Below are positions 1 to 64,000 of a DNA stretch of 64,000 bases, piece by piece. The DNA is from Muricea muricata (lineage: Eukaryota > Cnidaria > Anthozoa > Malacalcyonacea > Plexauridae): the NCBI GenBank assembly GCA_963855995.1, contig OY979717.1:26803746-26867745 (forward strand), in the 5' to 3' direction. The notes under the pieces were generated by a model. The model worked only from the letters and a program-made list of their open reading frames with translations, made no database searches and was not told the DNA's origin. Positions within the stretch are counted from its first letter, which is position 1; each line of letters opens with the position of its first letter. The translations under genes and the position numbers were made by a program.

Positions 1-1400
1 ATATCAACAAAATAATGTCAATCCTTTTGAAATCTGTAAGAATTTGATTCAATTCAACATGGTTTTTGATGTTATAATAATTTTTTTTAGGAAATATGAA
101 AATTTCATTTCTGCCAGCAATTTTAGTGATTTTATGCATAATTAGCTGTTGACCTGGCATGTTGAATGGTGATTTTCTTGGAATATATTATAGTTAGGGC
201 AATGTTTTGCTTCTAATAACCACCCCTATAAGCAACCCTTCTAAACACTATAAGCACTTCAGAAAGGCTGTTGCTTGCACTGGTCTGAAGTTAGAGCAAT
301 GTTGACACTGCCGTTTCAAGGCGGGGTCATTTTGAGGACTTTCGCGTCGGATTCGAATTTTGGCCCATATACCATGTTGACCGGCATAGTCATTTTACCC
401 TAAAACAGTTGAGATTACTTGTGGCAAATGAAATGCATACAAACTCCTATACAGGTCCTAGACTAATTGTTCATTTTCAATGTATCCAAGCAGGAACGAA
501 GATAGAGCGTCAATTAGGGCGTGTACAAACATAAAACTTACTACCACTTCTCGTTTGGAATGATCAACTGATGCATCTCACGATTTCCCTCAGGTGACAG
601 TTAATACAGCCCGTCATGTGCTATCAACCATGAAGAAAAATTTTAATTTAAACCAGCAATTGTAATGCATCTCATAAATATTACACAGACAAGACAGAAA
701 CTGACTTATATTCAACAGTAATCAACCACGCAACATCAAGCAAGTAACAAGTTAGCAACATCAACCACCAAGTTTCCCTAGCTAAAAAATTGTCCCGGAT
801 GGGGGGGGGGGGAGCAGTGTTTTCGGCCTTATTTTTAAATCGCATGGTATTGTTAGGCCGGCTCAACATCGAAATTCAGCGAGACATGGCTCAATTACCA
901 TTTACGACGTTGCGTTACTTAAGTTATAAAGAAGTATTTGCTTGCATAACGAAGTATGATTTTTGGGTAATATCTACCTTTATCTAATAATCAGAGTTCA
1001 TTCTGCACTTTCATTGGTCAAGAACCGTGATCAGTCAGAGGACAGACGCACGGCTGACGTCATTTCAGTGACAAACCAATCACAGCCATTAAAGAATTAT
1101 CGACAGCCAATGGCATGCTTTGTTTTTTATAGATCATGATCACGTTAAATGGCGTGTGAAAGTCTTTTCGTTGCACTACAAAGCTTAATATTTTGGCAAA
1201 AAATTTCTTTTTCTTATTATATAAAAAAAGAGATAAAATCTTCCCATTGTCTGTTTAGTTATAGATAGAAGAACTCGCTTCGGGGGCTCGTGGGCCACTT
1301 TTTTGTTCTTACCACATTATGACGTCATGCCGTCTATCTAACTGAACAGAAAGGCAAAATCTATTCGCTAATTTTACTTTATAGCGGGAATCAGGCTCTT
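1..1400. other. Intergenic, no gene recognised
   Basis: I see no convincing exon here. Open frames are short and lack splice or family support. There is a homopolymeric G run near 800-811 and otherwise AT-rich sequence. Confidence 0.5.
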
Positions 1401-1408
1401 GCCCGCCG

Positions 1409-1523
1409 CTTTGGTGTTCCAAGGCGTTGCGGGACGCGTGCGCGTTACACGCGCGGCAGAAACGGGATCTTAAATTACGTTCTGCAAGCGCGTCCCGCAA
1501 CGCCGTAGAACACCAAAGCGCCG
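1409..1523. repeat. Palindromic GC-rich inverted repeat
   Basis: The left arm begins GCTTTGGTGTTCCAAGGCG and the right arm is its near-perfect reverse complement ending in CACCAAAGCG. The arms are about 30 bp around a central loop that includes a short GCGCG-rich stretch. It is much more GC-rich than its surroundings and looks like a short foldback element. Confidence 0.75.
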
Positions 1524-1854
1524 GGGACGAGGCTGATGGCGAACTAAGTTGAAAGTTATTGTCCGACCAATGTCATTTCTGAGAAGATTATAGAATTTTT
1601 GCTTGGCAGCCAGGCTATGGCTCAGGGTTTTTCCACCGTCACCATAGTTTAATTTGTAATTAAGTCTATAGGAATGTTTGACGTAATTAAAAGTAATGTC
1701 TATTCAATTACAATATAGATGAATGACGGTGCAAAATGCAAAGATAATCAACGGAGAGTTTGTATTACAAGTCTAACACGCTTCACGCAAGACGTTGAGC
1801 ACGCGATTATGGGCAACTATTGAAGTGTAGAATATATTCAATTGGTATTTATCA

Positions 1855-2625
1855 TTTATAGACCCGGAGCGAGGGTGATTAGGTAAAATATTAACCCGAA
1901 GTGATGGTAGTGATCCCGAGAGTTTAGCCCGAGGGAAATATCGTCACTGAGGGTTAATATTTTGCCGAAACACTCGAGCGGAAGGTCTATGTAACAATTA
2001 GTCGCCGAAGGCGAGGTGATTACAAGCCTATATTCACTGAGCCGAAGTATAACTTTAGTATAAATTTCCAGATGTTTACAAATAATAATCAACTAAACTT
2101 TACAAAAATTCGCTTCAAATTTAGTACTGTATAAAAAACCAAAAATCAAAAAGCTGTGGTCACTGGTCAGTGACTATCACTTTAGAGACAGGGAAGCTTG
2201 ACCAATCAGAATGCAGGAAAATCAATAGTCACCTGGAAATTTATACTAAAAAGGATATATTATACCCGCAATTTGATATACTAGTTTGAGCAATACCGAG
2301 TCAGCGGGACGTTGCAGGACGCCGCGCGAGATAAATTTAATATAACACCTCTGCGTGCGCGATAATTCTAATATCACCCTCGGCTTGAAAATCGGAGACA
2401 GAGCATACGACGCCACGAAAAATCACATTGTCACGTGGTAGAAATAGGGTTTTTTAATTGAACAATTTGAATTTGAGATTTAATATTTAACAATTATTCG
2501 CCGAAGGCGAGGTGATTACCGGGGAATATTATTCACCAAGACGAAGTTGAATATTCTCCGAAGATCACCGAGCCTGAGGTGAATAATTGTTTTAGTATTT
2601 TTGAGGTAAATAATTGTTTTAGTAT
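1855..2625. repeat. Cluster of GCCGAAGGCGAG-type palindromic repeats
   Basis: At least three related foldback pieces lie here (about 1855-2000, 1985-2060 and 2490-2595). They share CGCCGAAGGCGAGGTGATTA and a complementary GAGGTGAATAATTG end. A further copy is at 8569-8670. Parts read as short palindromes of the form gtgaat...attcac. This is a small non-autonomous dispersed repeat family. Confidence 0.7.
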
Positions 2626-3071
2626 TTTTATTTTTATATGATTTTTATTGTGTATTATAATTATATAATTTATCATAATTGTATTGTTAAAACTGTGTGC
2701 ACGGCTTATTGGAAGATCACTTGTTGTAAATATCTTTTTATGAGAAATAGTCCCGTGGGTAAATATTTAATAAAGTTCAAAGTTCAAAGTTATTTTAATT
2801 TTGTTTATTTCTTTGTCCGTAATTTGTACAAAAGGGCGGCTAGTCGCCATTTTGTAAACTTGTTTTTACTGTTATATTCACGTGTAGGTGAATATAAAGG
2901 ATGTCACATCATATTGGACCAATCACAACGTCGGATTTCTTATGTTCATTTGTGTAAAAATACTAATACTATTTACTTTCACTTTCATCTGTATTACTGT
3001 CATGTGCATCACTATTTCACTACCGAATTCCTCATAAAATAATTTACTTTATTTCTGTGAACATAATTCAC

Positions 3072-3545
3072 CATGTTTTATATATTATTCTATTCAAAAT
3101 ATCTGAGCTTTCGACCAGTTAGACTCGGACGCCATCAAGCAGAGATGAATTACAACCGTTAGTTTACAAAAACAATTACATTAAGTCAAAAGTTTCTTGT
3201 ATGTTTGCATGGTGAATATCAAATTAAAATATAATTTTGTAGAAACACCACTAATTTAAATTAGTCGCATTATTATTGGCACTGATGAAAATCCCAGCTT
3301 ACGGATCGAAAGCTCTGCGATGATAAACTTACGTGGTGTTTCCACAAAATTCTATTTCAAATTAAGTCAATTGCACCATCGTTGATTATTCAATTCGCTC
3401 AGTTTCTTAGAGTTATTACAAGTAAGTTAAAACAATATTGTTAGAAATTGAACTTCACTCTGATGATGGCTCGAGTCTAACGGGCCAAGAACTCGGCTGT
3501 TTTGAATCAAATTTTATATACATGTATAAAACATGGGGTATCCAG
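3072..3545. mobile_element. Penelope-like element terminal-repeat remnant with hammerhead-like cores
   Basis: An inverted arm at about 3072-3160 and a direct arm at about 3455-3543 are related by reverse complement (CCATGTTTTATATA versus TATAAAACATGG ends). Between them, 3285-3320 reads CTGATGA, a 4-bp ATCC/GGAT stem with an 8-nt loop, then CGAAAGC, which is a hammerhead-type core. This core is bracketed by its own short inverted arms at about 3222-3252 and 3331-3363. No endonuclease or RT frame survives here. Confidence 0.6.
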
Positions 3546-4140
3546 AAAACAATTAGCACTACATTATATATTAGCTTTCCCAATCTACAAAATACGTAAT
3601 GTGCTTTGTTTCCAAGTTTCTAGATGATTTATGAATTTCCTTACTAAATATGATTCAAACAAGTTTTATAAAGTAAAAAAATACATATTAGGACTGGTGA
3701 TTAAAGAAAGAAAATAAATTTCTATTTGGTAGCTAGTATTATATACGTCGTTTCCTTGGGGTCAGATCATCTGGAGAATGTTGTACAACAATCAAATTAT
3801 TGTGCAATAATTAATTTCAACTCATAACTGATTAAGTGATTTCAGCCCATATCTAATTAATTTTCACGATAGGTCTCCTTTTGTTGGGATACTTTGTACA
3901 TAACATTGGTCACATACAGTACATATTTACGATGTGCGGCGGAAGACTACACTTTAGCAGCAAAATAATCTTTCAGCGGCACCTCGTGTGCATCACCGAA
4001 CGTATCAAGGATATGAACGTGACTGATTTCAAGTTTCATAAAATAGAATTCTATAAAAATACAAAACGAGTCACTTGTTTAGCTTAGTCGTATAGGTCTC
4101 ATAGAAGAGATGGTTTAGAAGCGTATTTATATGTAGGGGG

Positions 4141-4445
4141 TATAAAACATTTTCCGTGTTGATATACAGTTATATCAACACGAGTGGAAATTGGAAAAAC
4201 GAGAAATTGTGTGGGAGTGTTTTCACACGATTCCGAGTTTTTCCAATCTTCACGAGTGTTGATATAACTGTATATCAATACGGAAAAAATGTTTTATATT
4301 TCTTAAATATAGCACAAAATTTCTTATAATATAGCACAAAAAACTTTAACAGAAGAGTGGCGGGAAATTTTCCGTGTTGACATAGAGTTATATCAACACG
4401 GCTCTTAACCAATCAGCGTTCAGAATTTACAAATGCTATATTATA
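4141..4445. repeat. Composite inverted-repeat element, copy 1
   Basis: The first part (4141-4300) has long inverted arms starting ATAAAACATTTTCCGTGTTG, each containing an internal GATATACAGTTATATCAAC palindrome. The second part (4368-4445) contains ACGGCTCTTAACCAATCAGCG. Both parts recur at 28302-28633 in the opposite orientation, so this is one mobile unit present twice. It is non-coding. Confidence 0.75.
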
Positions 4446-5627
4446 ATGCAAAATGTCATCCTTCATGCAACGTCACGAGTGAACTGTGCTTTTAGCGAGA
4501 GCAATTCTTTATATATAACCAACTTTCTTATAACGTTGCTATTTGTTATGGTCGTGGCTGTTAGGCACCTGGCGATAAATCAAAGAGCCTTATAACTGAA
4601 TACATGTGAACAAAAACATACATAATTACTTTTATCGTAAAAATATGTTGTAATTTCATTGATTTTATCAATTGTTTGCCTGAAAGCTATATGTTATTAG
4701 AAATTTTATTCTATGAATTCATAACCCAACTTTATTGAGTCTGCCGCGTTCAAAGTTCAGGCGTTGTGATGTCCAGTGTGAAAAGACGAAAACAGGCGGC
4801 CAAATCACCCTTTTCTAGTTGTACATGCATGGAAATCAAAGTGAGAACTACAGTCCAAAAAGTGAAACAAAATAATGTTTCATATCTCAAGGTGCCAACT
4901 GAATGTCTTACTAAAAAGAAACTACAAAATCACCAACGACGTTTTAGTTTATATGCGATTTTATTACAAACTTTGAGACTTCAAAGTCACAAATTGCATA
5001 TTGAATTGTACAGTATCTCATCGACACCGTGTCCATCTTTTGACATAAATGCATGAAATACTTAACAATTGAGATGTGATTTTGTTATACTCCTATATAG
5101 TAACTTAGATGGTATGGTATCGTCATATCAGCATAATCAAGCAAGGATGAATTCGGAGTAAATTTTTAATGCTTGGAAATCTTCCAGTCCTCCCCCCTTC
5201 GGGCGAAATAGTCGAGTTCCCCCCCCCGTCATTTAATATATGCATACTATAGCGAGCCGGTACGTCACCAAGCATTATCAGAACTTACTGTGAGAAGCTG
5301 GCCATTCTTTCATGATTGGATTTCTTGAGAATAATGCCTTCTTTGCAAATGGAATTTCATCATCGGGAACTTTTACCGTCTGGAATATAGAATTGGTATT
5401 AGTATAACTATGTTGCATGGATGTGGTCGGTGCAAATTTATACATGTCTTTTCGCAACTCAGCTCAATTTAAGAATAAGTGTCAAACCATAGTACTGCAG
5501 GCTCAATTTTTTGCTTGCGGCCTACTAAACAAGGTATCTTGAACGTCACTAATTAGATTGTATAAAAATCAACAAAAACCTGCGATACAGTGGTGGGACG
5601 CTATTAGGGCCGTAGCAGGGTCACAGC

Positions 5628-5858
5628 ATAGCGAATAAACAGCAGAGCCACTCAGTGGTACGATATGTCTCCTTTTATACAATTGACTTGCCAGATTAAT
5701 AACGGAACAGGCAGTTCAGCGTTTCTAATGGCCTGAAAATGCGATTGACTGGCCAGAACCAGCATAATGAAGGTGCGTAATGCGATATGCCTGGGGACAC
5801 AAACTTCAAAGGTTCCGATTCGAGTTGCCCTTCTGTTTATTTTGTATTTTGTGTCAGG
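5628..5858 (+). repeat. Dispersed ~230-bp repeat family, copy 1
   Basis: The sequence is rich in the phrase TTGACTGGCCAG and starts GCGAATAAACAG. It matches 33104-33332 in the same orientation and 43655-43905 in reverse complement. No reading frame is shared between copies, so it is a non-autonomous element. Confidence 0.75.
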
Positions 5859-5934
5859 GTGGTGGAAAGGATGTCCAGATGTCAGTAAAGTGTGGGCAGC
5901 ATTGACTTGTTCATACATGTCCAATACTCTCGCA

Positions 5935-6740
5935 AGCATACCGACGGACAAGATTATTTACCATCGGTAAAATGTATTTTCGTTTCGTGTCCTCCTACTA
6001 AGGACTATATGCTTCCCCGCCAAATAACCTTGTTCATCGGTACCGATGGTAAAGGCAATTTATACCGTCGGCAAATGGAGGTTGTCCGTCCGTACCGATG
6101 GAGAAATCTGTACACTATCGGTAATATGGATTTTCGTTTCGCTACCTCCTACAGGGCACTGCCAATACTCTCGCAAGCATACCAACGGAAAAGATTATTT
6201 TTACCATTGCTAAAATGTATTTTCGTATCGAGACCTCCTACTAAGCACAATATGCCTCTTCACCAAATAACCTTGTTCATCGGTACCGATGGTAAATCCA
6301 ATTTACCGTCGGCAAATGGAGGTTGTCCCTACGTATGGATGAAAAAAAGAATATACCATCCGTAAATCTGTAATATCCTTTGGTGCCAAGGCATGAAATA
6401 CCCTCGAAAACCTTGTCCATTGGTACCGACGGTACTGATGGTAAAGGCAATTTACCGTCGGTAAATGGAGGTTGTCCGTCCGTACCGATGGAGAAATCTG
6501 TGCACTATCGGTAATAGAGATTTTCGTTTCGCTACCTCTTCCAGGGCACTGATATACATCGAGCAACAAACAGCCAATACTTAAACAAACTAAAAATTGA
6601 TGTCTTATATTGATCCCTTCCTACTAAGTGACCTCCTACTAAGAACTATATGCCTCCTCACTAAATAGCCTTGTTCATCGGTACTGATGGTAAATCCAAT
6701 TTACCGTCGGTAAATGGAGGTTGTCCCTCCGTGTTGATTA
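5935..6740 (+). repeat. Irregular tandem repeat with ACCGTCGG/ACCGATGG motifs
   Basis: Four degenerate units of about 200 bp each contain a TTGTTCATCGGTACCGATGG-like stretch, an ATTTACCGTCGG(T/C)AAATGG stretch and GGAGGTTGTCC. Units are recognisable near 6030, 6270, 6415 and 6670. Some carry CTACTAAG(G/A)ACTATATGC in front. The array ends about 55 bp before the start codon of the membrane-protein gene, so it occupies that gene's proximal upstream region. Confidence 0.75.
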
Positions 6741-6793
6741 TTGAAGAGATAAATGTACTAATATAAGCAGAGGTGAGTCGAATAATAAAAGCA

Positions 6794-7936
6794 ATGTTTT
6801 TAGAACAGTTGATCGATCTTCTCTTCTGGTGCATAACATGGCTTATCTCTGAAATTCGTTGCCCGTCAAAACGAAACGAACGAGAACAACAACAACGATC
6901 TTTACAAGTGCACCGCAATGAAAATATTAATGTATCCATTCCACACTCAGAACGTTTTCCTTTGGAACATGATTTTGAATATAAAGAATTCCCAGAAGCA
7001 ACAGAGTCTGAATGCGAAATCGAAGCACAAACGCTGGTAAGCGAATCTACCTTGAACGAAATCATGTTCAATGCTAGAGTGGAATTTCGATTTAATAGTT
7101 GGTTTTTACCTCACAAATCTGAGCGAGGACCGTTATTGAAATCATTGGCGAGAAGTTTCTTAACAAATATCACTCTTACATTGACGGCAATATTTATAAG
7201 TGCCGTCTCCAGTATCGTCGCTTATTTTGATATAGAAACAGTAGATAAATGTATCGGTATTCAACCGTACCTAAATAAGTCCATCCCAGTGAACATTTTG
7301 AGATGGAAATTAATTGGCGAGTCGTTTGAAGTCGTGGTATATAACTTTTGCTTTTCCGCTGAAGTTGCTTTGTTATTTGGTTGGAAAGTGTTTCTTAAAA
7401 AATTTAAGTCTTTATTGTACATTGGATTAATAATGGGACTTCTGGCAGTGCTATACAAAACATTTTTGTTCATATACGTCGGCTCTGGTTTTAGTAATTC
7501 ATACAACAGATATCCAGCGAACGCTCTCTTCTTTATTGGAATAATCTTAAATTGCATTCAAACTGCGAATGTCTTGCAACAATCACCAACCAGCATACTG
7601 TTGAAAATTGGACAAATACTTGCGTTTTCCTTGTTCATGAGTTTGAGCTATCGTTATTGGATTGTGCCTTGGTTTAACGAGCAAACGAGTGGTTTAAACA
7701 AGGCAATGATTGCAGCCATTCTGCCTCTGTTCGCTCTGATCCCAATAGCTGTTGGAAAGTACGTAGTATTGTGTCACTGTTCTCGCTTTGTGCAAGCTGA
7801 TTCTTCCTTTGTTTTGATTTACTTTAACTATCTGGTTCCTGTCGTCTTGTACAGAATTATGCAAGCTGAACTGGAAGATTTAAGATTATTTGTAGCATTT
7901 TCTTTGTTACATGGAACGTTTGACTTCCTTGCACAG
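6794..7936 (+). CDS. Membrane-protein gene, exon 1
   Basis: 381 codons, ending ...DFLAQ before a GTAAGC donor. The reading frame stays open past the donor to a stop at 7984, but the extension is unlike the rest and the downstream exon restores a hydrophobic protein. Confidence 0.8.
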
Positions 7937-10750
7937 GTAAGCTTGCATATTGTAATGATGCACCTATGTATGCATGTACTGTAGTACGTAATTAAAGTGC
8001 TTATGAAACGAAATTTGGTCTAACAGTTTGTTCATTGCATTTCAAAGATCACTTAAATAATTATTGACAATATAACTTCTTTGGTAAAATTTTTGTAACT
8101 CTCTTCCTTGTCAAGATATTCAAATTTATTCAATGTACCAATAACACAACCACTGACGTCATCCTGTATAATGAGTGTCTATTAGATTGCTTATTATTTA
8201 CATGTGCGATATTTTGACTACTTTTCAAATCAATGAAGATTTTCAAAAAGTCATTATGCATAATGACGTCAATGGTTAAGTTATTTTCATATTAAATAAA
8301 ATTGAATATCTCGACAAGTAAGACAGTTGAAAAAATTCAGCAAAGAAGTTATATTGTCATTTTAAGTGATCTTCCTAACGTAATCTTAAAATAGGTGGAG
8401 AAAATTTCGTTTCATAGGCACTTTAATTGCGGGAACCACTGAGTATTTTGATAAAATACAGAACAATAGATGCACCGGAGATCGATAACATATTGAAAAT
8501 TTATTTCGACATTTTGACTAAGCTCTATACTCATCATCAGGAAATGAATGATGATCATATTATATAATTAACAATTATTCGCCGAAGGCGAAGTGATTAC
8601 ATATTCACCGGGACGAAGTCGAGGTGAATATTTACCATAATCACTGAGCCCGAGGCGAATAATTGTTTTAGTATAATTTCTTTAGTAAAATTTACGTGCA
8701 TAAAATGCACTGTCGTCCTTTATGAATACAGTTTACTTCTGAAAATTCCTAAGTAAAGAACAAAGTTTACTTGTAATTTTTAAATAGTGAAAAAAGTATT
8801 TACTAAGGTATTTGCAGACGATCTATTACCTTAAGAAAGTTTAACATCAAAGTTTGTTTGTATTCTTTGACATTTTGGCAAAAGTATAATACATCAAAAC
8901 GACTCTCATTGGCGGCCATTTTGAAAAAATGCCAGCTAGTAAATAATACCAGATTTACTAGTCAGTCAACCAACCAAAATGCTTGAAAATCATTATTTAC
9001 TAAAGAAATTATACTAATACATTATAATTTATAGTGAAGTAACAAGATATGATTATAGTTAAAAATTAATGGCTCTTTTGAAGCTGAAGTTCCATAGTTT
9101 AGTGACGGTTTCAATGTATTTATAGCAATAGACTTTTGAAAAAGTATCAGAGACCAGTGTTTTAAATAAGTGGTTTTAGTGTTAGTAAATATTAAATCTG
9201 TCAGCGAACATTTGATATTACTATCTTTGTCTCAAGAACTTATTTCGAGCATGCATACCTTTATATAAAGTTGAATGCGTTGCAACTGAAAATATCGTTA
9301 TGTACCTCGGAAGAGTCATGATAGGAATGTTCTTTTACTCGGATGCCCTTCTATTTCGAAACGTCGAAGTAAATTTTTAATATGTTATCGGTCTTCGGAG
9401 TATTCATTGTTTTGTAGTACGTCATGGTTGTCTCTGAGTTAACTTGTTTGGCCCAAACAAGAAGGGAGGGAAACCGAATTCGTCAACTTGATTTGTTCGC
9501 CAAACATTTCGCCACAAAAAAGTAGAATGCTTTTTTCTTTTTACTGCATATTTTCTGTTCGCTTATTGAAAAATACTCAGGCTTTGAAGGGGGCTTAAAT
9601 TCACCAGACAGTTCTCAGGCTGATACTAGCGCGACAATTCGAGGGAGGTGTGAATAATCATATACTAAAGTTCTGCACGACTAAATTCTGTTATTCAAAT
9701 AATTCAAAACTCAATAGTTGACCTGCATCTATAAGGACGTAAAACCTCATTAATACATTAACGCGACGAAAGACACGGAAAATCGCCATTTCTTATTGGC
9801 TCTTGCAATATCACCTATATTCAAAATATGGCTAAACTAAACATAGTAATATTTGATTGGCTATTGCATGAGCTGTCTTATATGCTAACTATGTTGTTCT
9901 GAGTTCATCGTTTTGTAATTTGCATGGTCAATGGTCAATACATGCAAATGATTACTATATGAAGAAAGTCGTTTTAACGGATTATGCTTGCAACTCGCAG
10001 TAATCGATGGAATTTGTGATTAGTGTGACTATCGATGGAATTTGTGTGACTATCATAACAGCTACAATTTGTAGACAATTATCCAAGCTATAGGCTGTTT
10101 GTGTTAGCAAAACTATGAATACAGATATTCACAATTCAAAAGATATGTATGCAACTGACAGTTCAACTTATAAGATTCAATTATTTAAGACACCTCCCGT
10201 ACAATAGCACCATGTTTAATTTATTGCCACACACTAACTTCGACTACAATTTCAGGTAACTCGTTATTTTCGTGAAAAGCTTTGGGATCGTGCAATAAAG
10301 CAATTTGAAAGATATGGTTGGACACGAGTGCCATATTGTTCACCTCAAAACAGAAGATTACAAGCAGACCTGGCAATCCAAGACATGCTCTCTCAGTTGG
10401 GTACTATCATATTAGGTCATGTCTACGTGATGCTTTATCGATATAGTACTTTTGATGTTGCTTTCAGTGAAGAAATCGAGAGGATCTACCCTCGTCTTCT
10501 TATTGGCTTAGGAATTGAGTTCGTATTTGTTTGGTTCTCGACTTTTGTTCAAATTTGGCTTTACAACATCGCCATAAAGACTGTATGGTTTAGATACTGG
10601 TTGCGACATATTCTGGCAAATGTACTGATTATGGTTGTTGCCATATCATACTTCTCGCCCGTTTTGTTAAGTGTTGTAAAATCTCGCATGGAATCTTCTA
10701 TTTCTGACGACCATATACGTTCTAACTGCACAATGCCTTTCGCTCATTAA
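6794..10750 (+). CDS. Polytopic membrane protein of unknown family, two exons
   Basis: Exons 6794-7936 and 10256-10750 join in phase 0 across a GTAAGC...TTTCAG intron, giving 545 residues. An AATAAA lies 92 bp after the stop (10842-10847). The start is the first ATG of the open frame. The protein opens with a hydrophobic stretch (about 4-20), then a charged, acidic, mostly hydrophilic segment (about 21-118). Hydrophobic segments follow near 119-146, 174-197, 206-231, 241-261, 269-292, 303-328, 338-356, 362-380, 427-443, 459-486 and 499-521. It is rich in Phe, Tyr, Trp and Leu, has few Gly or Pro inside the segments, and shows no ABC, MFS or GPCR signature I recognise. The 2.3-kb intron contains a palindromic element and a PLE remnant. 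Function is unknown. Its plasma- or endomembrane location is inferred only from hydropathy. Confidence 0.8.
7990..8428. mobile_element. Palindromic MITE in the membrane-protein intron
   Basis: The ends AATTAAAGTGC(T/C)TATGAAACG are inverted copies of each other. Complementarity continues through TTGACAATATAACTTC and the CAAGATATTCAAATTTATT region, so almost the entire 439 bp can fold back. There is no coding content. Confidence 0.75.
8440..9412. mobile_element. Degraded Penelope-like terminal repeats in intron
   Basis: The reverse complement of about 8455-8545 (CCTGATGATGAG...GTCGAAATAAATTTTC...) matches about 9330-9412 in direct orientation (TTTCGAAACGTCGAAGTAAA...ATATGTTATCGGTCT). This is the inverted-arm layout of the clearer PLEs at 24.2 and 40.2 kb. 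The hammerhead core is damaged in both arms (GTCAAAATG in one, CTCGGATGC in the other). The interior has been replaced by palindromic repeats. Confidence 0.55.
8569..9018. repeat. Nested palindromic repeats
   Basis: 8569-8670 is a copy of the GCCGAAGGCGA foldback family. Immediately after it, 8675-9015 is bounded by AGTATAATTTCTTTAGTAAA and its reverse complement, so a second foldback element abuts or contains the first. Confidence 0.65.
10256..10750 (+). CDS. Membrane-protein gene, terminal exon
   Basis: 164 codons plus TAA, entered in phase 0 after a TTTCAG acceptor. It holds the last three hydrophobic segments and a short hydrophilic tail. Confidence 0.8.
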   Translation, partial: VTRYFREKLWDRAIKQFERYGWTRVPYCSPQNRRLQADLAIQDMLSQLGTIILGHVYVMLYRYSTFDVAFSEEIERIYPRLLIGLGIEFVFVWFSTFVQIWLYNIAIKTVWFRYWLRHILANVLIMVVAISYFSPVLLSVVKSRMESSISDDHIRSNCTMPFAH

Positions 10751-10841
10751 CAAATAAGGCAATCTAACCACATGGCTATTTTTGTAAATACTTTTTAAAC
10801 GAGAAATGCGTTACAGCTAGCCAACGAAATAATTCTTGAAA

Positions 10842-10847
10842 AATAAA
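10842..10847 (+). terminator. Poly(A) signal of the membrane-protein gene
   Basis: AATAAA 92 bp beyond the TAA. The DIRS remnant starts only a few dozen bases further on. Confidence 0.6.
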
Positions 10848-10882
10848 TTTTGGGAAAAAAAACTATTCAAATAATAAAGATA

Positions 10883-11398
10883 TTAAAAGTATATTTTTTG
10901 AAACGTTCGGGTGTTTATTGTACATCGAGGTTGATATGCAATGGGACTTCTGGTTTTGATATAAATGGGCAAGGTGGTTTTTGTGACATCCCATGTATTA
11001 GGACTAGGAGGTTTAAGATGGAAAATCCCTTTCAGATATTGGGAAACCAATGGGTGTAAGACAACTTTATGAGAATCAATTTCCGGTAATAAAATAGATA
11101 AACTTGAACCGTAAACATTTAAAGTCCTATATGCTTTCTTGTTTTCAAACTGTTCTTTAGAGAACTCTAAAACAGAACCTAGAGTTGCTGAAACTGGATT
11201 GAATTCTCGTGAATCACACCAGCTAATCCACTTATTCCAGGCTGACGAGTTAGCTGATATAGTGTTTTTTCGGCGCCAGGCTAACAGCAAAATGTTTCGG
11301 GTTGATTCTGAAATATTTGCTGCTGAGCAAGTTTCCACCCAGCGACCCATCCAGATTGGAAAGAGGACATTGGAAACACACACGAACGGTCTACGCAC
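10883..11398 (-). pseudogene. DIRS tyrosine recombinase, N-terminal fragment
   Basis: 171 codons. The region from about residue 38 to 140 resembles the core-binding domain of DIRS/phage-type integrases, including a W-x2-W-C pair, LEFSKEQFE and an HPLVSQYLKGIFHLKPP-like stretch. The R-H-R-Y catalytic domain is absent, so it cannot recombine DNA. Confidence 0.75.
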
Positions 11399-12135
11399 AA
11401 CTAAAGATCAGAAGCAGTCGGTACAATGGTTACGAGGACAAAACTCTAGCGATGAGAATCAGTTCTGTCACATTCTGACTCATTATTTCCTGAATAAAAT
11501 GCTCTATCAGAGAAAATGGGAGGAAAGCATACACCCGAATGCCCTACCAATTGATTGAGAAGGCATTGAGAGTGTATTGCTATTGCGTCCGGCCTCCAGC
11601 TGACGAAATGCCTGAGCTGAAAAATTAGGCGTGATTCAAACAGTCTATCCCTAAGGGGGCTATTTGTCTACTAGCAACTGGAATACTACAGGTTCTAGTT
11701 TCCAGTCGCTGGAGTCTAGTATAGAGGGTAAGAGTCCCTGTCTGCACTTACATTTAGATGCCCAGGTTAGTGTTAGGCTGATACCTTCATGTCGATGAAC
11801 TAAATTGGATAGCACCTGAGTGAGTGCATCCCATCTTGTTTATGTATGCTACAGCATTGTCCATTAGTAATTTGACGAGAGCACATGATCTTTCCTTGGC
11901 GAATGCCTTGATAGCCAATGACCCTGCTAAGAGTTCTAGGCAGTTGATGAGTAGCCTCTTTTCTTCAAAGCACCAGGGACCCCTGTACAGATCCCTTCAC
12001 AATAGCCCCATTCCTTTCGAGAGCCATCAGTCTCTACCACGAACTCTACTGACGTTTGGAATAGGGCCCTTGCATTCTATGCCTGGATGTGGCCCAGGAA
12101 CTTTGATAATTCCCTGATAGATATCTGTGGAAGAT

Positions 12136-12423
12136 CTAGAAGTCTTCGGCAATTTTTCCGTACCTTTCTTTGCTTTTGTGTGGCAAGTGAAGAGAAAGAT
12201 TATCAACCAGGACCCCTAGAAACTCTAACTGTTGTAAAGGTTGTAATTGAGATATCTTGTAGTTGACAACGAAACATACGAAACCTAGGCTTTCTAACAG
12301 GTTCAGGGTTGATACTGCCTGAAAGAGAACTAGGTCCTGAGAATTGGCCATCAGAAGCATGTCATCCAAGCACATAATAAGACGGAAACCCCTTTGTCGC
12401 AGTAAATCTATCACCGGTTTCAT
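12136..12423 (-). pseudogene. DIRS reverse transcriptase fragment
   Basis: 95 codons carrying LLRQRGFRLIMCLDDMLLMA, the polymerase box with two aspartates, then LNLLESLGF and LEFLGVLVD. The order and spacing match DIRS RTs. The fingers and palm upstream are lost. Confidence 0.75.
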
Positions 12424-12828
12424 TAGTTTGGTGAAAACTCTGAGGGAAAGAGTACATATGAACGCTGATCTACACTTAATATGACTAATTCAAATACGGT
12501 CCACAAAGAAGATGTACATAATTTAGCTAGGTCGCTCGTTTAGCCTTTCTATGCTTCGCGACAAAGGGAGGGTCACCACAGCAGCAAATGCCAAACACTG
12601 AAGCTCCAAATTACAGTATAACGTGGCGCTCTCTTACTGGCTTCAACCAGCTATTTTGGCGTTCTTGCTGGTCAAAAACTGACACTTACTGGTTGCGATA
12701 ATCGGAATCGTAGCGATATGCGCAATGCAACATATGCACGGAGACATAAAACTCATTCATTTGGGTGACCTTCACGACCCTTTCTTATACTTTGCTCATA
12801 TCACATAAACTAAGCTGACTCACCCAGT

Positions 12829-13085
12829 CAACTCTCCCTGAGGGAGGAAACCGGAGTGTGCCCGGGCTACGAATTTCGCTAGAGTGTTTCACATGGACTA
12901 GGTTATACTCAGCTCTTACTGATAATGAAGGTTTAAGTCGGTTGTCAACCAGGACCCCTAGAAAGACCCTTAGACGGAAACCCCTTTGTCGCAGTAAATC
13001 TATCACCAGTTTCATTAGTTTGGTGAAAACTCTGAGGGATAGAGTACATATGTACGCTGATCTACACTTAATATGACTAATTCAA
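12829..13085 (-). repeat. Deleted second copy of the DIRS RT segment
   Basis: About 12945-13085 repeats 12210-12500 almost exactly (AGACGGAAACCCCTTTGTCG onwards to CGGTCCACAAA), but about 150 bp between CCCCTAGAAA and the AGACGG word are missing. It is a tandem duplication with an internal deletion. 12829-12905 also carries a piece of the GAGGAAACCGGAG repeat seen at 14180. Confidence 0.75.
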
Positions 13086-13737
13086 ATACGGTCCACAAAC
13101 GACAAGATAGATCCAGACTATCACATCACATCGTCGACAATGAATTTGCTACGACAGCTACGAGAAAATGAAAACTCCGTTAATAGCCAATTAGGAACGG
13201 CAAACCTGAATCAGTTGATTTTTATCAATAGCGATCGCACGTTGCTGTGCAGTACTGCAATGTTGTTTGCAATGCTGAACACCGGTTTGATATTTACCTT
13301 GTAAGAACTTCTGCCGCAGTTAATGGCAATAAAGGTGCAAGTATTGAAGTATTGGATACTCTGACAATACAGCGAGTCCAAAAAGGCTACTCTTTGAAGT
13401 CAAGCGCATTGAGCGCCAGTGTTTAACCTCCATAATGAGGCAAATGACTGAATCCATCCATTTTGGGTGACTTAGCGGAGCAAGTATCTCTGCTACTGGA
13501 AAACGTTTTAAACGTTTCAAGCACTCATTACGAATTTAAGACACTCGATGAAGAAGATTTAAATTCAAACATGTAGCACTAGTACTTGACTTCAAAAGTA
13601 GCCTCTTTGAAGGGTTAGGTCTGGGGTAAAAAAAAAAAACAAACAAACTACCACTTGCAAGAAGTCAAAACAACTCTTTTGAATTGACAGTGTGATATAT
13701 ATAGTAAAGCCGACGAATTAAACATGCAAGCCAATAC

Positions 13738-14021
13738 CTTCCCGGCCAGAGTCAATCTAGCACATCTTGGATCTTCTGCAATGTAATTATTCTTCAAACA
13801 GAAGTCACTCATCGCCTCGGAAAAACTGAATGACGACAATGCATTATGTTGTAGATCTTGGCTTGTTGGAGCCGCAGGCGCTATGTAAATGTATGGCACA
13901 CCTGTACTATTATCGACAGGACCATCCGCGACTGAGATTGGAATTCCAGTGGGAATACCATTGTACTGAATGGATATTGTCGAGATGATACACCAGTCCA
14001 TATAGTGAGCAATGTAACGAG
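13738..14021 (-). CDS. CREG: CREG exon 3: CREG domain core
   Basis: 284 bases. It carries RYIAHYMDW, the DGPVDNSTG motif and DPRCARLTLAGK in the correct order and spacing. It ends in phase 0 at a GTATTG donor. Confidence 0.88.
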
Positions 14022-16022
14022 CTAAATGAAATAGACACGTAGGCAGAATGACGTTGATACATGATGGCAAGAACAAGAGACAGCATTTAGGCAGTCAATC
14101 TTTTATTTTATTTATATATTTAGTTTTGCCACAAGGGCAAGGTCACCACAACAATCACAATAAGCCAGTTACTGTAGACCTGTTTTCCCTGTGGGAGGAA
14201 ACCGAGGTACCCGGAGAAAACCCACGACTTTCTGCAGAGTTATGACTTACACTCTTTTCACACAAGAACTAAGTTCGTGTTAGTAGAGACGTTCCTACTC
14301 AGAGTCACCATGTAAATTAGGAATTTTTAACAAATTTGACAAAAATTCTCAATTTACACGGTCAAAAAAATTTGACACAGAGATTTGTAAAGGAAAACTT
14401 TTGTCGTGTACTGTAAAAGGGGCTTTATAACATCTGCTTGCGTAAAACTATACATTTTATTGAAGCACTTGTGATGAAATTTTGACAGTATCGTTGAACT
14501 GTTGATAGCGCAAGGACAATGACAATGTCAATCAAAAACAATGGCGTAGCGAGCGTTGATAACTGGAAGAGTGGATAATGCTGAATTCCTATTAAAGGAC
14601 CTAAAAATATAGCCTGAGTATCAAGTTGTGCTTATAAATAGAGCCCGACAAAAACCTTAATCTGATTGCCTTCCACCCAAAAATGAGTTCATACTGTATT
14701 CTATAATAACAATCTGATTACAGTTGAAAATATTAAAAATAATACAATCTATACAATTAGATAAGTGTAATCTATATAATTAGAACTAGCCAATGAGAAA
14801 CCAGACTAAAATGTGTTTACTCTAACAGATTAATGAATGCTCAGTCCAGATTATGGACTGAGGAAACCTGATAAATATCAGCTTTTGTGTCAGATCATAC
14901 TTTATCGTACAGTCTGATATTCAGACTATAACAAATAAATGAGAAAATATCATATAATGCTTTGGTTACGGTACTTCACTGTATGGTAGTAATGCACAAC
15001 TATACCAGTTTTTGGAAGATCATCAATAGGTGGTGGATCAAATGGAGGCTTGTCTGAACCAATTCTGTCGCGGAACACTAAACATTAATGACAATGATTT
15101 TCAGTTGTACACCTCATCTGTATGTATACTTTCATCGCAAAAATTTTGGTAGGATAGGTTCCAGAAAGGTTTTAAAGCATATAATTACTTTGTTTAAAAC
15201 AAGATTTACAAAATTTTAGAGAATTAAAATTTAGAGAGTTAACCATGGGAAAAACTATGTTCAGAACTAGACACTCTAATTTAGTGATCTGTCAACTTTG
15301 ATCAAGCCAATGTTATGACTTTCTTTATCCTTGTATGATGTTGCATAAAATATATGAAATATACACTGACACTTCATTTTATATAGGCTTTGCATAACAT
15401 CATAACTATCTGGTGAGCTGAAAATTGCTAAACCACCAGTAGCCTATATGATAACCTATGATAACCCAATGAATAATAATAACTATTTTTTCTGAAAAGA
15501 CCTCGGTTATTACAGTCCATATTTATTTAATATAATTAAGATATCATGTGACACTGCATGAATGCGGCTACACTATAATACCCGTGCTGTTTGACGATTT
15601 AACAAAAATATACAAGAAATATTAAAGTATGCTTGATAAATATTTGATTAAAGTCAAACAGTTTAACTTTGGTATGACTATTTTACATTGCAATCTGTCA
15701 ACTTTAATTATATAACTACACAAAAGTTTTGACAAAACTACACACCGGAAACTTTCTAACTGTTCGTGCGCACGAAATACTGTAGCCAGCTACTTGATCG
15801 AATTTTGTATTTACATCCAGAAACTAAATTCGACTTACTTTCTATATTGTACCACGACACGAGGGTAAATATTGCCAAAAGTAAAAATATCAAGACGAGA
15901 AAAATTGAAGTCGAGGTGTTTGTTCTCCTTACAGGTTTTCTTCTGCTTTCGTTGATGTATTCTGGCTCACAAAGCGGCAACTTGTCACCCTTCATTGTCG
16001 CGTAGTGTTTATTCAATATCAC
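13738..16022 (-). CDS. CREG: CREG-family protein, 3' end not found
   Basis: Three exons (16022-15839, 15077-15006, 14021-13738) join with matching phases (1, 1, then 0) through GTAAGT/TTTAG, GTATAG/TTTAG and a final GTATTG donor. The predicted 180 residues have a basic segment and a hydrophobic anchor (about 40-57), a proline-rich linker (PPFDPPP), then the CREG domain starting ARYIAHYMDW. Hallmarks are DGPVDNSTGVPYIY and EDPRCARLTLAGK. CREG proteins are secreted or endolysosomal glycoproteins with a flavin-reductase-like split-barrel fold, linked to growth control and lysosome biogenesis. The last ~50 residues of the family (ending in an aromatic-GG motif) were not found in the 3 kb downstream, which is occupied by DIRS debris. 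The start could be ATG 16022 or 15995. Confidence 0.85.
14098..14262 (+). repeat. Dispersed repeat with WEETEVPGENP-like phrase
   Basis: The stretch from CACAAGGGCAAGGTCACCAC to CCCACGACTTTCTGC resembles a repeat seen again, degraded, at about 12835-12905. It lies in the CREG intron and is probably SINE-like. Confidence 0.45.
15006..15077 (-). CDS. CREG: CREG exon 2: proline-rich linker
   Basis: 72 bases in phase 1 at both ends, encoding FRDRIGSDKPPFDPPPIDDL and a few more residues. Similar short proline linkers precede the CREG domain in relatives. Confidence 0.75.
15839..16022 (-). CDS. CREG: CREG exon 1: cytosolic tail and signal anchor
   Basis: 61 codons plus one base before a GTAAGT donor. 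RRKPVRR precedes the hydrophobic segment, so a type II orientation (C-terminus outside) fits the positive-inside rule. Confidence 0.7.
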
Positions 16023-16603
16023 GTTTATCGAAAGTTTTATTTTGTTGGTTATGAGCGGTTGTAGTGGTAGGTAAATCTTGTCGAAAGTAAAATGTTTTGA
16101 TTGTGTCTGCTAACTCTGCTCAAGAATGCTCAAAAGATGATTCCTTAATAAAGGGTCTGTATTTCCTTAAACGCTCACAAAACATTATATATACAGATTA
16201 CAGGTTCCCAAAAAAGCACAGTCCTACTTCTAAGCTTGATTGCTAAATGAAAACTTGATCATATAAAATGACTATTATTTTGTACTTATAAAGCTTGTTC
16301 ATAATCATATCCATATGACTTTTAAACAGATCTAGAAATAAATTCCTTCAGGATATAAATAGAAGAAAAAATCGCGCCAAAAAATTCTGGCCAAACTTTT
16401 CGTTTAGTCTGACACTGCTTGTGGTAAAACTGGTCGTATTCTGGGAATATTCACGTTATCTGTTTCAATTTCAGTTTAAAATCAGAGCAATATCGTTTTT
16501 TATCTGAATTTTTGAATATCCGAGTATTTCAGATGATGAGTTTATCTTCCGACTGGGCGCTTGTCAAGTAATCGAGAGAATAGTTGCATCGTGAGATCAA
16601 ATC
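16023..16603. promoter_or_regulatory. Shared upstream region of two divergent genes
   Basis: 581 bp separate the start codon of CREG (minus) from that of the zinc-finger gene (plus), so this interval must hold both 5' UTRs and promoters. TATAAATA at 16354-16361 on the plus strand is a TATA-like candidate. No other element can be assigned by eye. Confidence 0.4.
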
Positions 16604-16783
16604 ATGGACGAGCAAACGTACCAGGAAACATATGCTGTATCTTCGGCCATATCAAGCGATGCTGTGAACGATGATCCCGCTAACTCCAATGCAAATGCTC
16701 AGACAAGTCTATTTAGTTTACCAGCAACAGAAGAAGAATTGAGATATTGTAATCATTGTGGATTTCAAGCAGGAGATTGGCAA
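16604..16783 (+). CDS. Zinc-finger gene exon 1 (finger 1 cysteines)
   Basis: 60 codons in phase 0, ending ...AGDWQ before GTACGA. A Ser/Asn/Ala-rich, low-complexity acidic N-terminus leads to YCNHC, the cysteine half of finger 1. Confidence 0.78.
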
Positions 16784-19700
16784 GTACGAACCTGTATACT
16801 TAAATACTAGAAATACATTCATGTACATCTCTCGCCATTGATCATATTTTAAGTTCTTGTTGTAAGTGGATGTATTCTCTTTTCTAATTGTGCATTTTAT
16901 TAGTTATAGACATTTCCACAACCTGTGTGGATTAATTAAAGTTACTGCCTTCCTCCTTCCAATATGGTGACATATTATACAAATAATGAATGTTTATGAG
17001 TGCAATAGTAAGAATGTTTTCATGAGGTGATAGCCGAGTTTCACCATAGAACATTTCATCTTTCACCGAATGAAAATATTCTTACTAATGCACGAATAAA
17101 AGCATTCATTATTTGTTTTATATAATACCAAAATAGGCTATTGCTTTTCAAATAAAAACAATTTATTAGTGCTTGCATTAAATCACATTTACCTAACGTC
17201 AAGAATCGGGTGTAAATAAACTGCGATCACCGTCCGAGAAATGTTTTGACGGATGGGATTTATTGAAAACAGAAAGAGTGCAATAGTAAAAAACGCATAG
17301 TTCTTTTGCACTCTGGAGAGTGCAATAGTATTTTCCTATTGCACTCTTGGGAAATAGAACTTTCTATTCGACATCACGTGACCAAAATCAGCCAATTACA
17401 CGATCTGAATTTAACAAGGTATTATATAAATTCAAACAACAAAATTTTACATTTGAAAAAGTATCAATGTTTTCAATGGTTTGCCGCGGGAAGAAATGAT
17501 GTGTGTTAGCCTGATAACTCCTCTCTAGGGATAAGCAATTGACTGTTATATAATTTGATACTTTCACACTGGACCTAGTCTCTCCACTCAGCTCCATGTC
17601 CTCAAATATTATTAAATTACTAGTAGGTATACAAAACATGCTTTTATTGTTTCTGTAAAGAATTCTATAGGTAATGTTTATCAGATGGGTTTGTGCATCG
17701 ATTTGTAGGAAATCTCTGAAGAGTGCCCTGGGAATTTCCTAAGTTCTTATTAATTGAAGATGAGAATGTTTTGCAAAGCTAAGTTCAAAGTAGCCTGTTA
17801 TTCCGGTATTGGCATTTATATATCGAAAAAGTTATACTGATATTGTTGTTATACAGACTTTTGGCCTTGTTAATAAGGGGTCGTCGACAAATATATTTCG
17901 TCCACCAATTGAGAACTTGTTCCGCGAGGGGAGGGAGGGAGTTGGCCTTTGAATTCGCGTTGAAAAACAGAATAAGGACGAAAAACGGGAATTAGTCTTC
18001 AAAAAAACATCGATATTATAAAATCCAATAGATTGTTAGTATGATAGTGTCCTTGAAGCAAAGCACTGAAAGTATCTACAACAACCATAACACTCCGCGC
18101 CTGTCCATGCCAGAGTACATTGCGTGCATGCGTTAGCTGCTTGCTCCTTTTTACTATTTTTCTACTCTTGCATTTTAAACCTTCATAAAAAGTCTTTTAA
18201 AGTTTTTTTTTAATTGTAACGCTCTTATACGAACGTACCGTACTAAAAAAGGGATGCGTATCGTAAAGTACAACAGCTCCCTGGGCATGGAGTCAAGTCT
18301 GTCAATTCTAACTAATTATTCCTACCGCTGCCTGTATTTGATTGCGGTCATTTGTTTACATTTGCAGCTAAGAGCATGACTGCACTTACGAATTGCGCGG
18401 ATTTTATGTTCAAATTCGTCGCTTTTAGTCAAGAAATTTATGACTTTTATTGATAAAAGGTACTTTCTATTTCTTAATTTGATAAAACTAAATATTTTAC
18501 ATTTGAATATACAAAAAATACAATGCTGTAGCAACTGTATTCGAAAGGTCTCTACACTCAATATCGTATATTTGTTGTCAACATGGCATTTTTAATACAC
18601 AATTAACACTTTCATATGTTGGTCCGCGATGAGGGGGGGGAGGGGGTTGACAACTTCGCGGAACAAGTCCGTGATTGGTGGACGGAATTTATTTGTCGAC
18701 GACCCCTAAAAAGGAAAGAGAACTGATCAATCTACAATGATTTAGTCATATTTTGAACTATACCGGTACCTGCCCTCGCACCCTGATAAAGCAAAATAGA
18801 TCATATGATAGAAGTGTCGTTATATTTGAAAGTCCATACCAATATACTGATATTGAGTTCAATCCCGATCTTTTTGAAATATCAGTATGCCGACCAACAC
18901 TAGTGAACGCTAGCCTAGCTCAGCAAATACTGTTTAAGAGTTTTAGACTCTCAAATGGAATATCCTCACTGTGTGATATATCTCTTCTATGAAATGTGTA
19001 ATATACCATACTGGCACCATTCAACTAAAAGTTATTTTTAGTTCATTGACTGGTACTTATATATTTTATCATGCCATATCATCTGTCCAGAATCCCATAT
19101 AGTTATAAGCATCTATGGAGCATCTACTGCATAATAATCTTCTTCATTATCCAGACTACTGTAGTTTAGTCTGTCCGGGCTAGGAACATTTCACACAGTC
19201 AGAGAAAAATCCAGCATGATCTTGTGGGGGTGGGGGAGTGCTCCTGGCCAACCCTGGTACTCAGTATTGTATTCTGGATTGCTGTCAGCCGTATTTGACA
19301 ATTGTAGTAATTTAATCATATTATAACAGTAATAACTTTATGCTGCTGAAATTACTGTATCTTACATTGTTCACTGTGTACCACCCACCACCCCCCAAGG
19401 GAATACATCCCTGAACATGATCATTTTTTAATACCGGTATTGTCATTTTGTTTTGTTTTAATTGAATATACCTGAATACAGTGTCATGGACCAACTTGAA
19501 AATTATGCTGGACATTTGTTTGTCTCAAAAACTTCAATGCTCAAAATCAGATTTTCTTGTGTTGATGAGTGATCCTTGCAAATGGTGATCTAAACACGGA
19601 TAAGTTACATAATTATTTAACAAACAGATAAAATTTTGCAGTTGTCTGTTATTGTTATTGCCATTGTATAGATTATTATTACAAGTTAGAAGCTCGCATA

Positions 19701-22700
19701 AACTCGAATTTGAGTCAAAAAGCACCTATTTTGTGCTGACAGTCTACACTATGAAATTGGGAGGTTTTGTTTGCACGCATACACTAAATCAGGTTGCCAA
19801 GGGTGCCCGCTATAACCAGAGCTGACTATACTAAATAAAATAGATAAAAAAAAAACTGGCAGCATTTCTTTTTTCATGGAACATACTTTATTTATTCTTG
19901 CCATAGAACGTTTTTAAACATTATTCTCACATTCATATTCAATAGTACAAACTAAATTGTCATGTGAATTACATCAATCTATATTTACAAAATAACTACA
20001 TTACATCAATCTATATTTACAAAATAACTACATGTGAATTACATCAATCTATATTTCCAAGGTAACTAGGCTTCACTTTAACAAAGCTTGATCGTTAGTT
20101 AATTCTGGAAAGATGATACAAACAGCTCGTTTTTGAATTATTTCGAGGTCACGTGCGTGATCCTTTGTCAGCTTGCCATGCCATACCTGAGCGCAATATT
20201 CAAGTATCGAATATCTAACTTCACTAGATAACCTACATTTCCATAATCCAAATAATTCATAAGCTGTGACCCTTTCGAGTTGTTGACCATCAATTACTAT
20301 TGGCGGAATGATAGTTTTAATTATTCCTGCAGAAGTCAGTTATCAACTCTTTACATTTTTTGAGGTTCAGTTCCGTTTTTTCCTCATCTGCGAACTTTTT
20401 AACTTTATTAACCTTACTGGGTAACCCCACAATTTCTGTACCCGAATTGTGAGCTGTAACATCAAGTACTACAAACATTGTTGTATCATCCATAAACATC
20501 ATTGTTTCATCTTCACTTACAACGTGACCTTCATTACTAGATGCCATGCCGGTGGAGATTTATCTCTTATCACCAAGGTCAATTGATTTATCTTGATTAT
20601 GAACGTAATTGGTCCAACTTTACTCCGCTGTGGGACTCCTTAATGAACATATTGATATCCCGATTCGTCTGCAATAGGATCTATTTTTTACATACGTCGC
20701 AAACCAAATGGTTAAACAATTGATTAAATAATCAATGATTGCCTTATACCGATCGTTCTCATAATCTCGAGTAAAATATTCTGATCAATTAGATCAAAAG
20801 CTTCCCTAAAGTCTAGAAACATAACTCTTATCACTCTTTGGGGTATGTCCATAGCTTAAATATATATAAATATATAATAAACTTTATTGGAGAATTAAAC
20901 CCAAACGGCACGAGTGCAAACGGGACTCGAAGTCCCATGCGAGGCACTCTACCTTTTTACACACAATATGTAAATTACTTCTACTAAATAGATTATACAT
21001 GCAGCAGTTAATATCAACACATGCCAATTGCTTGGAGCTCAGACAATACACCACTTGCTCTTTACACCACTTATGAACTATGTACAATAGAGCAAGCACT
21101 GTTGACGAACCATGAATACCACCATACTGAGAATCCAAGATTTTGCCTTGAATATCTTCATTGATCCATTTAACGGCAAACGATTCCTGAATTTTGGATA
21201 AAACACTTGTAAGTGCAGTTGGTATAGTATTTTTACCGCAGTACGTGGTACGACTTTCGGGATTGCCGCTACGCTATAATGCTTCCAGATCTCTGGAAAA
21301 TATTTATATTGGAATGATTCGTTATAATTTTCCGCTAATGGAGCTGCAAAAGTGTTTGCAAACATTTTCAAGATTTTCGTCAAAGAATCATTTGGACCCG
21401 GTGATTTATTAAATATTCAATTTCGTCAATTCAATCCGAACATCTTCAATTCTGAGGGATGGGAGGTTTTCTAGACATTGTAAGTGAAACCACTCACTTT
21501 TTATCGGCGGGAAATCCTTATTCAAACTTACAAAAGCTGATTGTTTGTCATCCAAAGCAAGCCATGTCTCTGGGTCCAATAATGACACTACGTCTTTTTA
21601 CTTAGCAGTAATTTTCTTAATTTGTTTCCACCACGACTTTGGGCATGCACTATGCTTTGGTCGAAATTTTTCGTCATAAAAGGCCAACTTAGCTTCCTTT
21701 ATGTCTATCGAGACTTGATTTCGTAGTGGTAATTCGCTTTTACCACTTTTATAAGCTTTATATCTTTTAGCAATCAGCGCTTTTATCTGTAATGAATAAT
21801 TTATCGTTACTATGTCTTCTTATGGTCTTCCCAGGAAAAAAAACTGATTAATCATTGAATTAGTTCATTCAAGGAAGGTCTGAACTTTCTTATCAACTCC
21901 TTCCTCACCAATCAATTCCAATCAAAGTTTTCTAGAAAAAACCCAAAACGATTAGTTTTCTTGATCTCTCTTACCTTTACTTTAGCTGTTTTACCTGGTA
22001 GCATTTGTACCTGGACTTGTCGTTTTAGACTTCCAGATTACTATGTTGTGGTCCGGCAAATAGTTGGCTCCTTTACAATTTGCTTAAGATAACGATTAAT
22101 CTTTAACCGTCTACTTTGACACCTCGTACTCATTGGATTAAAGTCTCCTGCAATGATGAAGGCAGAATTTGAGATTTCTAAACATTATTTGTCGTAACAC
22201 TGATATGAATAGTCGTAAAAGTGATCCATTTCACTTTGGCCGGGAGGTAAATACACAACAGACAGAAATCCGAGAAATATCTCTTGGCAGCCATTTCGAT
22301 CGAACACTTACCCATTATTCTAAATTATTAATTATAACATAAAATATTATTTTAATTTTTTACAAATTTATTCAGCGCTAGAACTATAATCAACAACAAT
22401 ACTATTTTTAAAAGCATATTATACAAAAATGTCCTAAGATTTATCTTGAATGAGTTCAATGAAAGTGAAAATTGAATCTCTGAAGGCATCAAGTTCCGAA
22501 GAGCCGGTCCAGCTTTCATGAAAGCAGATCACAAACCGACCTTCGACGGATGGTTGGTACATGGATCAGGCTCCATTCATCTGATCTCAAAGAATAATCA
22601 TTACTTTGTTTGTAACTCAACATGTCACAAATACAATTAGGCGCGAAGCCATACAGAGCTTTATAAACCACTAGTAAAACGCTAGATAACACACGATATC

Positions 22701-25700
22701 TAACCGGTAACCAGTGCAGGCTCATTAATGTCGGTGTGACATGGTCAAATTTAGGTCAAATTTATACCAAATACACAAGCAGCCGGATCTACAACACGCT
22801 GCAATCTTATCCTGTTAATATTTTGGAATTCTATACGTTATCTTTGGTACACATCTAACACATTACGTAGCTATTGTTTGGCGTAAGCGTGGTAAAGCCT
22901 TGTGTCTGTGTTAATATAAAGATTCTTGTTTTGTGTTCTTGAACCAGCGTGTAAATATGAAGAGAAATTCGAGATAAATTCTACATTACATTACATTACA
23001 TTACACAGCTGTTACAAAAATTAAAACTTTACTTGTTAATTTTGAGAGGAAATTCAGTAAAAATATTTTGTTCTTGGGTATTTGTGGGTATTTATGAAGT
23101 GAATTAATCATTCACATTTCAATGTTATATTAAAAATATTTTTCTATGATTAGAAGGAATTTTATCATGTCTGCATCTTCATTAAGACTTACTTGTTTCT
23201 GTACGGTCCGAATGAGTGATTCGTCGTTAACACCCGAACTTTACTTACTCCACTCCTGTTGTGTAGCGACATGTGTTAATTCATCAGAGCATTCACTGGA
23301 TTATACTGTATGTAATGCTCTAATATGTTGAATTGTTTCATTTTAGTCATATTCAACGCACGTCTTCACGGAGAATCATCTGAAAAATATCGCAAAAGCT
23401 TATAACATTCGTTTATCCCTCGACTCAGTATCGAACGTGTTCAGATGTGATGTAAGTATCTAAAACTAAAAGGATACATTGCTATCTAAAATACATCGCG
23501 TTTGATGTAATTAGCCGCGTTTTATTGCAATAATAACCTCCGACTATGGTTCAGTTTAGTACTGTAAAGCGGTATAAGAAACTGGCAATCGCACTTTGGA
23601 GTACTCTATAGGGCGCTCAATATTTAACATGCAGAAATAATATTTATATTCTTTGAACAACTACAGCACATTAACCTGTTTTGAAAATTACGCGATAAAG
23701 CCGGAAAAATTACATTATCATTCTGTTTATGTGCAGGTTCTCGTACGAGGTTGAGTAAAATATTGTGATTTGTCGCTGGCTCGCAGATTAATTATTCATT
23801 GTAATTATGCAGATTAATCATGTACTTTTCGCCATCGGCAAATCACGATATTTTGCTCAACCTCGTCCAATAAGTGGTTGCTAATGTCACTTTAATGCCA
23901 TGGCGAACTGCTATACAACAACGTAAACAAATATATAAATTAAGTCGTGTTTTTGTAATAATTATCACCAAAACGTCTTGAAAATCATTCAAAATATTTC
24001 TTTATGAGGCAGACAAAACGTATACATGCATTGATGATGAGCCACAAAATTTGTAACATTGAACAATTTGAACTTCGTCATTGTGTAATGTAAAACTGAC
24101 ATTCAGTGTGTTTACTGTAATTCGACATGATCGCGTGATTTTGAAAACTGATGTGAAATGTTTCAGCCTTGAAAAAACACAAATGTATATTACGGGTACC
24201 AAAGCGTATTTTGATAAAATACTATACAACGGAAACTCCGAAAATTGACAACATGATAAACTTTTATTTCAACGTTTCGACTATTTTTAGTGATCATCAG
24301 GAATGAGATAATGATCTTCTTACATCCTACAGGCTCCTTCGTTTCACTTAAAGGTCCCACACCTAAACAATATAAAAGCTCCATTGTTTATGAATTTAAA
24401 CGTCCAGGATGCAACCCGAACTACATTGGAAAAACCGACCGTTGCTTATACACAAGAATTAAAGAACACCCCTCCCGAAACACTTCTGAAATATATAATC
24501 ACATAAGCAATGAATTTAACTATATCAAAAACATTCTGCAAATAAGACCTTATGATGATACTAGCATTAATTATTCACTATCAGATCTAATCTTCACAAC
24601 ACTAAAATTGTAGGTAAATCTAGACATTGGTCATTGCTATTATGTTTAGGATCAATAGCAATTAACAGACACAAGCCTACTTTGAATCATGGGACAAAGG
24701 CCCCAAAAGAACTAGAGCTGTGGAAAGTCTGGTTTATTCACTTCCGGCTCCGGCAAAAAAAACTCCGGCTCCGGCAAAAAAACTCCGGCTTCGGCAGAAA
24801 ATTTTAAGCTTGTGTGCAAATTTGTCAAAATTGGAAATTTTTACCGTTTAAAGTGGAAACACCATCTTTGTTTTTTGTTTGACACTTCGCATTCTTTGCA
24901 TTCACATTTTTGTAATATGCATGATGCACGGTATTGTATTTGCAAAACGAGACGCATTTTCTCTTCTGGAAAAACATACAGTTAATAGCAATGTTTCAGT
25001 TATTCTTAAAAACACATATTCGACCTGTCATGTTGACAATTGTAAGCATAGCGTAGCAGCGTTTGATGAAATTTTCAGATAAAATTTTCACGCACTTTAC
25101 CGTCTTGCGGACGTCACAGTAACAAAAATGACATAAAATACCATAATTATAATTTCTATGTTTGTGGCAAGCCGTATTAGGCTGTATTTACTTTTTCGTC
25201 GATGAAGTTAGTTTTTTTGTTGGTCTATGATAGAAGTTTGCAGCACAAATAACTGCTGCCGGAGTTTTGCCGGAGGTGAACGAACTCCGGCTCCGGCAAA
25301 ATAGGGCAAAACTCCGGCTCCAGCCCTCCGGCTCCGATGCACAGCACTAAAAAGAACTTTTAATATTTAACTAGTATATCGTGTTTCTTCACTGTATTTC
25401 TATATTATGTAGTATGTAATTAGATCATTATTTCATTCCTGATGATGGCTAAAGAATAGCCGAAACGTAGAAATAAAAGTTTATCATGTTGTCATTTTTC
25501 GGAGTTTCCGTTGTATTGTATTTTAACAAATGTATATGTTGACTACACTTAAGACCTAAGTTAAGTCGTTTGACTAATCCACCGTTTAAGGTAAACGGGC
25601 TTCGAACAACCGTTCCTGGGAGTACTGTCGAAATTTCTGTAGATAATTCAAGGGGCTTGATTTGCAGCATTCCTATCTAACATTCAACAGGAGGAATAGC

Positions 25701-28700
25701 TTGAGAGCTTGTTAGTTCAGAACATGTATCCTCGGAAATATAAAAAGCATGGGAGGATAATAAAAATTTAATGTACAAGTAGTAATTGTTAACCACCTAA
25801 TTAGTAACCACTACCAACTACGCGTATCATCATATTATCAAAATACTTGTTTGATATCTATTTAGGTATGCCTAGTCGACTGCCGTGGGCACAAACCTTG
25901 GGTTTCGCATTTATTGGGTGCAAGACATAGAAAGGTTAGTGTCATTCAGTGTAAACAATTGTATTTTACTATTTATTTGTTCTTCCAGATTAACAAAAAG
26001 TTTAAATACTTTTGTCTAACGTTTCGGTCTCCTCTACGGAAACCATTATCAAAGACTATGAAATTAAAAGTTTACCGTTACCACAGAGTACTACACAAAG
26101 GGTTGTCTGTGTAGACGACTACCAATTGTGTAGTGCTCTGTGGTAACGGTAAACTTTTAATTTCATAGTCTTTGATAATGGTTTCCGTAGAGGAGACCGA
26201 AACGTTAGACAAAAGTATTTAAACTTTTTGCTAATCATGAAGAACAAATTAATAGTAAAATATTTCAACCTGGATTCAAACCCTTCAATGAAACAATTGT
26301 ATTTTATTTAATGTGAAGCGCGTTTAGCTGTAACATACTTGACGCATTTATGGTAATAAAAACGCACGTACAAATAATGCATCTGTTTCATATTTGACTA
26401 ACAATTACAATTATTGCTTGAGTTTACACACAACTAGTCATTCAAATACACTACCTCGTCCAATTTCAACGATAGAGTTTAAAAGACATGACCGTAGATT
26501 CACTTCAATATCAAATCAATTTCCTTCAGACCTTACATTTTACTCACATTGGTCAATCATGCTTCGCGTTGCTTATAGGCTTTGGAACAGGTAGCCATCG
26601 CACGAGCTGAAGAGAGAAACGCAATTTTGCAAGGCAGGGCAGGTACTGTACTGTATGTATTATCACTAAATTGCTATATAGTTTACTGATGTCAGATATG
26701 ATAATATATTGACACACTATTAAATTATCCTTGCTATGCATATAATAACATTTCACTGTACATCCCGGATATCTTGCATCATCAAGAACAATTTCCATAT
26801 CAAACACTTACAAAGCTTGTTAAGAAAATCTGTCGCAGGCCTCCGAAGTGATAGACAAATGCACTAAAAGTATATTGACACACAATATCAAAAGTTGTTT
26901 ACTAAACACGGTCGATATCTATGTTTTCTGACTGTCAGGTGGTCCAGCGAGAAGTAACAACTTGGGCAATATGCATAACAAAAAGCCTTATGATAGAAAT
27001 CCAAAACGAACCAACATTCAATCAGTGGCAGCACACGAATTTGCGCAGTATCCAGAGCCACTTATAGGTAACGTTTGTTTTCATCTTTAACTTGTATTTA
27101 AGGGTTATAGAGACTGTTGTGAGTGTTTTGTTTACAAATACATGCACGAGCTGAATGTACAATGAACGAAAAATTTTGTATACTGCACGAGGCCGCCGGG
27201 GCCGAGTGCAGTATGCAAAATTTTGAGTTCATTGTAGATTCAGCAAGTGCGTGTATTTGTAAACAAAACACGAACTTAACAGTCTCTAACACATTTAATA
27301 CATGATCTGAGTTCACTGGTCGTGCTCGCAAGCAAAAGCCGTACGCTTTCGCTACCAAAAAAAGATAAAACAAATCCGATTTTAAAAACATACGTGAAAA
27401 AAGTACAACAAATTTGAAGAATTGTGGCGAACAACCTTTACAAGCTGAGTCAAGCAAATAAACGCAACGATACGTCAAAAAATAGCCTGTTAAATGAGCT
27501 TTCATGCGAGAGTTCACTGACGAGAAAATGAGAATAATCGGTGTTTACTAAGTGTAATTACCTCCGACGATAGAAATTCTCAAGATTGTTTTCCTTTTTG
27601 GTCTTTATAGTAGAATTCATCGATATTTTCATCAACTTGTTTGCTTTATCCACTTGTAAATACAGTTTTCTTGGCGTTTTACTCCTGGCCATTTTCAATA
27701 CTGCACACTTTTCGTGCATTATTGTGATAACGCACTCAAACGACTCGTTGTTGCCAGGTAACCAAAACACACGTGATCGATTTTGACCAATCGCGTGCAC
27801 GGATTTTGAACAGTGAACGAAGATCATATATTAAATATATATAATGTACTGTATATATGTAATGTAATGTATATATAATTCCTTTTTTCTGAATAACATA
27901 CATCATACGTGTATTCCATGTATGTAGGTATGTAGGTCATGCATCCCTTATGATATTTCACATTTGATTTCACGTGTGAAATTGACTTACCACATGTAAA
28001 GTGTTTTAATTCCAAACACAAAATACTCGAATAATTTGATGTGTGAAATTATAATAATCTCATAAAATGTGAAACATTTGTGAAACATATATGTGAAACA
28101 TAAAATGTGAAAAGATATGTGAAATACAAATTTCACATATAAAATCTTTAAGTTTCACATGTGAAATGATCATTTTCACGTGTGAAATGTTCCAATTTTA
28201 CATGAAATTTCACATGCCAAATCATACGTGAATTTTCTGTAGGGGTTAACTGAACTTCATTGTAGAAGATAATTATAGGGAAATTTGATGTGTAAAAAAT
28301 ATATTATAATATAGCATTTGTGAATCCTGAACGCTGATTGGTTAAGAGCCGTGTTTACATTACTCAATGTAAACACGGAAAATTTCCCGCCACTTGTAAA
28401 CACGGAAATTTTTCGTATCCTTCGGGCTTTTGACATTGCTATTATAACACTAATATAAAACATTTTTTCCGTATTGATATACAGTTATATCAACACTTGT
28501 GGTAGTCGGGAAAACTCGAAATTGTGTAAAAACACTCCGCCCTTCGGGCGTCGTGTTTCCATACAATTTCTCGTTTTCCCAATTCCACTCGTGTTGATGT
28601 AACTGTATATCAACACGGAAAATGCTTTATATTTGTTAAATAAAGGATAGTTAATAGCTAAGTTTCCATAGAATTTTGCATTTGACTTGCAACCTTTGCG

Positions 28701-31700
28701 AGTGATGTGCCCTCCCTGATACTCGTGAATGATTAAACGAGTTGTCAATGTTCCGATAATATATGATCCTCGTTTGAATATAGACATGGAGATTTCAAAC
28801 GTGAAGCAAAAATTACTAGTCAAAACCGGCCTTAATATAGGAAGCGCATTTTTTTTCGTTCCAAAATGCAAAATGCTCGCCAGGGACGAGAGCAAATGTT
28901 GAGGTCATTTTAATATATTTTATAATATTGTTAATAATAAGTGATAGCAAATATTCTTATGCATGCAATTTTAAAAAATGCCGAGTGAGTATTAGTTCAT
29001 GCTTGCATTTCATTCAAATTGCTCTTACTAGAGAAGGTGCTATCACCTATAAACAACGAATGAAACATTTAATAGTTATATACTCATCAGACTGTCAACT
29101 GTTTCATTTCTCGAAATATTTTAAACTTTACAAATGCATATTTTTTGCCTGGCCTGTGATTTTCAAAATACACATGTGAGTTTCCACTTGCATAAAAGTT
29201 TCTTTCCTCGACTGGCTTGCACGGAAGTTTTTTCCTTACTTTTTTGGCAAATGAAGTAGGGAATCCTATTCAACATAAAAAACCTACCTCCAAAATCGTT
29301 GGATAGGATGGTATTAAATAACACGTTTGATATTTGTACAGCAAGAACTAAGTAATAGGTTCTTTACCTGCAAAAATATCAAGCCAAGGCTATTTCACTT
29401 TTTTGCTTGTTGTCAGCATTTTCCCCATTTCTTTAATCCTTTTTGGGGGGTTTTTTCAAAAAGATTTTCGATGGCAATGCTCGTATTGTGCGGTGCCTCT
29501 TTGATCTTTTTGATTTTCTTCATATTTCAGTGAAAGTGAATGAATCTATTTTCTCCAGAACTATGGCGAAAATAAAATCATTAATTTCGCTGCAAAAATG
29601 TAACCACTGCTGTACTTTAATCACCAACACACAGGCCTGGAATACGTGAAAGAGATCCAGGTTGCTGGACAAACTCCCCGCTATGAATGTTCTCTATGTA
29701 ACACGAAATTTGAGCATAATGTCAAGTTTCCACATCTCGTTGGACAAAAACATCGACTCAATGTATTGGTAAGTAGTTCATCTTCATGCCCAGAGCCAGA
29801 AGTGGGAAATTTTTGTTGTGCTTGGAATCCCAATTTAGGCTCGCAATTGCCTGATTAGTACTAGTACCGGTAATCAGTACCGGTAATATGGTAAGCGCAT
29901 GAAGATGTTTCCTGTCGTTGATTGATTGTAACTAACAATTAACCGTTTCGGAACATGAATGTCGAAGAGGTTGTTTGCACCGCATCGATTTGCAACAAAA
30001 GTATAACAATGTTATCGTTATAGTTTTGAGCAGTTTCATATCATTGTCATTTTAATGTAAATCTATTTGAGAACATTCATATTCTGATCATTATAAAAAT
30101 AAGAATGTTGTTTCTTATTTTTTTTTCTCACGTTCGGTGTCGTCAGTATTGGGGCAAATCTTGTGGCAATATTGCCACAAGTTATGCAACAATTTGTGCC
30201 GGTATAAAGAATTGCCTGCATTTTTACCCACATTGCAGCAATTTCTGAATATCAATACGATAGCAAATCCTTTTAGCGAAATTAACCGCTTGGATCTGCA
30301 AAGCAGACTTGTGCTATTTTGTGACAACGCTTTTAACATACTTGAATCAACCAAGTGGCAAGGATTTTGCAAAATCATGACACCTGTTTGGACAATTTGG
30401 ACATAGCCTTGTTAACTATTCTTTTTAACTATTGTTAACTTGTAGTTTTCCCAAAATGATTTATGCAACAGTCATGTATGTAAATTCAATTTTGTGATTT
30501 CTGATTATTTCTTTCTCGTTTCTCGTTGTTTGAAAATTTCTCCTGCGCTGTTTATTCTGTTTTAATACGAATGCATTTTATTAGAATTTTTACTATTCTT
30601 TCTTTACTTTCTTGGCGAAATTAGCTGTAACGTCACCTCAATTTTCATTTAACTTGATAATGCTCCGTCACTAACGTAAAAAAACTCATTGCCACAGCTT
30701 TGTGATTGTAACAGATGGAAAAATGCTGATCGTGTCTCTGTGACGCACAAAAAAATAACTCGCAAGACAAGCTAGGAAATCTCCAAATTTTGGGAATACT
30801 GAGCGGATTTTTAAGATTGTTGCTTAATGAAAAAGACAATAATTAGAAAATTGTAAATTGTAACAAGCTTTGTATAACAAGCTCAAGTGTTTGTATGGAA
30901 TTGTATATGCACGTATGGCGGAATCTTAGTGCTAACACTATTTTATTTTTTTTACATTCAGAAAGTCAAGCGACCTGATGCGGTTAAAGGAATGACGAGT
31001 AAAAAGAGGTCAGAAATAACCGTCGTGCTTGCACGAGAATCGGCTAATTTGGAATTAGAGGAAGGTCGACAACTAGTGAAAGCGACCGTAAAGAATCCCC
31101 CATTTAGCTTTAACGCTGATTACTCTCAACAGAATTCTGCAGGTTGGTATATTAATAGAAAAATATGCGCGGTGATATTTTCGTAATCCTTTTCTCCTCG
31201 GCAGACCTGGAGGAAAAGCAAAGGAAAATTTCGTGTCAGCTGAAAATCCCACCCCATTCCTCAACTTTCTAATGCTCCAGAATCTTTGCTAAAATCATGT
31301 TTCTGATGTCTGAACTTCGTTTTGTCAATTACAGTTTAATGTGCACTGGTATTGCTCTATATTTAGGTCAAGGGGCTGTTGGTGGTGGTAGAGGCGGCAA
31401 AGCCCGGGAAAGTCGCGGAGGTCGTGGTGTCGGTAAAGGAAAGACTGCAAAAATTGGATCGGGTAACCCAAGAGGAGGGCACAACCCCAGAGGAGGGCAC
31501 AACCCCAGAGGAGGACACGACTTTACAGCCGGATATAATTCAGGAGGAGGATACAACCCCAGAGGCGGGCACAACCCCAGAGGTGGGCACAAACCTGGAG
31601 AAGGGTACGACTCCAGAGGTGGGCACACCTCCAAAGGCGGGCACAGCTCCAGAGGAGGGCACAATCTCAGAGGAGGATACAATCCAGGGGAATCATTAGG

Positions 31701-34700
31701 ATCCTACACTCAGTCGCCTGCAGATTCCATCAGTGCCTCCTCATATTATGTTGATTCACATGATTCTTCCTATGGTTCCTATGACAATACCTCGTATGAG
31801 CCGCCTGGAGGTGCAAGTTTGGAAAATTATAGCTACCCTGGAAGGTACTTGGAAAGGTCAGTTTTTGATAATAATTCACTGTTTTATAATCGCACATTTC
31901 TAAACAAAGCAAACGACATTTCTGAAAAGAAAAACATTTAAATGTGTTTAATTAAAAAAACAGACAAATTTTTGTTGTCCATATGACATTGATCATCAAT
32001 TACTTTTTGGGTAATTACCTTTAAGCAAAGTCATCATTGTGTGCGATTCGTTCTTCATAGCAAAAAAAGTTTTACACGTATTGATAATAGCATGGTTTCG
32101 AGTGCAATTTGGAAGTAACGTGCCCGAGTGAGTTTTTCCAATGACGCCAAAATTGCTCGAATCCGCAGGACGAGTTATTTGTTAATAATTTGTTATTTGT
32201 TAACGCTATTATTTGTTACTAATGTAAAAGGAAATGTTTAGGACAAAAATACACGCAATACAACTGTACTTACATCGCGATCGCTCCCCTTCACTTTTTC
32301 CTTCAATAAACTTTAAATTTACGCTCATAACGTCGTGATAAATACGTGTAAAGTAGTCGAACTGCCCAATAGTCATGTATTTTATTTAAACAAATAGGTT
32401 TCGTCGAAAAACTAGCAAATTTGACCGCAATTGCTCTCAAATTTCACCCGCCATGTTTGTTTGCTTTGTCAAGAAAATTTGCATTTCCGTTTTCCCAATT
32501 CTTGCACACTTCTTGTACAGATTTTTGCACTCTTGTTTGGGATTAACTGCACTGAAATTGACCAATCACAGTCGAGATACCTTTGCTTCTACATTATTAA
32601 GGGTGTTAAAAAAGAGTTCACGGTTAAATGATATCACCTACAGTAACTAACGGGCGCTTGAAATATGCAAAAACTTTTAGTTACACTCTGGTCCATCTAG
32701 CACTAAATTTATTGCGAATTCTTTTCTATGAAGGGAATGTGTAACTAAAATGCATTTAAGAAATTAAATGAGTTATTCAATGCGATATTTTATTTAATTG
32801 GGTAAAAATGTGGAGTATGTTGCATGGACAAGCTATGAAAGTATTTGCGCAAAGAAATTGTGTGTGGAGAAAGTGATGTGTGGAAAATGTAGTTTTTGGA
32901 GCTCCCGCCTTCGTCTTCGCGTGCATCTGATTTTCATAATACTCACGACAGCTCGTATTAAACTTCATATTTTGACTCAATTAATTTAAATATCGTGTTT
33001 ATTGTCTGATTTTTGTGCGCAAGGCGTTTTTTAATTGCTTTTTAGCAGCACCTTTCCAAAATAATGAAATGCATTGTCTTGAAAAGGTAGAAGCAGATGA
33101 TAGCGAATAAACAGTACGTCCACTCAGCAGTGCAACGTGTCCCCCTATTTTTATGCAATTGACTGGCCAGAATACTGACGGAGCAGCCAGTTAAGCGTTT
33201 CTATTGGCCAGAAAAGGCAATTGACTGGCCAGTATCTGCACAATAAGATGCGACATGCGAGGGGAAACAAACTTCAAATGTTCCAATTCGAGTACCCCTT
33301 CTGTTTGCTTTCTATTCTGTGCTAGAAATAGCTATTCTTTGCCCATATTTAACAGTAATATCACTCAGGTTAGCATGATTAATTGGAGTGTTATGACATT
33401 TTACCTTTACATTTATCTTTGAAACATTTGGTGTTGGGATTGCTGGTTCAGATCAATTTGTATCCGTTTGTAATCAGCCTCTAATTGACTGCCATTGCTT
33501 GCAGCAGTGGTCAGGCGTATCCCAGACATACATACCCTGGCGCGTCATCTCAGCACCCTGACAGTGAATATGCGTATTCTACGCCACCTCCGCCGCAAAT
33601 TCCACGCATGTCATCTCCAGAGTTTGGCAATTCCACGACCAAGGTACAGCAGCCCAAAAGGATTTGTACATTATAGAGAAGTTCTAAATCCATATTGTAA
33701 TAATTCTGTAATATATGAGAAATTTTTGTCACCGAATTGTATTTTGAGTAAAACACGATTAAAAACGCGATCAGTGTTGTGTGGAAATTAGTTAAAACAC
33801 TCGTTGTATCACGAGTATTCCGAAGGAAGAATCTTTTCGTACGTTAAAAATTCTGTTACACCGTAACCTCTGGTATACAATATCGAAAACATTTGATAAC
33901 ATGCACTATTCGTGTTGAATTCAAGGTACATGGAAAGGATAATGTGCAAATTTAAAAAGCAATGGCAACTAAAAAATATTGTGCGCTCGTTTTAAAGAGC
34001 TTTTGCAACAATTAACAAAACCTCTTGCTTTCATCTGCTTTTTTATTCTTGGGATATTTTTGCTCAAGCATATGGGCTTTCCGCCATCTTGCATACATTC
34101 TCGAGCACGTCACAAGTGGGATAAGCCTTTAAAGTGCTCGTAACAAATTAAGGTGGCTCGATAGTCTAACTCATAGCACATAGTACTTCTTTCGCCATAT
34201 AATCTTTTATGGTGCGAGTGTAAAGCTTAGTTTAGGTCATTGCGTAGCTCTACTGGTTGTCTTCATAATTGGAAAAGTTTTATACTCCTACCGTTCATAT
34301 GTCCAGAGATATTGCTGTCATAGGTAAGGTGTCGAGTTTATGCAAATGAAATTATAATTAGAATCGAGTTCCAACAAGAAACGTGATTTCTATGTTCAGG
34401 CAAACTTTGAAGAAATTCGTTTTTACATACAGCAAACAGTGCTGTAGAGCTGTGCAATGACCTAAAATGAAGCTCAAGCATTCACTACAAAACATTTAAT
34501 CGTAGAGACATAAAATTTCTAATGAATTCTGACTATCGAGCCACCTTAAGTAATAACCAGTAGTTGGCCAATTTTTTTTTTCAATGTGTGATGTAAAATT
34601 GCAAGTATAAACGACTTTCTGGTTCGTTCAGATCACTTCTTGTCAATAACCAAAGGTCGCGTGATCCCATTTCTGATGTAACATGCATATCCTTAAAAAT

Positions 34701-36498
34701 CCATGATGACGGACTGCTCGTATGCTTCAGAAGCTCTTACAAATGAGCAAGGGATATTTCTTGTTGCCAATGCCTTTAAATGCAAATTTAAATCGCTTTC
34801 CCGCGCTGTAGTATTAACAGCATTGCTTTTTGTTGTATTATAGGAAGGAATATCCAGTGGTTTAGCTGGTGCACTTAGTGATTTGGTAAGCGTTTTTAAC
34901 TCCTAAGACAAGAAAGGCGTAACTGAAATGTTTGTTGTATTGAATGCATACTTATCTGTTCAGTTTGCAAACAACTTAAACTGGCCTTTCTTAAATTAGA
35001 TACGAGTATAATAAGTCGTCGTATTTTTTAAAACTTAAGCTATAGAACAAGTATTGCATAAAATGTATTAGCTGTAGACTATTTTATGAATAGTTCTCTC
35101 CGTCCAGTTTTGCATGCGTAAAATTTGTATATTTTTTCGCAATGTGATGTTTTACTGGGTGAATTTACATTTAGGCTGATATATGGTATTCACCAATTAA
35201 ACCAAGACTTTTTCTCAAATAGACAAAACTTGTCCAGAATGAGGATGATGCATCTGTCGCTCTCCAGGTTTCAAATGCTTTGACGCAGGCGCTGTTACAG
35301 TACAGGATGGGCAGTGAAATGATGGTAAGAATAGCCGTACACACGTAAAAATCTCTCAACTTGTAACAAGTTTGCAGACAAGCCGTCAACAAGATGTGTT
35401 CGCACTGCTTGTACCAAGTTTGTCAACAAGTTGTTCCAAACTTGTTGACAACTTGTAACAAGCTTGACGAAAATATCAGACTTGTTACAAGGTTGTTTTA
35501 ACGACTCTGATACAATCCTGTTGTAGCAAGTTTGTTACAAGATTGACAACACAAGGCTGTAACAATATTGTTATATCATGCTGTATCAGTCTTGTTGGAA
35601 CAATCTTGTAACAGTCTTGTAACAGGTCTGATAGTCCCATCAAGCTTGTTACAATTTGTCAACAGCTTGTTCCAAACTTGTTCCAACAAATTCGGAACAA
35701 GCAGTGCGAATACATCTTGTGAACAACTTGTGAACAGACTTGTTACAACTTGTTTGCAGGTCTGTAGCAACTTGTGCGTTTTTACGTGTGTACGTGTGCT
35801 TGTGTTTAATGTGCATGTATTACGCATTGATCTTGTCTAAAGGTACACGCGAGTGATCAGGATCATATCAAGAACAAAGCATGGACATAATGACTCTTTA
35901 AATATAGAAGAATAAAATGCCAGGGATCATACAGCTGACAATATTTTTGGCTTATATTGGCTGAAATTTTAATGCGGAAAATATAGTTGTCGCTAATCAT
36001 TCGTGGTCACCAGTAGTCATTGGTGTGAACTTTTGGGCCCCGTTTACGCGGCACTCGATAAAAGTTCGTTTGGATAAATTTGCGGCACTGATGCAGACAA
36101 TTGCTAAATTGGCTCTCCGTTTACACGGTATACGGACAGAGTAAGGATCATTTCGCATTAACTGTAGAAGCTGTTTTTGTTGTCAGTGTTGTTTTTAACG
36201 TTGGTGTTGCATAATAGTCTTGAATTACCTGTTCATTGAAATTCTGATGAATTTTGGAGCCAGGTCTCGCAATGTTTAGAAACAAGTTATAAATTGTTTC
36301 TTTAAATTAACTTTGAAACGCGATTAACAAAACTGTTTAAAACAGCTTAATGTAGGTATTTTAAATTGCTCGGGGAGATCTGTTTTAGCTCGATTTATTA
36401 CAAAGCTGGTTCCCCAACCCTCTTCTGGTATTAAATATCGCATTAATGTATATATAGGCTAACACTTCTTTTATTTCTGTATGCAGACTGAAAAGTGA
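16604..36498 (+). CDS. Three-finger U1/matrin-type zinc-finger protein with RGG domain
   Basis: Twelve exons with consistent phases: 16604-16783, 23347-23451, 25866-25934, 26591-26642, 26939-27067, 29635-29768, 30962-31142, 31367-31856, 33505-33643, 34844-34885, 35223-35324, 36487-36498. The product is about 544 aa. Finger 1 is C49-C52-H65-H71, finger 2 C94-C97-H110-H116 (both C-x2-C-x12-H-x5-H) and finger 3 C197-C200-H212-H218 (x11). Fingers 1 and 2 are interrupted by phase-0 introns and become complete only after splicing, which strongly supports the model. A basic linker, a charged segment after finger 3 and a Gly/Arg/His repeat region (about 284-400) follow, then a Tyr/Ser/Pro-rich tail. 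Fingers of this class bind double-stranded RNA or structured RNA in JAZ, ZFR and U1-C relatives, and RGG repeats also bind RNA. A nuclear RNA-binding role is inferred. I do not recognise an orthologue. Introns are loaded with transposons. Confidence 0.82.
16972..17128. repeat. Short inverted-repeat element in intron 1
   Basis: Ends of the form ATA(T/C)AAA(C)AAATAATGAATG are inverted copies. Internally GTGCAATAGTAAGAATG is opposed by CATTCTTACTAATGCAC-like sequence. A further stretch at 17275-17350 repeats GTGCAATAGTA and its complement. Confidence 0.6.
17877..18706. mobile_element. TIR element of ~830 bp in intron 1
   Basis: Inverted ends GGGGTCGTCGACAAATA run for about 50 bp with few mismatches, through TCCACCAAT and CTTGTTCCGCG. 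Just inside each end is a G-rich GAGGGGAGGGAGGG stretch. The interior codes for nothing recognisable. No clear target duplication is visible. Confidence 0.7.
19960..20060 (+). repeat. Three short tandem copies
   Basis: ACATCAATCTATATTTACAA repeats three times with a period of about 36-40 bp. Confidence 0.6.
20080..22330 (-). mobile_element. Degraded CR1/L2-like LINE
   Basis: On the minus strand, AP-endonuclease words appear first: YLPPGQSEMDHF near 22262-22225 and IIAGDFNP near 22150-22130 (GDFN at 22148-22137). Then an RT start with KYFPEIWKHYSVAAIPKVVP (21383-21078) and an FMDDTTM polymerase box followed by ELNLKKCKELI (20547-20317). Last comes a C-terminal part with RYSILEYCAQVWHGKLT (20270-20080). 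Many stops and frameshifts make it non-functional. It sits in intron 1 of the zinc-finger gene, in antisense. Confidence 0.75.
22440..22725 (-). mobile_element. LINE 3'-end fragment
   Basis: The minus strand reads LHWLPVRYRVLSSVLLVVYK and continues with GFAP and YSLRSDEWSL-like words, the typical C-terminal tail of non-LTR retrotransposon polyproteins. After a frameshift come AFMKAGPALRNLMPS-like words. It is separate from the LINE at 20.1-22.3 kb because it lies upstream of that copy's endonuclease. Confidence 0.7.
22982..23006 (+). repeat. ATTAC microsatellite
   Basis: About four to five perfect copies of the pentamer ACATT/ATTAC. Confidence 0.8.
23347..23451 (+). CDS. Zinc-finger gene exon 2 (finger 1 histidines, finger 2 start)
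   Basis: 35 codons between TTTTAG and GTAAGT. It supplies SYSTHVFTENH for finger 1 and ends FRCD, the first cysteine of finger 2. Confidence 0.8.
23745..23873. repeat. Short foldback element in intron 2
   Basis: CGAGGTTGAGTAAAATATTG at the left is matched by its reverse complement ending CAACCTCG at the right. A central GCAGATTAATTAT repeat lies between. Confidence 0.65.
24270..24310 (-). ncRNA. Hammerhead ribozyme core, left PLE arm
   Basis: On the minus strand CTGATGA (24300-24294) is followed by an ACTA/TAGT helix with a short A-rich loop and then CGAAACGT. This matches the conserved C-U-G-A-N-G-A ... G-A-A-A hammerhead core with a very short third helix. Not shown to be active. Confidence 0.6.
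24306..24712 (+). pseudogene. PLE GIY-YIG endonuclease fragment
   Basis: The frame reads SSIVYEFKRPGCNPNYIGKT followed by RCLYTRIKEH, the GIY-YIG signature (VYEF...NYIGKT...R..EH). A stop at 24613 reflects a frameshift. In the next frame the family's tail continues (INRHKPTLNHGTKAPKE) and is then split by the hAT-like insertion at 24713. It belongs to the endonuclease domain used by PLEs for target-primed reverse transcription. It is broken. Confidence 0.8.
24713..25349. mobile_element. hAT-like non-autonomous element with 8-bp target duplication
   Basis: AAAAGAAC at 24705-24712 is repeated exactly at 25350-25357. The element begins TAGAGCTGTG and ends CACAGCACTA, inverted ends with two mismatches, followed inward by CCGGCTCCGGC blocks. 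An 8-bp duplication and a TAG(A/T)GCTGTG end are typical of the hAT superfamily. It carries no transposase. Confidence 0.88.
25439..25471 (+). ncRNA. Hammerhead ribozyme core, right PLE arm
   Basis: CTGATGA (25439-25445), a GGCTA/TAGCC helix with loop AAGAA, then GAAACGTAG. All conserved core bases are present and the third helix is minimal. Such minimal motifs are described for PLE repeats, where they may act as dimers. Confidence 0.72.
25866..25934 (+). CDS. Zinc-finger gene exon 3 (finger 2)
   Basis: 23 codons in phase 0: the second cysteine and HLLGARHRK histidine half of finger 2. TTTAG acceptor, GTTAGT donor. Confidence 0.8.
25970..26245. mobile_element. PLE-type palindrome with two hammerhead-like cores
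   Basis: The two arms are near-perfect reverse complements of over 110 bp (CTAACGTTTCGGTCTCC... and ...GGAGACCGAAACGTTAG) around a loop of about 30 bp. The right arm (26172-26207) reads TTGATAATGG, then a 7-bp GGTTTCC/GGAGACC helix with a GTAGA loop, then GAAACGTT. It resembles the hammerhead core but with CTGATGA changed to TTGATAA. No coding region remains. Confidence 0.7.
26591..26642 (+). CDS. Zinc-finger gene exon 4
   Basis: 52 bases from an ACAG acceptor to a GTACTG donor, phase 0 in and phase 1 out, encoding VAIARAEERNAILQGRA. A short basic linker after finger 2. Confidence 0.75.
26939..27067 (+). CDS. Zinc-finger gene exon 5
   Basis: 129 bases in phase 1 at both ends, between GTCAG and GTAACG. 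It encodes a basic Asn-rich linker ending EFAQYPEPLIG, which reads directly into exon 6. Confidence 0.78.
   Translation: MVQREVTTWAICITKSLMIEIQNEPTFNQWQHTNLRSIQSHL
27108..27288. repeat. TIR foldback element in intron 5
   Basis: Ends TAGAGACTGTT and about 55 bp inward (GTTTTGTTTACAAATAC, GCTGAAT, ACAATGAAC) are inverted copies. The centre contains GCACGAGGCCGCCGGGGCC. The whole unit folds into a hairpin. Confidence 0.8.
27565..27695 (-). CDS. Possible small basic exon, minus strand
   Basis: From an ATG near 27695, an open frame reads MARSKTPRKLYLQVDKANKL and on to NLENFYRRR, ending at an AG/GTAATT donor near 27565. It is Lys/Arg-rich. The style suits a first coding exon, but no partner exon is found and it lies inside the zinc-finger gene's intron, so it may be transposon-derived. 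Confidence 0.25.
28036..28235. repeat. GTGAAA/TTTCAC-rich low-complexity block
   Basis: Repeated ATGTGAAA words in the left half and their complements TTTCACAT/TTTCACGTG in the right half make a degenerate foldback. Confidence 0.6.
28302..28633. repeat. Composite inverted-repeat element, copy 2 (reverse orientation)
   Basis: Matches 4141-4445 in reverse complement. It contains CGCTGATTGGTTAAGAGCCG, then 28454-28633 with inverted ATAAAACATTTT(TT)CCGT ends and internal GATATACAGTTATATCAAC. An extra CCGCCCTTCGGGCG hairpin is at its centre. Confidence 0.75.
29635..29768 (+). CDS. Zinc-finger gene exon 6 (finger 3)
   Basis: 134 bases, phase 1 in and phase 0 out, ACACAG acceptor and GTAAGT donor. 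Holds LEYVKEIQVAGQTPRYECSL and the rest of finger 3 with HLVGQKH. Confidence 0.85.
30962..31142 (+). CDS. Zinc-finger gene exon 7
   Basis: 181 bases after a pyrimidine-rich ATTCAG acceptor, phase 0 in and 1 out. Encodes KVKRPDAVKGMTSKKRSEIT then an acidic/amphipathic stretch, probably helical (ARESANLELEEGRQLVKATV). Confidence 0.8.
31367..31856 (+). CDS. Zinc-finger gene exon 8 (RGG/RGGH domain)
   Basis: 490 bases. It starts GQGAVGGGRGGKARESRGGR and continues with about a dozen degenerate PRGGHN hexapeptides encoded by an 18-bp minisatellite (about 31468-31690). It then becomes Ser/Tyr-rich. Donor GTCAGT, phase 2. RGG repeats are established RNA-binding and arginine-methylation sites. The His in every unit is unusual. 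Confidence 0.83.
33104..33332 (+). repeat. Dispersed ~230-bp repeat family, copy 2
   Basis: Same family and orientation as 5628-5858 (GCGAATAAACAG start, TTGACTGGCCAG words, CCCCTTCTGTTT end). Confidence 0.75.
33505..33643 (+). CDS. Zinc-finger gene exon 9
   Basis: 139 bases, phase 2 in and 0 out, TTGCAG acceptor and GTACAG donor. Encodes a Pro/Ser/Tyr-rich segment with STPPPPQIPRM. Confidence 0.75.
34152..34545. mobile_element. TTAA-flanked TIR element
   Basis: GGTGGCTCGATAGTC at the left end and its exact reverse complement at the right end. TTAA lies immediately outside both ends (34148-34151, 34546-34549). TTAA target duplication is characteristic of piggyBac-type transposition, although the terminal bases are GG rather than the usual CC. 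Non-coding, in intron 9. Confidence 0.8.
34844..34885 (+). CDS. Zinc-finger gene exon 10
   Basis: 42-base micro-exon, phase 0, encoding EGISSGLAGALSDL between TATAG and GTAAGC. Confidence 0.7.
35223..35324 (+). CDS. Zinc-finger gene exon 11
   Basis: 102 bases, phase 0, encoding TKLVQNEDDASVALQVSNAL and 14 more residues, with GTAAGA donor. An amphipathic helix seems likely. Confidence 0.7.
35336..35794. mobile_element. MITE of ACAAGTTG-type internal repeats
   Basis: CGTACACACGTAAAAA at the left is inverted at the right. The body consists of dozens of ACTTGTTACAAG-like words in both orientations. It begins only 11 bp after the exon 11/intron boundary. Similar words recur at 52325-52480. Confidence 0.8.
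36487..36498 (+). CDS. Zinc-finger gene terminal exon (TEK stop)
   Basis: A strong pyrimidine tract and TATGCAG acceptor precede ACTGAAAAGTGA, which adds TEK and a stop in phase 0. ATTAAA at 36668-36673 would be the poly(A) signal of its 3' UTR. An alternative terminal exon at 35843-35890 adds VHASDQDHIKNKAWT. Confidence 0.5.
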   Translation, partial: TEK

Positions 36499-36667
36499 AA
36501 AGTTTTTCCTGCCCGCTGACTAGAACACTCGCTGGGGTTTCGTGTCTTTCTGTTATTTTAAACTCCTTTTATGTCAGAAAATGTGTGTAAATTTTTAGCA
36601 TATTATAAAGTTTGTACACTTTTTTCTTATTTGTAATACTGTTTGTTAATATACGTCATCTTACCTT

Positions 36668-36673
36668 ATTAAA
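36668..36673 (+). terminator. Candidate poly(A) signal of the zinc-finger gene
   Basis: ATTAAA, the commonest variant poly(A) hexamer, 170 bp after the proposed stop. Confidence 0.4.
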
Positions 36674-36731
36674 GTTTAAGTCAATTTTATCTAGTGAAAC
36701 GTTGGAAAGTTTAAGGGCATGACGGACTTAA

Positions 36732-36910
36732 GGCGGATTTCCATTCAGTGCAAAATGTCGCGCGATCGATTTTTAGCGAGCGCTTTCTTTTGAAATGTGT
36801 GAAGTCAACCACAGCTAATGAGATTTTTTCGGCTTGACTGTTTGTAATTCAAAACAAAGCGCTCGCTAGAAGTCGATCGCGCGACATTTTGCACTGAATG
36901 GAAATCCGCC
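36732..36910. mobile_element. TTAA-type palindromic MITE
   Basis: GGCGGATTTCCATTCAGTGC at the left is inverted at the right, with arms of about 60 bp including GTCGCGCGATCGA and AGCGAGCGC. TTAA flanks the left and TTTA the right. Its end (TTAAGGCGG) resembles that of the 34152 element (TTAAGGTGG). Confidence 0.8.
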
Positions 36911-37349
36911 TTTAGTTCACGTACTTGCAAGCGCGCCGAATTCACTGACATGTGCTTGTTAGAATTAGATTAAAATAATTAATAATAATTACAGTACTGT
37001 CTGTGGTGAAGTGTTAATATGATTCTAACAATGAGAAAGGTATTTTCGTGACCCGTGATTTGCATTATTTTGCACGACGTAGTTTACGAGAATACGAGAA
37101 ATTTCCGTAAATAATAATAGCAACCCAGTTGATCTATATAAATACTGTACTATGATTCACTACCCCTATTTTAGTACACCGTATTTGAAATATAATCTGA
37201 TTGACTGTCGTTAGCTTTTTCATATCACTTTGTGTCTGACTCATAATCTATCTAAATTTACTAGTCACCGTCTTCCTCAGATTTCTGCATCCCCTGAGTG
37301 TTTTCGACGCTTCGTGATTTCTGCCTTTCTTGTTCCGGTTTCTTTGCTT

Positions 37350-37900
37350 CACAATGTAGCTCTGCTAGGTATAGAAACTGAATAGACCTTTCGAGGTAAT
37401 TCCTGTACGAAGTCTAACCGCTCTCGCAATTCCATCTTTTTCAGGTATTAGTGTGTCCATAACTCCCATCTTCCACTTGCTTCGGTTCTTTTCCTCGCCT
37501 AGATAAGATCGTGCGCTTTTCCCGTGATGTCGTAAATCATGCCATTGCGCATGATTACACTTGTTTAAATATTTTGCTCTCCTTCCTAGATTACCTTCTT
37601 TAATTTCTTCGTTTGGCAGGTCTAATAGATTATTCGCTTTTCCCAGGTCGTTTGGTGTGAGAACCGAATGTTGCTCGTCATCTTCACAATACGTTAAATG
37701 TCGGTTGTTAAGTACAGTGTCCAGCAATACATCTTGCAACTCCTTGTACGTAACCTTGGCAAGGCCAACAACTTTGTAAAGTGAATTCTTCACTAACCCT
37801 ACTATTCTCTCAAGGACCGCTGCAGAATCATCAAATCCAATGGCAGTTTTTTCGGCAAGGCAGGCTGGTGGGGATGTATGTTTGAGGAGAAACTTTTCAT
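37350..37900 (-). mobile_element. BEL/Pao-like retrotransposon C-terminal fragment
   Basis: The minus strand from 37793 reads an integrase end (VTYKELQDVLLDTVLNNRHL followed by LTPNDL). A DUF5641-like tail comes next (WKMGVMDTLIPEKDGIARAV, then RLRT). These follow the order found at the end of BEL/Pao polyproteins. Upstream words are degraded. No LTR was identified. Confidence 0.65.
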
Positions 37901-38334
37901 CTCGGGTCGCTTTCTTAATCCTCTTTAAAGCAGCATGGTCTTCCCATTATCTAAGATGATCTTCTCAAGTCGACCTCGGTAATATGAGAATTTTTTGAAT
38001 TGTTTGGTGTAAATGGGAATTTTGGCTTGTTCTCATCATCAATTTTCTGGCCATCCTGTTGATCCTGGTGACTTTTTCAATCTTGACTTCCTGTTCTTCT
38101 TCCTTTGTACTCTTATTAAGAGAGTCTACTCATCTCTAAATTGCAACCATCGCTTAATGCTAATGTTCTTCGATTTGTATCTTTGACATTCTACACAACT
38201 TTCTGTTGTGTCATTTGTTTTATGGTATCTGTATGTATAATGTATTAATGGACAATTTGTATAATAGACTAAAGGTCGAACTAGGCAGGAAGAGCGAAAT
38301 CGTTTGTTACAGTTAGAAAGCGCATCTTAAATTT

Positions 38335-38578
38335 AGTAGGACTGCAAAGTTTGGTGGCAAAATGTTGCAAAATACGGAAAGTATAGCCCTGCAAAGTTTG
38401 CAAATTTTGTATATATTTGTATTACGCGCGGAAAACGTTACCATTTTTGAGCTAAGATTGCTGCGAAAATGGTAACTTTTTCCGTGCGTAATACAAATAT
38501 ATACAAAATTTGCAAACTTTGCAATGCCATATTTTCCTTTTTTTTCAACATTTCGCCACCAAACTCTGCAATTCTACC
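38335..38578. mobile_element. Long palindromic MITE
   Basis: AGTAGGACTGCAAAGTTTGG at the left and its near complement at the right. The arms exceed 100 bp and include TTTGTATATATTTGTATTACG. The loop is about 20 bp. Confidence 0.8.
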
Positions 38579-38761
38579 AATCGCAGGATCCTCTTTCTAG
38601 CTGTGGTAAAAGATTCTGTTCTTTTTGCCCAGATCGAATGTTAGTCTATTATGCAAATTGTCTATTATCCTGTAATTCGCCTGTTTAAATTCAAATTTTA
38701 TAACCGTTTGTAACACTGTATATAGAGACCTTTGTACATATTAGAGATAGTTTCATAGTGC

Positions 38762-38803
38762 GCTGAAGATGTTGCGAGTAGCAACGAAACGTTAGCGTCA
38801 ATA
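38762..38803 (+). ncRNA. Isolated hammerhead ribozyme core
   Basis: CTGAAGA, a GTTGC/GCAAC helix with loop GAGTA, then GAAACGTTAGCGTC. This fits C-U-G-A-N-G-A with A at position 7 and an intact GAAA. It resembles the PLE cores elsewhere in the window. No inverted partner or endonuclease frame was found near it. Confidence 0.6.
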
Positions 38804-39904
38804 AAATTTTTTCTATAATTTTTTTTAACAAAGAAAGTTAAGGAAAGTTAAGTTGTAAACGAGGATATACGAATTATGTTCATTGTTCATGATAGGGTAG
38901 CCCTATGCAGAAGGCGTAGATTATAGTATAATCTACGCCTACTACATCAATCGTCGTCATTCCTTGGATTCCTTTTTTCGGCAGCTTACTTTGATGTGGA
39001 CTAGGTTCTGATGCTGTGTAGAATCGCTTACATCCATAAAAATGACAGAGGTTTTCGTAGCTAATGCATGAAAGTTGAAATCCAGCATTCTTCACGAACT
39101 TCGCTCATCAAAAAGCCAACTCCCTAACGCTGAGTATCCACCTGAGCTTGTCTTACGATCATTCCAGATAATTTTTTTTTGCTGGGAGATACTCAGGTTA
39201 TTCACCTTGGATTATTTCTTTACACGCGTATATCCCCTTGTCATTCTTTTGAAGATTCAATGTGGTTGAATCATTTCAAGGACTTTGCATTCAGATTGTA
39301 ATCGTTTGATCTTGAACTGCATCTGCTTCTCCATCTCTTCGAAGGCATATTGACCTTCTTGCCGTACACATAGTTGTCATAAAATCGTCCCACTCATGCT
39401 AAAATTCGGACACTCTTCGACAGCCGAAACTTTGCTAACAGACTATCGACAATAATTCTACCTGGAAAAACTCATAATTATCATCAGCCTCTTAGCATAC
39501 AGTTTTCTAAGGCCACATAAAACAAGTTCCTTGATTCTCATCGCTGATTTTTAAAATTTAGCTCAGGAGGCGGGCGGTTTATACTTTATATTAAAATATT
39601 TTTTAATTACCTGGGTGTGAAAAATCGGAAAGAAAGGTCTTGGCCTTAATACGTTCTAGAAGAATGCTGTTATAAACAAACGAACAGTTATTTTAAGCCA
39701 TGTACCATTGTAAAGAATCGACAAGAAAAGTCAGAGACATCATTTAAGCCAATCCTGGTTTGTGATCTTTATACTGGTCCACCATGTCTGTTACGACAAC
39801 TCATCAACATTATGATATTTGCAAATTTATACCGTAAAAATTTCTTTTCAAAATATAAAATGACTAAATTTCTAAAGATTCTTTGACGGGCGGTACATTT
39901 ATGT

Positions 39905-40015
39905 ACTATTTTAAACACGAGCAGGAGTGTTTTATTGGGTAAAAAGACACGAGTGCGAAGCGCGAGTGGCTTTGTAGCTAATAAAACTCGTCATGCGAGT
40001 GTTTTAAATGCTTCA
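39905..40015. repeat. Short foldback element
   Basis: ATTTTAAACACGAGCAGGAGTG at the left is opposed by GCGAGTGTTTTAAAT at the right. The centre has CGAGTGCGAAGCGCGAGTG. Confidence 0.55.
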
Positions 40016-40280
40016 AAAACATTTGCATAACAAAGCCAAATATAAAAATCTTTGTATAAAAATCTTCATATAATTTACATAACAATCATCTTATGTATTA
40101 TTGCATAATGAAGTGTTCTCTAGCAAGTATAAAGAGGCATGCACGTCACTTATTTAGTACTGGATATTGGATAATTAGAGAATTCATTTGTGACTATATC
40201 GCAACCAGGTATATAATCCGACATAAGTGCTACTCTGGTTTTGTTAAATGAATGAAATCACCGAGCAAAGATTACATTCA

Positions 40281-40329
40281 CGACCCAACGTTTCGACACT
40301 CCGGTCTAGTGTCTTCATCAGGGGTGGTC
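40281..40329 (-). ncRNA. Hammerhead ribozyme core, left arm
   Basis: Reverse complement of the right-arm motif: CTGATGA at 40321-40315, a GACACT/AGTGTC helix, then GAAACGTT. Confidence 0.7.
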
Positions 40330-40431
40330 TGATGTTGAAACTCACGACCTTATATGCTGTCAAGGTGACGTCATCTACCAACAAGATGTAAATACTCTTG
40401 TGGTAAATGACTTCCGTCATCTGTTGCAACT

Positions 40432-41076
40432 TTGTTTCAGAGAGCGGAGAATTTAACATCGAACTACGATGCTAGGGAAAACGAGTGTCAATATGTAACC
40501 AATATTCTGAAAGAAAACAATTATCCTAAGAGCTTTCTCTACGATTGTTTAAGGCGTCCAACCTTGACTCATTGCAACTCTCCAGAGGGTGACTCCGCTG
40601 TGAAAGGTTTTGCAATAGTTCCGTACATTCAAGGAATTGCGGAACCGATCAAGAGAGTTCTTAATAATTGTGGTATCAAGGTTGCCCTGAAACCCTTTCA
40701 GACATTGGGACATATTTTTGCGAAACCCAAGGATCGCGTTCCGACTGATCAGAAAACACATGCTGTATACTCTATAGCATGCGGTGATTGCGAGAAAGTA
40801 TATCTGGGTCAAACAAAGCGCCAGTTTTGCACACGTCTGAAAGAACATCAAAGAGCTGTTTCTAATTTTTACAGCTCAAAATCAGCTTTGGCTGAACACG
40901 TGTGTGAAACAAGCCATAACATTGCGTGGGAAGATTCTAAAGTCATTACCACTAACAATCGTTATGGTCAAAGGCTTTGTTTGGAAGCCTGGCATATCAA
41001 TGCGAGCCCTTGTGCCTTAAATAGGGATGACGGAAGTCATTTACCACAAGAGTATTTACATCTTGTTGGTAGATGA
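40432..41076 (+). CDS. PLE C-terminal region with GIY-YIG endonuclease
   Basis: 214 codons open without a stop. The first ~75 residues correspond to the RT thumb/linker (KENNYPKSFLYDCL). The region from about 100 on is a GIY-YIG nuclease: HAVYSIACGDC, then KVYLGQTKRQF, RLKEHQ, a SALAEHVCETSH segment and a later LEAWHI glutamate. This domain nicks target DNA for PLE retrotransposition. It is a 5'-truncated copy, so not autonomous, but its frame is intact. Confidence 0.85.
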   Translation: MFQRAENLTSNYDARENECQYVTNILKENNYPKSFLYDCLRRPTLTHCNSPEGDSAVKGFAIVPYIQGIAEPIKRVLNNCGIKVALKPFQTLGHIFAKPKDRVPTDQKTHAVYSIACGDCEKVYLGQTKRQFCTRLKEHQRAVSNFYSSKSALAEHVCETSHNIAWEDSKVITTNNRYGQRLCLEAWHINASPCALNRDDGSHLPQEYLHLVGR

Positions 41077-41117
41077 CGTCACCTTGACAGCATATAAGGT
41101 CGTGAGTTTCAACATCA

Positions 41118-41166
41118 GACCACCCCTGATGAAGACACTAGACCGGAGTGTCGAAACGTTGGGTCG
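41118..41166 (+). ncRNA. Hammerhead ribozyme core, right arm
   Basis: CTGATGA (41126-41132), 6-bp GACACT/AGTGTC helix with loop AGACCGG, then GAAACGTT followed by GGGT that can pair with ACCC just upstream of CTGATGA. The third helix is a bare ACGT palindrome, which could pair between two molecules. Confidence 0.75.
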
Positions 41167-41271
41167 TGAATGTAATCTTTGTTCGGTGATTTCATTCATT
41201 TAACAAAACCAGAGTAGCACTTATTATGTCGAATTCATGAGAATTATTAATGAGTTTTTGAAATTATATCA

Positions 41272-41733
41272 TTTGAAAGAGACTCTAAAAAAATATGTAT
41301 AGACGTCCATTACAAAATCTTTATATCTGTTTTACTTCGGGCGATATTCTCACCTAAATAATCGAACTGTCCGCCATCTTAGATTAATTTTTAACCTCAT
41401 TAACAATGTTTTGGTGACGTCACAACAGGGTTAGGCCATTCAAACCTTCTCCTAAATACCTAAGCCAATAAAATATTTGTGAAACCTTTTCTGACGTTGC
41501 TGAAATCCGAAACACTTACTTTGTGTGTGGTTATTAGAGAAGATTAATCATTGTGTCGTAAGAAAAAAAATTGCGTGACCCCAGTTGTGACGTACATGCA
41601 TATCCACAAATATCCAAGATGGCGAACAACTAAAGATTTCAAGACAAAATATCTCACCAAATAAAGCAGATATAAAAATTGTGTAGTTGTCTTCTATATA
41701 TTGTTTTGGAGTCTCTTTCAAATAGGACGATAA
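41272..41733. mobile_element. TIR element (ATTTGAAAGAGACTC ends)
   Basis: ATTTGAAAGAGACTC near 41272 is inverted near 41733. Complementarity continues inward through the ATATCTG/CAGATAT, GATATTCTCACC and CCAAGATGG words. Non-coding. Confidence 0.7.
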
Positions 41734-42539
41734 AAATTTTTGTTGCCATTTCCCTTTAAAGTTCAAGTTTCTTACACAAGGTTAAACACATAAACGTGGT
41801 TTATCTTTATTATTAGATACTTTGATGACTTAAGAACTTTACAAAAGTTTGCCATCGGTTTCAAGGTTATTGATCCTTCAAAATATGAAAATGCTAAAAT
41901 CTTGCAAAATCCTGACAATTCCTACACGTCACAGGATTTTGTCTACCATCTGTCTTGAGTTCACTGTCTGTCACCAACAGTTCTACGAGCTTTTCATAGT
42001 TTTGAATGCAATTTAGAACTACAGCAAATAAGCTTCGAACATTTTTTTTCGTTTTGCATTTTACGAGTCAACTTTCTCTTTTTTCTTTCAATTTTCGTCC
42101 GAAATATGATTAAAACTCAAAGCATTGCCGATCCATTTTGAATAATACACATAACATAATTTATTTATATATATTGGCACTTACATGTTCCAGCAGCCAA
42201 TAAACGAGTTAAAACTCATACATACCCGGCGTGGCGTGCATTGAGGAATGAGATTTTTTTTGGGGGGAGTGTTGACAACTTAAAAAATGTTGACAACAAA
42301 ACATTTTTCAATCCTGGTTCCATGATCAACATTAAACAGGCGATAATTTTTCTGATGTATACCTCCATTGCAGCCCATCGCTTTCTGATTCCGTTCTGAA
42401 GCGCACTAAGTCTAAAACGTACAAAATTACACAAACTATAAACTGCACTATTCACTACACTTTGCAATGATAGATAATAAGATGACCCGATCATGACATG
42501 ATCTATTCTTTGAATTGCATTCAATATCACCCAGTGAGC

Positions 42540-42910
42540 ATAAGCGAGGTATAAAACGGGCTGCGTTCCTTTTGGCAAAGATGAGAGGCTCTGGATAACG
42601 CCGATGAGATATGTGATATGGTTGGTTTATGCTGTTTCCTGCCCCAGTACCCCAAAGCCTGTAAACCTCTGTCCAGGGCTTCGTGAAACAACTGTATTCT
42701 TTTCATTTCCAACATCAAAAATATTGATTTCTCTTTTCAAGTCTTAATTCGCATTGCCTTCTTTTAATCTATGAATACTGCTCTATGATATCGCTACGTT
42801 TTACGAATAGGGCACTGGTACCAGAATCATAATTATTCTGAATTTTTCATCGGCGTTGTCCAGAGCCTCTCGTCCTTGCCGAAAGGAACGCAGGCTGTGG
42901 GTACGAGATT
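42540..42910. repeat. Inverted pair of a GC-rich dispersed phrase
   Basis: At 42560-42600 and 42855-42900 the words GCGTTCCTTTTGGCAAAGA and TCTCGTCCTTGCCGAAAGG are related in opposite orientation, each beside a CCAGAGCCTCTC-like word. Confidence 0.45.
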
Positions 42911-43654
42911 GGAAAATGCCCGCAAATGAGGAAACTTTGTCGATCCAACTTATCACGAATAACAAGTGCGCTCGTGTGCGGCGGGCTTTAACCCCATCAC
43001 ATTCAGTGCTGGTCATCTACAGGGCGAGTAAAAAATTTCATACATTTCATATTCAAATAGTTCATACAAACGTATTCTAGGTTTGCAATCAATCTCTCGG
43101 TACGCGGCAGACAATGTCAGCCGCCCACGCCGGCTTGATCCAACAATAGAACTAATAATATATTCTTTTGTTTTGTACCTCCAACATGGCCGCCGTGACG
43201 TAAAATGCAAACCATCAATTGCTAGAATTAGATAATTCCCATGTGTACAGCCGACAGTGCCTGGTTACTATTGTGCGAGCAAAAAGTTCCATGCAAATCT
43301 CTACATCTTTATATTAAGTTCCCGCAGGATTTAAATGCATCCCACAGCGAATTAACGGTTCACTTATTTGATATACCCATGAGATACATTGGCAGTATCT
43401 ATCATATTACAGCCGCTATGAGGCTAATTTGAATATGAAAGCCATACTCCCCCTTTAGTTTAAACACAATAGTAATAAGCGTAGTGATTTTTAACGCAGT
43501 GCCAGCCCCAGCGTCATAATAGTCAACGAGGCCTAATCTTTACAAATAATGCCCAAATATTTCCCTTGGGTATCGATCGAATTAATTATTTTAGAAGCAA
43601 CCAATCACATGCAGCCGAGTAGAGACAAACAGCGCGAATTCAAATTCTCACTTT

Positions 43655-43905
43655 AGCACGAGGGCACAGAATAGAAATAAACAGAAAGGCCACTCGAGTC
43701 GGAACCTTTGAAGTTTGTGTCTCCACGCATGTCTCATTACGCATGTTCATTATGCAGGTTCTGGCCAGTCAATTGCCTTTTCTGGCCAATAGGAACGCTG
43801 AACTGGCCGTTCCGCCATTATTCTGGCCAGATACGTGCATAAAAATAGGGGGACATGTTGCACTGCTGAGTGGCCCTACTGTTTATACCCTATACTGTGA
43901 CGAGG
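43655..43905 (-). repeat. Dispersed ~230-bp repeat family, copy 3 (reverse)
   Basis: Reverse complement of the family at 5628 and 33104, with CTGGCCAGTCAATTGCC words and a GGGGGACATG stretch. Confidence 0.75.
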
Positions 43906-44571
43906 GCTAGAGTTCATGACCGCACTTGCTCACTGCATCTCTTAGAAGTGAGACGTAACAACAAAATCTCCAGTGAGAAGTAAAAAGGCGTATGGCTTGA
44001 CTAGAAGTAAACCAGGTGACTATAAGTTCTTTTCCACTGCCATAGCCGTTCAAATGTAATATGCTTTCCGTTGCTTGAAAAACTATTTGGATTGTACAAA
44101 TTTGAATACGGAATTTTTGCAACTCGCCTAACGACTTGAAATTGCTTTGTTCCACGTGTTCTTTCCTTTTTCATTGCAATTTTACTTTGATAACTCTTGG
44201 TCTTGGTACTCATTGGTCTTTGCTTTAATTTCAACGACTTACATTCCCTTTATTGTCTATTTGAGCTGACAAAAATAAAGGAAATTCGAGCAGAAAGTCG
44301 CCTCGTGTTTCATCAAGTTGCAGCTACGAGGTAAGCATCGGTTGATTTGAATGTTCTATTTTGTAGTTAATCTCTCGTCTAAAACCTTCTCAGGATAAAA
44401 TTGAAGCAAGTTGCCGCTAAAAAAAATTGCGAATCCTGTAATCCGGCAAATGTTCTGTGCAATTTAGGACGATCGCCAAGCAGTGAAGTCATAATTTACA
44501 GTCGTTAACGCTTAATTACTATGAGTGCAGTTAGGTATATGTTTTGACATTCTGTGTAATTTTCTTTAGAC

Positions 44572-44760
44572 TTAATGAAAGAGGTGGTGCGTCAAGTTGT
44601 GTCCGTGGTGATTAAACAGTTGAAGAAAAAACTGTCGAGAAAATGCACCGCGAAGACAGAGGGAGATAAAACTCCGAAAAGCCAACGCCGAAGAAGCGCA
44701 CAAACACAAGCAGCCCAACAAGAATTTTTATCTGTCCCAGCTGTGATTTCGTCTTGTTAA
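44572..44760 (+). CDS. Possible small basic protein exon
   Basis: After a TTTCTTTAG acceptor (44571), ATG at 44575 opens 61 codons: Val/Lys-rich helix, then KTPKSQRRRSAQTQAAQQEF and a stop. A possible upstream non-coding exon ends with a GAG/GTAAGC donor at about 44331, and AATAAA lies near 45042. No homology is recognised. It could be a non-coding RNA gene. Confidence 0.3.
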   Translation, partial: LMKEVVRQVVSVVIKQLKKKLSRKCTAKTEGDKTPKSQRRRSAQTQAAQQEFLSVPAVISSC

Positions 44761-45551
44761 TTGCTGTATCATCAAGATTGTACCCCGACAAACTTCCAGC
44801 TTGCTGGACCACGTCGAGCCGATTCAAGCCATGCGACGTCACGCCAGCCAACTCGTCAAGCCAGCAATCGAGGCATGTCAACGCAAGCCAAACCAGGCGA
44901 CATTTCAACCCAAGTTAACCTAAATCAAACCAGACAAGCCATGTTGAAACCAGTGATGACATCCAAGCCAAGTGATCACCCAGCCCAGCCAGACCAGTTA
45001 AAGTGCGAAGAAGAATCCCGACAGTCGCCCGAACTAAAAAATAAAATTTCGACTAAAATTTTCGATCCAAAAACATGGCATTTTTTTTAAAAACTATATT
45101 TTATAAGGTTTCTTCTCTCTTTGTTTGTTTCAAATATGTTTGCAAGAAAAGTTTAAAATTTACACCATTTTGTCAAAAGTAAAACGCTGAATAAAACTAT
45201 TTCAGATAAACGGTTGATCATTCGTCGAAGGGCGGTGTTGCTTTAAATTGATATTTCCTGACTTGCTGGCGAGTCTTTTCGATCGATTTTCGTCAAACAG
45301 CCAGCACAAGTTTAGGTCTGGCCAACCTACGTTTGTGCTTGTTGTCTGCGGCAAGACATCGGTATTACTCTTCAGCAAGCCTTGAAATGTTGATTTAGAG
45401 TGACACAAAACTTTGATTTGTGGTCAGTTTTTCGTTTGTCTTGTTTTATTCAGCGCTTTACCCTGCGGTATTTTGGTGCGCATTTTAAGATTTTCAACGC
45501 TTTTATACTTGGAACGAACTGTTTTCGAGATTAACCTTTTGGCGAAATTAA

Positions 45552-45631
45552 GATGAGATATATAATTGGCCTGGTGGCGTCCAACGGATTCTCTACCTAC
45601 GATGACAGCGAGGACATACCTGCAGTTTTGA
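45552..45631 (+). CDS. Possible first coding exon
   Basis: ATG at 45552 opens MRYIIGLVASNGFSTYDDSE and continues to DIPAVL before a strong GTGAGT donor at about 45631. Not recognised, and no compatible downstream exon was found. Confidence 0.25.
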
Positions 45632-45639
45632 GTGAGTTT

Positions 45640-48600
45640 ATCATTAATCGTTTTTTGTACATTGTATGTTAGTATGTTGTTTTCCGGCCTCTACCTAACA
45701 TGGACACGTTTTATGATTAGCAGTGTATGGCTGTGTTCAGAATGTTATTTCTATTCTAAATTTTTCTTTAGTCGGAATAGACTACTCATAAACCATGTTC
45801 ATCTTGGCAGAGATCGACCCCTCCCTAAAAATACTTGCTTTGGTGCGTAAAGCCCGTTCTGCACCAGGCGAATTTGTGCGAGCATATTCGTTCAGTGGGG
45901 AACTCGCTTTAGCGTTAGGAGCGCGGCGGCGCTAGTTTAGACAGGATCATCAGACCTAGGATGTGTGCAAGTAAAGCTTTGCCAGATCTCAGCCCTATTT
46001 TTCAACTCTTTGTAAAAAAAAAAGTGCCAAAAGCAACTAACCCGAGGTGGAAGGCACTTTGTTAGAACTGGCAATGCTTTTCTTGGGGTTAGGGGGTGCA
46101 AACGGTAGCCATAGGTAGAGGGTACAAGTGGTACCTGTAAGAAGAGAGATGCTGTGTAAAATACAAGAAGAAGAGGGGGTCCTTTCAATGAATCTTCCGT
46201 AGCAGGTAAAAGCATGCACATTGGTCAGCTGGGCTAGCTTCATGACGAAGTCCGCTACCAGTGTCTAGGTTTCTCTTGGTGTGGGACAACGTAGACAATC
46301 AACGAAAGATGTAAGTGATTCAACCCCTGTTTATGGTGGCTCATAGGTGCGACACGCACTAGGTTAGGTTAAGTTAGGGGCATGATGAGACGCCATATTC
46401 AGGGGTATTATAATGCGAAGCGGCTAGGGCCCGCGGCGAACAGTGCTTGTGCAGTTAGAATATAGTAGACAGTTCAGTTGCGCGACACACCACATTTACT
46501 CAGAATGCAACTTCAAGTGCATTTGAATTATGAAATGGCTTAACAAATTTTGACACAATATGGCGAATGAAAGAAGTGAAGTAGATAAAACGGACAAACC
46601 TTTAATGGACTAAGCCATTTCAATACGGCAAGTTGAATTCGAAGTAGCTAAGTTGGAACATAGATTTTCTGACACAAGCCCTCGGATTCAAGTTTTTAAG
46701 ACGTTTACAGTTATCAACACGCGAGCGCATTAACTGTAAACGTAAGAAATAATGTTTTGTCTCCTGACAGGAGACAGACTTGTTTCTGTTCTGTTGGCGC
46801 GCGATTATTGCTATTAAAATATAAACAGCTCTTCCCCTATGGAGTGTTTTCATGTCTTGCTTTATTAACCTGTTAATCCTTGTTAACCTGTTAATCCTAA
46901 TCCTTGAAAGGCAAGCAAGGTGATGATAAGTTTGCTTTCCGACATGGCTGCCATGGAGGCACTCCATTGATCCAGCTCACGTAGGGTCGTAATAGAAACG
47001 TAGAATTTTTCCATGTTTCATTCGACGTTCCTGAAACTGATCATACATTAGCTCGGTCGAACTTGACGGTGATTCAGAAGTACTTAAACGTTACCATAGA
47101 TGAGTTTTGTTGACACTGCACTGTTGACAATGTCTCTGTGATTACAGTATGGAAGGATTTTGTATGAGTAAATTTTATGTCTTGAATGAAATCTTCGAGG
47201 AAATTGGCTTGGTGTTTGTCACCAATTTAGTTTCCTTTTGAAGACTTAAATTCTTCAAAACATGGAACTTACTATGCAAAATTCACACTGTTTTCACAGA
47301 GACTGTCAGTGTTAATAAGACTCCTAAACTAAAATGCTACGCTAAGTTTATGTACTTGTAGTACCTAAATAGATGTGTGCTCTTTAGGGTTTTCATACTG
47401 CGCCCAGTACTGCGCTGCGCACAGATCAGGCGCGTTAGGGTAGAGACTGAATATTAGGGTAGGGCTAGGAGCGAAAAGGAAGCGCGTAGGTATGTAAAAC
47501 GCGAATGCACACATCAAAAATGTATCCAGGTGTCTTTATGTCTTCTGCATTGTGGAATACGTTCAGAAGTTGGATCCATTTCTCGATAATATTATGGGAT
47601 ACCTCTATCGAGGTATTTTTCAAATTAAATAAGACAAACAATTCTTAGCCTTAACAAGCTGTTAGCAAAAAGGATTTTTGTCTTGAGCATTAATTTGCAA
47701 GGCGCTGATCAAACGGAAATATTTTGGAACAATTTTTCGAACGGTTTTCTTGCTGACTTTTTTCTTTTTGATTTAGGGTGTATGTATTTTAATATGTTTA
47801 TTTTGTAATTAGTTAGGAAATAAACTTTTGGTTGTTGTCGTGTTTCTTTGCTTTTATATTTCGGTTTCGGTTTCGGTTTCGGCTACATGGCGCAGGGTTA
47901 TTCCCCCGGGGTGCGGAAATTCGGTTGTTCAAAAATCACCGGAGTTTTTCCCCAGATCTTTGCTTTGTGGGAACATCCCTTCTTTGCAAGGTTCTGGTTT
48001 TTCTTCGGTGATTTTCTTTTGGCTTTAGATAAAAAACTAAAAAAAAAAGAGCAGCCGTGATCGGGACAAATTTAGTACTGTTTAGGAAAAATCAAAACTC
48101 ATTTAGCAAGCGTATATGTAAAGTTTAGTCTCCATTCAGTCGTACCTGTAGTGTTAAGTGAATATATCAAGGCGGTAGATGTGATAGAGCATGTATAGAG
48201 ATCTACACTTAATAATTGGTGTGCACTTAATAACACGGGGTGAAGCTACATCGTTCTTATGGCCTCTATCTAATATGTTCACTGATATCATAAAAACGAA
48301 TCAGTGAATTCAGCGCAATATGAACGGGGTAGCCTCTCCCTTACTAAGCGCTCGCCTTGACAATGGCTGCGTTGAACACAGCTCCGACAAATTAAAAAAG
48401 TATATCTAGACTATATTGCATCTTAGTTGCGACCAAATGGAAACTACAAGCTTAATAATTGTAGATTACCAACCTAAAATGATCAAGCTTTGTGGTTGGG
48501 CTTTCGAATAAAAAACTATCATTGTATGTAATACTGCTTTAGAAAACCAATTTTTATAACTTGTCTCTCGTCTTTAAAACAAACCATTCGCCAAACGTTT

Positions 48601-50330
48601 TGGTGCAGGATAGTGGCGATCCATCAGCTGATGACATATTCCAAGTGTTTCCAGTTGTTTTTTTTTTTGTTTGTTCGCTGCATCGTTGTTTAGAATCAAC
48701 AGTACTACCTTGGTCTCTAGGTTCAATTCCTAGACCGCTGAAACGTTGTTTTACTTTGCATGTGCTTAATCGGACTCACTCTGGTAATGGCTTAATGCAT
48801 GGTCATGTCATGGAGTTTGCCACAACGAAAAGCAGAAATAGGTCTACGAACAAGCTGATGTGATGTTGAGTTCAAGCCATGTAACTATACGTACTAGCAG
48901 AAACTTATTTGCCTGTTTTTATTTTTCTTTATGAAACTAATTGAAACTTTAGAGATCATGTTTGGTGAAACAAATTGAAGTCTACCTGCAATTGAGTTTT
49001 GAAAACAAAGTAAATCATATACTTCATGAGGAATTAAGTACATTTGATCGAAATCGATTGCCATTAGACAACTAGTGGCCAGTATTATTCCGTCTTTCAA
49101 GATCACCAGCATATTCATTTGCTACGGAATTTATTTTGTAGGACTACCAAGGCGTGTCAGTAATCGGCAAATTAAGTACTCAAAACAAGCACTTGTGCAC
49201 CTTAGCTACCAACCTACATGTAGAATCACTGATTTCACTTTTCAAACAAAAGACATTACTGTTTGTAATTCATTTTTAGAAAACCAATTTCTACACATGG
49301 TTTTCCCTCAAAACGGAACCATTTTAACATATTCATATCGTATTCTAGTTGATATGAAAAAGAATTTGTAAGGAATACATAGTTAATTTCTTCATGGTTC
49401 CACTTTTTTGGGACACCCTGTCTAGTTTGTCGTTTATGGTTTTAAGTAAAAGTGCTACCTGAAATTTTACTTAAGTAGAAAAGCATTAAAAAAATACACA
49501 AATGCGAAAGTACGTTTTTACGTTAAATGCGTCAGTGGGCATTTGACAGTGTCGTCGGCACCTGTTAACCGCAACTATTTTAAAACAACGGCTGACAAAA
49601 TATAGGAAGATAAAAAATTCCTCAAAAATTAATGCTATCTTAAAATTAAACACACGACTACAGGCATGCCATTGCATCGAGTCTTTTTACTTCATTCCGG
49701 GCCATCGTAAATACAATATTGGTTGGTCGAAAAAGAGAAAAGGCATGGAAAAGGTTAAAAGTTTTGCTTACTTTTAAAGCTTTGCTATTCGGGTAGTCGA
49801 TTGCATGCATTGTAGTTGACAATGTCCTTTTCAAAATGCAGTAAATGAAGAAGCACGATCAATCACAATTCAATACCCTACATTTGGTAACGGTTTTTTA
49901 TCAAACACCTACATCGGGTTACAGTTCAATATACATCTGGTCACGTTTCCGAAAAGCTGCCGCGAACGTACGTGTGAACCTTGCGTTATAGAATTATCTG
50001 AATAAGAGAGGCAAACCACTTACTTGGCAAAGCCTTCAAGAGAACAAAGAAAGCAAAAGGCAACTACAAAGAAAAAACCTTGATTTACTTACTTTATTCA
50101 GATAATAAATGGTATAGCCATGTTTTGGCTGAAAATACAGTAGACCGTATGATACAGAGTGAGTAATTAAGTTTACTGTAAGTTTATTAATTACCAATTG
50201 GTTAAGAACTGTGCCCAGAACTTTAAAACATTTTCAGAACACCTTTAGCAACGTTTTTATATTACCATGCAAGTCTTGCCAAAAACTTACTACAATGAAC
50301 ATAAAAGCGAAGAAAATTTTGGCTTAACCA
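45640..50330. other. No supported gene
   Basis: Open frames here are short and without family or splice support. A TTTCGG hexamer repeats four times near 47861-47883. 48490-48560 and 49250-49300 share a TAGAAAACCAATTT phrase. 46855-46905 has repeated TTAACCTGTTAATCCT words. Confidence 0.5.
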
Positions 50331-50339
50331 ACTGTAATT

Positions 50340-50650
50340 TAATCTGCTCAAACATGCAGGATTAACAGACGAGGAGGATTAGGAATTTATGTTTAAAATA
50401 ATCTTAACTTCAAACGACGTCCTAACCTTGGCGTTGTTCAGGAGGGAAATGATTCATTAAAACATGCACCTATTTATTGATATCATATCCACTAGCGTTG
50501 AAATATTATGATCAGTGTACTGTGTACAGACCACCAAGAAGCAACTTTGATGTTTTTGAGATCACTAAAGTCAACATATCAAATAAAATAGCATAGTTAT
50601 CAATGGAGACTTTAATATTGATCTCAGCTATAGGCTCGAAAAGACAGTGC
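50340..50650 (+). mobile_element. LINE AP-endonuclease fragment
   Basis: The plus strand reads NRRGGLGIYV (50364-50391), SVYRPPRSNFDVFE (about 50508-50555) and NGDFNIDL (50602-50625), the ordered motifs of a LINE apurinic endonuclease. Stops and frameshifts separate them. RT is absent or unrecognisable. Confidence 0.7.
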
Positions 50651-51658
50651 GGATTCTAATCTTGTTTTTAATACATCATCATACAAGCACACTTCTAGGA
50701 CTGAAAGTCCCTACAGACAATTTGAGTCGTCTAAGTGGAATTCTTGCAATTTCTTTGGTTTAAAACTTCAAATCCCCGTCAGTAAAAAGAGTAAAATTGA
50801 ACTATCACTTTCTCTACCATAACTTTCCATAGCCCTCAGAGTTGTTGATAATATTAAAAACGGATGAATAATAGCGACTGCAACCAGATCGAAGCAAGAT
50901 GATGTAAGAATCGTATGGTAGCAAAGTTGCTTCAAAGTTGTAACGATCGCCTTACAATATATGATAATATGACTACCTCAGAATTCAAAAATATACCTGC
51001 TGTTGAAAAGTATAAATGTTGATTTCTCCCAAGCGGGCGTAATCAATATTGTTTAGAATATTAACAATATTGGTAATAATGGTGTGGTTCATGCTGTCAG
51101 CTTGATGTGTTGCGATAAAAATGATTCGGAACGCAATTTACACGATACGACATGCTCCATGCATGCAATTCTTATTCTGGCGCATGTAATTGAGTAAATA
51201 GCTGTATATTACTCATGCCACAATGACGATCGTAATAGGCAATCCGCTAAGATATTGATCTCCTCGAATTAGAATCTTTTAAACGTTTTTTTAAAAAAAC
51301 GGACTTTTAAATGTTTATAATGCCTAAGGCTAACATTTCGTAATTTTTCATAAAGTCTAAGAAACATTGGAACGTTTCCATGATCTGCTTAAAAGTGGGA
51401 TAGTAATAGCTACCTAAAGGTTAACGTTGCTATGGCGGTGAAATTAAAGTGGTTGAAATATTTTGACAAAAACTTTCATTTATTATTTTGGTTTGATTCA
51501 GGCTTTACTTCTCAAAACAATGTTGTCATAACAAGCCGGTATCATTGTTACGAGGCCTTGTGAGGATCAACTCAGCTTTTGCGCGAGGGCCTCGAAACCA
51601 AGCGAGATCTTCTAATCAGTGAATGCTCAAATGAGTTAATACAATTTTCTTTTAACTC

Positions 51659-51989
51659 TTTATTTCAAATAATTAACAATACAATGAGTTGGTATGGGAA
51701 AGTAGGAGTTCCATACAATTCCTATCCAAGACTGATCACTAGGCACTAATACAAGTGGATATATTTAGGTTGAATGACGTAGGAAATTGTGAAATGTACA
51801 TTAATTAATCTAACAATAAGACATTTAGACGCCTGTTCCGTTAGCTGTACAAACATTTAACATTCACATGAATTTGAGTGACACAATGAATGTTAAAACA
51901 GAAATAAATACATGTTTCATAACATCATGATGCGTTGGCATCGCTTGCGACAGATTGTTGTCGACGACTTGTTGCAGGGACGCCGTAAC
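51659..51989 (-). CDS. Terminal exon of an unidentified minus-strand gene
   Basis: A CTTTTCAG acceptor precedes a frame reading GYGVPATSRRQQSVASDANAS and TGA (51927-51925), with AATAAA at 51664-51659 on the same strand. Acceptor, short coding end, 3' UTR and poly(A) signal make a plausible last exon. Upstream exons were not found and the protein is unknown. Confidence 0.35.
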
Positions 51990-52324
51990 CTGAAAAGGGT
52001 CAGGTGAGCAAACCTTTGTTTAAAGGCACAGACAAAATTTTAAATATCTTAAAGTCCTTATTCGGGAATTTAGAGGGTCAGTTGCATTTTTTAGTCTAAT
52101 ATGAGTCCGATTTCTTCAATTTTACAGTGCCACAGCGGTTTTGTTATGACTAAGGCATTTTGAAAACTGACTGTTCAAAAACGAAGCGAAAAAGAACTAA
52201 TGCTCTCTTTCAGTGTCCTATATAATATTCCTTATACGTGAAGGGCATTTTTACCCCCCCCCTCCTCCCTTGCGCCTCCAAGCAAAAGACAAGGGAGCAG
52301 CTGCCCCCAGTTCCGGCGTCTCTG

Positions 52325-52480
52325 ACTTGCGACAAGTTTATTTTGAAAGCTTGTTATCGACAGGCTTGCTGCAGGTTGTTTCAACAAGTTGTGACAAGTC
52401 TGCAAATGAATAAGTTTGATTTTAACAGACTTGTTGCAACTTGATAAAATTGACAGGTTTGTTGCAATTTTATAACCAAC
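52325..52480 (+). repeat. ACAAGTTG-type repeat fragment
   Basis: Words such as GACTTGCGACAAG and CTTGTTGCAACTTG match the body of the MITE at 35336-35794, without its ends. Confidence 0.55.
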
Positions 52481-52493
52481 TTACTTGCAGGGA

Positions 52494-52568
52494 GGTTGGT
52501 TCGGGATTAACGCACCGAGGGGTCAGAGAAACCCCGAGGTGCGTTGATCCCGAACCAATCGAACCTGC
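52494..52568. repeat. Perfect-looking long hairpin
   Basis: GGTTGGTTCGGGATTAACGC, a short CACCGAGGGGT...ACCCCGAGGTG centre, then GCGTTGATCCCGAACCAA. Almost all 75 bp pair. There is no poly-U tail or gene context. Confidence 0.7.
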
Positions 52569-53325
52569 AAGTAAGTTGGGTTCTTATCCCAAACTAAACT
52601 TATCTTTTTGTGTTGTTTTCCGAGGCTCGCTGAGTCGCCGATGTCACCGACGTATTTTGTCAGCATTTTCTCTTCTTAAACTTATTGGTATCTTAATATT
52701 TCTTTATCAGGGTCTCTATTGTCTTTAGTTTACAATTTTCCCTTTCTTTTTGCTTGGTTTCTGTGACGTTTTTTTGCCCACAAATGTTCTTTAAAGTGTA
52801 CGTTTAATTATCAGTTAAATTTTGTTCGCCATTGTTGTTGAGCAGTTTGAGGCGGACGGCAGCGTAAGCAACAAGCAGGTCAGTTCGGGTTTTTGTAACC
52901 AATCAGAAAGCAAGTTTTATCGAGAAAAGAGAAAAGCGGGGTAAGTTCGGAAAAAGCAGGTTAGTTCGAAAAAAGCTAACCTGCTGAGAACAATCAGAAG
53001 CCCGCTTTCATGACACATATGGGATAAGTTGACAAGTTGGTAACAAGGCGGTTGAACTTAGGAACTTGCTACACGTTCGTGGCGTTTTTGGCTATGTACT
53101 TTTTATTAACACGCATTCTAATGTTGATTCAATCTTCGTACGATACACCTGCGTAAGTCATAAGAACATAAGAACATAAGAACATAATTAGTCCTCTGTT
53201 ATTGTAATTGACATTCGACGTCGATGTGCCGTTCATTATTTATACGCATCAGCGAGTTTAAACCGAGTGTGAAGTGCATGGAATTTATTGAACTTGTTAT
53301 TTCTTAAAAACAAGTTTTTTTATAA

Positions 53326-53397
53326 GTGATAGCATGGCTTGAGGGAGATTAATTAGTGATTAAATGGCCCCGTAGCCCGAGGGAGGTTTGTGGAGTT
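53326..53397 (+). repeat. Half copy of the palindrome at 60277-60431
   Basis: ATAGCATGGCTTGAGGGAGA and ATTAAATGGCCCCGTA followed by CGAGGGAGGTTTGTGGA match one arm of the nested palindrome at 60277-60431. Confidence 0.7.
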
Positions 53398-53569
53398 ACT
53401 ATTAGTAGTTTGAAAACGAATACTTAATCAGCCCCGCTGTCCCCTGAGACTTTTCAAATCCGCCACCTGCTTTTAAGACACTTTTCCTCTAGTTTCAAAA
53501 CACTAATTAAAAATGTATTTCTTTTGAATTTCCTTCATGAATTATTAATGAGTTTTAGAAGTATGTTTC

Positions 53570-53645
53570 AAGTGGATATTGTCCTGAACGGAACCTACTT
53601 GAGTCTCCAGGTTTAATTCCTGGAGCAATAATATTTATATCTAAT
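53570..53645 (+). repeat. Dispersed repeat with B-box-like GGTTTAATTCC
   Basis: AAGTGGATATTGTCCTGAAC and CTCCAGGTTTAATTCCTGG recur at 57227-57305. A related GGTTCAATTCC phrase is at 48720. Confidence 0.6.
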
Positions 53646-53884
53646 ATACCAGGTCGCATATTTAATTATGCTATTTCGCTAATACATTAAGCTCTTTTTG
53701 CATATTACTGAAAATACACAATTCATTGGGCGACCCAGGATCGTAGTACTTAGGCAGCATCTCAAGTACAACTACATTATAACTTATTCCAACTAAGGTT
53801 TAAGGAGAATAAAGTGAGCTGCGTTCATAGATAGCCACGATAACCACGTAACCAATGTCACACATGTACACAAGTTAGAGTTAA

Positions 53885-54135
53885 ATACCGAAAAGGAGAA
53901 ATGTATGTCATATACAACCTCCGAGGACGCGCAGCGTCCGAGGGTTGTATATGACATGCATCCCGATTTTCGAGGTATTTACCTAACTTAATTTATTTTT
54001 GAAGAGGTTTTCTAACAGAGTCTTTTGACTTTAAACAATTTAAGTCGAGATTCGTCGAGATTTTTCCACAACTTTGATCTAATTATTTATTCAAGGTAAA
54101 TAACCTATATACAACCGCGGTACATCAAAGAAAAA
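53885..54135 (+). repeat. Repeat shared with 61865-62155
   Basis: Includes a TATGTCATATACAACC... palindrome around GACGCGCAGCGTC and then TTTTGACTTTAAACAATT, GATTTTTCCACAA and CTAATTATTTATT words that recur in order at 61865-62155. Confidence 0.7.
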
Positions 54136-54171
54136 CCGACTCAAAAAAAATTAATTCGGACGTTTAACCAC

Positions 54172-54535
54172 TGTCACACATGCAACCAATGTCCCGCATC
54201 TAACCAATGCCATGCAAGTACAAATTCAGACTTCTAATTAAACATTGTCACACATGCAACCAATGTCACGCATAACCAATTTACGCATAACCAGTGTAAC
54301 ATATGTAACCAATGCAAAGCATGCACCCAATGTCACGGATGTAACCAATGTCACGCATGCAACCAATGTCACGCATGTACCCAATGTCACGCATGTAACC
54401 AATGTCACGCATGTACCCAATGTCGATCACGCATGTACTCAATGTCACGCATGTACCTAATGTCACGCATGTAACCAACGTCACGCATGTACCCAATGTC
54501 ACGCATGTACACAATGTCACGCATGTTTCCCTTCA
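54172..54535 (+). repeat. 18-bp minisatellite (AATGTCACGCATGTACCC)
   Basis: About 17-19 units of ACCAATGTCACGCATGTA with single-base variants. The most regular part is 54340-54530. Because 18 is a multiple of three, all six frames stay largely open, so the reading frames across it are artefacts. Confidence 0.9.
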
Positions 54536-54734
54536 CGTAGCTCGCACAAGCCGATATGCCAGAATAGTCATGACAATATGGCGGCTATCGGAAACACCAT
54601 ATTCGCCTATAATTCTACCAGAAGAACCAGAAGAAACCGCTAGCGGTGGATGCAATTAACCTCATAGTATAATGGCCGGGGCAAGGTGTTACAATCCAGA
54701 TGACTGAAATCGTTCTATGCCTTTAATCCTTCTA

Positions 54735-57141
54735 GCCTTCGTTAACATACGTAGCGCGTTGTTTAGTGGAGAAAAGATTAAGTAGAATAAACAGCAAGTT
54801 GTTTTCGTTTTAAGTACCATAGTATATTGGTCACGGTAAAATGTTACCAATCCCTGCGACCAAGACGATCCTCCTCCTGTCTTGAATCTTTTTAAGCTTA
54901 GTCGTGGCTATGAATTCATGGATTGCAAGAAAAGTGTTAGCTATGATAAAAATTGTAATGGCTTTCACCACTTGAGCTTATCTCCAAGTGGTACCTCTGC
55001 TAATTCTGACAGACTCTACCGTATCGGAGCCTTGTGCTCAATGACAGCGTTGTCAGAATAGGAGGGGAAAAATAGTTGGGCCGATTCTGCCATAAAATTG
55101 TCTGTAGTGAAGATAAAGAAAAAATGCTGTTAGCTGCTGTTGTTTGCTAAATTTTGGATGGAAATAATATGTATAAGCTTAGTATTATTTCCATCCAAAA
55201 AGATTTAAGGCAGGGAGACGGTTGATCTTTATTTCAATGGTTTGGTAACACTTTACCTTGACCACTATACTTTGGTGTTTATCACAAAAATAAATTGCCG
55301 TTTGTTCTACTTTTAAACCTTTCTTATTTCAACATCCCGCTATGTATGTTAACGTGTTAACGAAGGCCAAAAGGATTCAAGGCAAAGTGAGGGGAAGATC
55401 TTACCCACACGGATTTGTAACTCTTTATGTCTTAATGAATTGGGCTCCCTTTAACCTGCCCTTGTACTATGGTGGTTAACGCGAAAATATAGATTGCTGT
55501 TTATTCTACTCAAGCCTTTTTCATCTAAACAACGCGCTATGTATGTTGACGAAACCCAAAAAGATTCGAGGCAAAGTGAGGGGTAGGTCTTAGTCCCATG
55601 CTTTGGTAACAATTTACTTTGCCCACTGTACTATGGTGGCTACCACGAAGACGAATTACCGTTTATTCTACTTAAACTTTTTTTATCCCAACAAAGCCCT
55701 ATGTATGCTAAAGAAAACCAAGAGGATTCAAGGCAGGGAGAGAGATCGATCTTAACCCTACGGATTGGAAACACTTTACCTTGACCTCTATACTATGGTG
55801 ACTGCCTTGAAAACGGTTTTCCGTTTGTTCTAATTAAACCTTTCCCCTCAGAAACGTTTAAGTAGAATAAACTGTAAAAGAGTGTTTGTGATAACCACTA
55901 TAGTATAATGGTGAAGACAACGTGTTGCAAATCCAAACGCCTGGGATCAACCCTCTCCCTGGCTTAAATTCTTTTAGCCTTCGTTAACATACATTGCGCG
56001 TTGTTCAGATGAGAAAGTTTTAAGTAGAATGAACGGTACAACTTGTACGTGGTAGCTACCATTGTGTAGTGGTCAAGATAAAGTTTTACCAACTCATGAG
56101 ACTAATATCGATTCCTCTTCCTGCCTAGAATCGTTTTGGCCTTCGTTAACATACAAACACAATGTTTATATGCGAAGGTTTAAATAGAATGAACGGCAAA
56201 TCGTTTTCGTTATAGCCACCATAGTATAGGGGTTAAGGTAACGTGTTTCCATGTGGCTATCCCTCTCCCCGCCTAGAAGCCTTTTAGCCTTCGTTAACAT
56301 ACATAGCGCGTTGTTAAGATGAGAAAGATTTGAGTAGAATACACGGCAATACGTTTTCGTGAAAGCCTCCATAGTGTAGTGATCAAAGTGTTTCCAATCC
56401 ATATGGCCAAAACCGATCCTTACCTTGGCTTTAATCTTTTTGGGCTTGTTTGAGGCTATTAGTTAATTGTTGATTGCAAGAAAAGTGTTAGCTATGACAA
56501 AAAATACACCAGTTTTCACCAATTGAACTTATATCCAAGTGGTACCTGTGGTATATGTAGGATAGGCTTTTCGGCAACACGGACCCTTTGGTTCAAGGAT
56601 AGTGTTATCAGAGTAATAGGTGGGAAAAATAGTAGGGGTGATTCTGTCCTGAAATTTGCGGATGTGAAAACCGCCAAAGTGCACCAAAAAAGATACGGCT
56701 GTTTTTATGTATACTCTAGCGATCTAGATTTTCAATGATTCTTGTAAACGTTCACAGTCGTTGGTAGAGGTGATTCTATCGTGCAATTTTGTGTCGTCGG
56801 CATACAGGGTTGTTTCAGTTACTTTTACAATGAAGCCCGGGAAATCATTGCACTACTTCAGTTTCCTAACTCTAGAGAGGACATTAACTGTTACAGACAT
56901 TTTCCTGACCCTGGAAATTAAATGACAAAGACAGAAGTGCAATACTTATATAGATCATCGATGTATATATGCCAGTGGTTGAAACGTTTTGTATCTTTCG
57001 ATAACATCAAGAATAGCGTCTCTGAGGCATATTTTTTTATCACAAGAACAAATGAAGGCATTAGGTGTTTCTTTACGTAGGACGCGAATATATACTGAAC
57101 CGTAAATTTGAAAAAAGTGTTGGGTAGGGGGGGGGGGGAGT
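54735..57141 (+). repeat. Large tandem duplication, copy A (tRNA-like units)
   Basis: Starts CCTTCGTTAACATACGTAGCGCG and ends in a GTGTTGGGTA-poly(G) run. It corresponds in order to copy B at 57338-59563 and the start of copy C at 59564. It contains a TGAATTCATG...GCAAGAAAAG stretch, four inverted then several direct tRNA-like units, and a GTTGATTGCAAG...AAGTGGTACCTGTGG stretch. No coding function is apparent. Confidence 0.8.
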
Positions 57142-57337
57142 TTAAGGTTTAAGTAAGTTTTAGGGGCAAGAAGTTGAGGGTCAATACAATGGACACAACT
57201 CACCAAGCAATTAAATTTATGTATATTTCAAGTGGATATTCTCTTCAAGTGGAATCTACTTGGGTCTCCAGGTTTAATTCCTAGAGCAATGATATTTATA
57301 TCTAATATCAAGATTGATCCCTTCTCGAATCCCTTTG

Positions 57338-59563
57338 CCCTTCGTAATCATACATAGCGCGTTGCTTAGTTGAAAAAAGATTAAGTAGAATAAACGGTAA
57401 TTGTTTTCTTTTGAGCAACCATAATAGTACATTGGTCAATCTAAAGTGTTACCAATCAATGGGGCTAATATCGGTCCTTTCCCTGTCTTGAATCATTTTA
57501 GGCTTTGTCGGGGCTATGAATTCATGATTGCAAGAAAAGCGTTAGCTATGATAAGAATTGTAAAGGCTTTCACCACTTTAGCTTATTTCCAAGTGGTACC
57601 TCTGCTAATTCTGACAGGCTGTGTCGTATCAGAACTTTGTGTTCAAAGACAGTGTTGTGCCGATTAAGCCCTGGCATTTGCTATAGTGAAGATAAAGGAA
57701 GAAGGCATGAAATGCATATGAAATAATATTTGTAAGTTCAATATTATTTCTATCCAAAAAGATTCAAGGTAGGGAGAGCATTGATCTTAGCCCCAATGGT
57801 GTTTGCTAACACTTTACCCTGTGGTGACGGGTGTGACCACTATACTATAGTGTTTATCACAAAAACGAAGTGTCCTTTGTTCTACTTAAACCTTTCTCAT
57901 CTAAACAACGCACTATGTTCAAAGGAAAAAGTTCAAGGCATAGTGTGAGATTTATCTTACCCACATGGATTCGTAGCATTTTATGGATCGATGAATTTGA
58001 ATCCCATAAACTTGACCACCATATTATGGTGACTAACACGAAAAAAGATTGCCGTTTATTCTACTTAAACTTTTCTCATCTAAACAACGCGCTATATATG
58101 TTGAGGAAGGCCAAGAAAATTCGAGCCGAAGTGAAGGATAGAGCTCAGCTTCATAATTTGGTGACAGTTTACTTCGCCCACTGTACTATGGTGGCTACCA
58201 CCAAGACAAATTACCGTTTATTCTACTTAAACTTTTCTCATCCTAACAAAGCCCTATGTATGCTAAAGAAAACCAAAGGATTCAAGGCAGGGAGAGAGAT
58301 CGATCTTAGCTCTACTGCCTTGAAAACGGTTTCCGTTTATTCTACTTTAACCTTTCTCATCAGAAACGAGTAAGTAGAATAAACTGTAAGCGATGTGTGT
58401 GATAACCACTATAGTATAAAGGTCCGGGCAAGGTGTCGCAAATCCAAGCGCCTGAGGTCGATCCCTCATGCTGCCTTGAATTATTTTCGCCTTCGTTAAC
58501 ATACATTGCGCGTTGTTCAGATGAGAAAGGTTTAAGTAGAATAAACGGTACATCGTTTACGTGTTAGCTACCATAGTATAGTAGTCAAGATGAAGTGTTA
58601 CCATTTTATGAGTTTGATATCGATCGCTTTTCCTGCCCAGAATAGTTTTGGCCTTTATTAACATATAAACACACTGTTTAGATGCGAAGGTTTAAATAGA
58701 ATGACCGGCAAAATGTTTTCGTTATAGCCAGTATAGTATGGTGGTCAAGGTAACGTGTATGTAATCTATGGGGCTAAGTTCGATCCCTCTCCCCGCATTG
58801 AACCCTTTTGGCCTTCGTTAACATACATGGCGCGTTGTTAAGATGAGAAAGAGTTAAGTAGAATAAACGGCAATTCGTTTTCGTGAAAGCCTCCATAGTG
58901 TAGTGATCAGGGTAAAGTGTTTCCAAACCATGTGGCCAAGATCAATCCTCATCATGGCTTGAATGTTTTTGGGCTTGGCCGAGGTTACGAATTAATTGCT
59001 GATTGCAACAAAAGTGATAGCTATGACAAAAAATATGCCAGTTGTTGCTGGTTGAACTTATGTCCAAGTGGTACCTGTGGTATGTCGGACAGCCTTTTCG
59101 GTAACACCGACCCTTTAGTTCAAGGATAGTGTTGTCAGAGTAATAGGTGGGAAAAATAGTAGGGGCGATTCTGTCCTGAAATTTGCGGATGTGAAAACCA
59201 CCAAAGTGCACCAGAAAAGATACGGCCGTTTTTATTGTGGATGGAATTAATATTTTTCGCGTGGGTACGTATGTGCACTCAGCGATCTAGATTTTCAATG
59301 ATTCTTATAAACGTTCAAAGTCATTGGTAGAGGTGATTCTATCGTGTAATTTTTGTGTTGTTGGCATACACGGTTGTTTCAGTTACTTTTACAATGAAGT
59401 GCGGGAATCATTGATGAAAATGACGAAAGTGAGCCGTGCTTGAATATGGTGAACTTTAATATGGGTTTTACCAGTTACTGAACATGAGGGCATAAGGTGT
59501 TTCTTTACGCAAGAGGCGAATACTGAACCGTAAATTTCAAAAAAGTGTTGGGTGGGGGAGGGG
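57338..59563 (+). repeat. Large tandem duplication, copy B
   Basis: Same order of landmarks as copy A with an offset of about 2.55-2.6 kb and moderate divergence, ending at the same GTGTTGGGTG-poly(G) word (59545-59563). Confidence 0.8.
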
Positions 59564-59790
59564 GTATTACCATAGTACAGTGGTCAAGCTAAAGTGTTAA
59601 TTACCAATCAATGGGGCTAATATCGATCCTTTCCCTGTCTTGAATCGTTTTAGGCTTTGTCGGGGCTATGAATTCATGATTCCAAGAAAAGCGTTAGCTA
59701 TGATAAAAATTGTAATGGCTTTCACCACTTGAGCTTATCTCCAGTTGGTACCTCTGCTAATTCTGACAGGCTGTGCCGTATCAGAACCCA
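59564..59790 (+). repeat. Large tandem duplication, truncated copy C
   Basis: Begins with the tRNA-like unit ACCATAGTACAGTGGTCAAG and proceeds through TGAATTCATGATTCCAAG to GCCGTATCAGAACC, matching 57417-57640. It is then cut off by the inverted-repeat element at 59804. Confidence 0.75.
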
Positions 59791-59926
59791 ACCTGATTCT
59801 CAGGGTCTTCACCTCCGCTACCCGCGCTACGGCGAAGACCCTGACACAGGCTGGTCACGTGGCACCCAAATTTTGGGTGCTTGACATTCGTACTTAGCAG
59901 GGGTAGGTAAAAACGCGTTATCACAA

Positions 59927-60035
59927 ATTATTGTCAAACAACAAGGGAAGACCGACGAAGCGGGAAGTCATCTGACTCTAAAACCGCATCTTTGCTACAT
60001 TTTTGTCTCCCTTGCTGTTTGACAATAATTTGTGT
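59927..60035. repeat. Nested inverted repeat
   Basis: TCACAAATTATTGTCAAACA and its complement bound about 108 bp, with AAGGGA/TCCCTT continuing inward. Confidence 0.75.
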
Positions 60036-60276
60036 AATAGCATAGTTGACCGGGTTTCTTTGGTTTTTACCGGGTCGATTACTAACTAATCGTCCGCTAC
60101 AGCGGGGAATTACATTCGACACAACACAACACTATTCAAATCAATGGAACTCCCTCATATTTATACGCGCCACTTACGTTAATTTATTCAAAGTGTTATT
60201 ATTCTCACATGAGTTTTAACAGTTAATAAAAACAAATTATATGCTTGGAAACCCTTGTCAACTATGCTATTACAAA

Positions 60277-60431
60277 CTAATAGCATGGCTTTTCGGGAGA
60301 TTAGTGATTAAATGGCCCCTTACCCTCGGGAGGTTTGTGGAATTCCCTCGGGCTTCGCGCTCGGAAATTCCACAAACCTCCCTCGGGTTACGGGGCCATT
60401 TAATCACTAATCTCCCTCAAGCCATGCTATT
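60277..60431. repeat. Nested near-perfect palindrome
   Basis: AATAGCATGGCTTTTCGGGA with GATTAGTGATTAAATGGCCC then CGGGAGGTTTGTGGAATTCC, mirrored on the other side. The loop is at CTTCGCGCTCGG. One arm occurs alone at 53326-53397. Confidence 0.8.
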
Positions 60432-60644
60432 GCTTATAAATAACGCGTTTTTACCTACCCCTGCTAAGTACGAATGTCAAGCACCCAGAATTTGGGTGCC
60501 ACGTGACCAGTCTGTGTCAGGGTCTTTGCCGTAGCGCGGGTAGCGGAGGTGAAGACCAGTAGTATTACCCCCCCGTTTGGCGGCGGAAGTAATTAGTATG
60601 CGCTGCCATATAGGAAAATGACGTCATTGATTAGGCGCGAGTGA

Positions 60645-60712
60645 ATGTGTCCTCGCGAGGATGTGCACACGCGAGAATATGCGCACGCAAGGATGTGCGC
60701 ACGGTAGTATTC
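60645..60712 (+). repeat. GTGCGCAC-rich repeats, left of the RING frame
   Basis: Several degenerate copies of CGAG(G/A)ATGTGCGCACG. Confidence 0.65.
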
Positions 60713-60765
60713 GGAAAAAACATATTTTTAGAAAAATGTATTGAAACAATGAAAATTTTACAAAG

Positions 60766-60766
<1 letters not shown>

Positions 60767-60800
<34 letters not shown>

Positions 60801-60803
60801 TAT
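60767..60803. repeat. TA microsatellite
   Basis: A run of about 15 TA dinucleotides. Confidence 0.9.
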
Positions 60804-60992
60804 ACAAAGTATTTCACGAAGTATTAAGAGGTTTGTCATGCTGGTCTTGTAATGTTCACACGTCAGTCCAAATGCACCCACAGTATGTAGCTTGTCCGCA
60901 TTCCAGTACGACGTCAATGGATAACCGGGAGAGCACTGATCGGAGTCGCATTATACATTCTGCATGTATTGTTGTATGGCAACAACTGGTTA

Positions 60993-61307
60993 TCATAAGC
61001 TGTTCGTTGTTCTTTTTTCCAAACACAAAAAACATAGTTCATTGTCCGGAAATAATGTCCTGCAATAGCCACAGCGTACTGTCTCGTCGACCACGGACGA
61101 TGCTGCCCAATATCTAAAACACTCACAGTGAGCACCTTGGTGACAACACGGTGTATTCATAGCGAGTACCTCTTCGGCCTCGATACCTTCAAAACAGAAA
61201 TGGCATTGCTTTTCTTCTATACCGTTTTCCGATAGTATACCAAATAGATGGATTATAGTTGTAGGCAAAATAACATCTGGTGCAGGTAAAGCTCCAACAG
61301 TTTCCAT
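60993..61307 (-). CDS. Small RING-finger protein
   Basis: 104 codons uninterrupted from ATG 61307. The zinc ligands are C35-x2-C38, C54, H56, H60-x2-C63 and C79-x2-C82, spaced like a RING domain, with an extra CFLC pair at 92-95. RING domains recruit E2 ubiquitin-conjugating enzymes, so an E3 ligase role is possible. The N-terminal 34 residues are not recognised. It sits between two GTGCGCAC-rich repeats, with no intron evidence. It could be a mobile-element or virus-derived accessory gene or an orphan host gene. The evidence does not decide. Confidence 0.6.
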   Translation of the reverse strand: METVGALPAPDVILPTTIIHLFGILSENGIEEKQCHFCFEGIEAEEVLAMNTPCCHQGAHCECFRYWAASSVVDETVRCGYCRTLFPDNELCFLCLEKRTTNSL

Positions 61308-61404
61308 TCTCGGATGTTGATGTCTTCAAGCGTATTGTAAGTAAAGATTGGACAGGTGGTTTATGTGTGCTGCGAAGTATCACATACATATTTATATATA
61401 TATG

Positions 61405-61535
61405 TAAAGGTGCGAGAATGTGCGCACATTATGGTGCGAGGAAGCCCGCGTGCGCGTTAGGGTGCGAGGATGTGCGCACATTCGAGCGCGAGGAAGTGCG
61501 CACGTTGTGGTGCGTGTACGCGAGGAAGCCCATAC
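61405..61535 (+). repeat. GTGCGCAC-rich repeats, right of the RING frame
   Basis: Degenerate units GGTGCGAGGATGTGCGCAC and AGCGCGAGGAAGTGCGCAC of about 35 bp, in the same orientation as the left block at 60645. Confidence 0.7.
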
Positions 61536-61596
61536 TGTATATCAGTCTTAATTTCAGAACAGTCATGATAATATTGATGAAAAATCTTTGATCAGG

Positions 61597-62293
61597 GGTC
61601 GGTTGTATAAAAACGTAGTTAGTTTAGTTAATCATGATTAACGTTAGTCATTGTAGCTAGACCTTAAATATGATTAGTTAGCTAACACACCGCTGGCTAA
61701 TAATGTTTCACTAATAATTATTCAATAAGATCCACAGAGTGACCCCTGTTGCGTAGGTTATACAGTAATATTCTGGTAAAACTTTTTATTATGGCGTTGC
61801 TGGAATATTTTAACGACGGTTTTGAAGTTAACGACAATCTATTAAGGCTTAGTTTACTTTACCGACGTTTTAGGTATAGGTAAATACTGACGAGGAGGGA
61901 TTAATGTCATACAAAGACCCCGAAGCACGCATCGTCTGAGGGCAATATAATCACATAAATCCCGACTTTCGTGGCATACAACGTACTTAGTTTATTTTTG
62001 AGGAGGTTTTCTAACAAGAATCTTTTGACTTTAAACAATTAAAGTCGAGGTTCTTCAGGATTTTTCCACAAGTTTCATCTAATTATTTATTATAAGGTAA
62101 TTATAAGGTAAATAACCTGGATATACTCCGCGGTACATCTAAAAAAAACTCTGATTCAAAACTTAAATAAACTAAGATTAATGCAAATTACTTCTTATTA
62201 TACAGCCGGTCTAATTGCGGGGTTAAAGTTAACCATTATTCAACTATAAAGTTGTGATTAAAAAAAGTGGTTAGGAGTTTCATACAACCGGCC
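61597..62293. mobile_element. Harbinger-like element with nested repeat
   Basis: GGTCGGTTGTATA at the left and its complement TATACAACCGG(C)C-like end at the right, followed inward by TAGTTA/TAACCA words, resemble PIF/Harbinger MITE ends. An open frame at 61791-61880 reads MALLEYFNDGFEVNDNLLRL and might be an N-terminal transposase relic. About 61865-62155 matches the repeat at 53885, so that piece was inserted into this element. Confidence 0.6.
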
Positions 62294-62358
62294 ACGGGGC
62301 AGTTTAAAGTTGTAGTATCACAATGTCTTATTAAAATCTTACTATAGGAATGAATGAA

Positions 62359-62591
62359 TTTATTGAAAAATATCTATTAAATATATTGAAGCACTATATT
62401 ACAGGAGACAAGAATTATATCTGTAACTATGTAAAATTGTAGAGATTACTGTCTTAGAATTTTTAACAAAAGTCTGTTTCATTTTAATAAAGTATCCAAG
62501 AACTGGTCTACATCGAAGTCGGTTGACTCCGACAGCGAGTCGTCCCATACTATATCGTCGTCCCACTCCAGATCTAGCAAAAAGTCGTTTG
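62359..62591 (-). CDS. Acidic terminal exon of a minus-strand gene
   Basis: After a TGCCCGCAG acceptor, 62591-62479 reads NDFLLDLEWDDDIVWDDSLS and on to FDVDQFLDTLLK and TGA. AATAAA lies at 62364-62359. The tail is very acidic with regularly spaced Trp/Leu/Phe, like an activation or interaction peptide. Family unknown. Confidence 0.45.
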
Positions 62592-62780
62592 CTGCGGGCA
62601 GTTTCAAAAGAAGGAAAAAGGGGGTATGGCGAATGCGAAATTGTACTGATTTTGGAGCAAAATATTGTTGCGAGGTTTGTTTGCATACATGAATACGGAC
62701 ACAGATTAACGTTTGCAATATTTTATTATGTAAAGTATTACGATAGAATAGAAATACAGTGTGGAGCCTTCTTTCATACA

Positions 62781-63100
62781 CTAATTAAATATATAAACTG
62801 TATTTGAACAAAGTTTGTTCACTTCGACTTTCTTCGTTTCTGTCGTGTGTTGACTAGTGTTCCCGGGCTCGGATGCGGCCGTGCGTACGGGAGCGTTTGT
62901 CATTTTTTCTTCTTGCTTTGTTAAATCACTTCCCTTCTTTTCCGCACCGAGTGTGGTGGCCATTTCTATTTTCTTGGCTTCTTTTTCACCTCCAGAAGAC
63001 TGAGGTTGGTCAGTGTACGGATGCCATGACGACACCCTGGCTTGCTTACGATAGGGTTTACTCTCTTTGGAAGATAAGCCATGCACTTATTGGTGAAGAT
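62781..63100 (-). CDS. Possible upstream exon of the acidic-tail gene
   Basis: An open minus-strand frame of 101 codons is Lys/Glu/Thr-rich and disordered (KKGSDLTKQEEKMTNAPVRT, later TETKKVEVNK). An AAATATCAG acceptor is at about 63105. The donor linking it to 62591 could not be fixed, so the joining is unproven. Confidence 0.3.
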
Positions 63101-63285
63101 GTGTACTGATATTTTTTAAATCAGGTCGTCCGCAAACCGGACAGGTCTGGCGAAATCGTCTCGGCATGAGCGCTATCGTAAATGATCCATGTTTGCATGC
63201 AAGTTGACCTTTACATGACCACAACTCTCTCAGGAGACACTTTCCTTAGCGTCCTGCATAAGAAGACTGTGTTCCTTGCATAAAT

Positions 63286-63750
63286 TTGCCAATTGTTTTG
63301 CTGCTAATTTTCCTTAGGGGACGCAAGGACGTGGGGACTTTATTGCGGGACATTTTTTATGTGTCCCGCTCAACGGGACACTCTGACGGGACACATTTTT
63401 CGCGTCTCCGTGTCCCTTCCATCAATTTGCTAATTGTTTTGCAATGTCGGCAACTTTTCCTTAAGGGACGCAAGGACTAAAGGAGTAAGTAAGTAAGTAA
63501 AAACTTTATAGGACTTTATTGCGGGACATTTTTTATGTGTCCCGTTGAGCGGGACTCTGACGGGACACTTTTTTCGCGTCCCCGTGTCCTTTGAGTCAAT
63601 TTGCTAATTGTTTTGCAATGTCGGCAACTTTTCCTTAAGGGACGCAAGGACTAAAGGACTTTATTGCGGGACATTTTTTATGTGTCTCGCACAACGAGAC
63701 ACTCTGACGGGACACTCTTTCGCGTCCCGATGTCCCGTTTTAACCAATCG
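63286..63750 (+). repeat. Three tandem units of ~150-170 bp
   Basis: Units starting near 63283, 63419 and 63594 share AATTTGCTAATTGTTTTGC, then AGGGACGCAAGGACTAAAGG, TTTATTGCGGGACATTTTTT and ACTCTGACGGGACAC. Unit 2 has an extra GTAAGTAAGTAAGTAAAAAC. The GTGTCCCG/CGGGACAC words pair within each unit. Confidence 0.85.
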
Positions 63751-63844
63751 TTTTCCTGAATTTGGCGTCCAACACGAAGGGACTGGTGCAGGGGAGTGAT
63801 AATTGAACTCAAACACTGATCAAACAATACGCCTGTTTCAACTG

Positions 63845-64000
63845 TTTTATTTGTAGTATAACATATGTAGTATTAATTAACGATAATGATAATGTAATTC
63901 ATTTCTTAATCCATAAGGCACGCAAGCGTTGTCTTCATCATCAATCATCATCATCATCTTCGTCGGGGAAGTGTTGTCTGTCTTCTAACATACGTTCCAA
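63845..64000 (-). CDS. 3' end of a minus-strand gene running off the window
   Basis: From the window edge the minus strand reads LERMLEDRQHFPDEDDDDD and TGA (63943-63941), with AATAAA at 63850-63845. An acidic C-terminal tail, stop and poly(A) signal suit a last exon. The rest lies outside the window. Confidence 0.45.

Follow-up and report, generated by a model that had tools for sequence, protein, structure and literature searches.

How do hammerhead ribozymes come to face each other in the two arms of an inverted repeat, and what does this arrangement record about the insertion of the elements that carry them? The window analysed here, a stretch of 64,000 nucleotides from the cnidarian Muricea muricata, contains several hammerhead-like cores, and a first-pass annotation had linked them to Penelope-like elements (PLEs) and considered opposed ribozymes in inverted arms to be notable. 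The architecture itself is ordinary, hammerheads at both PLE ends being a known arrangement and PLEs with inverted pLTRs having been published (PMC3846280, PMC8969392; here and below, published work is cited from excerpts of the papers).

Searching the window for CTGANGA-N4..30-GAAAC returned eight matches against 0.98 expected, and eight or more were obtained in 0 of 100 shuffles. Five of these matches possess a helix II (Table 1) and share the continuation GAAACGT-H; inspection by eye revealed no convincing helix II at 30110 (-), 36244 (+) and 58329 (-). Preserved helix II pairs had been claimed for each site, which is correct for four cores, the sole exception in the window being the core at 24274 with its first pair broken (C opposite C). 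Genome-wide, the core was counted 884 times versus 9 for the reversed control, and one core has 162 exact copies versus 0 in the control; the motif is therefore not a product of chance. The first three positions of stem I are paired in 91-96% of 54 distinct copies compared to 33-73% with flanks swapped, and pairing at positions 8-10 is rarer than in the flank-swapped control. An Rfam covariance search of the window gave 14 matches up to E = 10, none of them to a hammerhead, and the best miRNA-like matches proved to be hairpins of inverted repeats. The first-pass annotation had named such an outcome as a refutation; a miss is, however, expected because the motif has no helix III, these hammerheads probably being of the helix-III-less kind described from PLEs, and together with the genome-wide enrichment this outweighs the literal result. 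Single-strand folding of the five sites yielded unremarkable energies (z of -0.2 to -1.3), with CUGAUGA predicted to pair with an upstream stretch at four of them. This pairing was rejected as a general feature, its complement being seen by eye in copies of families A, D and T and not of B. The five intact cores are genuine as sequence motifs, and the earlier observation is in part confirmed.

Table 1. Features of the window related to hammerhead cores and PLE insertions
Feature	Position	Strand	Basis
Complete PLE insertion of family A, a head-to-head pair of 5'-truncated copies with outward 3' ends	40188..41230		inverted arms, scored ends
Left target-site duplication GAATTCAT, 8 bp	40180..40187		end scoring
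Right target-site duplication GAATTCAT, 8 bp	41231..41238		end scoring
Minimal hammerhead core, left (inverted) arm	40290..40321	-	core match, exact-copy search
Right-arm minimal hammerhead core, same sequence as in the left arm	41126..41157	+	core match, exact-copy search
221-aa stop-to-stop ORF, putative PLE GIY-YIG endonuclease C-terminus	40411..41076	+	translation read by eye
Second complete PLE insertion (family D), two 5'-truncated copies head-to-head	24191..25525		inverted arms, scored ends
Left target-site duplication ACAAATGTATAT, 12 bp	24179..24190		end scoring
Right target-site duplication ACAAATGTATAT, 12 bp	25526..25537		end scoring
Left-arm hammerhead core with a broken first helix-II pair	24274..24300	-	core match, pairing check
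Hammerhead core, right arm	25439..25466	+	core match, pairing check
Putative PLE endonuclease remnant (GIY-YIG), distinct from that at 40411	24341..24610	+	translation read by eye
Hammerhead core of another type (CTGAAGA)	38763..38790	+	core match
Near-perfect palindrome, further family, decayed hammerheads (about 26030 -, 26180 +)	25962..26262		inverted-repeat search, reading by eye
Old inverted pair, decayed family-T/D-like ends	8420..9425		reading by eye

Four of the five cores lie in two complete insertions, in both of which the left outer end is long and the right one short. The inverted arms are 99% complementary in the family-A insertion, where the long end bears the tail, and 92% and 87% complementary in the family-D insertion, whose 3' ends also point outward. 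The ORF of the family-A insertion has no Pfam match on its own and no PDB match up to E = 1, and VYS..CGDC..VYLGQT..R.KEH is legible in it, which we take to be the PLE-type GIY-YIG motif. In a longer family-A copy (L066), a 360-aa frame gives sub-threshold Pfam matches, below the curated cut-off, to RVT_1 (0.00099) and GIY-YIG (0.18), with the RT preceding the GIY-YIG domain. The family-D remnant has no Pfam match. With GIY-YIG-like remnants inside both inverted pairs, the proposed tie to PLEs stands for these two loci; we do not extend it to the cores at 38763, for which no inverted partner was found within 35001-42000, or at 26180, and the earlier interpretation is thus supported in part. 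The degenerate forms that had been listed at 26180 and 8500/9340 can be read by eye as decayed relatives, the former with a TTGATAA core and an intact helix II, GAAACGTT, while the one at 3285 is without the GAAACGT tail and was rejected. The window does hold several distinct hammerhead types, as had been stated. In the old pair at 8500/9340, which we left out of the counts below, reading by eye indicates a long left and a short right end and revealed no target duplication.

The unequal ends of these insertions reflect an unexpectedly strict rule, one long and one short end, that nearly every pair in the genome follows. Exactly one tailed and one tailless end was found in 58 of 61 scored head-to-head pairs (44 of family A, 13 of B, three of T and one of D), the tail being 27-45 nt long. 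The rule holds for 27/29 pairs of the first family-A set, which excludes L062/L063 (a direct repeat with an unplaced left end), for 15/15 of a further family-A set (L131/L069 scored by eye), and for 12/13, 3/3 and 1/1 pairs of families B, T and D, respectively; the first sample was chosen by intact ribozymes in both arms and is uninformative on single-armed copies. Three pairs have no tailed end (L045/L046, L065, L047) and none has two, although this depends on the scoring for L049, counted as one-long by motif, where a looser alignment reached the long end on both sides. L006, whose long end is a shortened tail, was also counted as one-long. Duplicates were recognized by common flanks (L104/L105 with L102/L103, L117/L118 with L115/L116, L114 with L113, L121 with L127), and L113, L122, L125 and L129, for which the sequence examined contains no second end, were not counted. 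The long (L) end is tight, at R 139-153 in family A except for L006 (127) and L073 (135), and the short (S) end is scattered, with 6 of 58 ends of the first family-A set well upstream of S (R 52-87), so that the short class is not a single point. No correlation between tail and arm length was seen by eye. Further loci agree with the rule and remain uncounted: L004, L007, C5:7950203/7950515, C7:3594877/3595048, L092 and the decayed 8500/9340 pair. The seemingly solitary L004 has a 12-bp target-site duplication and a 21-nt stub, consisting of tail only, on its other side; for L010 and L024, neither a second end nor a duplication was found.

In these insertions, chosen as close inverted pairs, each outer end is an element 3' end, and direct target-site duplications flank most of the insertions. 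With the scoring permitted to reach as many as 8 bases into the element, duplications of at least 8 bp were found in 46 of 56 pairs tested: 24/29 in the first family-A set versus 5/812 mismatched flank pairs, 12/14 versus 2/182 in the further set, and 10/13 versus 2/156 in family B. None of this length was seen in the other 10, and none in the three T pairs. Duplications are mostly 11-14 bp long (range 8-14 bp) and have 26% GC among the 31 of at least 11 bp that were compared; no motif distinguishing the L side from the S side was seen. Truncation points differ between the two arms, whose lengths together match the spacer to about 40 bp at 21 of 24 loci, one of the 21 being the reference itself (L066), with L008, L053 and L055 as exceptions. 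This L066-referenced comparison replaced one against all other arms, which was uninformative since loci that are built alike match one another. Direct tandem units also occur (L055/L056, L062/L063 and an array at C1:88.6 Mb), and the elements display several traits of PLEs: inverted or direct pLTRs with 5' truncation, a 3' tail, and duplications on AT-rich targets. The same A-run variant is present in both arms of 19/19 scorable pairs, and arm divergence is below that of shuffled pairs (23 of 29 pairs, p about 5e-5). The arms share variants above chance and therefore probably derive from RNA of the same source.

It is quite likely that these insertions are PLE retrotransposons with a minimal hammerhead in their 3' region (pLTR), in which both cut target strands prime their own cDNA at two start sites. 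The GIY-YIG/RT protein would make a staggered cut in both target strands, and each free DNA 3' end would prime a separate cDNA on the PLE RNA. The tail would come from a cDNA that begins at L, the distal site, which in family A lies some 45 nt into the ORF; the second cDNA would begin at the start codon (S, the proximal site) and in occasional cases upstream of it. Joining of the two cDNAs at their stop points would produce the head-to-head twin with oppositely oriented ribozymes. Being nearly always read through as template, the ribozyme would not be needed at the copied site, and it may trim tandem transcripts. Whether integration is moreover obligatorily two-ended appears to us evenly balanced: a dimeric RNP with RNA of one source would use the two start sites at once, every insertion would arise as a head-to-head twin, tailed at one end and tailless at the other, and seemingly solitary copies would be twins whose second arm stopped after a few tens of bases. 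We considered that S might face L across one RNA stem, which is seen in the family-A fold only, S lying in a hairpin loop in the family-B fold; the placement of S differs between the folds, and a structural basis shared by both families for pairing L with S is therefore not established.

Two RNAs of one locus might instead prime independently and in sequence, the first at L and the second at S, with no two-site dimer. We regard this as possible though somewhat doubtful; the arms are copies of one and the same stretch of RNA, a situation most simply explained by two templates, and the tight family-A L end and the scattered S end are consistent with it. It differs from simultaneous two-site priming solely in timing and in the number of RNAs.

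Fold-back self-priming, in which one cDNA snaps back and copies itself into an inverted arm, is already disfavoured and appears improbable. It has been invoked for the palindromes at inverted PLE junctions in Adineta (PMC3846280), and the arms are alike within a pair, some family-B twins (L035, L123, L127) even being close to palindromes. However, an arm made in this way should end with its template, yet the outer ends differ in 58/61 pairs and adjoin direct target duplications in most, and either arm can be the longer one.

We also find it unlikely that hammerhead-cut RNAs are the normal templates and that the ribozyme actively shapes the insertions. The predicted cleavage site coincides exactly with the truncation point of two family-A arms (L080, L092) and is one base away from that of a third (L077); of the 100 arms listed, six are truncated inside the ribozyme region, these three included. 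However, the site is read through in 97 of these 100, a sample blind to arms truncated further downstream, and in 37/37 listed family-B arms; moreover, L077 has a complex junction and no partner arm is visible for L080. A cleavage footprint in two or three family-A arms and none in family B is thus only suggestive. Finally, the juxtaposition of two separate, oppositely oriented PLE insertions can practically be dismissed: clustering is conceivable given the AT-rich targets favoured by PLEs (PMC11167929) and the GC content of the duplications, but the 3' ends point outward in 22/22 close inverted pairs (-,+; none +,-) among the 100 listed of 162 places, variants agree between arms, and a single duplication surrounds the whole structure in most pairs, for which this explanation is ruled out.

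Two-strand priming agrees with biochemical data on an Anolis PLE protein, which in the excerpted text cuts and extends both target strands in vitro, with reverse transcription starting at two adjacent internal sites (PMC11167929). This Poseidon element (PAc) resembles the Muricea elements in its minimal-hammerhead pLTR, its GIY-YIG C-terminus (putative in Muricea) and AT-rich targets and, as would apply in Muricea, in having RT start sites on either side of the tail and in the cutting and extension of both strands. The excerpt reports no strand difference in start-site use in vitro, whereas the two ends of a single Muricea insertion would nearly always use different sites. The Adineta vaga Penelope families with inverted pLTRs are described in the excerpt from few copies and interpreted as self-primed (PMC3846280); the Muricea elements differ in their mostly 11-14 bp duplications and in the tail on exactly one end in nearly all pairs. 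Minimal type I PLE hammerheads act as dimers (Cervera and de la Pena 2014; Lunse et al. 2017, as reported in PMC6466107 and PMC7761336) and share with those of Muricea, known by sequence, the conserved core, helix II and absence of a helix III loop (GAAACGT); no sequence difference from them was noticed. Plant and animal retrozymes likewise have hammerheads in retroelement repeats; they are non-autonomous, those of plants having direct repeats and a non-coding centre (PMC7761336), unlike the Muricea elements, which are twins in inverted arrangement and contain RT- and endonuclease-like sequence.

The PLE literature searched, which did not cover the Drosophila virilis Penelope papers, contained no statement of the one-long/one-short rule, and we claim no priority for it. 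The mechanistic information is held by the target duplications and unequal ends, features absent from the first-pass annotation. Taken together, the near-strict rule and the short direct duplications mean that inverted pLTRs are no longer a mere curiosity and can serve to read out the insertion reaction, and the rule predicts what would be seen if both strands of single molecules were read in an in vitro insertion assay.

The first-pass annotation had claimed hammerhead cores tied to Penelope-like elements (PLEs) at four loci or more, and its five intact cores, each with a helix II, are indeed among the 8 matches of the core pattern in the window, against 0.98 expected. In the 453-Mb genome, CTGATGA-N14..34-CGAAACGT occurs 884 times versus 9 for the reversed pattern, and the exact core at 41126 has 162 copies versus 0 for its control. 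No Rfam hammerhead model matched in the window. Since all five cores continue as GAAACGT, in which ACGU is self-complementary, helix III would have no loop of its own. The cores are consistent in sequence with the minimal PLE hammerheads, described in the available parts of the sources as devoid of helix III (PMC6155905, PMC7761336) and as forming double hammerheads (PMC6466107). Preservation of the helix II pairs, also claimed, stands across the fetched loci, where variants differ as pairs (GACACT/AGTGTC, GACTA/TAGTC, GGCTA/TAGCC, GTTGC/GCAAC, GTCTTA/TAAGAC), so that the helix has persisted through changes in its sequence; the copy at 24274 departs from this by one broken pair.

Features of the window, with PLE insertions first
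Feature	Coordinates	Observation
First insertion (family A)	40188-41230	Target-site duplication GAATTCAT on both sides
Inverted arms of the first pair	40223-40421 and 41026-41224	99% complementary
ORF	40411-41076	Reads as C-terminal GIY-YIG part of a PLE; no Pfam match of its own
Second pair (family D, a different PLE family)	24191-25525	12-bp target-site duplication ACAAATGTATAT
Palindrome with decayed cores	25962-26262	
CREG beta-barrel family match in an open stretch	13651-14094 (-)	E 9.8e-21; probably a host-gene exon
Open frame	31273-31941 (+)	Coding repeats of 18 bp in tandem (unit AACCCCAGAGGAGGGCAC); nothing matched in Pfam
DUF5641 match	37368-37946 (-)	Weak (0.0028, below cut-off); perhaps a BEL/Pao-type element
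Long near-perfect palindromes/hairpins	60304-60407, 38246-38667, 36726-36916	Rfam miRNA-precursor matches sub-threshold
Tandem array	54166-54526	Periods 18 and 54 bp

A longer copy of the element, L066, gives sub-threshold Pfam matches to RVT_1 and then GIY-YIG, in that order. No inverted partner of the core at 38763 was found within 35001-42000. At 41105-41150, at 25420-25466 and in the copies of family T, the catalytic CUGAUGA is able to pair with an upstream CAUCAG/AUCAUCA-like stretch, a predicted pairing that could hold the ribozyme off; no such stretch is seen in family B. At two oppositely oriented loci, L021 (4199+/5331-) and L022 (4234+/5204-), hammerheads of two families face each other about 1 kb apart, perhaps as a composite repeat.

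The opposed ribozymes, previously singled out as notable, are the regular arrangement. Family A has 162 places, and the first 100 of them include 22 inverted same-family pairs within 5 kb, all of them (-,+) with 3' ends outward; another two close pairs lie in direct orientation, at spacings of 2,565 and 2,566 bp. The distances to the 5' truncation points of both arms add up to the spacer within ~40 bp in 21 of the 24 loci fetched whole; L008, L053 and L055 are the exceptions. Two family-A samples were scored. Sample 1 holds all 29 close (-,+) pairs among the matches listed in two core searches (100 places listed for each), with their ends read. Sample 2, found with a word between the ribozyme and the short end (100 of 211 places listed), took pairs absent from sample 1, with at least one arm lacking a core match among those listed; one partner arm, L073, came from the genome-wide core-pattern search. 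Target-site duplications (TSDs) of 8 bp or more flank 24 of the 29 sample-1 pairs (11-14 bp in 21) versus 5 of 812 mismatched flank pairs, 12 of 14 script-scored sample-2 pairs versus 2 of 182 controls, and 10 of 13 family-B pairs versus 2 of 156. The family-D pair in the window has a TSD, and the 3 family-T pairs have none.

The two outer ends of a pair are almost always unlike. Placed relative to one reference copy (R), the sample-1 ends are either long, carrying a 27-45-nt tail (R 127-153, mostly 140 or more), or short and tailless (R 101-113), and six lie further upstream (R 52-87). Exactly one long end is present in 27 of 29 pairs and two in none (0/29), while L045/L046 and L065 have no long end; at even odds, 27 or more in 29 would have a probability of 8e-7. 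One long and one short end recur in all 15 independent pairs of sample 2 (L131/L069 scored by eye), in 3/3 pairs of family T and in the family-D pair (1/1). All 37 listed family-B arms yield 13 scorable pairs, 12 with exactly one long end and one, L047, with none; L049 counts as one-long by motif, and a looser alignment reached the long end on both sides. Over all families, 58 of 61 pairs are one-long/one-short. Self-priming, proposed for Adineta PLEs in the accessible portion of PMC3846280, does not predict such unlike outer ends flanked by a direct TSD.

Some copies that look solitary hide a second end. L004 has a short end on one side and, on the other, a 12-bp TSD followed by 21 nt of inverted tail and the body; L092, with a tail stub of ~28 nt and a short arm that has a short end, reads as a whole insertion. 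This cannot be claimed for all such copies, because a second end was sought in L010 and L024 and none was found.

The cleavage site is read through in 97 of 100 family-A arms (100 of 211 places listed) and in 37 of 37 listed family-B arms; judged from these copies, the copied RNAs were nearly all uncut at the ribozyme site. L080 and L092 begin exactly past the predicted cut and L077 one base off, three of six truncations within the ribozyme region in a sample limited to arms that still contain the search word downstream of the ribozyme; these ends are at most suggestive of occasional cleaved templates. A family-B array (G000:C1:88625548-88634685) has three minus-strand and two plus-strand pLTRs (PLE terminal repeats), head-to-head at 2.5-2.7 kb spacing. 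One of its outer ends is short and the other long, and its TSD measures 12 bp; it looks as though each of the two cDNAs had been copied from a tandem RNA across several units.

The A-run before the short-end site has the same length (4 or 5) in both arms in all 19 pairs readable in both. Fewer differences separate the two arms of a real pair than those of shuffled pairs (57 versus a mean of 69, p ~5e-5, 23 of the 29 sample-1 pairs), and the arms of L131/L069 have a further private change in common. The hammerhead finding is real and of a known kind, and inverted pLTRs with a tail on one of them are already described; near-strict pairing of start sites is not stated in the portions of the literature searched, a scope that leaves older Drosophila papers outside. 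According to the available text of PMC11167929, a PLE protein in vitro cleaves the two strands of its target and extends each, and its RT starts internally, at a pair of neighbouring sites that correspond to the tail, with the strands alike. The genomic pattern agrees with a mechanism in which both cut target strands would prime cDNA, one at each start site, and the two cDNAs would then be joined; we infer that a dimer would act at both sites at the same time and on one RNA molecule.
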